64,000 nucleotides of DNA from Lytechinus variegatus (lineage: Eukaryota > Echinodermata > Echinoidea > Temnopleuroida > Toxopneustidae). A program made the translations under genes and the position numbers. Positions 1 through 64,000 of the stretch are shown piece after piece (the first letter of the stretch is position 1; every line of letters begins with the position of its first letter). Under the pieces are notes generated by a model. It was not told the DNA's origin, did not search any database, and worked only from the letters and a program-made list of their open reading frames with translations. The stretch is taken from the NCBI RefSeq assembly GCF_018143015.1, contig NC_054751.1, positions 23,698,425-23,762,424 on the forward strand. Direction: 5' to 3'.

Positions 1-579
1 TGCTGGGTATAAGACATGCATTGTTTTTAGCCTTGCCATTTTACCTCTGCCATTATAAGTTTAAGTGGCCTAGCTACTGATGCCATCGATGAAGGTAATA
101 CCGTTCATAAAACACTTGAGACAATATTCACCCTGTCTCTACAATTTTATTTATTATAAACTAACACAACAATCTAACAGATATTTCAACAAAGAATTCA
201 GTTTTGTTCAGAATTTTGAAAGCTGCATCATCTATGATTACAATTTTGCCTTTTCTTTTCATTTGTATCTCCGTGCTTTGTACACGTTTTTAAAAGTATT
301 ATCCATGAATTGCGTTCTGTGATTTATTTCGTATAGCTTTACTAATGCACCCTTCAGTGGCGGGTCTACGGGGGGGGGGGGGGGTAGGGGTTAACTGTTT
401 GTTTGTCAAATTTCTCGGCCAAACTCCCTCCTTGGAAAAAAAATCTATATTCGCCCCTGTCCTTATTCCCGACAATCAAGATCCAATCATTTTTAATTCT
501 CATCTTCCCTCTTACCGGTGAATAAATGAATTTCCATTGAACACTAAAATCTCGACTGTTGAATCCCCGTTCATTTAGA
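1..579. other. Start of tandem unit 1, intergenic
   Basis: This stretch is repeated almost exactly at 14368-14930 and 51247-51823, so it marks equivalent positions in the three tandem gene units. It holds a run of G near 370-384 and no convincing coding sequence. Short open frames here carry no recognisable motif. The window edge happens to coincide with the point where units 2 and 3 can be aligned. Confidence 0.7.
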
Positions 580-1206
580 TATACCGTCTTTCTATCTTAC
601 CTATGGATACCTATGGATGCTTCTGAACGCAGTCTAAGACTCAATATATTCAGTTCCAAATTCTGTCTCCTCTTTAGGTTGGCCAGATCATGTCCTGGTG
701 GGTCAGCGTCAAACTTGTACTTCACAGGTTCACATCTCCAATACTTATCCAGTCCATTCTCGAAGCTGTGGACACTGGGTGCATTTACTAATTCATCACT
801 TAGGCTATTCCAAGGTTTCCTAATTCTTATGTAAAAAGAATTCTTACGTTTCTCAGTTACTGACCTCGGAATGTACAATTTTTATCATGACCTTTGGTAG
901 GCCCATGCACCTGACGACCCAAATCTGGCACTACCTCTTGTGAAATAACTTAATAACTTGTATGTTTCGATCATTATCTTCTCGTGCTCGGCGATATGCT
1001 AATGTAGGAAGTTTTAGTTGAATCAATCCTTGTTCATATTGAAGGTTCTTTACTTCAGGTACCAACTTAGTGGCCCTTCTTTGTACATTTTCTATTGCTT
1101 GAAAATCTTTACATTTATTTCCTATTTTCTTATGAAGTTTCATTTCGTTATTGATTAATGACAATTTTTTCACTGTAATGTGCATGACTGAAGCAACTTT
1201 TGTCAA
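580..1206 (-). mobile_element. LINE 3' fragment (reverse transcriptase C-terminus), unit 1
   Basis: Read on the minus strand, two neighbouring frames give the end of a non-LTR retrotransposon reverse transcriptase. The first (1206 to 931) contains VQRRATKLVPEVKNL followed by a LPTLAYRRAR-type motif. The second (878 to 597) contains WNSLSDELVNAPSVHSF, the usual C-terminal tail of CR1/jockey-type LINE polymerases. The reading frame shifts between the two parts, so the fragment is dead and 5'-truncated. The same insertion lies at the same relative place in all three tandem units, so it predates the duplication of the collagen genes. Confidence 0.75.
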
Positions 1207-1342
1207 GAGTCGTTCACTACACTCGCTCGCAGCAGGCGTTTATATAGTCTCTCGCATACTTACGAATTTATATCATGCAGCTTGTATACCAGTAAATTGA
1301 AGTTGATGACCTTGATTTAAGTGTTTTGCTTACTGTACTGTA

Positions 1343-2189
1343 GGGGAAGGCGGGATAAGTTGTGACACTTTTTACATTTTGCATGTTAGAATTGATACGA
1401 CTAGTAATATTGTAGAAATAAGTACCTTGCCTTTAAATTTGATTCTTGGGAAATGTTTTTCACCTATATATAACTTTCTACCCCCACACTGAAAGTCATC
1501 GTGACCTTTGAAAAAAAAAACGATGTTAAATGGCTCAACTTGCCCCATATATGGGGTAAGTTGTGCCACCGTCTGGGGTAAGTTGAGCCACAAAAACTAT
1601 GTACATAATGTATGTGGGAAGAACCAGGATGTCAATTTTTCATTTAAAGTCTTTTTACTTGCTAATTCTCTATAAATACTAACATCTTCTAAAAGTAAAA
1701 AGAACTGTCATGTGAATTTACTCCTTACTGCCTGCATATCAATGGCTTTTTACGTTTTTTAATTTTTATATTATACATCACCATAAGAATTAACATGGCT
1801 CAACTTGCCCCATGTTGCTTTGGCTTAAATTACCCCTGTCCGAACTTACTATGATATTTTCACATCCACACATTTCTTATGCATTCATCATGCAAAAAAC
1901 TATGACAAGAATGAGAATCCATGCCTGTACTTACAATATTGTTCTTATTTCTATAATATATTCAAAGACGTGTTTGGGTAAAAAGCACTTATCTATTTCA
2001 CACCCTTATTTACTTTTTTGGCTGAAATTTGTATTTTTCCCTCTAAAAAAGTACTTTTTATTCAAAGTTGGAAATAAAGTGGTTGGGTTAAGGGTTATGC
2101 AATGGGTCATCAATAAATGACACTACAACAATGTCTGACTCATTCATTATTAGCATGGGGGTGGTGGCCCAACTTGCCCCGCCTTCCCC
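1343..2189. mobile_element. Non-autonomous TIR element, TA target site (unit 1 copy)
   Basis: The ends are inverted: GGGGAAGGCGGG on the left and CCCGCCTTCCCC on the right, flanked by TA at 1341-1342 and 2190-2191. Inside, a motif of the type GGCTCAACTTGCCCC recurs in both orientations near both ends and in the middle, and around 1531-1592 it forms a hairpin. No transposase frame is visible. Copies lie at 11185-11985 and 53647-54491. The TA duplication suggests a Tc1/mariner-like or ISL2EU-like mobiliser, but the superfamily is not settled by this sequence. Confidence 0.7.
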
Positions 2190-3224
2190 TATACAGTGCG
2201 TATAAAAAAACGGGACAGATTTGAAAAGTCTATAAAATTTTTGTTTCAAATTATGATGTCTATATTTTGGTGCTAATAGGTGCTCTAACGTCTTATCTTT
2301 GAAATGCAATTTAAAAAAAATGAGTTTTGTTCATGCTTGAGCGAACACGGGACGTTTTTGTTGGGGGTTCAAAAAGAGGCTTGCGCCAGAATTGCAGAAT
2401 ATGAGTAATATGATGATCAGACTTCTTGCTAATCAGGAGAGTTCCTCTGGACCTTTTCATTATTTGTGCCACAATTTTCGAATCATGCTGTCAAATTTTA
2501 TTTACAAATTTAATTATTTACGTGATTACTTGAATTATTTTGTTTTCTCATTTAAACTTCTCTTACCTTTTAATTTTCCTTCATAAGTAACCGAGAAAAT
2601 AAGATTTTTTTTTGTCAACCCAAGCAAGAAGATTTGCATTATTAATTGGAAAAACTTGTGATTATTCAAATCCTGTTATTATATGAAACAAATTATGTTA
2701 TGTACCTTTAAAAGACATGAATGTATTTTTCAAGGGGTCATTGATTCTTTGACCAGTGGCACGTTAAATTGCTTGACAGGAAACACAGGAAGGGATTCAT
2801 GTCTTTCAATGACAATGGTGTATTGAGTCAATTTTGAAGGAGCTAGATATGGCAGGTCGGGTAAAATGTATTAAAAAGTTGTGAGTGAGCGAAGTGAGCA
2901 CGCAAATATTCCCACTTTTTTATTATATCAAATTTTGTGATAGATTTTGACATAATATTCAGAAAATCATATCATATTTTACTTTCTATCTTTCCTTTTA
3001 TTTCCTGTACACTTTTTTTCTTGGTCATGATTTTGTTTTAATTAAGGGGGGGGGGGGGCATCCCGAGACCCCGCCCATCTGTGTGGCTCTGTTCAAAAGG
3101 TACAATAACCTTTGTAGCACACAATGAAAGGATTTGAAAAAATTCTACGCTCTCCCATATTTTGGTTGAAAATTGTTTTAGCTTGAAGAATTAAGGAATA
3201 TTCAAAGCTAACAAAGAACATATT
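2190..3224. other. Repeat-derived intergenic DNA without genes
   Basis: It begins with a Tc1-like terminal sequence (TACAGTGCGTATAAA) directly after the TA-flanked element, but I cannot find a matching right end. The rest is AT-rich with one G run near 3047-3058. It recurs nearly unchanged at 54492-55530 in unit 3 and is absent from unit 2. No coding sequence is supported. Confidence 0.5.
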
Positions 3225-3675
3225 AAAAAACGAAACATGCACACAATGAGGTGAGTCAGTCAATGATGTCCATCACTCACTATTTCTTTTGTTTTTTATT
3301 GATTGAATTATACAATATTTCATTTTTATAGATTTGACAATAAGGAACAAATTGACTGAACCATTTAGTATTAAACAATGCTAATTCCAGACATTCAGGG
3401 AGGAATTAATCATTGTATCATTTGACAATGAGGAGAATTTCATATTTCATATAACAAAATACAAAAGAAATAGTGAGTGGATGACGTCATAGTCTCCTCA
3501 TTTTCATACAAGACAGGATAGGATGTGCATATAACTGTTTTGTGAAATTAAGCGAAATTTTAAAATGTTATAACTTTCTTATTTTACATCCGATTTTGAT
3601 GAAATTGTTAGTGTTATGCTTGTTGGATTTTCTGTTTTTATTGAATTCAATTTTTTGTTGGGGTGGACTTGTCCT
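3225..3675. mobile_element. TTAA-flanked foldback MITE, left end damaged
   Basis: The right terminus GGTGGACTTGTCCT followed by TTAA (3676-3679) and the interior match the complete copies at 26853-27465 and 61297-61887. The left terminus is missing or too diverged to place, so the start is approximate. The TTAA target site points to a Kolobok- or piggyBac-like mobiliser. A matching copy lies near 55530-55975. Confidence 0.55.
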
Positions 3676-3959
3676 TTAAAACAAAGATGATGACTGAAAA
3701 TGTCAGCTGAGCGCAACTGCTTTTCTTTTCATTTTTTACTATTTTTAGTCATATTTAACTAGAATACATGAGGGATGGTGTCATCGTCTGGCTCATTCCG
3801 ACCATACGGAAAATATATAAAATAATGCTAAACTTTCAAAATTATAATGAACGAACTTTTTCATATTTCAATTAAATTGTTTTTGTTAATGCCTGTTAGA
3901 TTTTACTCTTTTTCCCAACTTGATTTTGGGCCACACATTTTTTCACTTCTCAAGAGTCA

Positions 3960-4010
3960 ACCTTAAGAGAAAGAGAGAGAGAGGGGGGGGGGGGCAGGGA
4001 GAGAGATGGA
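3960..4010. repeat. (GA)n plus G-run microsatellite
   Basis: A GA-rich tract followed by a run of about ten G and a second GA tract. It is conserved upstream of the first exon in all three units (16320-16370 and 56270-56310) with different run lengths. It sits about 200 bp upstream of the promoter-like block. Confidence 0.7.
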
Positions 4011-4129
4011 AAGTGGGGGCACCTGCTTCTTTGAAAAATAGCTAAATTAAAAGTTAAACACACTCCCCTTTTTATCTAATTCTCAGGTCGGACGTCGTCT
4101 TACAAAAAAGTATACCCCTCTTTTTTATA

Positions 4130-4300
4130 TCAATCCTAAGTTGTCGACAGTAATGACGGCACGGTCACAACGAAACAGTCGCTTTGATTGGCTGTTACCC
4201 TTTAGTGATGGGCGGGACTTCGTCCTCTTCTCAACCAATTAGAATTAACAAACATGACGAAGTACTCTTCCACGTATCTTCTTTGTAATCATAAAATGCA
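4130..4300 (+). promoter_or_regulatory. Likely core promoter of collagen gene 1
   Basis: This block lies just upstream of the non-coding first exon and is one of the best conserved non-coding stretches between the three units. It contains an inverted CCAAT box (GATTGG, 4186-4191), a GC box (GGGCGGG, 4210-4216) and a direct CCAAT (4235-4239). No TATA box is evident. The same three sites occur in the same order upstream of genes 2 and 3. The transcription start cannot be placed from sequence alone. Confidence 0.4.
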
Positions 4301-4397
4301 ATCACTGTCTCTTAACAAATCAGACAGCCATTCTAATTTCAGAAAAAAAGGCCAGAGAAGTACCACATCGTGAAGAAAAGAAGATATAGACTTAAAG
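4300..4397 (+). other. Non-coding first exon (5' UTR) of gene 1, start unknown
   Basis: A strong splice donor, AAAG followed by GTAAGG, lies at 4397/4398 and is retained at the same place in genes 2 and 3. It pairs with a good acceptor (pyrimidine-rich stretch ending ACAG) at 4834. The two imply a leader exon before the signal-peptide exon. The 5' boundary given is a guess based on the promoter-like block. Confidence 0.45.
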
Positions 4398-4834
4398 GTA
4401 AGGAAATTACATTTCTCCAAGTCTCATCAATTCTTCATCACATCTATTACTTCGGCTAATTGCATTGATGTTTCTGCAAAGGGTGCGCAGAGATAATCTG
4501 AGCTTTTTTCAAAGTCAACATTTCTGCTATAATTTTCAAGTAGTGAAAAAACCCAAACAAGAGTGTGTATATTGGTAAAGAGAGTGGGGTATGTCTTCAC
4601 CCCTTGACTAAGGCTGATGGTGCCATACTTAAGAAATTTTAGAAATACACCCATTTCTATTTCATTCCCCCTCTCATCTTTCGAAATATAGACCCACCAT
4701 TATCATTGACTCGAAAATTTATGCGAGTCGTGCATGTCTCAACCATCTTGAGTTGAGTATTCCTCTAGTATTGAACGATCTTTTTGAATCTTTAATTAAT
4801 GCGATACGTAAACAAATTCCTCTAACTCCAACAG

Positions 4835-4974
4835 GAGCATCAAATCCCTAGCTGTAACATCGGAATCCAGGACATTCTAATTCAAGATGACCAATCTATT
4901 ACACTGGATGATTTCTGTTACCACTATTGCTACTGCTTCTGGTCTCACTATTGACGTGGACGGTCCGATCAGTG
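4835..4974 (+). CDS. Gene 1 exon 2: 5' UTR end plus signal peptide
   Basis: The acceptor is at 4833-4834 and the donor GTATGT at 4975. The first ATG in the exon (4887) opens a frame of 29 codons plus one base, beginning MTNLLHWMISVTTIATAS, a typical signal peptide, then LTIDVDGPIS. I chose this start because it is the only in-frame ATG that gives a signal peptide and it splices in phase 1 onto the collagen exon. Confidence 0.8.
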
Positions 4975-7900
4975 GTATGTAGTCTTCTGAATATCTTAGA
5001 ACGGGTTGATAATATCTAATGATATTCATATTTTTATATTAATTGATTTGGGCTGCAACGACTCTGAATTATGCATGATTCCAACCAGGAGCTGATCCAA
5101 GATTTTTCCAGGGGGGGGCAATTTTGTACACTAAAAAATTAACAAACCCCCCATAAAAAAGGTGATTTAGGTCAGGAATAAAATGAAAGCTACAAAAAAA
5201 GCTATTTACTACAAAATGGAGGTAATTTTCTTCCAAGAAAAATTTGACCATAAAAAATAAATAAATGAATAAATAAAGTATTCACTACAAAATGGAAGTC
5301 ATTTCGTTCCACGAAAATATGACAAGCAAAAGTTCCAAATTCCAAATATAGCTAGCCCGAAAATAAAGCGTATTAAAAATTGAATGATTAATATGAAAGT
5401 TATATTGTCTTTTAAAAGCTTCATTTACAAGGTTTTATATCAATGAAGTGAAAAAAAAAATATTATATGCACGTTATGCTATTCCAATCATGTATATTTG
5501 ATAGCCGCTCATTTCACATTATTTCATATTTCTTTTGTATTTCATTTAAGTCTTTTACGGATAAAAAACAATATAAGACAGCAACATCAAATGCATAACA
5601 AATTCCAAGTTAGATAGAAATGAAAAGAATGCCTGCTAAAAGTCACGTATTAATCTCCATACTTGCGCCAACACAAACTTTAAATTCAAGAAAACCTTTC
5701 GTGTACTATTTATTTCACTATTTATTTCTATCTCTGTCTATATTTTAATTATTCACTTCGGCAAATAACCAATACATTGATATAGTCCTCCGATAAATAC
5801 ACGTATGCGTATATATCGAACTCAATATACATGAAGTATAATAGGATATTGAATATTTACCTACCTTTTCCACTGGTGGACTTAAGTGGTAAAAAGAGTT
5901 AACTGGATAACTGTAGGCAATAATAACCTCAATGCTTGATGCTTATAAAAAAATGAACTACAATAATGACATAACGGGTATGTTTAAAATCTAACTTAAA
6001 CTTTAACTTAATTTGACGAAGCTAAAAGCAATTCAGAAACATAATCATTAAGGTATTTGGAATGAATTATGGACAGGGATGTATTAGTTTTCATTCATAT
6101 TTACTCAGAATTATGATGCCTTTTCTCGGCACCCTAATAATGGTACAGAGATGAACCATGCAGTAAAGATGCAAATTTGAACATTTCGTAACGTCCATTA
6201 TGCTCCTTAAAAGGTGAAAATGTTGCACTTCTGAGGATGCAATCGAGCATTTATTGGTACAAATAATAGTAATAGTGTGAATGGGTGCACCTTTTCCCAA
6301 TAGGGTGCAAAATTACACCCCAAAGGAGCTAACAATGATTCATGAGCAAACTTGACCTTTATTTCTTAGTGTGAATATTGCCACGATCAGGGGCGGATCC
6401 AGGATTTTCCAAGGGGGGGGGCACATTTTTCCGAGGAAAAATATGACAAGCAAAAACAAAACAAAACAAAAAAAGGTCTTCATTATCAAGGGGGGGGGGA
6501 CACTTCTGTTTTAACGGTATTTTTACATTACACATTTTAATTTTGCTTCTCAAGGGGGGGGGGGGGAGAGAGAGGGCAAAGGCCGGCTGTGCCCCCCGTC
6601 CTGGATCCGCCCCAGTGGCCACTGTGATGAAGTTCATTTGGGGCAATATAGTTAAAGGGGAAGCTAATCCTGACGAGGTTTATTGTAAAAAAATAGCAGA
6701 AAAAATATTGGTGAAGATTTGACGAAAATCAATCAAATATTAATATAATAATAATAATAATACCAACATGCTTATATAGCGCATATCACTGCCAAATGCG
6801 CTTCATTTGATTATTACCCCGGCCTTAGCACCGCAGCCTTTTACAGCGCGAAGGCATTTCAAGGAATAAATTCCTGCCAGGTACCCATTTACCTCACCTG
6901 GGTCGAGTGCAGTACATTGTGGATAAATTTCTTGCCGAAGCAAATATTAACAAAAAGTTATAATGTTATTTTGGAGGATTTGTGACATCATATGCGAGTA
7001 GCTTCCTCTTGTATCGCGAATTAAGGGGGGAAAATCAGTGAAATGTCATTGAAAGTATTGAAAATGGGTTTTATTGTAGGCCTATCTTCATTATGCATCA
7101 ACCGAAAAATTATTTCATACCCACTCCCGAAAGAAGAACATGTTTAGTCATGAATTATAAATATATATATATTGCTTTGCGATTTTTTTCAAACCTTCAC
7201 CATTTTGTCTTATTCATTTTTCTCCTTTCCAACACAACATTTATGACCAAGGCTGGATTCCCCTATAAACAAGAAAATTGAGATACATTTACAGTAAATT
7301 TGATCTTTTTTTTCATGTCAGGTCCGTGTTCTCTATGTCCAGAAGGAGCTCCCGGTCCCCGTGGACCACCTGGAGACATTGGCCTACCGGGAAGAGACGG
7401 TCGTGATGGGAGGGACGCTTCGTGTAATGGCCAACTATCAGGTAGAATAATGGTGACGACGGGAGTCAAAGTGTTGTTAATGCCTCAGTCACATTTGCTC
7501 TACGGCGAGTCGAAACCGTTTTAACATTTTTTCGTACCAGCTACATAATTATAGATGGTTTGAATAAAAATGAATAAAATGGCTGTTTTCGACTCGCTGC
7601 ACGGCCTCCTTAGAACAAATGTGACTGAGGTGTCGATGATAATGTCAGGAATAATGATAATGAAAATAAAGATAATTGATTATAATAATTAGAATGATTA
7701 TATTAATGATAATTATTGATGATAATGTCACCCGATGACACAAACTTGATACACTTTTTATTCCGCTTCATTAGAGCTAGTATACCAGAACCAGGAAGGA
7801 AATAGTGCTATTTCAGTAAAAAAATACTAAGAAATACAATCGTTATGTGCAATATCCTAACTCCATATTTGCTAAGTATTGGAAAAAAATCTTCGATTTA

Positions 7901-10424
7901 CCGTAATCCAAGCAGTCAGGGTGGCGTCACAGTCATGCGACATTGTTATTTTTTCAATTGATAATGGGCAATTTCGAGTGACACGACACAGACCTTTATT
8001 GTATACTCTACTTTCTTCGTCGTCTTAACTTTTTCATCAAAGACTTTAACATTCCTAATGTGGGAAGGGGTGCCCCTGTCCCCAAACTGTCGCCCCTGGT
8101 AAGTGTCATAATCGAGAGAGCGAGGGAAGTCACTCTTCTATCTTAGTAACTATCTTTTTCTTAATTATACAATCTTTCTTTGTCTTTGTATAATTTCTCC
8201 CATACATGTACCATAGAGCTATAGCTCTCAGCATGTACTGTATTTCAGCAAAAGCTTCGATCCAACTAGGGCATGGGGCTTGTCATTGTTCAAAACCCAC
8301 CGACACCCGACTAAGGAAATTAAAATTGGTATAGTGTCGAAAATCTGTTTATCTGCTCGTCAGTCGAATTGGGATCGTCCTAGGCACTTGGTGCATAAAT
8401 ATAAACAAAATAAACATTCAAATAATTATATACAATATATCAATGTGACAATAATCAAACTTAACAATGCATGTAATACAAAATTGTATATCAAAGGGAT
8501 AGACCCGTTTCAGATTATTAATAACCAACCTGTTCTTCCCCGGGGTCCCTGCACTAACCCGTCTCTGTGGTCTAGTGGTTAAGGCACCGGGTGTTCCAAG
8601 CTGGGGGCCCGGGTTCGATTCCCGGTAAATAATTTTTTGTCTCTGCCCGGAATCGAACCCGGGCCCCCAGCTTAGAATGCCGGTGCCTTAACCACTATAG
8701 ACCGCAGAGACGGGCTAGAGGCTTGGGCGACCCCGATCCGATTGACCATCAGATAAACAGATTTTCGACATTACTGATTAAATTCTCTTTGTCGGGTGTC
8801 GATGAGTTTTGAACAATGACAAGTCACCATGCCTCAGCTGCAAAGCAATTAGTGCTTATATTCAGTAAATGTATGGAACAATATACAAATGTGAGAAATT
8901 GTATGTACAATAGCTTTGCCAACTCTTTTATTCAAATATATGTTTTCAAATGAATGAATCCGAATGAAGAGATCAATGGTATTTGAGGCATAGCTCAAAT
9001 CAAGGTTCCCCAGAACTATCTGCCCTTGGAAAAATTAGTGAGGCCGAAAAAATGCGTCTGTCGGGAATCGAACCAGGGGCTTTCATGCAGCTTAGAACGC
9101 CGATGCCTTAACCACTAGACCACAGACACGGGTTAGTGGCTGGGGCGACCCAGATCAGATTGACGACCAATCGGATTGGGGTCGTCCTAGTCACTATAAC
9201 CCGCCTCTGTGGTCTAGTGGTTAAGGCATCGGCGCTCTACGTGGGGGTCCCGGGTCCGATTCCTGGCAGAGACATTTTTTTCGCCTCATCAATTTTTCCA
9301 AGTGTAGACATAGCTCAAAATTTTGACCCTCTGAAATATTGACAGAGAGAAAGATTCCAAACATAAATAACAATAACTGTTTCTAAGCACTTGCTTTGAT
9401 TCAGCTGAGGCATGGCGGCTTGTCATCATTTAAAACTTATCTACGCCCGACAAAGGAAATTTAATTAATGGGGTCGAAAATATGTGTGTGTGTGTATTTG
9501 AGTTTTGTCAGACGTATATCAATCAGATATGATTATTTACGTCTGGGACCGACCTTTAGCGTCACCATCCGAAAGACGCGACCAGGACTCGAACCTCTGC
9601 ATCAATTTGTAACTTCCCCACAGCTTGGATTACAGGCGCACGCCACAACGCCCAGTCAATATGTTAATCTGACGGTCAATCGAATCGGGGGGCGCCCTAG
9701 CCACTATATCCGCCTCTGTGGTCTAGTGGTTAAGGCACCGCGTTCTATGGCCGGGTCCAGAGGTGTCGATCCTGGGGGGGGGGGGGGCGATCACCCCACC
9801 AATGAAAATATTGGGGGGGCAAATATATCGTTTTGCCCCCCCATAATTCCGCATGTGCAAAAAAATAAAATAAGATAGTAATGTAACACAGAAATCAGCA
9901 AGCGAGATTGAGATAAACAACTCATTCTTTATTCAAAATCGTGCTCAAAATGTCCGCTTTTCAGATTGGATCGCGCTCGCATCATTTCTGTAGCAAAAAC
10001 CCATACTTTTCATGATTAAATAGGTGAATAGAATGTCCCGTTTTCAGTTTAAAACCCTAAAGAACTCCCGCTTCGATTTGCAATAATGTTTTGTTGGATC
10101 TTATTTTAATTATCTTGTTTCTTTATTAAAAACGTCCATAAATGTCAATTTTTTCAGATCGAAATATCAAAATTTTCAACTAGCGCTTCGCGCTCGCATC
10201 TATTTTTTTTTTCAGATACCCCTCTTAATCAATGGTACCAAAAATGCTTAGAATGTCAGGCTTTCAGGTCTCAGCTCGCTCTCGGCACTCGCATTTTCTG
10301 TGTAGTGAGATATGTATTCTCCTCATGAGTTACTACAAACATTCCTAAACAGACACCTTTTTCCTGTGCGGTATATTAAAAAATTTCAGCTCGCGCTTCG
10401 CGATCGCATTAATTTGTTGGTGAG

Positions 10425-10455
<31 letters not shown>

Positions 10456-12504
10456 GACTCATGAATGAGATAGAATGAATGAGATGAATGAGATAGAATG
10501 AAATGTGTGTGTGGTTGAGTTTGTGTGTTTGTCTTGCCTTTGGAAAGTTGATTCATGATTTTGCCCCCCCCCATCTGAAAAATGGTTCGACGCCCCTGGC
10601 CGGGTCCCAGGTTCGATTCCCGGCAGTGACATTTTTTTCGGCCTCACCAATGTTTCCAAGGGTAGATAGCTCTGGGGAACATTGATTCAAGCTTCGCCTA
10701 CCATTGTTCTCTTCATTCATTTCTTTCACAATATACTTATAATTATATATACACAAAATTTATTTATATTCAAAACTTTTGTTCCACCCTCTTCAGGAAT
10801 GCCGAGTCCTGTAGATCAAACGAATGATGGTAGCAGTGAAAACACGAGTGGTAGTAATACAGTAGTCAATGTCAATAGTAGTGGAGCTGTGTATATAAGA
10901 TGGGGTAGAGATGTTTGTGTTGATGGATCAGAACTGCTTTATGCTGGTAAGAAAACATTTTCAAAAATACGTTGTATTTATTACCTTTTATTCAGTTTCA
11001 TTGATTCACGCAGTTCAGTGGACAAAAAGCTATGCGATGGGGGAAGGGACAGTAACTATATTTTGCAACAGAGTTAAAAGCAATATGGCAACAAATATAA
11101 GAATATTTTGTAAAAATAATGGAAATTAGAATATACAATAACTACAATCGAATAGCATGTTATATAATCTTCTGCTGAACTGTAGCTAGGGACACTTATT
11201 GCTTTTTGCATGTTAAACTTGATATATCTTGTACAAATAAGTACCTTGCCTTAACATTTAATTCTTCTGAAATATTTTTCACCTATGTGTAACTTCTAAA
11301 CCCCACACTGAAAGTCATTGTCACCTTTGAAAAAGAAATGTCAAATGGCTCAACTTGCCCCATCTGTGGGGTAAGTTGAGCCACCTTCTAGGGGTAAGTT
11401 GAGCCACAAAAAACAATCTACAAAAAGTATAGAGGTAAAACCATCACGCCAATTTTTTTATTTAAAGTCTTTTCACTTGCTAATTCTCCATAAATTCTAA
11501 CATCCTCTAAAAAAAGAGAGAACATTTACATAAATTAACTCCTGTCTGCCCGTTTATCGATGGCTTTTTAAGGTTCAACTTACCTCATGTTGGGTGGATT
11601 AAGTCACCCCACTCCGAACGTAATGCGGTAACTTTGCATGCATACATTTCTAATACATCCATCATGTAAAGGACTATGACAAGAATTAAGATCCATACTT
11701 GGACTAACAATGTTGTTCGTTTGTCTTTATTGTGTTTAAAGACGTGTGTGTGTAAAAAGCACCTGTCTATTTCACACCCTTTTTAATTTTTTTTGGCTGA
11801 AATTTGTATTTTTCCCTAGCTCTAAAAAGGTACTTTTTGTTAAAAAGTTGAAAACAATGTGGTGGGGTTAGGGGTTATGCAATGGGTCATCAATACACTT
11901 CACTAACACAATTCCTGACTCATTCATTATTGGCCTGGAGCTGGTGGCTCAACTTGCCCCAATGCTCAACTTACCCGCCTTCCCCTACTTATAAGCATTG
12001 TTGTGTATGCAATTTGTAGGAACTGCAGCAGGAGCTCACTACACACATACAGGAAGTGGTTCTAACTATCTATGTATGCCACCTGAACCTATTTATGATG
12101 AACATCAGTCTGGTGTACATCGTGGTCTGCTGTACTCTGCCGAATATGAGACCAGCAATGCCATCGGTCGTCTCCATGGTATCCACAACCACACACCAAA
12201 ATGTGCTGTCTGTAGGGCGCCCTCAGGACGATCTACCAAATTGATGATCCCTGCGCGGAACGAGTGCCCTTCTGACGAGTGGCGCCTGGAGTATAGTGGT
12301 TACCTCATGTCAGATTATTCTGGCCACAAACGTACTGAGTTCGTTTGTTTCGATCATGACATGGAAGCAGAGCCTGGTACAGCTGGAAACGAAAATGGGG
12401 CTCTCTTCTACATGGTAACAGCTACATGTGTGGCCGGAACTGGGCTTCGTTGTGGACCCTATATTGACGGTCAGGAACTCACTTGCGCTGTGTGTACGAT
12501 TTAG
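4887..12504 (+). CDS. Short-chain collagen C4-like secreted protein, gene 1 (four coding exons)
   Basis: Joined exons 4887-4974, 7322-7441, 10797-10946 and 12020-12504 give 843 bases, or 280 residues plus stop. Every intron interrupts a glycine codon in phase 1 (G|GT or G|GA) with GT-AG borders. Residues 1 to about 20 are a hydrophobic signal peptide. A CSLC motif precedes eight Gly-X-Y triplets, closed by another Cys; these cysteines probably link chains. A Ser/Asn-rich linker with NTS and NSS glycosylation sites follows. The last 180 residues form the family's C-terminal domain, with YIRWGRDVC, NYLCMPP, KCAVCRAPSG, MIPARNEC, EYSGYLMS and DGQELTC. In spongin short-chain collagens this domain has been proposed to be related to the collagen IV NC1 trimerisation domain. 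The product is presumably a secreted extracellular-matrix or body-fluid trimer. Gene 1 is the only complete intact copy in the window. Confidence 0.88.
5086..5345. mobile_element. Remnant of a hAT-like G-rich MITE
   Basis: A worn version of the CAGGGGCGGATCCAGG terminus followed by a G run and repeated short segments of the type 'tcattt...gttccacgaaaa'. The equivalent place in unit 2 (17442 on) keeps the unaltered terminus. No right end is visible. Confidence 0.45.
6060..6345. repeat. Interspersed repeat block in intron 2, unit 1
   Basis: A roughly 280-bp segment with mirror-like pieces (GGTGAAAATGTTGCAC and GTTGCACCTTTTCAC types). It recurs at 17930-18270, 18425-18720 and 58390-58650. No coding potential. 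Confidence 0.6.
6388..6617. mobile_element. hAT-like MITE with G runs (unit 1)
   Basis: The left end is CAGGGGCGGATCCAGG and the right end is CCTGGATCCGCCCCAGTG, nearly the reverse complement. The flanks GCCACGAT (6380-6387) and GCCACTGT (6618-6625) look like a worn 8-bp target duplication. CAGGG ends with an 8-bp duplication are typical of hAT elements. The interior is short and contains three long G runs. A copy sits at 58683-58900 in unit 3. Confidence 0.6.
6735..6960. repeat. Interspersed repeat with (AAT)n head
   Basis: An (AAT)n tract leads into a GC-richer segment containing TATATAGCGCATATCACTGC and TTACCTCACCTGGGTCGAG. The same structure occurs at 59030-59230, where the AAT tract is longer. 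It is a dispersed repeat of unknown class, possibly a SINE tail, and shows no coding potential. Confidence 0.5.
7322..7441 (+). CDS. Gene 1 collagen exon (eight Gly-X-Y triplets)
   Basis: A 120-bp exon with phase 1 at both ends, acceptor CATGTCAG and donor GTAGAA. It encodes PCSLCPE, then GAP-GPR-GPP-GDI-GLP-GRD-GRD-GRD, then ASCNGQLS. The three charged GRD triplets and flanking cysteines are identical in all copies. Because both borders are phase 1, the exon can be skipped or duplicated without changing frame. Confidence 0.88.
7482..7631. mobile_element. Small palindromic MITE, uninterrupted copy
   Basis: The left arm reads CCTCAGTCACATTTGCTC and the right arm is its reverse complement GAACAAATGTGACTGAGG with small changes, around a 60-bp AT-rich centre. 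It starts 40 bp after the collagen exon. In units 2 and 3 the same element is split by a Helitron-like insertion; a separate copy lies at 45735-45888. Confidence 0.6.
7632..8269. other. Intron 3 sequence, AT-rich, no gene
   Basis: The start is a (GATAAT)-like low-complexity tract. Near 8035-8130 there is a single copy of the repeat with CCCCTGTCCCCAAACTG and GAGAGAGCGAGG that is amplified in tandem at 32090-32540, 43070-43510 and 61985-62540. No coding sequence is supported. Confidence 0.5.
8270..8825. mobile_element. Inverted pair of tRNA-derived SINEs (pair 1)
   Basis: A + strand tRNA-like head starts at 8561 and a minus-strand one ends near 8714, tail to tail with about 20 bp between the arms. 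Each has an A box (TGGTCTAGTGG) and a B box (GGGTTCGATTCCC). The outer parts are also inverted copies of each other (8280-8345 against 8740-8823). The whole is a near-palindrome of about 550 bp. These are SINEs rather than working tRNA genes, because the acceptor strand is altered and the heads are attached to shared SINE bodies. Confidence 0.7.
8995..9350. mobile_element. Inverted pair of tRNA-derived SINEs (pair 2)
   Basis: A minus-strand head (about 9055-9130) faces a + strand head (about 9200-9275), each followed by the 'tttttcggcctcac' type body. The anticodon region differs between the copies, as expected for decaying SINEs. The pair forms a second large inverted repeat in intron 3 of gene 1. 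Confidence 0.65.
9400..9757 (+). mobile_element. tRNA-derived SINE, 5' part (interrupted)
   Basis: The tRNA-like head begins near 9713 with the A box and is cut at 9757 by the hAT-like element that follows. The rest of the SINE, with its B box, resumes at 10599. The upstream part, 9400-9700, contains further SINE-like sequence, including a worn minus-strand head near 9590-9660. Confidence 0.6.
9758..10598. mobile_element. hAT-like non-autonomous element inside a SINE
   Basis: The ends are CAGAGGTGTCGATCC and, inverted, CAGGGGCGTCGAACC. They are flanked by a perfect 8-bp duplication GCCGGGTC (9750-9757 and 10599-10606) that lies inside the tRNA-like head of a SINE. The interior is made of roughly 110-bp repeats, each carrying a CpG-rich palindrome of the type GCGCTTCGCGCTCGC (near 9970, 10185, 10270 and 10390), plus an (AT)n run at 10427-10456. 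No transposase is encoded. Confidence 0.75.
10599..10690 (+). mobile_element. tRNA-derived SINE, 3' part (resumed)
   Basis: This continues the head cut at 9757: B box GGTTCGATTCCCGGC, then the usual SINE body with TTTTTTTCGGCCTCACCAAT. It ends shortly before exon 3 of the collagen gene. Confidence 0.6.
10797..10946 (+). CDS. Gene 1 linker exon
   Basis: A 150-bp exon with phase 1 borders; acceptor CTCTTCAG, donor GTAAGA. It encodes a Ser/Thr/Asn-rich linker with two N-glycosylation sequons (NTS and NSS) and then GAVYIRWGRDVCVDGSELLY, the start of the family's C-terminal domain. Genes 2 and 3 differ at a few residues (for example ELVY instead of ELLY). Confidence 0.85.
11185..11985. mobile_element. 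TA-flanked TIR element in intron 3 of gene 1 only
   Basis: Same family as 1343-2189. The insertion can be read directly because gene 2 keeps the empty site: CTGAACTGTACTTACAAGC at 44634-44652. In gene 1 the TA is duplicated at 11183-11184 and 11986-11987. The left terminus is worn, while the right end CCCGCCTTCCCC is intact. The inner motif GGCTCAACTTGCCCC is again repeated in both orientations. It ends only 33 bp before the exon 4 acceptor. Confidence 0.75.
12020..12504 (+). CDS. Gene 1 terminal exon, C-terminal Cys-rich domain
   Basis: The acceptor AATTTGTAG ends at 12019 and TAG lies at 12502-12504. The exon encodes 160 residues with nine cysteines, including NYLCMPP, KCAVCRAPSG, IPARNEC, TEFVCFD and LTCAVCTI at the end. 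Length and motif order match the C-terminal domain of short-chain collagen C4 proteins. The gene 2 copy differs by about a dozen residues but keeps every cysteine. Confidence 0.9.
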
Positions 12505-13600
12505 AAATTGTTAAGATCGTGTGATAATATAGTGCGTACGTTTAATTATATCTGTGTAGTGTAGTTCATCTATTGAAACATGCAGTGGACAAAAGGAATT
12601 CCCGAAGGAATATTTGTCAATTCCAAGTAGCTAGTACTTTCGAAGTAGCTAGTACTTAGTTGCACCCACTGTTACTTTTTCCAGTGTGCCATTGACAGAT
12701 AATTTTCAGAAACCTTGATTTTGGGGGGTTTTAGGTTTTATAGCATGTATACAGCGAGGGAGAATATTGCCCACCCCTACCCCCTACTCCTTCAGTGTTT
12801 CAAAAAAGTTATGTAACCATATCATTCAAAAAATGGTTAAAGATTTAGTGACACGACATTTTCTCCTGTGACATTTGCTCCGGTCTTAATATCTCAGAGG
12901 GAGTGAGGATTTTCATAGAGATTTTGGTTCAGAATAGTGTAAAAATAAGGCTTAGGGTTTATGTTTGGCATAACGTGCAGATTTTCTATCGGGAGAATTG
13001 TCATGGAACCTTATCTTGAAATGGTGAACTGAAAGTTGACAGTCTGGAACTTACTCGAGGATCAGGCAATGCCCGGTCAACATTATAGTTACGTAATAAT
13101 ATTGGTTGTATTGTATCCATGCATCTAAAACTCCTTGAGTGTTGGCGGTATACTAGTAGTAGATATAATTATGGCGATCTGGGGATTGTTGCATAAAAGT
13201 TGTCAGCACCGACAGGTTATCGAGAAGCAGTTACCAGAGTAATCGATGGTAACCGTCAGACACCTGTGCTTCGCAGCCAATAAAAAAAAACATGGAAATT
13301 TTCGTTATGAGACGACAGATATTGATGAAACACCCCAGGTCTTCAATGTCTTCATGATGTTATCTCAGCGATATAAACACCTTTCTTTGAATATTTTTCT
13401 GGTAGAGTATTCTTCAGAATGATTGGAAACATGTTTAATATTCTTTATATACTGTATATCATAGTTGTTTATTAAATAAGACAACTCCAGAAAAAAGGTG
13501 TATATTTTTATCTCCATTTCATTCAGCATGACTGTTCAAAGTTTTGAGTTACAGAGATTTCTGTTCAAAGGTTGTGTCTTGCGTTAGTTTGGTGAATTAT
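12505..13600 (+). other. 3' UTR and downstream flank of gene 1
   Basis: No polyadenylation signal lies in the first 700 bases. The first AATAAA is at 13279-13284, so the 3' UTR may be about 800 bases, though this is unproven. Units 1 and 2 are recognisably alike through this region. In unit 2 the equivalent of 13262/13263 is split by a 3.86-kb transposon. Confidence 0.4.
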
Positions 13601-13724
13601 GTTGCGTTAACTACAGTATATGGAGCTGATGTGATGATGATGATTGATGTTGCCGATGATTTAAATGGGGAAAGTTCATAACTATTCCAAATTTGATTTA
13701 GTTTGTAAAACAAGGTGACGATGA

Positions 13725-13910
13725 GGAGGTGAGTGGGGAGGAGAGAAGGTGGTGGTGGACGATGACGAAGGCAGGCCGGAGCTAGGAGGAGGAGGAGGAG
13801 GAGGAAAAAAGAGGAATAGTAGTCCGGGCTGGGAGGAGCAGAAGGAGGAGGGCCAGGAGAAAGAGGTGGAGGAAGAGAAGTAGGAGGAGGAAGAGGGAGA
13901 CAGTGGCGGC
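13725..13910 (+). repeat. Purine-rich (GAG)n tract
   Basis: A nearly unbroken purine strand of GAG/GGA triplets about 180 bp long. It recurs with a different repeat make-up at 50620-50790. The proline- and leucine-rich frames on the opposite strand are by-products of this composition. Confidence 0.75.
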
Positions 13911-14367
13911 GGTGGTTTATTTTCTTACCTGATTTCCAAGAGAGCATTTGTATATATAAGCAAGCAATCATGCATTGGATCGTTATAAGGTCTCTTCCGA
14001 GTCCAGGGAACAGGGGAGCGTGTCATGAAAGGAGAATTTGGAAAATTTAATTAAACCTTCATAATGACGTTTTTGGAATGTTATATTCGCTTTCTTAAAT
14101 GTTTAATTTTCAAACAGGCAGATTTCGATCCACTCTACCTTCGTCTACCATGGAATTTTTTTTTCTTAAGAACTGAATTACCGAAAATGTTACTCACCCA
14201 CCACCCCCTAAAAAGAACTGAAAATCTTACTGGGACGTGTTGCCAGGATAATGAGCGCCCTAGCGGTGAAGTGGAAGTAGATATGGAGAAAATACATGAA
14301 GCAGGAAGAATGGGGCACATCCACATAATAAGCATGGGGGGGGGGGTACTGTGATATTTTGATTGTG
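13911..14367. other. Intergenic DNA, end of unit 1
   Basis: Conserved with 50790-51246. A 96-codon open frame at 14064-14354 recurs with mostly amino-acid-changing differences and no start-site context, signal or motif, so I do not call it a gene. A G run lies at 14338-14347. Confidence 0.5.
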
Positions 14368-14937
14368 CTGGGTATAAGACATGCATTGTTTTTAGCCTTG
14401 CCATTTTACCTCTGCCATTATAAGTTTAAGTGGCCTAGCTACTGATGCCTTCGATGAAGGTAATACCGTTCATAAAACACATGAAACAATATTCACCCTG
14501 TCTCTACAATTTTATTTATTATAAACTAACACAACAATCTAACAGATATGTCGACAAAGAATTCAGTTTTGTTCAGAATTTTGAAAGCTGCATCATCTAT
14601 GATTACAATTTTGCCTTCTCTTTTCATTTGTTATCTCCGTGCTTTGTACACGTTTTTCTGTGATTTTATTTCGTATATAGCTTTACTAATGCACCCTTCA
14701 GTGGCTGGTCTACGGGGGGGGGTAGGGGTTAACTTTTTGTTTGTCAAATTTCTCGGCCAAACTCCCTCCTTGGGAAAAAAATCTATATTCGCCCCTGTCC
14801 TTATTCCCGACAATCAAGATCCAATTATTTTCAGTTCTCATCTTCCCTCTTACCGGTGAATAAATGAACTTTCATTGAACACTAAAATCTCGACTGTTGA
14901 TTCCCCGTTTGTTCATTTAGATATGCCTTCATTCTAT
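14368..14937. other. Start of tandem unit 2, intergenic
   Basis: Matches 1-579 and 51247-51823 with small indels. The G run is shorter than in the other copies. No gene is visible. Confidence 0.6.
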
Positions 14938-15552
14938 CTTACCTATGGATGCTTCTGAACGCAGTCTAAGACTCTATATATTCAGTTCCAAATTCTGTCT
15001 CTTTAGGTTGGCCAGATCATGTCCTGGTGGGTCAGCGTCAAACTTGTACTTCACAGGTAGGTTCACATCTCCAATACTCCATTCTCGAAGATGTGGACAC
15101 TGGGTGCATTTACTAATTCATTACTTAGGCTATTCCAAGGTTTCCTAATTCTTACACTGTCTTATGTAAAAAAATTCTTACGTTTCTCAGTTACTGACCT
15201 CGGAATGTACAATTTTTATCATGATCTGTGGTAGGCCCGTGCACCTGACGACCCAAATCTGGCACTACCTCTTGTGAAATAACTTACATACCTGTGAAAT
15301 AACTTGTATGTTTCGATCATTATCTTCTCGCGCTCGGCGATATGCTTATGTAGGAAGTTTTAGTTGAATCAATCTTTGTTCATATTGAAGGTTCTTTACT
15401 TCAGGTACCAACTTAGTGGCCCTTCTTTGTACATTTTCTATTGCTTGAATATCTTTACATTTATTTTCTATTTTCTTCTGAAGTTTCATTTCGTTATTGA
15501 TAAATGACAATTTGTTCACTGTAATGTGCACGACTGAAGCAACTTTTGTCAA
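14938..15552 (-). mobile_element. LINE 3' fragment, unit 2
   Basis: Same reverse-transcriptase tail as 580-1206, in the same orientation and place. The frame from 15552 to 15346 keeps VQRRATKLVPEVKNL. The downstream part is further broken, and the copy carries a short duplication near 15290. A dead element older than the unit duplication. Confidence 0.7.
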
Positions 15553-16060
15553 GAGTTAGATTCAAGGAGGTGCATTTAATATACCAATTGGGCGCTGGGT
15601 TGCAATTGAGTCTATAATTATAGAGAAAAACAATCTTCATATCTGGGTCAAAGTTTGCCAACAGTGAATTTTAATGAAATCATAGATCGTGTTCGGTTTT
15701 TCTTTTTGCAAGTAAGTATAGCCTTATCTCCAAACATCACCGACACATGTAGGTGATATCGTTTATTGCTCTATCTATATAGGATCTGTCAAAATCCCGG
15801 ATCAGTTTGATCCGGAAAGCCACTGTGCACCCTGTCCGGGTCAAAGTATACCCGGAATTAGAACCGAATCGACACAGAAAGGGCCTTTATTTTATTTGTG
15901 ATTGGGAATATTTATCGTATTAACAGTATAAGGATCTCAAATTGAGGTAGGCCCGTATATTTCTCTCCAAATCTGGGGACATTTTGTCCAAGATGATAAG
16001 AACCAAGCACAGTGAACATTTTGCTTTATATATAGATTCCTTCACACTCTTAAAGGTCAA
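15553..16060. other. Unit 2-specific intergenic DNA
   Basis: This replaces about 2.5 kb found in units 1 and 3 (1207-3680 and 53520-55980). I see no terminal repeats, coding frame or known family in it. It ends next to a worn TTAA-flanked terminus (AAAGGTCAAGTCC near 16067). Confidence 0.4.
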
Positions 16061-16489
16061 GTCCATACGTTTTTACTATTTTTAGTCATATTTAACTAGA
16101 ATACATGAGGAATGGTGTCATCTTCTCGCTCTGTCCGACCATAAATACGGAAAATATATAAAATAATGCTAAACTTTCAAAATTATAATGTAAGAAGTTT
16201 TTTATTTTCATCCTATTTCAATTAAATTGTTTATGTTAATGCCTGTTAGATTTTACACTTTTTCCCAACTTGATTTTGGGCCACACATTTTTTTTCACTT
16301 CTCAAGAGTCAACCTTAAGAGAAAGAGAGAGAGAGGGGGGGGGGACAGGGAGAGAGATGGAGAGTGGGGGCACCTGCTTCTTTGAAAAATAGCTAAATAA
16401 AAAGTTAAACACACTCCCCTTTTTATCTAATTCTCAGGTCGGACGTCGTCTTACAAAAAAGTATACCCCCTCTTTTTTATATACAATCC

Positions 16490-16750
16490 TAAGTTGTCGA
16501 CAGTAATGACGGCACGGTCACAACGAAACAGTCGCTTTGATTGGCTGTTACCCTTTAGTGATGGGCGGGACTTCGTCCTCCTCTCAACCAATTAGAATTA
16601 ACAAACATGACGAAGTTCTCTTCCACGTATCTTCTTTGTAATCATAAAATGGCAATCACTGTCTCTTAACAAATCAGACAGCCAATCTAATTTCAGAAAA
16701 AGGGCCAGAGAAGTACCACATCGTGAAGAAAAGAAGAGATAGACTTAAAG
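16490..16750 (+). promoter_or_regulatory. Promoter-like block and leader exon of gene 2
   Basis: The same three boxes as in unit 1 are kept: GATTGG (16539-16544), GGGCGGG (16563-16569) and CCAAT (16588-16592). The leader exon donor is intact at 16750/16751. Nothing here explains loss of the gene; the damage lies in the next exon. Confidence 0.4.
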
Positions 16751-17177
16751 GTAAGGAAATTTACATTTCTCCAAGTCTCATCAATTCTTCATCACATCTA
16801 TTACTTAGGCTAATTGCATTGATGGTTCAGCAAAATTTTCGAAGAGATAATCTAAGTTTTTTTTAATTCAATATTTCTGCTATGATTTTCAAGTAGTGAA
16901 AAAAAACAAGAAGAAGAAGAGTGTGTATAATATCTTTACCCCTTGACTAAGGCTAGTGGTGCCATACAAGTCATGGAATGTAAGATCACGCCAAAAAAAG
17001 GAAAGTGTACCCAAAACAATAGTAAACAAATTTAAGAAATACACCCATCTTATCTTTCGAAATATAGACCCACCATTATCATTGACTCGAAAATTTATGC
17101 TAGTCGTGCATGTCTCAAGCATCTTGAGTTGAGTATTCCTCCAGTAATGAACGATCAAATTCCCTTTACTCCAACAG

Positions 17178-17312
17178 GAGCATCAAATCCCGAGCTGTGA
17201 CATCGGAATCCAGGACATACAAGATGACCAATCTATTACTCTGGATGATTTCTCTTAACCACAATTGCTACTGCTTCTGGTCTCACTATTGACGTAGACG
17301 GTCCGATCAATG
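17178..17312 (+). pseudogene. Gene 2 signal-peptide exon, frameshifted
   Basis: Splice sites (acceptor 17176-17177, donor GTATGT at 17313) and the ATG at 17224 match genes 1 and 3. An extra base in the signal-peptide region (about 17255-17265) shifts the frame, so translation from this ATG reaches a stop inside the exon. No other in-frame ATG in the exon restores the signal peptide. Unless this is a sequencing error or another first exon is used, gene 2 cannot make a secreted protein from this exon. Its downstream exons are still open, so the loss may be recent. Confidence 0.65.
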
Positions 17313-17442
17313 GTATGTAGTCCCGCAACATTTTATTGCCTTCTGACAATCTTAAAACGGCTTGATAATATTTGATGATAGTCATATTTTTGTATTAATT
17401 AATTTGGGCTTCAAAGACTCTGAATTATGCATGATTCCAACC

Positions 17443-17700
17443 AGGGGCGGATCCAAGATTTTCGAGGGGGGTATTTTTGTACAGGAAAAATAACCCCCAA
17501 TGAAAAATGTGATACGTCAGGAATAATATGGAAAGCAACAAAATTATATTCACTACAAAATGGAGGTCATTTTGTTCCAGGAAAAAATTGACAAGCAAAA
17601 AAATATATATAATGATAATAAATGAATGAATAGTGTTCACTTCAAAATTTAACTCATTTTGTTCAATGAAAAAATTGACATGTAAATAACAATAAATTGA
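17443..17700. mobile_element. hAT-like G-rich MITE remnant, gene 2
   Basis: The left end CAGGGGCGGATCCAAG is well preserved just after 17440, followed by a G run and repeated 'ttcattttgttcca' segments. No right terminus is found. It corresponds to the worn copies at 5086 and 57383. Confidence 0.5.
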
Positions 17701-17924
17701 TATAGTCTTACGATAACACGCATTAAAGTCAATAGTGTACAACATGATATTGAATCTGCAGTTCTGCACCTACCATTTCCACTGGTGGACTTCAGTGGTA
17801 AAAAAGGCTAACTGAATAACTATAGGCAATAATAACCTCAATACTTCTTGCTTATGACCCCCCCCCAAGAAATGAACCTAAAACAATAATGACCTAACGA
17901 GTATGTATAAAACTAACTTAAACT

Positions 17925-18720
17925 TTAACTTAATTTGACGTAGCTAAAAAAATCAGAAACATAATCATGATAATTATTAAGGGTATGGGAATGGATAATG
18001 GAGAGGAATTTATTAGTTATCATTTAAATTTACTTTGATGTCCTTTTCGGTACCCTAGTATGGTACAGAGATGAACCATGCAATAAAGATGGAAATTTGA
18101 ACCTTTCGTTACCTCACCTTAAAAGGTGAAATGTTGCACTTCTCAGGATGCAAATGAGCATTTAATGGTACAAATAATAATAGTGTGAATTGTTGCACCT
18201 TTTCACACTCAGGGTGCAAGATTACACCCCAAACATGTCAAAAGGTGCTACCAGTGATTCATGAGCAAACTTGACACGATGATGAAGTCAATTTTGTGCA
18301 ATAGTGTATTGGAAGATACTTTAGTTATAGGGGAAGTTCACCCTGACCAAGGAAATCTCCTTAATTTGACGAAGCTAAAAACAATTCAGAAACATAATAA
18401 TTAAGGTAATTGGAATGAATTATGGAGAGGGGTGTATTAGTTGTCATTCATATTCACTCAGATAATGCCCTTTTCGGCACCCTAATATGGTACAGAGATG
18501 AACCATGCAATAAAGATGCAAATTTAAACCTTTCGTAACGTCCATTATGCACATTAAAAGGTGAAAATGTTGCACTTCTCAGGATGCAATCGAGCATTTA
18601 TTGGTACAAATAATAGTAATAGTGTGAATTGTTGCACCTTTTCACACTCATGGTACAAGATTACACCCCAAACACGTCAAAAGGTGCTACCAGTGATTCA
18701 TGAGCAAAATTGAACCTTTA
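17925..18720. repeat. Local duplication of an intronic repeat block
   Basis: The block that occurs once in units 1 and 3 (6060-6345 and 58390-58650) occurs twice here, at about 17930-18270 and 18425-18720, separated by a short spacer. The two copies differ by several substitutions, so the duplication is not brand new. Confidence 0.6.
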
Positions 18721-18747
18721 TTTTTTAGTGTGAACATTGCTACGATC

Positions 18748-19335
18748 AGGGGCCGATCCAGGATAATACAAGGGGGGGGGGGGGCGCATTTTATCCGAGG
18801 AAAAATTTTACAAGCCAAAAAAAAAGTATTACCTACTGAAGTGAGGTGAAGGAGGACGTGACCTTGCCATTCTTGGTCTGGTACAGGGGCGGATCCAGCT
18901 CCCGCCAATTCGGTGGGGCCGATTTTTTTTCACCCATATTTTCCCCGATCGGCCATTCAAAGTTGATTTTTTGTTTGTTTCTTTGAAAAGGTTATCTCAG
19001 AAGCGTAATGAGCCAAAAAAATTGAGGGGGCTTGATACGGCATATCGCGTAAAATCAATAAGAAGTTCCGAGCGAGCGAGCAAAAGTTTTGACATTGTGA
19101 TTACCAAAATCAAAGTCTGTGATAGATTTTGACATAAAATTTGAAAAATTATAGGCCTTTATTTCACACTTACCCACCTATCCCAAAACGCCGATGTCCT
19201 AACAATAATTTATTAGCCTGATTTAAAAAAAAACAGCATAAAAATAGTAACAATCTCATGAGCCCTATTTGAATAGTGCAAGCGCGAAACGCGATCTGAA
19301 AGCTTTTGGAATTTCATATATTTTGTCCTGAAAAT
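18748..19335. mobile_element. Two truncated hAT-like left ends and flanking repeat
   Basis: CAGGGG(C)CGATCCAGG at about 18747 with a G run, then a second terminus CAGGGGCGGATCCAGC near 18885 followed by a stretch shared with 24419 and 35414. Neither has a right end. A short GCGAGCGAGC-type repeat follows near 19070. Confidence 0.45.
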
Positions 19336-20705
19336 TGGCAGGGGTAGTAATGGCTGAGGTAAAAATGGCATGGATAATATTGGCAGGGGTAAGAATCGCA
19401 ACGGAAAAAAGGCAGAGGTAGAAATTAGGCCTACAGGGTTAATAATAGCAGAGATAAGAATGGCAGATTAAAAAATGGCAGTGGTAATAATGGCAGAGGT
19501 AAAATGGCAGAGGTATTAATGGCAGAGGTAAATATGGCAGAGGTAAAAATGACAGGGGTATAATAATGGCAGGGGTAAAAATGACAGGGGTATAATAATG
19601 GCAGGGGTAAAAATGGCAGAGGTAATAATGGCAGAGGTAATAATGGCAGAGGTAAAAATGACAGGGGTATATGGCAGAGGTAAAAATGGCAGAGGTAAAA
19701 TGGCAGGGGTTATGATGTAAAAATGACAGCTCTAGGTATAACATGGCCAGTCTTTAAACCCCCGTGCAATAAATTGTCAAAAAGCCCCCCGCATGTACAT
19801 AGATTAAATGAGAAGTGCATGTCACCGTTAGGTATTTTATCATATCATTATGTGTTCATCGGCCTAACAATGCTATTTACGAATTCGTTGGAGGTGTACT
19901 GTGAGGGCTTTTTAAACGGAAATCAAACAACAGATATTTTTTTCATTCAATTTATCAGGAGCAAAATGAAACTGCACTATTCTCATTCGTCATTTTATAA
20001 ACATTCCTTTTTGCCTGGCTTGGTTTTTTTTTCTAAAGCTTTGCCAGGTTTACCGATGCAAAAAGGAGGAAGAGTAGACATAAGAGAGGTGGAGAGACAG
20101 AGAGGGTTTGGGGCGGGGAAAAACATAGAGAATATGATATATAGGGGGAAGGTTAGACGTTAAAATTGTCACGAATGATTGTCGTCAAATATTTTTGTCA
20201 TTATTCGAATTAAATGTCGTCTGTACTATTATTTTGAATATTTGAATGACAATAAGCATGCTCGGCATCAGGTTCGGCCCTGAATATGTAACTGATTGTG
20301 AAAATCAATAATCTTGTTTTGACTGGTAAACAAGTTTGGGGTCGATTAAGGGGCCGTCTGGTTCAGATTCTTTGCATAAAACAGGACTCTGAACCTTTAC
20401 CATCACTGCATCCAATATGATATTGAATATAAACGCCTTGATGATCATAACCCTTGGAAGCGGAAGTGCTGTTGGGTATTTTGTAGACCATAAGCAGCAC
20501 CCTCTTGGTAATTAGGTTGGTATGCTAAAATGTAGAGATTTGATACAAATTAATGTTTGTTATTTTTTAAACAGAAGAAAAAATGCCCTTTCATTTTGGA
20601 GTGACAACTTTTTTCTCGGCTTTTTAACAAACCAGCACCCCTTATCTCTTTCATTTTTGCCTCTGCCATCTTTACCTTTGCCAACTCCGCCATTTTTAAC
20701 ACTGT
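19336..20705. mobile_element. TU-like foldback element 1 (15-bp repeat termini)
   Basis: The left end is a long array of the 15-bp unit GGCAGAGGTAAAAAT and variants (19336-19725). The right end has inverted units (TTTTTGCCTCTGCC and TTTACCTTTGCC types, about 20645-20705). Between them is a 0.9-kb middle segment without coding potential. Inverted termini built from tandem 15-bp repeats around variable middles are the hallmark of sea-urchin TU elements. Target duplications are not clear for this copy. Confidence 0.55.
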
Positions 20706-21267
20706 TAGAAAATTTATACTTAAAAATAAAAACTCCTGCAGTAGAATCTGGAGAACACCTGTAATCTTATACTGCACTGTGTAATCTTACATGCATTTGT
20801 GGAAAATTACAGAAATTTTGTGCGTGTAATCTTACAAATGTATTGTAGTTAAACCGTTTCCCCTTTTTTAAATCACACCTGTTCTGTAAAATTGTAGTGA
20901 GAAAATCCTCCTGTTTTCATGGTTATAAAAATTTCGTTTTAGCTTATTTACCAAATAAAACAAATATACAAAATACGAATAATGAACAATATGGGTATGG
21001 CTGGTGGAAATATGATTGCTTATTCCATTAAAAATATAAAATGGATCGACATGTAATAGAATTCTGGCAACTGTCGAATTCATAAGAATGGAAAATAAAA
21101 AATGTTAAAAGTTGAATGTTGGCCATGATATCAGATATTCTAAGTCTTTACTTTCCAATAAATGATAACAGCAGGAACAATAATAATAATAATTCTTATT
21201 TACCCAGGGAACCCACTTCAGCTCTTATGAACCGTTTATCCAGTGGGTCCTGCATAACGGTTCGGTG
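20706..21267. other. AT-rich intron sequence
   Basis: The first 150 bases (with several GTAATCTTA-type repeats) recur after the second foldback at 23885-23985. The remainder has an (AAT)n tract at 21180-21196 and nothing recognisable. Confidence 0.5.
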
Positions 21268-23880
21268 TGAAAATGGCAGAGGTAAAAATGGTAGAGGTAA
21301 TATTGGCAGAGGTAAAAATGGCAGATGTAATAATGGCGGAGGTAAATATGGCAGAGGTAAAAATGACAGCGGTATAATAATGGCAGGGGTAAAAATGGCA
21401 GAGGTAATAATGGCAGAGGTAAAAATGGCAGGGGTATATGGCAGAGGTAAAAATGGCAGAGGTAAAATGGCAGGGGTTATGAGGTAAAAATGACAGCTCT
21501 ATAGGTATAACATGGCCAGTCTTTAAACCCCCGTGCAATAAATTGTCAAAAGCCCACGCATGTACATAGATTAAATAAGAAGTGCATGTCACGGTTAGGT
21601 ATTTTATCATATCATTATGTCTTCATCGGCCTAACAATGCTATTTACGAATTCGTTGGAGGTGTACTGTGATGGCTTTTTAAACGGAAATCAAACAATAG
21701 ATATTTTTTTCATTCAATTTATCAGGAGCAAAATGAAACTGCACTATTCTCATTCGTAATTTTATAACATTCCTTTTTGCCTGGCTTGGGTTTTTGTCTC
21801 ACCTGCGAAGCAGAGTGAGACTATATAGGCGCCGCTTTTCCGACGGCAGCGGCGGCGTCAACATCAAATCTTAACCTGAGGTTAAGTTTTTGAAATGACG
21901 TCATAACTTAGAAAGTATATGGACCTAGTTAATAAAACTTGGCCATAAGATTAATCAAGTATTACTGAATATCCTGCATGAGTTTCACGTCACATGACCA
22001 AGGTCATAGGTCATTTAGGGTCAATGAGCTTTGGCCAAATTGGGGATATCTGTTGAATTCCCATCATAACTTTGAAAGTTTATGGAAATGAAATGACGTC
22101 ATAACTTAGAAAGTATATGGACCTAGTTAATAAAACTTGGCCATAAGGTTGATCAAGTATTACTGAAAATTCTGCATGAGTTTCACGTCACATGACTAAG
22201 GTCAAAGGTCATTTAGGGTCAATGAACTTAGACCATGTTGGAGGAATCAACATCGAAATCTTAACCTGAGGTTAAGTTTTTGAAATGTCATCATAACTTA
22301 GAAAATATATGAACCTAGTTCATGAAACTTGGACATAAGGTTAATCAAGTATCACTGAACATCCTGCATGAGTTTCACGTCACATGACCAAGGTCATAGG
22401 TCATTTAGAGTCAATGAACTTTGGCCAAATTGGGGATATCTGTTGAATTCCCATCATAACTTTGAAAGTTTATGGATCTGATTCATGAAACTTGGACATA
22501 ATAGTAATCAAGCATCACTGAACATTTTGTGCAAGTTTCAGGTCTAATGATTAAGGTCAAAGGTCATTTAGGGTCAATGAACTTTGGCCGAATCGGGGGT
22601 GTCTGTTGAATTACAATCATAACTTTGAAAGTTTATTGGTCTAGTTCATTAAACTTGGACATTAGAGTAATCAAGTATCACTGAACATCCTGTGCGCGTT
22701 TCAGGTCACATGACCAAGGTGAAAGGTCAATGAACTTTCTCCGAATTGGATGTATCTGTTGAATTACCATCATAACTTTGAAAGTTTATGGATCTGATTC
22801 ATGAAACTTGTACATAAGAGTAATCAAGTATCACTGAACATCCTGTGCTAGTTTCAGGTCACATGATCAAGGTCAAAGGTCATGTAAGGTCAGTGAACTT
22901 TGGCCATGTGGGTTTTTTTTTGTTGAATAACCATCATATCTCTGTAAGTTTATTGGTCTAGTTCATAAAAAGTGGACATAAGAGTAACCATGTATCACTG
23001 AACATCTTGTGCGAGTTAGAGTAGTATTCAAAGTCAGCACTGCTGCTATATTGAACCGCGTGAGCAGGTGAGACGGCCAGAGGCATTCAGGCATTCCACT
23101 TGTTTTTCTAAAGCTTTGCCAGGTTTACCGATGCAAATAGGAGGAAGAGTAGACATAAGAGAGGTGGAGAGACAGATAGGGTTTGGGCGGGGGAAAAAAC
23201 ATAGAGAATATAATATATAGGGGGAAGCTTAGACGTTAAAATTGTCACGAATGATTGTCGTCAAATATCTTTGTCCTTATTCGTAATGTCGTCTGTATTA
23301 TTATTTTGAATATTTGAATGACAATAAGCATGCTCGGCATCAGGTTCGGCCCTGAATATGTAACTGATTGTGAAAATCAATAATCTTGTTTTGACTGGTA
23401 AACAAGTTTGGGGTCGATTAAGGGGCCGTCTGGTTCAGATTCTTTGCATAAAAGAGGACTCTGAACCTTTACCATCACTGCATCCAATATGATATTGAAT
23501 ATAACGCCTTGATGATCATAACCCTTGGAAGCGGAAGTGCTGTTGGGTATTTTGTAGACCATAAGCAGCACCCTCTTGGTAATTAGGTTGGTATGCTAAA
23601 ATGTAGAGATTTGATACAAATTAATGTTTATTTTTTGAACAGAAGAAAAAAAATTGTTTCATATGTAATTGTTGTAATTCTTTTTCTGACCTAAATGAAC
23701 TTCATTTAGGTGGATTAAATCTTCTCTTTTTTTGTATTTCCCCCCTTAACCAAATCCTCTTTCATTTTGGAGTGAAAATTTATTTCTCGGCTTTATACAA
23801 ACCAGCACCCCTTATCTCTTTCATTTTTGCCTCTGCCATCTTTACCTTTGTCATTTTCAACTCCGCCATTTTTTTACACT
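21268..23880. mobile_element. TU-like foldback element 2, split by another repeat
   Basis: Same organisation and middle segment as 19336-20705, with the 15-bp array at 21268-21498 and inverted units near 23820-23880. The middle is interrupted by the element at 21796-23101. A third copy begins at 23985 and is truncated at 24418. Confidence 0.55.
21796..23101. mobile_element. Interspersed element with internal tandem repeats carrying AGGTCAAAGGTCA
   Basis: It is inserted in the middle segment of the foldback between copies of GTTTTT (21790-21795 and 23102-23107); the foldback at 19336-20705 supplies the empty site. It starts with a hairpin (GTCTCAC...GTGAGAC) and ends near GCAGGTGAGACGGCC. The interior is six units of about 155-195 bp. 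Each contains a direct repeat of AGGTCA with one-base spacing: 22001, 22199, 22391, 22554, 22717 and 22870. No coding potential. The second part recurs after the gap at 33287-34100. Confidence 0.6.
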
Positions 23881-23984
23881 GTTAGAAAATTTATACTTAA
23901 AAATAAAAACTGCAGTAGAATCTGGAGAACACCTGTAATCTTATACTGCACTGTGCAATCTTACATGCATTTGTGTAAAATTAC

Positions 23985-24418
23985 AGAATGGCAGAGGTAA
24001 AAATGGCAGGGGTATGGCATAAATGGAGAGGTAATAATGGCAGAGGTAAAGTGGCATGGGTAAAATGACAGCCCTAGGTATAACACAGCCAGGCTTTTAA
24101 CCCCCGTGCAATAAATTGTCAAAAAGCCCCCGCATGTAAAAGATTGAATAAGAAGTGCATGTCATGGTTAGGCATTGTATCGTATCATTATGTCTTCATC
24201 GGCCTAACAATGCTATTTACGAATTCGTTGGAGGTGTACTGTGGGTGCTTTTTAAACGGAAATCAAACAACAAATATTTTTTTCATTCAATTTATCAGGA
24301 GCAAAATGAAACTGCACTATTCTCATTCGTCATTTTATAACATTCCTTTTTGTCTGGCTGTTTTTTTAAATCTAAAGCTTTGCCAGGTTTACCGATACAA
24401 AAAGGAGGAAGAGTAGAC
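23985..24418. mobile_element. TU-like foldback element 3, truncated
   Basis: A short array of GGCAGAGGTAAAAAT units (23990-24075) and the first part of the same middle segment, cut off where a hAT-like terminus begins at 24419. Confidence 0.5.
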
Positions 24419-25640
24419 CAGGGGCGGATCCAGCTTTCGCCAATAAGGGGGGGGGGGCGATTTTTTTTTACCCATATTTTCCTCGATCGGCCGCTCAACG
24501 TTGATTTCTATTTGTTTCTTTGAATGGGTATTCCTAATGGTCACTTGTTAGCTTTATTATCACAAAACATAAATGAAGTAGTATAAGCCCTAATTGAATA
24601 GTACGAGCGCGAAGCGCGAGCTATTTAATTAAATGGAAATTTCATGTAATTTTTCATGAAAATTGAACATTCTGAGCAATGATTGTGATCATGAACAAGA
24701 TGTGTATGTAACTAAATAATGACTGCGAGCGCGAATCGCAAGCAGATTTGTTTTAATATACGTTCTGGCCTGATGGGAAAACAGACCTTAAGGACTGTTT
24801 GCAGTTACCCATGAAAACGATGCATATTTCAACAATCAAATAATGCAAGCGCAAAGCGAGAGCTGAATATTTTTGACATTTTGACCTAAGAATTTGACAT
24901 TCTAAGCACTTCATTGTCATCATAAACAGGATATGTATATAACTAAACATCTCATGCGAGCGCGAAGCGCGAGTGGAAAAATATGATTTAGACCTAAAAA
25001 ATGGGACAGACTATTCATGTTTCGTAAATCACGAAAATGATGACTAATTGGGCCTATTCATACATTAATAATGCAAGCGCGCAAAGTGCGAAAAGAACAT
25101 TTTTGATATTCTGATATGAAACTGGATAATTCAAGCACGTTTGAATGAAAGAACAAACTGCGTATCTATTGTGTACGCCTGTTTTTGAGATTTAGACCTA
25201 GAATCTGTGTTATAAATACATTTATTATGAAAATCAATAATGCGCGAGCACGGAGCTGAAAACAATTGATGTCAATTGAGCCTTTTAAAGCAATATTTCA
25301 AGCATCGTAGGAAAGTTGCGAAATGGATATGGATGGTACTTCACAAATGATGCGAGCGCGAAGCGCGAGCCGATTTTTTTTTCAAATTTATTATTTGGAC
25401 CCAATTGCAAGGACATTTTGTCATCATTAGAAAATGACTATTTTCCTATTCCTCTTCCTAAGCGGGAGATGAAACTTGTCGAAATCAATATTCCATTCTG
25501 AAAAAGGGACATTTTCATTATTAGGAATTCATGAAACTGTTACCTTATTTATCAATTTGATATTAATGAGAGCTCGAAATCTGTTGATATTAAGGCCTGA
25601 AAACCGGGCATTTTAAGCATTTTTTAAACATTGTCTTACG
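24419..25640. mobile_element. hAT-like left end followed by an array with CpG-rich palindromes
   Basis: The terminus CAGGGGCGGATCCAGC and a G run lead into about seven repeats with roughly 115-bp spacing. Each carries a variant of GAGCGCGAAGCGCGAGC: 24605, 24725, 24844, 24956, 25072, 25241 and 25351. The same repeats, in reverse, fill the hAT-like element at 9758-10598, so this is probably a truncated relative. No right end is identified. Confidence 0.5.
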
Positions 25641-26183
25641 GCTTGCATGTGCGCATATGGTAATCCTCCTATGTATAGCTATAATCGGCCGTTGATGGAG
25701 TGCAGGAGACCCATGTGCAAGAGAATGTCTTGTTTGGCGCGCAGTTGCGGTGGCGTGGTTTGCCTACATGTGAACCAACCGAATGCGGTGCCACAGCGAG
25801 TAGGCCTGTGTGGATCAGGCCGGCCGTTATGAGGCCGAAAATTAAACATGGGTGTAATACATGTACATCCTTCGTACTTTTATTTCTGTTTTTTCAGCGT
25901 TTACAAGGACATTTTTTTGTTCCCAAAAAGTAGGGGGGTAAACGGGCCTATAAACGGGTGAAATTTCCGGTTTTTAAAGGGGATTCTAACCAAAATGAAA
26001 AAAATGTTATCAAAGGAAAAAAGAAAAATCAGACAAGTTGTTAGGTGCAAAGTTTGAACAATATCAGATAAAGAATAAAAAAGTTATGAATTTTTTAAAA
26101 TTTTGTAATCACCCATGGAGACTTCAATTGGCCGCATATGTATTGTCATTGTGATGTAAGGCAAGGACTAACTCTTTCATGTA
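25641..26183. other. Intron segment with a GC-richer island, no gene called
   Basis: 25640-25850 is GC-richer than its surroundings and contains open frames on both strands, none with a recognisable motif, start context or splice signals. It may be a fragment of an exon or of an unknown element. The rest is AT-rich. Confidence 0.4.
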
Positions 26184-26191
26184 CTCCAATT

Positions 26192-26470
26192 CAGGCGCGT
26201 ACGCAGGATTTTTGAAGGGGGGGGGGGGGGGGTTTCGAGCTGATTTTTTATTAATCTCCCCCCAGTCTCTAAAAAGTGATAAGCGGGGGGGGGGGGAATC
26301 CGCCCTCTTTTTGTAATTACAATTTCTTGCGTCATACATTATTATGTAGGGGTACCGTGCATCTACCAGACCGACCTCTGGGGAGACAAGCCAAGCCAAA
26401 AAAAAAAAAAAAAGGAAACGAAAGGGGGGGGGTGGTTGAACCCCTAACCCCCCCCCTGCGTACGCGCCTG
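26192..26470. mobile_element. hAT-like MITE with perfect 8-bp target duplication
   Basis: The ends are perfect inverted repeats (CAGGCGCGTACGCAGG on the left, its reverse complement on the right). They are flanked by CTCCAATT at 26184-26191 and 26471-26478. The 279-bp interior is mainly G runs and an A run with no coding capacity. The 2nd-block copy is 37181-37460. Confidence 0.8.
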
Positions 26471-26852
26471 CTCCAATTCATAAAATGGAAAAATGTTGTT
26501 GTTTTTTTTCAAAGGTTTTACTTCAAATTTTGTTTTTCTTTCATGAGGACATAAGAAAATATACTACCCTGGTTATATTTATATCTCTGCCCACGGGGAC
26601 GGGTATTTCAATTCAATTCATTTCTTTATTTCATTCCCTTTCAAAACATAATACAAAGTAATATAAAGCGATACAAATCAAGTACAATTTTATAGGGCAT
26701 TCCTACTTCATAAAACAGTATAATATAGAGCATAAATGGAAATGAGGGATCCACTAAAAAGCAAAGTTTGTAAAGTGTGGATCCCACTTGGAAATGAAGA
26801 AATTATAGTTGACTTATTCTTAGATGCGTACATGGTATATATAGCTACTTAA

Positions 26853-27465
26853 AGGTCAAGTCCACCTCAGAAAAATGTAGATTTGACTCAATGGAGAAAA
26901 ATCAGACAAGCACAATGCTGAAAATTTCATCAAAATCGGATGGAAAATAAGAAAGTTATGACATTTCAAAGTTTCGCTTATTTTCAACAAAATAGTTATA
27001 TGAACGAGCCAGTTACATTCAAATGAGAGAGTCGATGATGTCACTCACTCACTATTTCTTTTGTTTTTTATTGTTTGAATTATACAATATTTCAATTTTT
27101 ACGAATTTGACGATTAGGACCTCCTTGCCTGAAGCACAAAATGTTAACAAAATGGAATTCCACGTGTTCAGGGAGGAATGAAACTTCATTTCACATGACA
27201 ATGACGAGAAAATCAAAATATTTCATATTTCATATAATAAAATACAAAAGAAGTAGTGAGTGAGTGATGTCATCAACTCTCTCATTTGGATGTAACTGGC
27301 TCGTTCATATAACTATTTTGTTGAAAATAAGCGAAACTTTAAAATGCCATAACCTTCTTATTTTACATCCGATTTTGATGAAATTTTCAGTGTTATGCTT
27401 GTTGAATTTTTCTCTTTTTATTCTCAATTTTTGATTCAAAGTTTTTGTTGGGGTGGACTTGTCCT
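26853..27465. mobile_element. TTAA-flanked foldback MITE
   Basis: Left end AGGTCAAGTCCACC after TTAA (26849-26852), right end GGTGGACTTGTCCT followed by TTAG, which is TTAA in the second-block copy. Most of the element is two inverted halves, so it can fold on itself over about 200 bp. A TTAA duplication suggests Kolobok or piggyBac mobilisation. Confidence 0.7.
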
Positions 27466-27761
27466 TTAGAGAAAACCGCAAACCCCTGATAATTACATGG
27501 CCAAGAGAAAGTTGTCCTTGCCCCTTGTCATAATTTACTATCCTAGTTGCCAATTTGAAATCTACATAGTCTTAGGGATCTCAATTTTAAAGAAGCCATA
27601 ACTTTTTTATTGCTTGTCCGATTTCTTTCAAACCTTCACCATTCTGTTTGATTTATTTTTCTCCTTTCCAACACAACATTTATGACCAAGGCTGGATTCC
27701 CCTATAAACAAGAAAATAAAAATACATTTACATGTAAATTTGTTCTTTTATTTCATGTCAG

Positions 27762-27881
27762 GTCCGTGTTCTCTATGTCCAGAAGGAGCTCCCGGTCCCC
27801 GTGGACCACCTGGAGACATTGGCCTGCCGGGAAGAGACGGTCGTGATGGGAGGGACGCTTCGTGTAATGGCCAACTATCAG
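27762..27881 (+). CDS. Gene 2 collagen exon, first-block copy
   Basis: A 120-bp exon with phase 1 borders and acceptor CATGTCAG. It encodes the same protein sequence as the gene 1 exon, with only silent changes. It is followed by the same palindromic MITE as in gene 1. Confidence 0.8.
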
Positions 27882-28003
27882 GTAGAATAATGGTGACGAC
27901 GGGAGTCAAACTGTTGTTAATACCTCAGTCACATTTGCTCTACGGCGGCCGTACGGCGAGTCGAAAACGTTTTCACATTTTTTTTACCAGCTTCATAATT
28001 GTA

Positions 28004-28825
28004 TCTCCCGAACATGCAGAGTTCGGAGGGAACTATGGATTTGGCCTCGTCGCGCCGCAGCAGAGATTTCCTTGTGAGCGCTCTCCCAACTGTATTTCTT
28101 CTCCGATCATCTTCAAATGTGGCATGAAGGTCCATTATGGAAAAGCAAAGTCGCCTAATGATTTTGAGTGGGTGGAGACATGGTTGCCATGGTAACCATA
28201 TATTTGTGGAAAATTTGGTAAAACCTAGCTGTAACTTTTTTTTTCAGTTCGTCATAACAGTTGGCACACAGAAGCAATATCAGAAGGTAAAGCGAAGATG
28301 CCTACCATTTTTTTTTGGGGGGGGGGGGAGGGTCTTTATTGGTAACAATCCAAATGAGTGTTACCAATAACTATGACAATCCAATGTATCATGCCTACTT
28401 CATCCCAAGGTACATGTATCATAATACCATGCTGTTCCCATATAGAAAGTTTGTCATATCAGTTGGCACACAGAAGCAATATCAGAAGGTAAAGCGAAGA
28501 TGCCTATCATTTTTGGTGTGTGTGTGGGGGGTCTTAGGGTTAGGTTTACGAAACATATCCAGATTACTCTATTTTTTTCTAACAGATGCTACTGGAGAAT
28601 ACTTTAGATTCTACAGATTCACGCTGCTGCGTCATATTATTGTCATCAAATTTGGTACCCAGAGGCAAATTATGGGCAGGGTCATTGTTGCCATGATAAT
28701 TGTATTTATAGGCCCTATGTCAAATTTCAGTGTGATGTCTATCGCAATGATAGATTATGCGGTGGATTCGCCGTAGGTTCGGGGCGTACATGTGCTCGGC
28801 CGCGCGACGCGCCGAGCATTTCTAG
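28004..28825. mobile_element. Helitron-like element (first-block copy)
   Basis: It starts with TC after an A and ends with CTAG before a T. The end is preceded three bases upstream by a hairpin with an 8-bp stem TGCTCGGC/GCCGAGCA (28793-28800 and 28811-28818). That is the layout of a Helitron 3' end. It splits the small palindromic MITE that is uninterrupted in gene 1 (7482-7631). Inside are a twice-repeated segment around GTTGGCACACAGAAGC (28258 and 28460), a perfect palindrome GGTTGCCATGGTAACC (28182-28197) and a Cys-rich frame near the 3' end. No Rep/helicase is present. Relatives: 38992-39796 and 59844-60652. Confidence 0.6.
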
Positions 28826-28850
28826 TTATAGATGGTTTGAATAAAAAAAT
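28620..28850 (+). other. Cys-rich open frame in the Helitron-like element, doubtful
   Basis: One frame reads a Cys-rich peptide containing YYCHQIW, GHCCHDNC and RLCGGFAVGSG. The equivalents are 39576-39806 and 60432-60671. The spacing C-x3-C-x9-C-x8-C-x8-C-x-C in the 60432 copy resembles macin/defensin-type CS-alpha-beta peptides. However, the other two frames are also open, the end overlaps the Helitron hairpin, and most differences between the copies change amino acids. It could be a captured exon or coincidence. Confidence 0.2.
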
Positions 28851-29465
28851 CGACCCGCCACACGGCCGCCATATAGCAAATGTGACTGTGATGATGATGA
28901 TGATGATAGGAATGATGATAATAAGAAAAAAAATAATTGATTATAATAACGATTATTGATAATAATGTTACCTGATGACAAACTTGATACACTCGAAATA
29001 CAATCGTTGTGGGCAATATCCTAACTCCATTTTTGCTTAGTATTGAAATTAACTTCTATTCACCATAATCCAAACAATCAGGGATGGCGTCATTCACGGG
29101 GGAGGAAGGGGACAATATAAATGCCCCTGGGGGGGGGGGGGCAGTCAAATGTATTGCTGAACACATGCATGACCAAATTATTTCCGAACACCCCCTAAAG
29201 GCGTTTTCCTCTGTGTGCAAAATTACCCCCACACAAAATAATTCGCTGGATTTAATTCCATATTTTGGCCCCTTAAAAATTTCTCGCCAGATCATATGAC
29301 CCCGGGGAAAAAGCTTGGGAAAATGGAATACTAAACATGTTTGGCTACAGTCTTAAAAAAAGGATTTGGAAAAAATATACCCTAAATACGTTTGACCCTG
29401 CGATTGACCATTGACCAGTCTTTCAAAACTACCCCTTAAAAAAATTGTGTTTTTGATATCCTTAA

Positions 29466-31991
29466 AGGACAAGTCCACCCCAACAAAAACTTGATTTGAA
29501 TAAAAAGAGAAACATTCAACAAGCATAACACTGAAAATTTCATCAAAATCAGATGTGAAATAAGAAAGTTATGACATTTCAAAGTTTCGCTTATTTTTAA
29601 CAAAATAGTTATATGAACGAGCCAGTTACATCCAAATGAGAGAGTCGATGACATCACTCACTCACTATTTCTTTGTATTTTATTATATGAAATATTTGTA
29701 TTTTCTCGTCATTGTCACGTGGAATGAAGTTTCATTCCTCCCTGAACACGTGGAATTATTTTAACATTTTGTGCTTCAGGCAAGGAGGTCCTAATCGTCA
29801 AATTCGTAAAAATTGAAATATTGTATAATTCAAACAATAAAAAAACAAAAGAAATAGTGAGTCAGTGACATCATCGACTCTCTCATTTGGATGTAACTGG
29901 CTCGTTCATATAACTATTTTGTTAAAAATTAGTGAAACTTTGAAATGTCATAACTTTCTTATTTTCCATCCGATTTTGATGAAATTTTCAGCATTGTGCT
30001 TGTCTGATTTTTCTCTATTGGGCACACATGAGTATTACAGACCCCCATTCACTCACGTGTTATATCATAGCTCATCAAAAAATCATTAAAAATCAATCCC
30101 TCGATAGATTTTGCTTTAATTCACTAACATTAATCACAATTAACAGTACATTAAGACTTGATATGTTAATCAGGTACTTGACCAGCTCAATCAAAAGTTA
30201 AATGGCCTGAAATAAGACTAACCATAATTTCGGCCAGTTCATTGCCACAAAAACCAGAACTGCATTGTGGGTAATAATAATTAAAATGAAATACAAAAAT
30301 GCAGTCTAGCCTCCCCAAACGCCTTGATTATGAAAGAGTATGAACATAGCATTATGTCTATCGTTTTTCTTTTGATATACAAACATTTGATCTATTTTTA
30401 ATGAATTATTTTAATTAATAAAGTCATGTGATCTTTACTTACGCCTGTCCGGCATGCTTTGCGCGCGGTTGAATTACTCTCATGTGCCCTATACTGTGGG
30501 TCAAATGACGAAAGGTTGAACATTTTGGTCTCAAAAGAAATAGTGGGTTCTCCTGAAGAGATTGATACCTTGCATTCAATACCTAATCTGACTAAACGTG
30601 TTAAAAGAAAAGAAAACGTCTCATTAGACACCCTCATTTTAATGGAAAAATGCAATGTTCCATTCATATATTTTGTGCGCTTCCTATGGTATTGCAGCTA
30701 CAAGTTCTACTTGCTTGATGTCCATCAATGGGCTAAATATGTATTATGTGGATTTACAACTTCTTGTTTACATGTTTAATTTCGTTCGAGGTGATTTATT
30801 ACCTATGTATTCGCATAAGAATAAACAAAGTAAATAAAAGAAAATTGATAACAAAGAGTGTAAGCATTCCTTTTGCTCATTGGCGCCTCTCTTCCCTATT
30901 ATAACCGTTAATTTGGAGGAAGAAGGGGGGGGGGGTGTTATAGGCATCAACCCCGTCCTGCTTACAAGCCAGGAGGATGGGGGAATGTACCCCGACTCAG
31001 CACCCCCCCCCCCTCCTGTAGTTTTCAACGAAGTGAATAGTATTCAAGTGCGCAATCTATGATGTTTTACATCTGACTGAGACAAGTTTATGTATTTTAA
31101 TGTTTTGTTCATCTTTCTTTCTTTGTGTGCTCTAGATATTGAAAATAGGAATCCTGATGATAATTAGAAGTTCTTTATCATTTTGAAGTTCCTTCTAGTA
31201 CTTGTTTTATTTCACACTCTCAAACCGACCAGATCTCCTATATTGACAGTAGAAACTCGCATTTCTGCATGATAAATGATAAGCATTGAATATACATTTG
31301 AAAGCGTCATTTCAGCATCGTAGTCGATAAATGCACTAAATGCCGAGTTACATACTTATCAAATGTTGTTAAACATAACCTATCACTTTGCATGAAACTG
31401 TTTGAAGCATTCTCACCACCGATGTCTAGCAGACGACGCCCAGCCATAGCAACGACAGTGTAGAAGTGTAGTCGCGATATAGGGCACACATGAGTATTAC
31501 AGACCCCCATTCACTCACGTGTTATATCATAGCTCATCAAAAAATCATTAAAAATCAATCCCTCGATAGATTTTGCTTTAATTCACTGACATTAATCACA
31601 ATTAACAGTACATTAAGACTTGATATGTTAATCAGGTACTTGACCAGCTCAATCAAAAGTTAAATGGCCTGAAATAAGACTAACCATAATTTCGGCCAGT
31701 TCATTGCCACAAAAACCAGAACTGCATTGTGGGTAATAATAATTAAAATGAAATACAAAAATGCAGTCTAGCCTCCCCAACGCCTTGATTATGAAAGAGT
31801 ATGAACATAGCATTATGTCTATCGTTTTTCTTTTGATATACAAACATTTGATCTATTTTTAATGAATTATTTTAATTAATAAAGTCATGTGATCTTTACT
31901 TACGCCTGTCCGGCATGCTTTGCGCGCGGTTGAATTACTCTCATGTGCCCTATTGATGCAAATCAACATTTTTCTGAGGTGGACTTGACCT
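29466..31991. mobile_element. TTAA-flanked foldback MITE split by a composite TIR element
   Basis: Ends AGGACAAGTCCACC and GGTGGACTTGACCT with TTAA at 29462-29465 and 31992-31995. The equivalent in unit 3 (61297-61887) is uninterrupted at 591 bp. Here it is expanded by the insertion at 30021-31949. Confidence 0.7.
30021..31949. mobile_element. Composite of two 470-bp TIR elements around 1 kb
   Basis: Two direct copies of a 470-bp element with inverted ends GGGCACA.../...TGTGCCC (30020-30489 and 31482-31950) enclose about 990 bp of unrelated DNA. The whole is flanked by CTATTG at 30015-30020 and 31950-31955. Unit 3 has the empty site TTTCTCTATTGATGC near 61842-61856. The outer duplication shows that the structure arrived as one unit. 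The enclosed segment contains an open frame (30459-30779 region) without known motifs, and G and C runs. Confidence 0.7.
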
Positions 31992-32093
31992 TTAACGAGT
32001 GCACGTGCGGCCCGCTTCCGAAACTGAAAAAACACCCCAATTTAAACCCGGTTTTTTTTGGTCACGCATGTTAAGAGCAATATATTTGACTGG

Positions 32094-32540
32094 CCCCGGG
32101 TATAAATGCGACATTCCTTATGTGTGAAAGGGTGCCCTGTCCCCAAACTGTTGCCCATGGTTACAGTCATAACCGAGAGAGCGAGGAAAGTCATTCTGCC
32201 CCCGGGTATAAATGCGACATTGTTATTTTCTCAATTGATGAAGGGTAATTTCGAATTACACGACACAAGCCTTTATACTTTCTTCATTTTCTGAACTTTT
32301 TCATCAAAGACTTTAACATTCCTTATGTGTGAAAGGGTGCCCCTGTCCCCAAACTGTTGCCCATGGTTACAGTCATAACCGAGAGAGCGAGGAAAGTCAC
32401 TCTGCCCCCGGCCGCGCCGGGTATAGATGCGACCGATCCGACATTGTTATTTTCTCAATCGATGAAGGGTAATTTCGAATACACGACACAAGCCATTATA
32501 CTTTCTTCATTTTCTGAACTTTTTCATCATAGACTTTAAC
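32094..32540. repeat. Tandem repeat with GAGAGAGCGAGGAAAGTCA
   Basis: Repeat units combine CCCGGGTATAAATGCGACAT, CCCCTGTCCCCAAACTG and ACCGAGAGAGCGAGG. Two and a half units are present here and in the second block (43070-43510), one extra in unit 3 (61990-62540), and one in unit 1 (8035-8130). Confidence 0.65.
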
Positions 32541-32679
32541 ATTCCTTATGTGGGTCACTCTGCTTCTTCGAAGATGTCTTATACATCGTCATCTTAATCA
32601 TAAGGTTTTTCTTTGTCCAGTATTTGGAATCTTGTCCAGTATTCTTGTCCAGTTTTCCTTTGTCCAGTATTTGGAATCT

Positions 32680-32786
32680 TGTATTTTTTCGGCCTCACCA
32701 ATTTTCCCAAGGGTAGAAAGGTTCCCCAGAGCTATCTACCCTTTGGAAAAATTGGTGATGCCGAAAAAATGTCTCTGCCGGGAATC
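32680..32786. mobile_element. SINE inverted repeat cut by the assembly gap
   Basis: The segment TTTTTCGGCCTCACCAAT and its inverse flank a 14-bp centre, and the minus-strand tRNA-like head begins just before the Ns. The intact version lies at 43670-43820. The assembly appears to have broken in this palindromic SINE. Confidence 0.6.
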
Positions 32787-33286
32787 NNNNNNNNNNNNNN
32801 NNNNNNNNNNNNNNNNNNNNNNNNNNNNNNNNNNNNNNNNNNNNNNNNNNNNNNNNNNNNNNNNNNNNNNNNNNNNNNNNNNNNNNNNNNNNNNNNNNNN
32901 NNNNNNNNNNNNNNNNNNNNNNNNNNNNNNNNNNNNNNNNNNNNNNNNNNNNNNNNNNNNNNNNNNNNNNNNNNNNNNNNNNNNNNNNNNNNNNNNNNNN
33001 NNNNNNNNNNNNNNNNNNNNNNNNNNNNNNNNNNNNNNNNNNNNNNNNNNNNNNNNNNNNNNNNNNNNNNNNNNNNNNNNNNNNNNNNNNNNNNNNNNNN
33101 NNNNNNNNNNNNNNNNNNNNNNNNNNNNNNNNNNNNNNNNNNNNNNNNNNNNNNNNNNNNNNNNNNNNNNNNNNNNNNNNNNNNNNNNNNNNNNNNNNNN
33201 NNNNNNNNNNNNNNNNNNNNNNNNNNNNNNNNNNNNNNNNNNNNNNNNNNNNNNNNNNNNNNNNNNNNNNNNNNNNNNNNNNNNNN
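32787..33286. other. Assembly gap of exactly 500 N
   Basis: A run of 500 N, a conventional placeholder length rather than a measured distance. It separates the two copies of the 10.5-kb duplicated block. Confidence 0.99.
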
Positions 33287-36200
33287 TTTTTGAAATGTCA
33301 TCATAACTTAGAAAATATATGAACCTAGTTCATGAAACTTGGACATAAGGTTAATCAAGTATCACTGAACATCCTGCATGAGTTTCACGTCACATGACCA
33401 AGGTCATAGGTCATTTAGAGTCAATGAACTTTGGCCAAATTTGGGGAATCTGTTGAATTCCATCATAACTTTGAAGTTTATGGATCTGATTCATGAAACT
33501 TCGACATAATAGTAATCAAGCATCACTGAATCATTTTGTGCAAGTTTGAGGTCTAATGATTAAGGTCAAAGGTCATTTAGGGTCAATGAACTTTGGCCGA
33601 ATCGGGGGTGTCTGTTGAATTACCATCATAACTTTGAAAGTTTATTGGTCTAGTTCATTAAACTTGGACATTAGAGTAATCAAGTATCACTGAACATCCT
33701 GTGCGCGTTTCAGGTCACATGACCAAGGTGAAAGGTCAATGAACTTTCTCCGAATTGGATGTATCTGTTGAATTTCCCATCATAACTTTGAAAGTTTATG
33801 GATCTGATTCATGAAACTTGTACATAAGAGTAATCAAGTATCACTGAAATCCTGTGCTAGTTTCAGGTCACATGATCAAGGTCAAAGGTCATGTAAGGTC
33901 AGTGAACTTTGGCCATGTTGGGTTTTTTGTTGAATAACCATCATATCTCTGTAAGTTTATTGGTCTAGTTCATAAAAAGTGGACATAAGAGTAACCATGT
34001 ATCACTGAACATCTTGTGCGAGTTAGAGTAGTATTCAAAGTCAGCACTGCTGCTATATTGAACCGCGTGAGCAGGTGAGACGGCCAGAGGCATTCCACTT
34101 GTTTTTCTAAAGCTTTGCCAGGTTTACCGATGCAAATAGGAGGAAGAGTAGACATAAGAGAGGTGGAAAGACAGAGAGGGTTTGGGGCGGGGCAAAAACA
34201 TAGAGAATATAATATATAGGGGGAAGCTTAGACGTTAAAATTGTCACGAATGATTGTCGTCAAATATTTTTGTCCTTATTCGTAATGTCGTCTGTATTAT
34301 TATTTTGAATATTTGAATGACAATAAGCATGCTCGGCATCAGGCTCGGCCCTGAATATGTAACTGATTGTGAAAATCAATAATCTTGTTTTGACTGGTAA
34401 ACAAGTTTGGGGTCGATTAAGCGGCAGTCTGGTTCAGATTCTTTGCATAAAAGAGGACTCTGAACCTTTACCATCACTGCATCCAATATGATATTGAATA
34501 TAAACGCCTTGATGATCATAACCCTTGGAAGCGGAAGTGCTGTTGGGTATTTTGTAGACCATAAGCAGCACCCTCTTGGTAATTAGGTTGGTATGCTAAA
34601 ATGTAGAGATTTGATACAAATTAATGTTTATTTTTTGAACAGAAGAAAAAAAATTGTTTCATATGTAATTGTTGTAATTCTTTTTCTGACCTAAATGAAC
34701 TTCATTTAGGTGGATTAAATCTCTTTTTTTTGTATTCCCCCTTAACCAAATCCTCTTTCATTTTGGAGTGAAAATTTATTTCTCGGCTTTATACAAACCA
34801 GCACCCCTTATCTCTTTCATTTTTGCCTCTGCCATCTTTACCTTTGTCATTTTCAACTCCGCCATTTTTTTACACTGTTAGAAAATTTATACTTAAAAAT
34901 AAAAACTGCAGTAGAATCTGGAGAACACCTGTAATCTTATACTGCACTGTGTAATCTTACATGCATTTGTGTAAAATACAGAATGGCAGAGGTAAAAATG
35001 GCAGGGGTATGGCATAAAGGGAGAGGTAATAATGGCAGAGGTAAAGTGGCATGGGTAAAATGACAGCCTAAGGTATAACATGGCCAGGCTTTTAACCCCC
35101 GTGCAATAAATTGTCAAAAAGCCCCCGCATGTACAAAGATTGAATAAGAAGTGCATGTCATGGTTAGGCATTGTATCGTATCATTATGTCTTCATCGGCC
35201 TAACAATGCTATTTACGAATTCGTTGGAGGTGTACTGTGGGTGCTTTTTAAACGGAAATCAAACAACAAATATTTTTTTCATTCAATTTATCAGGAGCAA
35301 AATGAAACTGCACTATTCTCATTCGTCATTTTATAACATTCCTTTTTGTCTGGCTGGTTTTTTAATCTAAAGCTTTGCCAGGTTTACCGATACAAAAAGG
35401 AAGAAGAGTAGACCAGGGGCGGATCCAGCTTTCGCCAATAAGGGGGGGGGGGGCGATTTTTTTTACCCATATTTTCCTCGATCGGCCGCTCAACGTTGAT
35501 TTCTATTTGTTTCTTTGAATGGGTATTCCTAATGGTCACTTGTTAGCTTTATTATCACAAAAATAAATGAAGTAGTGTAAGCCCTAATTGAATAGTACGA
35601 GCGCGAAGTGCGAGCTATTTATTTAAATGGAAATTTCATGTAATTTTTCATGAAAATTGAACATTCTGAGCAATGATTGTGATCATGAACAAGATGTGTA
35701 TGTAACTAAATAATGACTGCGAGCGCGAATCGCAAGCAGATTTGTTTTAATATACGTTCTGGCCTGATGGGAAAACAGACCTTAAGGACTGTTTGCAGTT
35801 ACCCATGAAAACGATGCATATTTCAACAATCAATAATGCAAGCGCAAAGCGCGAGCTGAATATTTTTGACATTTTGACCTAAGAATTTGACATTCTAAGC
35901 ACTTCATTGTCATCATAAACAGGATATGTATATAACTAAACATTTCATGCGAGCGCGAAGCGCGCGAGTGGAAAAATATGATTTAGACCTAAAAAATGGG
36001 ACAGACTATTCATGTTTCGTAAATCACGAAAATGACTAATTGGGCCTATTCATACATTAATAATGCAAGCGCGCAAAGTGCGAAAAGAACATTTTTGATA
36101 TTCTGATATGAAACTGGATAATTCAAGCACGTTTGAATGAAAGAACAAACTGCGTATCTATTGTGTACGCCTGTTTTTGAGATTTAGACCTAGAATCTGT

Positions 36201-37180
36201 GTTATAAATACATTTATTATGAAAATCAATAATGCGCGAGCACGGAGCTGAAAACAATTGATGTCAATTGAGCCTTTTAAAGCAATATTTCAAGCATCGT
36301 AGGAAAGTTGCGAAATGGATATGGATGGTACTTTACAAATGATGCGAGCGCGAAGCGCGAGCCGATTTTTTTTTCAAATTTATTATTTGGACCCAATTGC
36401 AAGGACATTTTGTCATATGAAAATGACTATTTTCCTATTCCTCTTCCTAAGCGGGAGATGAAACTTGTCGAAATCAATATTCCATTCTGAAAAAGGGACA
36501 TTTTCATTATTAGGAATTCATGAAACTGTTACCTTACTTATCAATTTGATATTAATGAGAGCTCGAAATCTGTTGATATTAAGGCCTGAAAACGGGCATT
36601 TTAAGCATTTTTAAAATATTGTCTTACGGCTTGCATGTGCGCATATGGTAATCCTCCTATGTTAGAGCTATAATCGGCCGTTGATGGAGTGCAGGAGACC
36701 CATGTGCAAGAGAATGTCTTGTTTGGCGCGCAGTTGCGGTGGCGTGGTTTGCCTACATGTGAACCAACCGAATGCGGTGCCACAGCGAGTAGGCCTGTGT
36801 GGATCAGGCCGGCCGTTATGAGGCCGAAAATTAAACATGGGTGTAATACATGTACATCCTTCGTACTTTTATTTCTGTTTTTTCAGCGTTTACAAGGACA
36901 TTTTTTTGTTCCCAAAAAGTAGGGGGGTAAACGGGCCTATAAACGGGTGAAATTTCCGGTTTTTAAAGGGGATTCTAACCAAAATGAAAAAAATGTTATC
37001 AAAGGAAAAAAGAAAAATCAGACAAGTTGTTAGGTGCAAAGTTTGAACAATATCAGATAAAGAATAAAAAAGTTATGAATTTTTTAAAATTTTGTAATCA
37101 CCCATGGAGACTTCAATTGGCCGCATATGTATTGTCATTGTGATGTAAGGCAAGGACTAACTCTTTCATGTACTCCAATT

Positions 37181-37460
37181 CAGGCGCGTACGCAGGATTT
37201 TTGAAAGGGGGGGGGGGGGGGTTTCGAGCTGATTTTTTATTAATCTCCCCCCAGTCTCTAAAAAGTGATAAGCGGGGGGGGGGGGGAATCCGCCCTCTTT
37301 TTGTAATTACAATTTCTTGCGTCATACATTATTATGTAGGGGTACCGTGCATCTACCAGACCGACCTCTGGGGAGACAAGCCAAGCCAAAAAAAAAAAAA
37401 AAAGGAAACGAAAGGGGGGGGGGTGGTTGAACCCCTAACCCCCCCCTGCGTACGCGCCTG
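37181..37460. mobile_element. hAT-like MITE (second-block copy)
   Basis: Same perfect inverted ends and CTCCAATT duplication (37173-37180 and 37461-37468) as 26192-26470. It differs only in the lengths of its homopolymer runs. Confidence 0.75.
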
Positions 37461-37858
37461 CTCCAATTCATAAAATGGAAAAATGTTGTTGTTTTTTTTC
37501 AAAGGTTTTACTTCAAATTTTGTTTTTCTTTCATGAGGACATAAGACAATATACTACCCTGGTTATATTTATATCTCTGCCCACGGGGAACGGGTATTTC
37601 AATTCAATTCAATTAATTTCTTTATTTCATTTCCATTCAAAACATAATACAAAGTAATATAAAGCGATACAAATCAAGTACAATTTTATAGGGCATTCCT
37701 ACTTCATAAAACAGTATAATATAGAGCATAAATGGAAATGAGGGATCCACTAAAAAGCAAAGTTTGTAAAGTGTGGATCCCACTTGGAAATGAAGAAATT
37801 ATAGTTGACTTATTCTTAGATGCGTACATGGTATATATAGCTACTTAAAGGTCAAGTC

Positions 37859-38451
37859 CACCTCAGAAAAATGTAGATTTGACTCAATGGAGAAAAATCA
37901 GACAAGCACAATGCTGAAAATTTCATCAAAATCGGATGGAAAATAAGAAAGTTATGACATTTCAAAGTTTCGCTTATTTTCAACAAAATAGTTATATGAA
38001 CGAGCCAGTTACATTCAAATGAGAGAGTCGATGATGTCACTCACTCACTATTTCTTTTGTTTTTTATTGTTTGAATTATACAATATTTCAATTTTTACGA
38101 ATTTGACGATTAGGACCTCCTTGCCTGAAGCACAAAATGTTAACAAAATGGAATTCCACGTGTTCAGGGAGGAATGAAACTTCATTTCACATGACAATGA
38201 CGAGAAAATCAAAATATTTCATATTTCATATAATAAAATACAAAAGAAGTAGTGAGTGAGTGATGTCATCAACTCTCTCATTTGGATGTAACTGGCTCGT
38301 TCATTTAACTATTTTGTTGAAAATAAGCGAAACTTTAAAATGCCATAACTTTCTTATTTTACATCCGATTTTGATGAAATTTTCAGTGTTATGCTTGTTG
38401 AATTTTTCTCTTTTTATTCAAATCAAGTTTTTGTTGGGGTGGACTTGTCCT
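37859..38451. mobile_element. TTAA-flanked foldback MITE (second-block copy)
   Basis: TTAA on both sides (37855-37858 and 38452-38455), ends AGGTCAAGTCCACC and GGTGGACTTGTCCT. It confirms the TTAA duplication that is worn on one side in the first-block copy. Confidence 0.7.
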
Positions 38452-38749
38452 TTAAGAGAAAACCGCAAACCCCTGATAATTACATGGCCAAGAGAAAGTT
38501 GTCCTTGCCCCTTGTCATGATTTACTATCCTAGTTGCCAATTTGAAATCTACATAGTCTTAGGGATCTCAATTTTAAAGAAGCCATAACTTTTTTTATTG
38601 CTTGTCCGATTTCTTTCAAACCTTCACCATTCTGTTTGATTTATTTTTCTCCTTTCCAACACAACATTTATGACCAAGGCTGGATTCCCCTATAAACAAG
38701 AAAATAAAAATACATTTACATGTAAATTTGTTTTTTTATTTCATGTCAG

Positions 38750-38869
38750 GTCCGTGTTCTCTATGTCCAGAAGGAGCTCCCGGTCCCCGTGGACCACCTG
38801 GAGACATTGGCCTGCCGGGAAGAGACGGTCGTGATGGGAGGGACGCTTCGTGTAATGGCCAACTATCAG
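38750..38869 (+). CDS. Gene 2 collagen exon, second-block copy
   Basis: Identical in protein sequence to the exon at 27762-27881, with the same acceptor, donor and phase. It is the copy physically linked to the linker and terminal exons. If the two blocks are haplotypes of one locus, only one of the two exons exists per chromosome. Confidence 0.8.
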
Positions 38870-38991
38870 GTAGAATAATGGTGACGACGGGAGTCAAACT
38901 GTCGTTAATACTTCAGTCACATTTGCTCTACGGCGGCCGTACGGCGAGTCGAAAACGTTTTAACATTTTTTTTACCAGCTTCATAATTGTA

Positions 38992-39796
38992 TCTCCCGAA
39001 CATGCAGAGTTCGGAGGGAACTATGGATTTGGCCTCGTCGCGCCGCAGCAGAGATTTCCTTGTGAGCGCTCTACCAACTGTATTTCTTCTCCGATCATCT
39101 TCAAATGTGGCATGAAGGTCCATTATGGAAAACCAAAGTCGCCTAATGATTTTTGAGTGGGTGGAGACATGGTTGCCATGGTAACCATATATTTGTGGAA
39201 AATTTGGTAAAACCTAGCTGTAACTTTTTTTTCAGTTCGTCATAACAGTTGGCACACAGAAGCAATATCAGAAGGTAAAGCGAAGATGCCTACCATTTTT
39301 TTTTTTGGGGGGGAGGGTCTTTATTGCCATTGTAACAACCCAAATGAGTGTTAACAATAACTATGACAATCCAATGTATCATGCCTACTTCATCCCAAGG
39401 TACATGTATCATAATACCATGCTGTTCCCATATAGAAAGTTTGTCATATCAGTTGGCACACAGAAGCAATATCAGAAGGTAAAGCGAAGATGCCTGTCAT
39501 TTTTGGTGTGTGTGTGGGGGGTCTTAGGGTTAGGTTTACGAAACATATCCAGATTACTCTATTTTTTTCTAACAGATGCTACTACAGATTCACGCTGCTG
39601 CGTCATATTATTGTCATCAAATTTGGTACCCAGAGGCAAAATGTGGGCAGGGGCATTGTTGCCATGATAATTGTATTTATGGGCCCTATGTCAAATTTCT
39701 GTGTGATGTCTATCGCAATGATAGATTATGCGGTGGATTCGCCGTAGGTTCGGGGCGTACATGTGCTCGGCCGCGCGACGCGCCGAGCATTTCTAC
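38992..39796. mobile_element. Helitron-like element (second-block copy)
   Basis: Same TC start and the same 3' hairpin (39764-39771 with 39782-39789) as 28004-28825, but ending CTAC. It lacks a 22-bp segment that the first-block copy has near 28594-28615, as does the unit 3 copy. Confidence 0.55.
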
Positions 39797-40995
39797 TTAT
39801 AGATGATTTTAATAAAAAAATCGACTCGCCGCACGGCCGCCATATAGCAAATGTGACTGTGATGATAATGATAGGAATGATGATAATAAGAAAAAAAACA
39901 CCACTAATTGATTATAATAACGATTATTGATAATAATGTTACCTGATGACAAACTTGATACACTCGAAATACAATCGTTGTGGGCAATATCCTAACTCCA
40001 TTTTTGCTTAGTATTGAAATTAACTTCTATTCACCATAATCCAAACAATCAGGGATGGCGTCATTCACGGGGGAGGAAGGGGACAATATAAATGCCCCTC
40101 GGGGGGGGGGGGGGCAGTCAAATGTATTGCTGAACACATGCATGACCAAATTATTTCCGAACACCCCCTAAAGGCGTTTTCCTCTGTGTGCAAAATTACC
40201 CCCCACACAAAATAATTCGCTGGATTTAATTCCATATTTTGGCCCCTTAAAAATTTCTCGCCAGATCATATGACCCGGGGAAAAAGCTTGGGAAAATGGA
40301 ATACCCTAAACATGTTTGGCTACAGTCTTAAAAAAAGGATTTGGAAAAAATATACCCTAAATACGTTTGACCCTGCGATTGACCATTGACCAGTCTTTCA
40401 AAACTACCCTTAAAAAAATTGTGTTTTTGATATCCTTAAAGGACAAGTCCACCCCAACAAAAACTTGATTTGAATAAAAAGAGAAACATTCAACAAGCAT
40501 AACACTGAAAATTTCATCAAAATCAGATGTGAAATAAGAAAGTTATGACATTTCAAAGTTTCGCTTATTTTTAACAAAATAGTTATATGAACGAGCCAGT
40601 TACATCCAAATGAGAGAGTCGATGACATCACTCACTCACTATTTCTTTTGTATTTTATTATATGAAATATTTGTATTTTCTCGTCATTGTCACGTGGAAT
40701 GAAGTTTCATTCCTCCCTGAACACGTGGAATTATTTTAACATTTTGTGCTTCAGGCAAGGAGGTCCTAATCGTCAAATTCGTAAAAATTGAAATATTGTA
40801 TAATTCAAACAATAAAAAAACAAAAGAAATAGTGAGTCAGTGACATCATCGACTCTCTCATTTGGATGTAACTGGCTCGTTCATATAACTATTTTGTTAA
40901 AAATTAGTGAAACTTTGAAATGTCATAACTTTCTTATTTTCCATCCGATTTTGATGAAATTTTCAGCATTGTGCTTGTCTGATTTTTCTCTATTG

Positions 40996-42925
40996 GGCAC
41001 ACATGAGTATTACAGACCCCCATTCACTCACGTGTTATATCATAGCTCATCAAAAAATCATTAAAAATCAATCCCTCGATAGATTTTGCTTTAATTCACT
41101 GACATTAGTCACAATTAACAGTACATTAAGACTTGATATGTTAATCAGGTACTTGACCAGCTCAATCAAAAGTTAAATGGCCTGAAATAAGACTAACCAT
41201 AATTTCGGCCAGTTCATTGCCACAAAAACCAGAACTGCATTGTGGGTAATAATAATTAAAATGAAATACAAAATGCAGTCTAGCCTCCCCAAACGCCTTG
41301 ATTATGAAAGAGTATGAACATAGCATTATGTCTATCGTTTTTCTTTTGATATACAAACATTTGATCTATTTTTAATGAATTATTTTAATTAATAAAGTCA
41401 TGTGATCTTTACTTACGCCTGTCCGGCATGCTTTGCGCGCGGTTGAATTACTCTCATGTGCCCTATACTGTGGGTCAAATGACGAAAGGTTGAACATTTT
41501 GGTCTCAAAAGAAATAGTGGGTTCTCCTGAAGAGATTGATACCTTGCATTCAATACCTAATCTGACTAAACGTGTTAAAAGAAAAGAAAACGTCTCATTA
41601 GACACCCCTCATTTTAATGGAAAAATGCAATGTTCCATTCATATATTTTGTGCGCTTCCTATGGTATTGCAGCTACAAGTTCTACTTGCTTGATGTCCAT
41701 CAATGGGCTAAATATGTATTATGTGGATTTACAACTTCTTGTTTACATGTTTAATTTCGTTCGAGGTGATTTATTACCTATGTATTCGCATAAGAATAAA
41801 CAAAGTAAATAAAAGAAAATTGATAACAAAGAGTGTAAGCATTCCTTTTGCTCATTGGCGCCTCTCTTCCCTATTATAACCGTTAATTTGGAGGAAGAAG
41901 GGGGGGGGGGGTGTTATAGGCATCAACCCCGTCCTGCTTACAAGCCAGGAGGATGGGGGAATGTACCCCGACTCAGCACCCCCCCCCCTCCTGTAGTTTT
42001 CAACGAAGTGAATAGTATTCAAGTGCGCAATCTATGATGTTTTACATCTGACTGAGACAAGTTTATGTATTTTAATGTTTTGTTCATCTTTCTTTCTTTG
42101 TGTGCTCTAGATATTGAAAATAGGAATCCTGATGATAATTAGAAGTTCTTTATCATTTTGAAGTTCCTTCTAGTACTTGTTTTATTTCACACTCTCAAAC
42201 CGACCAGATCTCCTATATTGACAGTAGAAACTCGCATTTCTGCATGATAAATGATAAGCATTGAATATACATTTGAAAGCGTCATTTCAGCATCGTAGTC
42301 GATAAATGCACTAAATGCCGAGTTACATACTTATCAAATGTTGTTAAACATAACCTATCACTTTGCATGAAACTGTTTGAAGCATTCTCACCACCGATGT
42401 CTAGCAGACGACGCCCAGCCATAGCAACGACAGTGTAGAAGTGTAGTCGCGATATAGGGCACACATGAGTATTACAGACCCCCATTCACTCACGTGTTAT
42501 ATCATAGCTCATCAAAAAATCATTAAAAATCAATCCCTCGATAGATTTTGCTTTAATTCACTGACATTAATCACAATTAACAGTACATTAAGACTTGATA
42601 TGTTAATCAGGTACTTGACCAGCTCAATCAAAAGTTAAATGGCCTGAAATAAGACTAACCATAATTTCGGCCAGTTCATTGCCACAAAAACCAGAACTGC
42701 ATTGTGGGTAATAATAATTAAAATGAAATACAAAAATGCAGTCTAGCCTCCCCAAACGCCTTGATTATGAAAGAGTATGAACATAGCATTATGTCTATCG
42801 TTTTTCTTTTGATATACAAACATTTGATCTATTTTTAATGAATTATTTTAATTAATAAAGTCATGTGATCTTTACTTACGCCTGTCCGGCATGCTTTGCG
42901 CGCGGTTGAATTACTCTCATGTGCC
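40996..42925. mobile_element. Composite TIR element (second-block copy)
   Basis: Two direct 470-bp elements (40995-41463 and 42457-42926) around the same 1-kb segment as in 30021-31949, with the same outer duplication CTATTG. It sits inside the TTAA-flanked MITE 40440-42967. Confidence 0.65.
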
Positions 42926-43669
42926 CTATTGATGCAAATCAACATTTTTCTGAGGTGGACTTGACCTTTAACGAGTGCACGTGCGGCCCGCTTCCGAAAC
43001 TGAAAAAACACCCCAATTTAAACCGGTTTTTTTTGGTCACGCATGTTAAGAGCAATATATTTGACTGGCCCCCGGGTATAAATGCGACATTCCTTATGTG
43101 TGAAAGGGTGCCCTGTCCCCAAACTGTTGCCCATGGTTACAGTCATAACCGAGAGAGCGAGGAAAGTCATTCTGCCCCCGGGTATAAATGCGACATTGTT
43201 ATTTTCTCAATTGATGAAGGGTAATTTCGAATTACACGACACAAGCCTTTATACTTTCTTCATTTTCTGAACTTTTTCATCAAAGACTTTAACATTCCTT
43301 ATGTGTGAAAGGGTGCCCCTGTCCCCAAACTGTTGCCCATGGTTACAGTCATAACCGAGAGAGCGAGGAAAGTCACTCTGCCCCGGCCGCGCCGGGTATA
43401 GATGCGACCGATCCGACATTGTTATTTTCTCAATCGATGAAGGGTAATTTCGAATTACACGACACAAGCCATTATACTTTCTTCATTTTCTGAACTTTTT
43501 CATCATAGACTTTAACATTCCTTATGTGGGTCACTCTGCTTCTTCGAAGATGTCTTATACATCGTCATCTTAATCATAAGGTTTTTCTTTGTCCAGTATT
43601 TGGAATCTTGTCCAGTATTCTTGTCCAGTTTTCCTTTGTCCAGTATTTGGAATCTTGTATTTTTTCGGC

Positions 43670-43830
43670 CTCACCAATTTTCCCAAGGGTAGAAAGGTTC
43701 CCCAGAGCTATCTACCCTTTGGAAAAATTGGTGATGCCGAAAAAATGTCTCTGCCGGGAATCGAACCCGGGCCCCCAGCTTTGAACGCCGGTGCCTTAAC
43801 CACTAGACCACAGAGATGGGTTAATGGTTA
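43670..43830 (-). mobile_element. tRNA-derived SINE upstream of the gene 2 linker exon
   Basis: Minus-strand tRNA-like head at 43747-43817 with A box TGGTCTAGTGG, B box GGGTTCGATTCCC, and stems that fold as a cloverleaf. The loop of the anticodon arm reads GTTCAAA, which would give UCA. The adjoining body is itself an inverted repeat (43670-43745). It is shared with 62690-62850. I treat it as a SINE because identical heads occur in a multicopy family. Confidence 0.65.
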
Positions 43831-43865
43831 GGGCGGGCCAGATCCGATTGACCGTCAGATAGACA

Positions 43866-43959
43866 GATTTTCGACACTATACCAATTATATTTTCCTTTG
43901 TCATTGTTCAAAACTCATTCACCCGACAAAGGAAAATATAATTGGTATAGTGTCGAAAA

Positions 43960-43961
<2 letters not shown>
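43866..43961. repeat. Perfect 37-bp inverted repeat, 22-bp loop
   Basis: Arms 43866-43902 and 43925-43961 are exact reverse complements and end directly at an (AT)n tract, 90 bp upstream of the linker exon. The unit 3 counterpart (62897-62933 and 62958-62994) is also perfect despite a changed loop. It probably derives from two opposed SINE bodies. Confidence 0.85.

Positions 43962-43962
<1 letters not shown>

Positions 43963-44010
<48 letters not shown>
43963..44010. repeat. (AT)n microsatellite
   Basis: About 45 bp of alternating AT following the hairpin. It is longer in unit 3 (62997-63062). Confidence 0.9.
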
Positions 44011-44019
<9 letters not shown>

Positions 44020-44051
44020 ATTATATCAAAACCTTTGTTCCCCCTCTTCAG

Positions 44052-44201
44052 GAATGCCGAGTCCTGTAGACCAAACGAACGATGGTAGCAGTGAAAACAC
44101 GAGTGGTGGTAATACAGTAATCAATGTCAATAGTAGTGGAGCTGTGTATATAAGATGGGGTAGAGATGTTTGTGTTGATGGATCAGAACTGGTTTATGCT
44201 G
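44052..44201 (+). CDS. Gene 2 linker exon
   Basis: 150 bp, phase 1 at both ends, acceptor CTCTTCAG, donor GTAAGA. It encodes the Ser/Asn-rich linker with NTS and NSS sequons and GAVYIRWGRDVCVDGSELVY. Its protein sequence is identical to the gene 3 exon and differs at a few residues from gene 1. Confidence 0.8.
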
Positions 44202-44678
44202 GTAAGAAAACATTTTCAAAAATACGTTCTATTTATTACCTTTTAGTCAATTTCATTCATTCACGCAGTTCAGTAGACTAAAAGCCGTGCGAGGGGGGGG
44301 GGGTAGGGTGAAACAGTAACTACATTTTACAACAGAGTTAAAAGCAATATGGCAACAAATATAATAATATTTTATAAAAAAATATGGAAATTAGAATATA
44401 TAGTAACATAATAATAATGATGATAATAATGATCAGTATAGCGTAATGAGCCGCCCCCCCCAAAAAAAAAATAGGGGGCACAACACGCAGTCACAATATT
44501 TCAACAGAGATTAACAACAACAATGTAAAGTTAATTTGTTATATATGTAAGTGAAGAGAATACTAAGAAGGTTATATAAGTGGCATTGGCCGAGAGACAG
44601 TAAGTAGACAATCGAATAGCATATAATCCTCTGCTGAACTGTACTTACAAGCATAATTGTTGTGTGCGCAATTTGTAG
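44202..44678 (+). other. Intron 3 of gene 2
   Basis: Short (477 bp) compared with over 1 kb in gene 1, because it lacks the TA-flanked element; the empty TA site is at 44641-44642. It contains a G run (44294-44302), an (ATA)n patch and a C-run/A-run junction near 44454-44470. Confidence 0.7.
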
Positions 44679-45163
44679 GTACTGCAGCAGGAGCTCACTA
44701 CCAACATACTGGAAGTGGTTCTAACTATCTGTGTATGCCACCTGACCCAATTTATGATGAACATCAGTCTGGTGGAAGTCGTGGTCTGCTGTACTCTGCC
44801 GAATATCAGACCAGCAACGCCATCGGTCGTCTCCAAGGTATCCACGACCACACACCAAAATGTGCAGTCTGTAGGGCGCCCTCAGGACGATCTACCAAAT
44901 TGATGATCCCTGCGCGGAACGAGTGCCCTTCTGACGAGTGGCGCCTGGAGTACAGTGGTTACCTCATGTCAGCCTATCATGGCCACAAACGTACTGAGTT
45001 CGTTTGTTTCGATCATGACATGGAAGCAGAGCCTGGTACAGCTGGAAACGAAAATGGGGCTCTCTTCTACATGGTAACAGCGGCATGTGTGGCCGGAAGT
45101 GGTCTTCCTTGTGGACCCTATATTGACGGTCAGGAACTCACTTGCGCTTTGTGTACGATTTAG
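44679..45163 (+). CDS. Gene 2 terminal exon, C-terminal domain
   Basis: Acceptor TTTGTAG ends at 44678; stop TAG at 45161-45163. It encodes 160 residues with all nine cysteines of the gene 1 domain. About a dozen substitutions, mainly in the GLLYSAEY, GIHDHT and YLMSAYHG segments, avoid the cysteines and the IPARNEC core, so this exon has been under constraint until recently. Confidence 0.85.
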
Positions 45164-46311
45164 AAATTGTTTAGATCGAGTGATAATATAGTGCGTACGT
45201 TGAATTATATCTGTGTAGTGTAGCTCGTCTATTGAAACATGCAGTCGAAAAAAACAATTCCCGAAGGAATATGTCAAATTCGAAGTAGCTAGTACTTATA
45301 TAGTTGCACCCACTGTTTCTTTCCAAGTGTGCCATTGACAGATAATTTTCAGAAACCTTGACGTATTGGGGTTGGAGGATAGTGCCCATCCCCCCAAAAA
45401 ACCGCAAGCCCCTGACTTCCTTCAGTGTTCTCAATTGCAAATTTTAGCTAGTACTTAAAGAAAACATCCTCAGGCTTGGCCTTTTTTTGCCTCGCATAAT
45501 TTTTTTTTCTTTCTAATTTCATAATTATCATTAGCTCACATAATGCTTGCCTCAAAGGAAAATCATTGCATACAGTTATGTAACCATCATTAACAAAGAT
45601 GATTACAGATTGAGATATAGGAATCATTATTCAGTGACACGACATTTTCTCCTGCGACATTTGCTCCGATCTTAATATCTTAGAGGGGGTCGGATTGTAA
45701 TAGAGTTTTTGGTTCAGAATACTGTAAAGTTAATACCTCGGTCACATTTTGCTCTACTGGCGACCGTACGGCAAGTCGAAAACAGCCGTAACATTTTTGT
45801 ACCAGCTCCATATTGGTAGTTTCAATAAAAAATGAATCAAACGGCTGTTTTCGCCGTACGGCCGCCGTAGAGCAAATGTGACCGAGGTTCAATTAGGCTT
45901 CGGGTTTATTTAGTAGGTTTTGTTTGGCATGACGTGCAAATTTTCCATCGGAAAAATTATCTTGGAGCCCTGTATTCTTATAATCCAAAGTACAAACCAT
46001 AAACAGAACACAGTGCGCTTAGAAACACCATGCAGTATAGTAAGCGACTTTAAATGTTATGTATTATTATTATTAAACTGAAAGTTTACAGTCTAGACCC
46101 TACTCGAGGATCAGGCAATGTCCAGTCAACATTATAGTAACCGTTACGTAATAATATTGGTTGAATTGTAGCCAGCAACAACTCCTTGAGTGGTGACGGT
46201 ATAGTCGATATAATTATGAATATCTTGGGATTATTTCATCAAAGTTGTGAGCACCGACCGGTAATCGAGAAGCAGTTACCAGAGTAATCGATGGTAATCG
46301 TCAGACACCTG
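45164..46311 (+). other. 3' flank of gene 2
   Basis: Similar to 12505-13262. It contains the small palindromic MITE at 45735-45888, which unit 1 lacks here, and nothing coding. Confidence 0.5.
45735..45888. mobile_element. Small palindromic MITE, full copy
   Basis: Arms beginning ACCTCGGTCACATTT and ending AAATGTGACCGAGGT extend inward over about 45 bp each, including CCGTACGG. Same family as 7482-7631 and as the Helitron-split copies next to the collagen exons. Confidence 0.65.
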
Positions 46312-47180
46312 GGTCATTCTCAGAAAAATGAACCAATTGATGGGGGAAGAAATCGTAAAAATGAAGTCTACAGAATGGGTTGAAAGATGCATATTGTGAA
46401 AGTACCATGTATGAGTAGGTGGCAACAGAAAAGGGGCAAGTCGCTGTTGCGTCAATTTGAAGTACTGACCGGATTAAGTCGAGCACTGTATATCATCGTT
46501 ACGGAGGTTAATCGTTAGCATGGCCCACTTATTTTACTCGATTAAATCACTTTTGAAATGATCGAAATTGAAATGCACACAATTTAGTTTTAGCGTGGTA
46601 TCAACAATTTCATTTTCTGAAGCAAAAATGTTTGCAAGATGGAAAAACTATTCAATATTGTTTTCAGAAGCAGGACTTTACCAATTAACATATAACAAAA
46701 AGTACCATAAAAATCATTGCACATCTTTCGTTCAGTTTAATGTTCATAATTTGAATGAGGCAACCTTAAAATATCTTTCATCCATAACCTGAGATCCTTA
46801 GCAATGCATGACCAATGCTGGGAATCCAAAGATAGTTTACCATTACATCCTCTCGATAGCTTTTAACCTTGTCAATCTTCGTTACGGAAGTTAAAATCAA
46901 GTTGCAAATTGCAATACTTATTTTGTTAGCTTGGGAACATCCATATCAAGGTATTCGTCTACTTTTTTTTATTTATTAAAGATTAATGTGGAACGCATTG
47001 CTTAATCCCCCCATAAAAAATGTTAAAAACAGAACAGGAAGCGGACAACTGTCATTTTTGTTGTCGTTCTTGTTCAAAGTTGGAATGAGAAAACCGAATA
47101 ACCAAGCCACAGAATTGCAGTTCATCTTAAAGGTTTTTGGCAATAAACAAAATATAACAATCGCAGTCCCGTAACCAGGA

Positions 47181-47742
47181 CCCGGGGGCCACTTCCATTC
47201 ACGAGTGGATACCATGCGCGACCATGGGGTCTCGAAAAGCACCCTTAACACGTAATTTCCATATTCTGAAAATGCACCCCTTAACAAGTATTGGCGTGTG
47301 AAACCCTACCCTTAACAAGTATTGGAAACAAAACGATACTCTTGGCAAATATTCCCTGAAATGAACCCCTTAACAAGTACAGGAATGTTTTATTGTTACT
47401 GGTCCTTTGGTTTTCGGCTTTACCTTATTTGGTTTAGTACGACCCCACCTTCTACACCTCGCGCAAATAGGACTCTAAACACGTAGTGTTTGGGCAAAAA
47501 GGACATCCTTTATAAAACATTTTAATTTTGTTTTATCATCCCCGCAAATTCGACCCTAAACACGTAATTTTCCTAGCGAAATAGATACCCTTTTTTCATT
47601 AGTTTTGTGTTTTTGACACCCTTTTCACGTTACGTACGCCCGGTACGTACGTAACGTGCCCTATCATGAAAAGGACATCCTTTTTACGTGTTTTTTTGGT
47701 CGCGCATGGTATCCACTCGTCAATGTAAGTGGCCCCCCCGGG
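47181..47742. mobile_element. Nested foldback element with 8-bp target duplication
   Basis: Ends CCCGGGGGCCACTT and AAGTGGCCCCCCCGGG, with inverted arms of about 45 bp that include GAGTGGATACCATGCGCG. AACCAGGA is duplicated at 47173-47180 and 47743-47750. It sits inside the 3.86-kb element, so it is younger. The interior has several ACACGTAATTTTC-like repeats and no coding frame. Confidence 0.75.
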
Positions 47743-48146
47743 AACCAGGATGAGTTCTCTGGGTTACGAGGAATCCCACCGCTTGCCAATAGCCGAAAAA
47801 GATAAAGAGAGAAAAAAGGAAGAGAATTAAAAAAGGACATGGGGAAAGGAATAATAATAAAGTGAGGTGAATGAAACAAGAGGCTAAAAATCCACAAATA
47901 CATGAATTATTAATGAAATCTATATGATCTAATTGCGATTTGTTTTCATTATAATGATATTGTTTCATTGAGATACGCAATTACGCATCCTGTTCGTGAT
48001 TTAAAAAAAAATATGAATAGCCAAAATGTTTGATTATCGAAATACGTATAATAAATTCCAACAAACCGTGAGTGTTTGAAATACCCCTTTCCATGTTTTC
48101 ATGTCAGTAGGCCTATATCCATTATTTCAGCGCTTTTTCATGCGCA

Positions 48147-48390
48147 TTAAAGGGGTCATCCAGGCTGAAAAATCTGATCTGAACAGATAATAATCAGACA
48201 AACAAAATACTGCAAATATGATCAAAGTCGAACGAGGAATAACAGCGTTATGCCATATGAAAGATATGCATTATTTTAGTGAAACAGTTTGGTCTATGCA
48301 TATCTTCATGAATATTAAAAGAGTTGATTGATGGTGTAGATACATATAATCCCCACTTGTTCTTTTGCATTCTCTTGCATGAAATTGTTT
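48147..48390. mobile_element. Left half of another TTAA-type MITE
   Basis: TTAAAGGGGTCATCCAGGC begins a segment resembling the left half of a TTAA-flanked MITE, different from the AGGACAAGTCC family. No right end is found before the palindrome array. Confidence 0.35.
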
Positions 48391-48399
48391 TTTATTCAA

Positions 48400-48910
48400 T
48401 TTATATCCTCTTTTTTTGAAAGTGTGCTTAAAATGTCTGGTCTTCATATTGGAATGACATATTTTCAGCTCGCGCTTCGCACTTGCTGCTTATCATTTCC
48501 TTAGTCAGACAACCATCCTTTTTATGATTACAGAAAGTTAATAGAATGTCCCATTTTGGGTTCTAAACCTAAATAAGCGAACGTTTTACCCTTGCAATAA
48601 TTGTTTATTGTATATATGTCTTGTTCTCAAATTAAAACGTCCAAAAAGTTATTGTTCTCAGATCAAAATATAAAATATTTACAGTCGCATCAATTCTTGT
48701 AATAAGTACAAACAGTGTTTAGAATGTCAAGGTTTCAGTCAGAATACGAAAAAAAAAACAGCTAGCACTTTGTACTTGCATTAATACTTTATTCAGATAA
48801 CATCCTGATCATTTCAACAACAAAAAATGCTTAGAATGTCAAGTTTTCAGATTAGACTATTCACAAGTTTTAGCTCGCACTTTGCGCTCACATTTTTGAT
48901 CGGTGAAATA
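48400..48910. repeat. Array with CpG palindromes, reverse orientation
   Basis: Repeats containing TCAGCTCGCGCTTCGC and worn variants at intervals of about 110 bp, matching in reverse the array at 24600-25375. Part of a nested hAT-like element within the 3.86-kb transposon. Confidence 0.5.
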
Positions 48911-50178
48911 ACCTTCCTCATGAGTCATCGCAAATAGTTTTCCTTTCTCTTTCCTTGTCCATGAAACCTTAATTGTTTCTCCTTCTTCCCTTTTTCTCCA
49001 CCGTTTCTACCGACTTCAGCATTAGACAAAGGCATGTCACCTGTTCTGGAACTAGAATCGTACTTTCAATCCCAGCAAAGTACAGCAGAGAAGTTTATTA
49101 ACTTGCGTAACAGTATTGTTACGGAAGTTAATGCACTTTCTATAGCAAAGAAATTTAGAAATTTTAAGTTCTAAAGAAGATTCCAATATTCAAAATTTGT
49201 AGTATGAATTATTCAAAATTCCAAAAGCATTAAATATCAAATATAATTCTCGGGAAATTGTTTTCGCTGGCAATTTTCCCTCTTTACAAAGTGATGTTGA
49301 AAATAAGATCTGCAATAATAATTTTACAAGGATGAATAGCTATTATTTCTATGGGTACGTAGGTGGAGGGTACCTTATATAATTCATATCTGTATGATCC
49401 GGAGTGATGCATTATAGCACAAATTTGTAGCATATTCAAGAAAAAATGTTACGGAAGTTAATGCGTTACGGAAGTTAATGTCTTTGTGCTTTGTGGTCCA
49501 ACGTGGACCTTATTTAGCAGCCCTACCTTTGAAAACTGTATTTATTATGAAAGGTGTCTCTTATCCTATATAATACTGAATCCTTAACAGAACTGCCAAA
49601 GTGCATATTTTCTTAAGGTGCGTTACGGATGTTAAACCTGTTTAGTCATACATTTCATTTTTTAAGAATAGTCCTTTATTTTAATGAATATCACTCTACT
49701 TGCAGACACATTATCATGTAATATCATTCAGTTTAAAAGGGAGAAAAAATTGTGGCAGTATTCGTCACGGAGGTTAAAATGAATTGAGGACAAAGTTAAA
49801 AGTGAAATTAATCACAAAGTGATCATCAAATACTAGGATAAGCCCAGTTTGTCAGACGTATACACCCTGCTGCCCTCACCAGACATTGATGTAGGTAAGA
49901 AATACAGAGTACATATAAAAGAGAATGATAGTAAAATAAAAAACTGACCCGAGACAATGTATATTCTAACAAAAAGCAAAAATAAAAGGCCTGTGTAATA
50001 GATATAGAGCTTTACTAGTCACTGGTCGCATATGGTTTGTGGAGCTAGTCTATATTATTGTCATTTTGTTGATAATATTTTTGTAGAAAATGTTCAGGGT
50101 TGTGAAGCTAGCGGGCATAAGATAGTCGAGACACGTTTTTTGTGAATCGTAACATTTTTTTTGAGAATGACCCACCTG

Positions 50179-51246
50179 TGCTTCGCAGCCAATAAAAAAA
50201 CATGGAATGTTTCGTTATGAGACGACAGATATTGATGAAACACCCCAGGTCTTCAATGTCTTAATGATAGTAATCTCAGCAATATAAACACTTTTCTTTG
50301 AATATTTTTATGGTAGAGTATTCTTCAGAACGATTGAAACCACGTTTTATGTTCTTTATATATGTCATAGTGGTCTATTGAAAGACAACGCCAGAAAAGG
50401 TGTATACTTATATTTCCATTTTATTCAGCCTTTTCAAAGTTTTCAATTACAAAGATTTCTGTTCAAATGTTGTGTCTTGCGCTTGTTCGGTAAATTATGT
50501 TGCGTGAACTATTATGGAGCTGTCACGTGATGATTGTAATTGATGTTGCCGATGATTTAAATGGGGGGAAGTTCATAACTATTCCAAATTTGATTTAGTT
50601 GTAAAATTAGGTGACGATGTGGAGATGAGTGAGGAGAGAATATGGTGGTGGATGAAGATGAGAGACAGGCCGGAGGATGAGGAGGATAAGGAAAAAGAGG
50701 AAGAACAGGCCGGAATGGGAGGAGCAGAAGGAGGAGGGCCTGCCGGCGCAAGGAGGTGGAGGAAGAGAAGGGGAGGAAGAGGGAGACAGTGGCGGCGGTG
50801 TTTTTTTTCTTACCTGATTGCCAAGAAAGCATTTGTATATAAGCAAGCAATCATGCATTGGATCGTTATAAGGTCCCTTCCGAGTCCAGGGACCAGGGGA
50901 GCGTGTCATGAAAGGAGAATTTGGAAAATTTAATTAATCCTTCATAATGACGTTTTTGGAATTTTTTATTCGCTTTCTTAAATGTTTAATTTTCAAAGAG
51001 GCAGATTTCGATCCACTCTACCTTCGTCTACCATGGAATTTTTTTTTCTTAAGAACTGAATTTCCGAAAATGTTACTCACCCACCACCCCCTAAAAAGAA
51101 CTGAAAATCTTACTGGGACGTGTTGCCATGATAATGAGCGCCCTAGCGGTGAAGTGGAAGTAGATATGGAGAAAATACATGAAGCAGGAAGAATGGGGCA
51201 CATCCACATAATAAGCATGGGGGGGGTACTGTGATATTTTGATTGT
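50179..51246. other. Intergenic DNA, end of unit 2
   Basis: Corresponds to 13263-14367, including the purine tract (50620-50790). No gene supported; the open frame at 50947-51234 is the counterpart of the one rejected in unit 1. Confidence 0.5.
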
Positions 51247-51823
51247 GCTGGGTATAAGACATGCATTGTTTTTAGCCTTGCCATTTTACCTCTGCCATTA
51301 TAAGTTTAAGTGGCCTAGCTACTGATGCCATCGATGAAGTTAAAACCGTTCATAAAACACTTGAGACAATATTCACCCTGTCTCTACAATTTTATTTATT
51401 ATAAACTAACACAACAATCTAACAGATATGTCGACAAAGAATTCAGTTTTGTTCAGAATTTTGAAAGCTGCATCATCTATGATTACAATTTTGCCTTTTC
51501 TTTTAATTTGTATCTCCGTGCTTTGTACACGTTTTTAAAAGTATTATGCATGAATTGCGTTGTGATTTATTTCGTATAGCTTTACTAATGCACCCTTCAG
51601 TGGCGGGTCTACGGGGGGGGGGGGGGGGGTAGGGGTTAACTGTTTGTTTGTCAAATTTCTCGGACAAACTCCCTCCTTGGAAAAAATCTATATTCGCCCC
51701 TGTCCTTATTCCCGACAATCAAGATCCAATCATTTTTAATTCTCATCTTCCCTCTTACCGGTGAATAAATGAATTTCCATTGAACACTAAAATCTCGACT
51801 GTTGAATCCCCGTTCATTTAGAT

Positions 51824-52862
51824 GGTGCCAGGTAAAAATGGCAGAGGTAAAAATGACAGAGGTAATAATGGCAAAGGTAAAAATGGCAGAGGTAATAATG
51901 GCAGGATAATAATGGCAGAGGTAATAAATGGCAGAGGTAATAAATGCATTATGTTCTTTTTGTAATGCGACACCCGAGACATTGGATCATTTGTTTTTTG
52001 TATGCCCTAAAATAGCATCCTTTTGGAATGCGTTGCGTACGAGAGTGACTGACTTTAGTCCTAATAATTTCCTTTCACGAGAAACTGTTTTATTTGGATT
52101 ACTAGAACCACTTACTCCATCCGCCTTAGCATTTAATTTTCTAATTTTACTTGGTAAACAATTCATTTTGCGATGTAAATACCAAGAGACTCTCCCTAGT
52201 TTAAAACAATTTAATTATTATCTTTTATCTTATAAAGTTACCGAAGAAATTATTGCAAAAAAGAAAAACAAACTCAATAAACACAATGTAAAATGGCAAA
52301 ACATAAACAAGTATTTTTCCATTGCATAAATTGTAACCACTGTAGATTCATATTTTGTGTTATCCTTTTTTGTGACTTTGTTTTATCTTCTGTTCATGTT
52401 GTAGTGGTGCTTCCGGTCATGTTAATACATGAAAATGTCATAATTTTTTTTTGGTTGCGCTATACCCCGGCGATGCCGCCAGGTCGACTCTGGACCGTTA
52501 GGTATGGCCGTACCCTCCTTTTTTCGGTTAATGGATCGTCCTGTCGGCAGCGCTGGGGTACAATTTTCTTGTAAATTAAGATTATGTTGTATGTACTTAT
52601 ACAATGTTCTTTTTTTATTGAAGTGCAACGATATGTTTTGTATATTTTGATTATTTTTATGACGAATAAAAACTGCAAAGAAAAAAAAATAATGGCAGAG
52701 GTAAAAATGGCAAAGGTAAAATTGGCAGAGGTAAAAATGGCAGAGGTAAAAATGGCAAAGGTAAAAATGGCAGAGGTAAAAATGGCAGAGGTAAAATTGG
52801 CAGATGTAAAAATGGCAAAGGTAAAAATGGCATTTTTACCTCTGCCATTTTTACACCGAGCC
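51824..52862. mobile_element. TU-like foldback with a LINE 3' end as its middle
   Basis: Units 1 and 2 show the empty site. Here CATTTAGAT (51815-51823) is repeated at 52863-52871. Both termini consist of GGCAGAGGTAAAAAT-type 15-bp repeats (51830-51947 and 52690-52830), and the last 30 bp are inverted relative to the array. This fits a sea-urchin TU-like foldback. The middle is the LINE end at 51948-52688. Confidence 0.65.
51948..52688 (+). mobile_element. L1-like LINE 3' end inside a foldback element
   Basis: The frame to 52329 encodes CSFCNATPETLDHLFFVCP followed by FWNALRTRV, the C-terminal zinc-ribbon motif of L1-type reverse transcriptases, and a Lys/Asn-rich tail. After the stop come a 3' UTR, AATAAA (52665-52670) and an A-run at the edge of the repeat array. 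The element is 5'-truncated and lacks the polymerase domain. Confidence 0.7.
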
Positions 52863-53520
52863 CATTTAGATATACCGTCTTTCTATCTTACCTATGGATA
52901 CCTATGGATGCTTCTGAACGCAGTCTAAGACTCAGTATATTCAGTTCCTAATTCTGTCTCCTCTTTAGGTTGGCCAGATCATGTCCTGGTGGGTCAGCGT
53001 CAAACTTGTACTTCACAGGTTCACATCTCCAATACTTATCCAGTCCATTCTCGAAGCTGTGGACACTGGGTGCATTTACTAATTCATCACTTAGGCTATT
53101 CCAAGGTGTCCTAATTCTTATGTAAAAAGAATTCTTACGTTTCTCAGTTACTGACCTCGGAATGTACAATTTTTATCATGATCTTTGGTAGGCCCGTGCA
53201 CCTGACGACCCAAATCTGGCACTACCTCTTGTGAAATAACTTACATACCTGTGAAATAACTTGTATGTTTCGATCATTATCTTCTCGTGCTCGGCGATAT
53301 GCTTATGTAGGAAGTTTTAGTTGAATCAATCTTTGTTCATATTGAAGGTTCTTTACTTCAGGTACCAACTTAGTGGCCCTTCTTTGTACATTTTCTATTG
53401 CTTGAAAATCTTTACATTTATTTCCTATTTTCTTATGAAGTTTCAATTCGTTATTGATTAATGACAATTTTTTTCACTGTAATGTGCATGACTGAAGCAA
53501 CTTTTGTCAAGAGTCGTTCA
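52863..53520 (-). mobile_element. LINE 3' fragment, unit 3
   Basis: Same reverse-transcriptase tail as 580-1206 and 14938-15552; the frame 53169-52948 keeps WNSLSDELVNAPSVHSF. The TU-like element inserted right beside it. Confidence 0.7.
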
Positions 53521-53646
53521 CTACACTCGCTCGCAGCAGGCGTTTATATAGTCTCTCGCATACTTACGAATTTATATCATGCAGCTTGTATACCAGTAAA
53601 TTGAAGTTGATGACCTTGATTTAAGTGTTTTGCTTACTCTACTGTA

Positions 53647-54491
53647 GGGGAAGGCGGGATAAGTTGTGACACTTTTTGCATTTTGCATGTTAGAATTGAT
53701 ATGACTAGTAATATTGTAGAAATAAGTACCTTGCCTTTAAATTTGATTCTTGGGAAATGTTTTTCACCTATATATAACTTTCTACCCCCACACTGAAAGT
53801 CATCGTGACCTTTGAAAAAAAAACGATGTTAAATGGCTCAACTTGCCCCATATATGGGGTAAGTTGTGCCACCGTCTGGGGTAAGTTGAGCCACAAAAAC
53901 TATGTACATAATGTATGTGGGAAGAACCAGGATGTCAATTTTTCATTTAAAGTCTTTTTACTTGCTAATTCTCTATAAATACTAACATCTTCTAAAAGTA
54001 AAAGAACTGTCATGTGAATTTACTCCTTACCGCCTGCATATCAATGGCTTTTTACAGTTTTTAATTTTTATATTATACATCACCATAAGAATTAACATGG
54101 CTCAACTTGCCCCATGTTGCTTTGGCTTAAATTACCCCTGTCCGAACTTACTATGATATTTTCACATCCACACATTTCTTATGCATTCATCATGCAAAAA
54201 ACTATGACAAGAATGAGAATCCATGATTGTACTTACAATATTGTTCTTATTTCTATAATATATTCAAAGACGTGTTTGGGTAAAAAGCACTTATCTATTT
54301 CACACCCTTATTTACTTTTTTGGCTGAAATTTGTATTTTTCCCTCTAAAAAAGTACTTTTTATTCAAAGTTGGAAATAAAGTGGTTGGGTTAAGGGTTAT
54401 GCAATGGGTCATCAATAAATGACACTACAACAATGTCTGACTCATTCATTATTAGCATGGGGGTGGTGGCCCAACTTGCCCCGCCTTCCCC
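53647..54491. mobile_element. TA-flanked TIR element (unit 3 copy)
   Basis: Near-identical to 1343-2189, with TA at 53645-53646 and 54492-54493. It shares that insertion site, so it was there before units 1 and 3 separated. It is absent from unit 2. Confidence 0.7.
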
Positions 54492-54493
54492 TA

Positions 54494-55529
54494 TACAGTG
54501 CGTATAAAAAAAACGGGACAGATTTGAAAAGTCTATAAAATTTTGGTTTCAAATTATGATGTCTATATTTTGGTGCTAATAGGTGCTCTAACGTCTTATC
54601 TTTGAAATGCAATTTAAAAAAAATGAGTTTTGTTCATGCTTGAGCGAACACGGGACGTTTTTGTTGGGGGTTCAAAAAGAGGCTTGCGCCAGAATTGCAG
54701 AATATGAGTAATATGATGATCAGACTTCTTGCTAATCAGGAGAGTTCCTCTGGACCTTTTCATTATTTGTGCCACAATTTTCGAATTATGCTGTCAAATT
54801 TTATTTACAAATTTATTTATTTACGTGATTACTTGAATTATTTTGTTTTCTCATTTAAACTTCTCTTACCTTTTAATTTTCCTTCATAAGTAACCGAGAA
54901 AATAAGATTTTTTTTGTCAACCCAAGCAAGAAGATTTGCATTATTAATTGGAAAAACTTGTGATTATTCAAATCCTATTATTATATGAAACAAATTATGT
55001 TATGTACCTTTAAAAGACATGAATGTATTTTTCAAGGGGTCATTGATTCTTTGACCAGTGGCACGTTAAATTGCTTGACAGGAAACACAGGAAGGGATTC
55101 ATGTCTTTCAATGACAATGGTGTATTGAGTCAATTTTGAAGGAGCTAGATATGGCAGGTCGGGTAAAATGTATTAAAAAGTTGTGAGCGAGCGAAGTGAG
55201 CACGCAGATATTCCCACTTTTTTATTATATCAAATTTTGTGATAGATTTTGACATAATATTCAGAAAATCATATCATATTTTACTTTCTATCTTTCCTTT
55301 TATTTCCTGTACACTTTTTTTCTTGGTCATGATTTTGTTTTAATTAAGGGGGGGGGGGCATCCCGAGCCCCCGCCCATCTGTGTGGCTCTGTTCAAAAGG
55401 TACAATAACCTTTGTAGCACACAATGAAAGGATTTGAAAAAATTCCACGCTCTCCCATATTTTGGTTGAAAATTGTTTTAGCTTGAAGAATTAAGGAATA
55501 TTCAAAGCTAACAAAGAGCATATTAAAAA
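54494..55529. other. Repeat-derived intergenic DNA
   Basis: Counterpart of 2190-3224, nearly identical. No genes seen. Confidence 0.5.
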
Positions 55530-55975
55530 ACGAAACATGCACACAACGAGGTGAGTCAGTCAATGATGTCCATCACTCACTATTTCTTTTGTTTTTTATT
55601 GATTGAATTATACAATATTTCATTTTTTATAGATTTGACAATAAGGAACAAATTGACTGAACCATTTAGTATTAAACAATGCTAATTCCAGACATTCAGG
55701 GAGGAATTAATCATTGTATCATTTGACAATGAGGAGAATTTCATATTTCATATAACAAAATACAAAAGAAATAGTGAGTGGATGACGTCATAGTCTCCTC
55801 ATTTTCATACAAGACAGGATAGGATGTGCATATAACTGTTTTGTGAAATTAAGCGAAATTTTAAAATGTTATAACTTTCTTATTTTACATCCGATTTTGA
55901 TGAAATTTTTAGTGTTATGCTTGTTGGATTTTCTGTTTTTATTGAATTCAATTTTTTGTTGGGGTGGACTTGTCC
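55530..55975. mobile_element. TTAA-flanked foldback MITE, left end damaged (unit 3)
   Basis: Counterpart of 3225-3675, ending GGTGGACTTGTCCT. One T is missing at the following TTAA. Confidence 0.5.
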
Positions 55976-56444
55976 TTAAAACAAAGATGATGACTGAACA
56001 TGTCAGCTGAGCGCAACTGCTTTTCTTTTCATTTTTTACTATTTTTAGTCATATTTAACTAGAATACATGAGGGATGGTGTCATCGTCTGGCTCATTCCG
56101 ACCATACGGAAAATATATAAAATAATGCTTAACTTTCAAAATTATAATGAACGAACTTTTTCATATTTCAATTAAATTGTTTTTGTTAATGCCTGTTAGA
56201 TTTTACTCTTTTTCCCAACTTGATTTTGGGCCACACATTTTTTTCACTTCTCAAGAGTCAACCTTAAGAGAAAGAGAGAGAGAGAGGGGGGGGGGGCAGG
56301 GAGAGAGATGGAGAGTGGGGGCACCTGCTTCTTTAAAAAATAGCTAAATTAAAAGTTAAACACACTCCCCTTTTTATCTAATTCTCAGGTTGGACGTCGT
56401 CTTACAAAAAAGTATACCCCTCTTTTTTATATCAATCCTAAGTT

Positions 56445-56699
56445 GTCGACAGTAATGACGGCACGGTCACAACGAAACAGTCGCTTTGATTGGCCCTTAC
56501 CCTTTAGTGATGGGCGGGACTTCGTCCTCTTCTCAACCAATTAGAATTAACAAACATGACGAAGTACTCTTCCACGTATCTTCTTTGTAATCATAAAATG
56601 CAATCACTATCTCTTAACAAATCAGACAGCCATTCTAATTTCAGAAAAAAGGGCCAGAGAAGTACCACATCGTGAAGAAAAGAAGAGATAGACTTAAAG
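56445..56699 (+). promoter_or_regulatory. Promoter-like block and leader exon of gene 3
   Basis: GATTGG (56488-56493), GGGCGGG (56512-56518) and CCAAT (56537-56541) in the same order as in genes 1 and 2. Leader exon donor at 56699/56700. Confidence 0.4.
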
Positions 56700-57129
56700 G
56701 TAAGGAAATTACATTTCTCCAAGTCTCATCACTTCTTCATCACATCTATTACTTCGGCTAATTGCATTGATGTTTCTGCAAAGGGTGCGCAGAGATAATC
56801 TGAGCTTTTTTCAAAGTCAACATTTCTGCTATAATTTTCAAGTAGTGAAAAAACCCAAACAAGAGTGTGTATATTGGTAAAGAGAGTGGGGTATATCTTC
56901 ACCCCTTGACTAAGGCTGATGGTGCCATACTTAAGAAATTTTAGAAATACACCCATTTCTATTTCATTCCCCCTCTCATCTTTCGAAATATAGACCCACC
57001 ATTATCATTGACACGAAAATTTATGCTAGTCGTGCATGTCTCAACTATCTTGAGTTTAGTACTCCTCCAATGATCTTTATATATCTTTAATTAATGCGAT
57101 ACGTAAACAAATTCCTCTAACTCCAACAG

Positions 57130-57269
57130 GAGCATCAAATCCCTAGCTGTAACATCGGAATCCAGGACATTCTAATTCAAGATGACCAATCTATTACTCT
57201 GGATGATTTCTGTTACCACTATTGCTACTGCTTCTGGTCTCACCATTGACGTAGACGGTCCGATCAGTG
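57130..57269 (+). CDS. Gene 3 exon 2: 5' UTR end plus signal peptide
   Basis: Acceptor at 57128-57129, ATG at 57182, donor GTATGT at 57270. The frame is intact over 29 codons plus one base, in contrast to the gene 2 copy. Confidence 0.8.
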
Positions 57270-60200
57270 GTATGTAGTCTTCTGAATATCTTAAAACGGG
57301 TTGATAATATCTAATGATATTCACATTTTTATATTAATTGATTTGGGCTGCAACGACTCTGAATTATGCATGATTCCAACCAGGAGCTGATCCAAGATTT
57401 TTCCAGGGGGGGGGGGGCAATTTTGTACACTAAAAAATTAACAAACCCCCCATAAAAAAGGTGATTTAGGTCAGGAATAAAATGAAAGCTACAAAAAAAG
57501 CTATTTACTACAAAATGGAGGTAATTTTCTTCCAAGAAAAATTTGACCATAAAAAATAAATGAATAAATAAAGTATTCACTACAAAATGGAAGTCATTTC
57601 GTTCCACGAAAATATGACAAGCAAAAGTTCCAAATTCCAAATATAGCTAGCCCGAAAATAAAGCGTATTAAAAATTGAATGATTAATATGAAAGTTATAT
57701 TGTCTTTTAAAAGCTTCATTTACAAGGTTTTATATCAATGAAGTGAAAAAAAAAATATTATATGCACGTTATGCTATTCCGATCATGTATATTTGATAGC
57801 CGCTCATTTCACATTATTTCATATTTCTTTTGTATTTCATTTAAGTCTTTTACGGATAAAAAACAATATAAGACAGCAACATCAAATGCATAACAAATTC
57901 CAAGTTAGATAGAAATGAAAAGAATGCCTGCTAAAAGTCACGTATTAATCTCCATACTTGCGCCAACACAAACTTTAAATTCAAGAAAACCTTTCGTGTA
58001 CTATCTATTTCACTATTTATTTCTATCTCTGTCTATATTTTAATTATTCACTTCGGCAAATAAACAATACATTGATATAGTCCTCCGATAAATACACGTA
58101 TGCGTATATATCGAACTCAATATACATGAAGTATAATAGGATATTGAATATTTACCTACCTTTTCCACTGGTGGACTTAAGTGGTAAAAAGAGTTAACTG
58201 GATAACTGTAGGCAATAATAACCTCAATGCTTGATGCTTATAAAAAAATGAACTACAATAATGACATAACGGGTATGTTTAAAATCTAACTTAAACTTTA
58301 ACTTAATTTGAAGAAGCTAAAAGCAATTCAGAAACATAATCATTAAGGTATTTGGAATGAATTATGGACAGGGATGTATTAGTTTTCATTCATATTTACT
58401 CAGAATTATGATGCCTTTTCTCGGCACCCTAATAATGGTACAGAGATGAACCATGCAGTAAAGATGCAAATTTGAACCTTTCGTAACATCCATTATGCTC
58501 CTTAAAAGGTGAAAATGTTGCACTTCTGAGGATGCAATCGAGCATTTATTGGTACAAATAATAGTAATAGTGTGAATTGGTGCACCTTTTCCAAATAGGG
58601 TGCAAAATTACACCTCAAAGGAGCTAACAATGATTCATTAGCAAACTTGACCTTTATTTCTTAGTGTGAATATTGCCACGATCAGGGGCGGATCCAGGAT
58701 TTTCCAAGGGGGGGGGGCACATTTTTCCGAGGAAAAATATGACAAGCAAAAAAAAACAAAACAAAATAAAGGTCTTCATTATCAAGGGGGGAGGGCACTT
58801 CTGTTTTACATTACACATTTTAATTTTGCTTCTCAAGGGGGGGGGGGAGGGGGGCAAAGGCCGGCTGTGCCCCCCCCCCCGTCCTGGATCCGCCCCAGTG
58901 GCCACTGTGATGAAGTCCATTTGGGGCAATATAGTTAAAGGGGAAGCTAATCCTGACAAGGTTTATTGTAAAAAAATAGCAGAAAAAATATTGGCGAAGA
59001 TTTGACGAAAATCTATCGAATATTGATATAATAATAATAATAATAATAATAATACCAACATGCTTATATAGCGCATATCACTGCCAAATGCGCTTCATTT
59101 GATTATTACCCCGGCCTTAGCCCCGCAGCCTTTTACAGCGCGAAGGCATTTCAAGGAATAAATTCCTGCCAGGTACCCATTTACCTCACCTGGGTCGAGT
59201 GCAGTACATTGTGGATAAATTTCTTGCCGAAGCAAATATTAACAAAAAGTTATAATGTTATTTTGGAGGATTTGTGACATGCGAGTAGCTTCCTCGTGTA
59301 TCGCGAATTAAGGGGGAAAAAATCAGTGAAATGTCATTTTCTTTAAGTATTGAAAATGGGTTTTATTGTAGGCCTATCTTCATTATGCATCAACTGAAAA
59401 ATTATTTCATACCCACTCCCGAAAGAAGAACATGTTTAGTCATGAATTATAAAAAAATATATATATTGCTTGTCCGATTTCTTTCAAACCTTCACCATTC
59501 TGTCTTATTCATTTTTCTCCTTTCCAACACAACATTTATGACCAAGGCTGGATTCTCCTATAAACAAGAAAATTAAAATACATTTACAGTAAATTTGATC
59601 TTTTTTTTCATGTCAGGTCCGTGTTCTCTATGTCCAGAAGGAGCTCCCGGTCCCCGTGGACCACCTGGAGACATTGGCCTGCCGGGAAGAGACGGTCGTG
59701 ATGGGAGGGACGCTTCGTGTAATAGCCAACTATCAGGTAGAATAATGATGGCGACGGGAGTCAAACTGTTGTTAATTACTTTAGTCACATTTTCTCTACG
59801 GCAAATCGAAACCGTTTTAACATTTTTTTACCAGCTACATGTATCTCCCGAGTTCGGAGGATACTATTGATTTTGCCTCGTTGCGCCGCCGCCAGAGATT
59901 TCCTTGTGAGCGCTCTACCGGCTGCATTAACTTCTTCTCCGATCATCTTCAAATGTGGCATTAAGGTCTATTATGGTAAAGCAAAGCCACCTAATAAATT
60001 TGGAGTGGGTGGAGACATGGTTGCCATGGTAACCATATATTTGTCAAAAATTTGGTAAAACCTAGCTGTAACTTTTTTTTTCAGTTTTTCATAACAGTTG
60101 ACACACAGAAGCAATATCAGAAGGTAAAGCGAAGATGCCTATCATTTTTGGTTGGGGGTGGGAGGGTCTTTATTGCCATGGTAACAACCCAAATGAGTGT

Positions 60201-62992
60201 TACCAATAACTATGACAATCCAATGTATCATGCCTACTTCATTCAAAGGTACATGTATCATAATACCATGCTGTTCCCATATTTATAGAAAGTTTGTCAT
60301 AGCAGTTGGCACACAGAAGCAATATCAGAAGGTAAAGCGAAGATGCCTATCATTTTTGGTGTGTGTGGGGGGGGGGGTCTTAGGGTTAGGTTTACGAAAC
60401 ATATCCAGATTACTCTATTTTTTTCTAACAGATGCTACTACAGATTCACGCTGCTGCGTCATATTATTGTCATCAAATTTGGTACCCAGAGGCAAATTAT
60501 GGGCAGGGTCATTGTTGCCATGATAATTGTATTTATAGGCCCTATGTCAAATTTCAGTGTGATGTCTATCGCAATGATAGATTATGCGGTGGATTCGCCG
60601 TAGGTTCGGGATGTACATGTGCTCGGCCGTGCGACCCGCCGAGCATTTCTAGTTATAGATGGTTTGAATAAAAAAATCGACCCGCCACACGGCCGCCATA
60701 TAGCAAATGTGACTGTGATGATGATGATGATAGGAATGATGATAATAAGAAAAAAAACACTAATTGATTATAATAACGATTATTGATAATAATGTTACCT
60801 GATGACAAACTTGATACACTCGAAATACAATCGTTGTGGGCAATATCCTAACTCCATTTTTGCTTAGTATTGAAATTAACTTCTATTCACCATAATCCAA
60901 ACAATCAGGGATGGCGTCATTCACGGGGGAGGAAGGGGACAATATAAATGCCCCTCGGGGGGGGGGGGGCAGTCAAATGTATTGCTGAACACATGCATGA
61001 CCAAATTATTTCCGAACACCCCCTAAAGGCGTTTTCCTCTGTGTGCAAAATTACCCCCCACACAAAATAATTCGCTGGATTTAATTCCATATTTTGGCCC
61101 CTTAAAAATTTCTCGCCAGATCATATGACCCCGGGGAAAAAGCTTGGGAAAATAGAATACCCTAAACATGTTTGGCTACAGTCTTAAAAAAAGGATTTGG
61201 AAAAAATATACCCTAAATACGTTTGACCCTGCGATTGACCATTGACCAGTCTTTCAAAACTACCCCTTAAAAAAATTGTGTTTTTGATATCCTTAAAGGA
61301 CAAGTCCACCCCAACAAAAACTTGATTTGAATAAAAAGAGAAACATTCAACAAGCATAACACTGAAAATTTCATCAAAATCAGATGTGAAATAAGAAAGT
61401 TATGACATTTCAAAGTTTCGCTTATTTTTAACAAAATAGTTATATGAACGAGCCAGTTACATCCAAATGAGAGAGTCGATGACATCACTCACTCACTATT
61501 TCTTTTGTATTTTATTATATGAAATATTTGTATTTTCTCGTCATTGTCACGTGGAATGAAGTTTCATTCCTCCCTGAACACGTGGAATTATTTTAACATT
61601 TTGTGCTTCAGGCAAGGAGGTCCTAATCGTCAAATTCGTAAAAATTGAAATATTGTATAATTCAAACAATAAAAAACAAAAGAAATAGTGAGTGAGTGAC
61701 ATCATCGACTCTCTCATTTGGATGTAACTGGCTCGTTCATATAACTATTTTGTTAAAAATTAGTGAAACTTTGAAATGTCATAACTTTCTTATTTTCCAT
61801 CCGATTTTGATGACATTTTCAGCATTGTGCTTGTCTGATTTTTCTCTATTGATGCAAATCAACATTTTTCTGAGGTGGACTTGACCTTTAACGAGTGCAC
61901 GTGCGGCCCGCTTCCGAAACTGAAAAAACACCCCAATTTAAACCTGTTGTTTTTTTTTGGTCACGCATGTTTAGAGCAATATATTTGACTGGCCCCCGGG
62001 TATAAATGCGACATTCCTTATGTGTGAAAGGGTGCCCTGTCCCCAAACTGTTGCCCATGGTTACAGTCATAACCGAGAGAGCGAGGAAAGTCATTCTGCC
62101 CCCGGGTATAAATGCGACATTGTTATTTTCTCAATTGATGAAGGGTAATTTCGAATTACACGACACAAGCCTTTATACTTTCTTCATTTTCTGAACTTTT
62201 TCATCAAAGACTTTAACATTCCTTATGTGTGAAAGGGTGCCCCTGTCCCCAAACTGTTGCCCATGGTTACAGTCATAATCGAGAGAGCGAAGAAAGTCAC
62301 TCTGCCCCGGGTATAAATGCGACATTCCTTATGTGTGAAAGGGTGCCCCTGTCCCCAAACTGTTGCCCATGGTTACAGTCATAACCGAGAGAGCGAGGAA
62401 AGTCACTCTGCCCCCGGCCGCGCCGGGTATAGATGCGACCGATCCGACATTGTTATTTTCTCAATCGATGAAGGGTAATTTCGAATTACACGACACAAGC
62501 CATTATACTTTCTTCATTTTCTGAACTTTTTCATCATAGACTTTAACATTCCTTATGTGGGTCACTCTGCTTCTTCGAAGATGTCTTATACATCATCATC
62601 TTAATCATAAGGTTTTTCTTTGTCCAGTATTTGGAATCTTGTCCAGTATTCTTGTCCAGTTTTCCTTTGTCCAGTATTTGGAATCTTGTATTTTTTCGGC
62701 CTCACCAATTTTCCCAAGGGTAGAAAGGTTCCCCAGAGCTATCTACCCTTTGGAAAAATTGGTGATGCCGAAAAAATGTCTCTGCCGGGAATCGAACCCG
62801 GGCCCCCAGCTTTGAACGCCGGTGCCTTAACCACTAGACCACAGAGATGGGTTAATGGTTAGGGCGGGCCAGATCCGATTGACCGTCAGATAGACAGATT
62901 TTCGACACTATACCAATTATATTTTCCTTTGTCATTGTTCAAAACTCACCTTCACCCGACAAAGGAAAATATAATTGGTATAGTGTCGAAAA

Positions 62993-63064
<72 letters not shown>

Positions 63065-64000
63065 ATTATATCAAAACCTTTGTTCCCCCTCTTCAGGAAT
63101 GCCGAGTCCTGTAGACCAAACGAACGATGGTAGCAGTGAAAACACGAGTGGTGGTAATACAGTAATCAATGTCAATAGTAGTGGAGCTGTGTATATAAGA
63201 TGGGGTAGAGATGTTTGTGTTGATGGATCAGAACTGGTTTATGCTGGTAAGAAAACATTTTCAAAAATACGTTCTATTTATTACCTTTTAGTCAATTTCA
63301 TTCATTCACGCAGTTCAGTAGACTAAAAGCCGTGCGATGGGGGGGGGGGGGGTAGGGTGAAACAGTAACTATATTTTGCAACAGAGTTAAAAGCAATATG
63401 GCAACAAATATAATAATATTTTATAAAAAAAATATGGAAATTAGAATATATAGTAACATAATAATAATGATGATAATAATGATCAGTATAGCGTAATGAG
63501 CCGCCCCCCCAAAAAAAAAATAGGGGGCACAACACGCAGTCACAATATTTCAACAGAGATTAACAACAACAATGTAAAGTTAATTTGTTATATATGTAAG
63601 TGAAGAGAATACTAAGAAGGTTATATAAGTGGCATTGGCCGAGAGACAGTAAGTAGACAATCGAATAGCATATAATCCTCTGCTGAACTGTACTTACAAG
63701 CATAATTGTTGTGTGCGCAATTTGTAGGTACTGCAGCAGGAGCTCACTACCAACATACTGGAAGTGGTTCTAACTATCTGTGTATGCCACCTGACCCAAT
63801 TTATGATGAACATCAGTCTGGTGGAAGTCGTGGTCTGCTGTACTCTGCCGAATATGAGACCAGCAACGCCATCGGTCGTCTCCAAGGTATCCACGACCAC
63901 ACACCAAAATGTGCAGTCTGTAGGGCGCCCTCAGGACGATCTACCAAATTGATGATCCCTGCGCGGAACGAGTGCCCTTCTGACGAGTGGCGCCTGGAGT
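57182..64000 (+). CDS. Short-chain collagen C4-like secreted protein, gene 3 (runs off the window)
   Basis: Exons: 57182-57269 (signal peptide MTNLLLWMISVTTIATAS), 59617-59736 (eight Gly-X-Y triplets, with CNSQLS instead of CNGQLS), 63097-63246 (linker) and 63728 onward (C-terminal domain, cut at the window edge after about 90 codons). All borders are GT-AG and phase 1, and no interruption is seen. The first two exons and the intron between them resemble gene 1, while the linker and terminal exons resemble gene 2. So gene 3 appears to be a mosaic made by unequal crossing-over or conversion near 59.75-60.0 kb. Expected function as for gene 1: a secreted short collagen. Confidence 0.85.
57383..57640. 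mobile_element. hAT-like G-rich MITE remnant, gene 3
   Basis: Same worn terminus (CAGGAGCTGATCCAAG) as at 5086 in gene 1, with a G run. It supports the gene 1-like origin of this half of gene 3. Confidence 0.45.
58683..58900. mobile_element. hAT-like MITE with G runs (unit 3)
   Basis: Ends CAGGGGCGGATCCAGG and CCTGGATCCGCCCCAGTG with flanks GCCACGAT (58675-58682) and GCCACTGT (58901-58908), as at 6388-6617. Confidence 0.6.
59030..59230. repeat. Interspersed repeat with (AAT)n head (unit 3)
   Basis: Counterpart of 6735-6960 with a longer AAT tract. Confidence 0.5.
59617..59736 (+). CDS. Gene 3 collagen exon
   Basis: 120 bp, phase 1 borders, acceptor CATGTCAG. The eight Gly-X-Y triplets are unchanged; a Gly-to-Ser change lies after them (CNSQLS), outside the triple helix. 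Confidence 0.85.
59844..60652. mobile_element. Helitron-like element (unit 3 copy)
   Basis: TC start at 59844, hairpin TGCTCGGC/GCCGAGCA (60620-60627 and 60638-60645), CTAG end at 60649-60652 before T. The left flank resembles gene 1 and the right flank resembles gene 2. The palindrome GGTTGCCATGGTAACC is at 60019-60034. Confidence 0.6.
61297..61887. mobile_element. TTAA-flanked foldback MITE, uninterrupted copy
   Basis: 591 bp, ends AGGACAAGTCCACC and GGTGGACTTGACCT, TTAA at 61293-61296 and 61888-61891. It provides the empty site for the composite element in unit 2. Confidence 0.75.
61990..62540. repeat. Tandem repeat with GAGAGAGCGAGGAAAGTCA (unit 3, expanded)
   Basis: One more unit than in the unit 2 blocks, the extra unit falling near 62300-62405. 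Confidence 0.65.
62690..62850 (-). mobile_element. tRNA-derived SINE upstream of the gene 3 linker exon
   Basis: Counterpart of 43670-43830, with the same tRNA-like head on the minus strand and the same palindromic body. Confidence 0.65.
62897..63062. repeat. 37-bp inverted repeat plus (AT)n, unit 3
   Basis: Perfect arms 62897-62933 and 62958-62994, then about 65 bp of (AT)n, 35 bp upstream of the linker exon. Confidence 0.85.
63097..63246 (+). CDS. Gene 3 linker exon
   Basis: 150 bp, phase 1 borders; protein sequence identical to gene 2's linker exon (GGNTVINVN, ELVY). Confidence 0.85.
63728..64000 (+). CDS. Gene 3 terminal exon, partial
   Basis: Acceptor TTTGTAG ends at 63727. The visible part reads through NYLCMPP, KCAVCRAPSG and MIPARNEC without interruption and is cut by the window edge. 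It is close to gene 2, but keeps SAEYET as in gene 1. Confidence 0.85.

Follow-up and report, generated by a model that had tools for sequence, protein, structure and literature searches.

Does the genome carry the two near-identical blocks of 10.5 kb that face each other across a gap in this window (the whole stretch of 64,000 bases that was analysed, C12:23698425-23762424, in a genome of 869.6 Mb in 33 contigs), or has the assembly written one block twice? The first block, which ends the left contig (22277..32786, plus strand), aligns over its full length as far as the gap with the second, which starts the right contig (33287..43762, plus strand), in one self-BLAST alignment of 10,552 columns with 98.3% identity, 63 mismatches and 62 gap openings, reaching both borders of the gap to the base. 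The gap itself (32787..33286) is a placeholder of exactly 500 N, the sole N run in 264 kb (window plus 100 kb per side; positions that are negative or above 64000 are window coordinates lying outside the window). Chance is no concern with such a match, and the sequence-only reading was right in describing near-identical 10.5-kb blocks that flank exactly 500 Ns. With somewhat better than even confidence, we read the blocks as one stretch of a short-chain collagen gene written twice, i.e., an unmerged contig overlap in which the second block would be redundant. The exact match at both gap borders was rejected as proof of this redundancy, since it would look identical if a gap interrupted a real tandem copy.

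The differences between the blocks were earlier described as only scattered, which does not hold, as they are unevenly spread. Substitutions cluster in the first ~6.9 kb of the block (15, 15, 11, 8, 12, 13, 16, 2, 0, 0 and 0 per successive kb of the first block, MAFFT) and amount to 0.9% overall, whereas small indels persist to the block end.

The blocks sit within a real tandem gene array, with gap-free repeats of 7-9.6 kb that are 94-99% identical (BLAST). In the right contig, segment E1 (43292..52832, plus strand) is repeated gap-free at 62322-71899 (E2, which extends past the window) at 99.2% identity, with 23 substitutions in 9.1 kb (0.25%), and segment R (52828..59840, plus strand) is repeated gap-free at 73594-80619 at 97.7%, its two right-contig copies differing by 1.4% substitutions. 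The left-contig R copy at 572-13968 matches 73629-87023 across the gap at 98.5%, and within the left contig -6286..1210 recurs gap-free at 8004-15556 at 94.2% (BLAST). The next closest relative of the block's middle (~95%; BLAST and alignment) lies at 59464..61851 on the plus strand and served as outgroup P. The identity level was thus rejected as a test for an artefact, since the gap-free array copies (94-99%) bracket the 98.3% of the blocks; in substitutions, the gap-free copies range from 0.25 to 2.4%, and the 0.9% of the blocks falls within. Over the first 0.9 kb of E, there are 3 substitutions between E1 and E2, against 10 between E1 and a third copy of the region, described below, and 11 between E2 and that copy, so that segment E poorly separates copies from alleles. 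This array setting, with its gap-free near-identical repeats, and the third copy ~566 kb off had been overlooked earlier. The flanks also hold long tandem arrays at -43395..-38673 and -26893..-23810, with spacing in multiples of ~52 bases, which resemble each other in opposite orientation, and ~8.3 kb of C12:23628425-23638424, probably a young transposable element, matches C6 at 98% and C15 at 99%, in two pieces.

The array units carry a small collagen gene of three exons (tblastn/blastn), which we take to be 'short-chain collagen C4-like': exon 1 encodes a signal peptide (MTNLLLWMISVTTIATASGLTIDVDGPISG), exon 2 the collagen repeat (SGPCSLCPEGAPGPRGPPGDIGLPGRDGRDGRDASC...) and exon 3 a C-terminal domain of ~163 residues. 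The signal-peptide scan did not detect exon 1, which was revealed by alignment; exon 2 at 27758..27883 scored 22.2 bits against Pfam Collagen, under the cut-off of 27.2; exon 3 had no Pfam match, and the best match in the PDB search reached only E 0.12. At the gap this gene is split. Its exon 1 in the left contig (17224..17314, plus strand; tblastn, blastn) is frameshifted, and the third copy is likewise altered there; the left-contig exon 2 (27758..27883, plus strand, tblastn) has no exon 3 before the gap; the right contig brings an exon 2 (38746..38871, plus strand, tblastn), its first collagen exon, with no exon 1 found upstream, and is alone in holding exon 3 of the split gene (44672..45160, plus strand, tblastn). 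Across the 264 kb, 8 collagen exons were counted, together with 7 exons 3 and 6 exons 1. An exon 3 stands before the next collagen exon in seven of the eight cases (in one of them at a distance of 36.5 kb, at -55784), and the sole exception is the left-contig exon at 27758, 5.0 kb after which the contig stops. For the gene at -92331, no exon 1 was found within the 7.7 kb upstream examined. The five genes with all three exons have an exon 1 to exon 2 spacing of 2.4-3.0 kb, while in the left contig's gene it is 10.5 kb, a value seen elsewhere only in the third copy. The left block is thus without exon 3 and the right block without exon 1, and the missing parts could lie within the gap; overlaying the contigs at the block yields one three-exon gene with the 10.5-kb spacing. 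Redundancy is favoured for this reason, as it needs no missing sequence and one normal gene results.

The third copy lies ~566 kb away on C12 in inverted orientation (from C12:23149869 upward, minus strand) and is bounded by a second stretch of exactly 500 N (23149369-23149868). It matches 15890-32786 of the window at 98.6% and then runs into 43763-45058, containing one block, and its spacing is also 10.5 kb (1358 for exon 1 and 11909 for exon 2, counted along the reversed piece). This passage from the left flank through one block into right-contig sequence fits a merge of the two contigs, but a further block may lie beyond the end of the third copy. As proof of redundancy it was rejected: the third copy stops 1.3 kb beyond the block, and an E would be expected after a genuine left copy too.

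The inverted copy is large. When C12:23149869-23266120 (minus strand) was compared in samples with C12:23537961-23743482, the shared span came to at least 114 kb, and the third copy was collinear with the left contig wherever compared (23200565-23251682 was left out). It agrees at 99% with window 8000-16000, at 97.9-98.5% with 23603627-23605510, at 93.7% with 23602090-23603642 (collinearity was compared across 23598425-23605510) and at 99% with 23550001-23552386; all 21 of the 20-base tags from 23540349-23549950 were found in order (19 exact, 2 with one edit), and a further exact tag lies at 23537961. Across 15890-21889 the third copy and the left contig differ by 5 substitutions and 16 indels. 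They are separated by large insertions, some of which match repeats elsewhere at up to 100%, and also by a roughly 50-kb difference. For the probes at 23480001 and 23514001 no partner was found, the probe at 23536001 fell mostly within repeats, and the far end of the inverted copy lies beyond the stretch sampled. None of 60 samples of 20 bases across 23254101-23282440, on the third-copy side, was N, i.e., no 500-N run was seen there, and on the left-contig side 19 samples and one 10-kb stretch held no N.

Gene content also differs. C12:23185041-23189006 is 97% identical to the gene at 23640124-23643400 until just past exon 3, and beyond exon 3 it is no nearer to that gene than other array genes are; by this comparison the gene there in the inverted copy looks like a hybrid. 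Left of the split gene, the inverted copy has 2 exons 3 and the left contig 3. Two far-side tags of the inverted copy (C12:23278101-23279080) recur inverted and ~1 kb apart, with at most one edit each, at C12:23827956-23829008 in the right contig's flank, which may be a shared repeat.

Comparison of the left-contig block (A), the right-contig block (B) and the third copy (C) divides the block into two parts. In the last 3.6 kb (from ~6.9 kb on) there are 0, 2 and 1 private substitutions in A, B and C, respectively (7 further C columns being one shifted poly-C indel), whereas small indels private to one copy number 8, 6 and 4, and 16 of the 18 are one base long; 3 substitutions against 18 small indels look like consensus noise on what would be one sequence. 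The first 6.9 kb, on the other hand, holds three distinct versions. When columns within 6 of a gap were dropped, the whole block gave 103 private substitutions (A 23, B 45, C 35), with 8 of C's and 2 of B's lying beyond 6.9 kb. They are clustered (32 runs against 67 shuffled). After same-label changes within 30 bases were joined and positions beyond 6700 left out, 31 runs in 57 events remained against 38.4 +/- 3.5 shuffled (P 0.03), which is only mild clustering; among windows of 200 bases, 1 of 34 had all three labels, and among windows of 500 bases, 3 of 14. A patchwork of two haplotypes would be expected to give long runs of one odd sequence, and the mild clustering speaks against it.

Against outgroup P, 28 private sites were well aligned (27595, 28320-28322 and 28896-28933 were dropped as misaligned). 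The derived state joins A and B at 6, B and C at 3 and A and C at 2, while at the other 17 a single copy stands alone, which is B in 12 cases. Because the derived states join all three pairs, A, B and C have recombined, which alleles do readily and array copies can do via gene conversion. At 11 of the 28 sites the private allele recurs in P (A 3/5, B 2/14, C 6/9), so at least these 11 are not errors. Consensus error was rejected as the source of the substitutions in the first 6.9 kb for this reason and because the last 3.6 kb has ~3 substitutions to 18 indels, with the caveat that for B alone just 2/14 recur.

Three versions are at odds with a single diploid locus, which gives two. The excess applies if the third copy is the same locus, whereas three versions are allowed if it belongs to a different one. 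The possible sources of the third version are thus a separate locus for the third copy, an assembly built from more than two haplotypes, or a right block that really is an additional copy. Our confidence in redundancy is shared about half and half between two forms of it, each of which is unlikely when taken singly. In the one, the third copy would be the left contig's other haplotype, misplaced and inverted ~566 kb off, so that all three versions belong to one locus. The collinearity with the left contig over at least 114 kb, the end at a 500-N run and the few differences at 15890-21889 argue for this, and the large insertions and the roughly 50-kb difference are possible between haplotypes; the lack of any 500-N run in the 60 samples over 23254101-23282440 goes against it, as the far end may then not be a contig end. 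With the third copy as the other haplotype, B is expected to be identical to A or to C; it is identical to neither, so that B would be a real copy or more than two haplotypes were assembled. The right block would here have to be a patchwork consensus, which the variants private to B where A equals C do not fit, or come from a further animal in a pooled sample. In the other form, which we rate much the same, the genome would really contain the third copy as an inverted duplication of at least 114 kb. A and B could then simply be the two alleles at the window's locus, and one diploid animal would have three versions without any pooling. That there was no gap near the far end within the stretch sampled agrees with such a duplication, although its near end falls exactly at a 500-N run inside the array, and the left-arm parts 23516501-23523580 and 23530321-23536000, outside the sampling, may hold a gap. 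The sequence-only reading took the blocks to be two alleles laid end to end. The part of this with the better support is the redundancy of the second block, through the gap-edge match, the facing half-genes and the noise-like right end; that the two are alleles of one diploid animal goes further than three versions in the left 6.9 kb permit us to say.

The main competitor to redundancy is a real tandem duplication, a possibility that we take seriously while placing it clearly below even chances. Two long-intron collagen genes would stand in a row with the sequence between them collapsed, and the gap would have swallowed the exon 3 end of the first gene, an E-like segment and the exon-1 block of the second, all near-identical to E1/E2 and R, so that the 500 N would stand for at least ~1.4 kb (to the exon 3 end) and probably for 15 kb or more. 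An array that holds gap-free near-identical duplicates makes this plausible, as do the three distinct block versions and a substitution level within the range of the gap-free copies, and the third copy is compatible with it, as a left block followed by E is expected there too. It requires, however, that an exon 3 and an exon 1 are both missing exactly at the gap, and the wide exon 1 to exon 2 spacing is confined to the third copy and the left contig, with the narrow one in all five of the remaining genes that have both exons; the nearly substitution-free last 3.6 kb counts against it weakly, as E1/E2 are nearly substitution-free too. A more elaborate form, which seems rather improbable to us, is a fast-changing collagen cluster in which the long-intron gene was duplicated in tandem, a region of at least 114 kb was duplicated in inverted orientation and the copies exchange sequence. 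Such exchange would leave substitution-free patches (the last 3.6 kb) beside patches of ~1%, and the hybrid gene would have arisen by unequal crossing over. Any outcome other than redundancy or a real extra copy appears more improbable still.

If the blocks are redundant, how did they come about? One collagen gene of the real array would have been assembled twice where two contigs meet. Contigs entering E (two copies, 99.2%) from the left would be cut soon after its start, the right contig, running on through E, would have retained 10.5 kb of its own version back to a minisatellite, and the 10.5-kb end overlap, too different for merging, would have led scaffolding to join the ends with the 500-N placeholder. 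We infer from the sequence both that the overlap is a single locus and what determined the positions of the contig ends. The minisatellite (198- and 163-base units) lies at 21858..23017 on the plus strand, and the right contig starts inside its own copy of it (33299-34024; both TRF). A tRNA-like element of 72 bases lies at 43746..43817 on the minus strand (Rfam RF00005, 54.7 bits; ARAGORN), and the left contig stops 17 bases into its copy of this element (32770-32786). After it, in the right contig, come a 100-base palindrome read in the sequence (43864..43963, MITE-like being our label) and a (TA)n tract (43964-44019, TRF); the palindrome recurs near 62.9 kb, in E2, and is absent from the third copy. 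Earlier, the first block was said to stop in a palindromic SINE beside an (AT)n tract, where assemblers fail. The left contig does enter the tRNA-like element, but the palindrome lies ~100 bases further, and both it and the tract are visible only in the right contig. From the start of E it is ~0.5 kb to the end of the left contig and ~1.8 kb to that of the third copy; because the left contig never reaches the palindrome, repeat entry explains the contig ends better, and entry into the 9.5-kb repeat E is more likely than the palindrome to have ended the left contig. Consensus is probably poor at contig ends, to judge by 7 private small indels in the first kb of B against none in A and none in C, and by four 1-base indels and 2 substitutions in the last 150 bases of exon 3 in the third copy, where that copy borders its own gap. 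The tRNA-like genes at 43746-43817 and 62777-62848, one per E copy, have a predicted anticodon TCA (ARAGORN), and two tRNA-Arg predictions lie at 8638 and 9053.

The passages of Ko et al. (2022, PMC9516828) on which we draw name, as marks of false duplication, half or very low depth, a gap between copies on the same scaffold, discordant read pairs and single-copy k-mers, and they distinguish heterotype duplications, in which alleles are assembled as paralogues, with half depth and single-copy k-mers, from homotype ones, in which read errors block collapse and depth is very low. A gap between the copies is present here (500 N, with a match to both edges). In terms of those passages, the adjacent near-identical copies on one scaffold, the gap between them and the repeated gene part resemble the heterotype, which has two versions where there are three here if the third copy is the same locus; the last 3.6 kb, differing almost only by small indels, resembles the homotype, while the first 6.9 kb has block-specific, real substitution differences and does not. 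The surroundings are a tandem gene array with recent copies, repeated in gap-free sequence; unlike such copies, the two blocks have no contiguous junction, as 500 N intervenes, and neither contig has a whole gene there.

The two-block feature is ordinary. Counts of collagen genes or of copy number at this place would probably be inflated by one false exon and 11 kb, and perhaps also by an inverted duplication of over 100 kb that is not real; the invented collagen exon and ~11 kb spoken of in the sequence-only reading would, if the blocks are redundant, be 10,476 bases, 500 N and one exon. The locus is also a worked case in which gap-free array copies stand beside probable assembly copies, and because the two are similarly identical, identity alone cannot discriminate between them; useful aids in telling them apart are the ratio of substitutions to indels and whether genes at contig ends have all their exons. 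A genome-wide search that scored only the best candidates placed the C-terminal exon on C12, here and in the inverted copy, with less similar matches on C2, C3, C9 and C14. Two exon-3 relatives on C9, at C9:14945162-14945650 (minus strand) and C9:17214527-17215015 (plus strand), have an identical score and opposite orientation at 2.3 Mb from each other, and are possibly another assembly duplicate or a real one.
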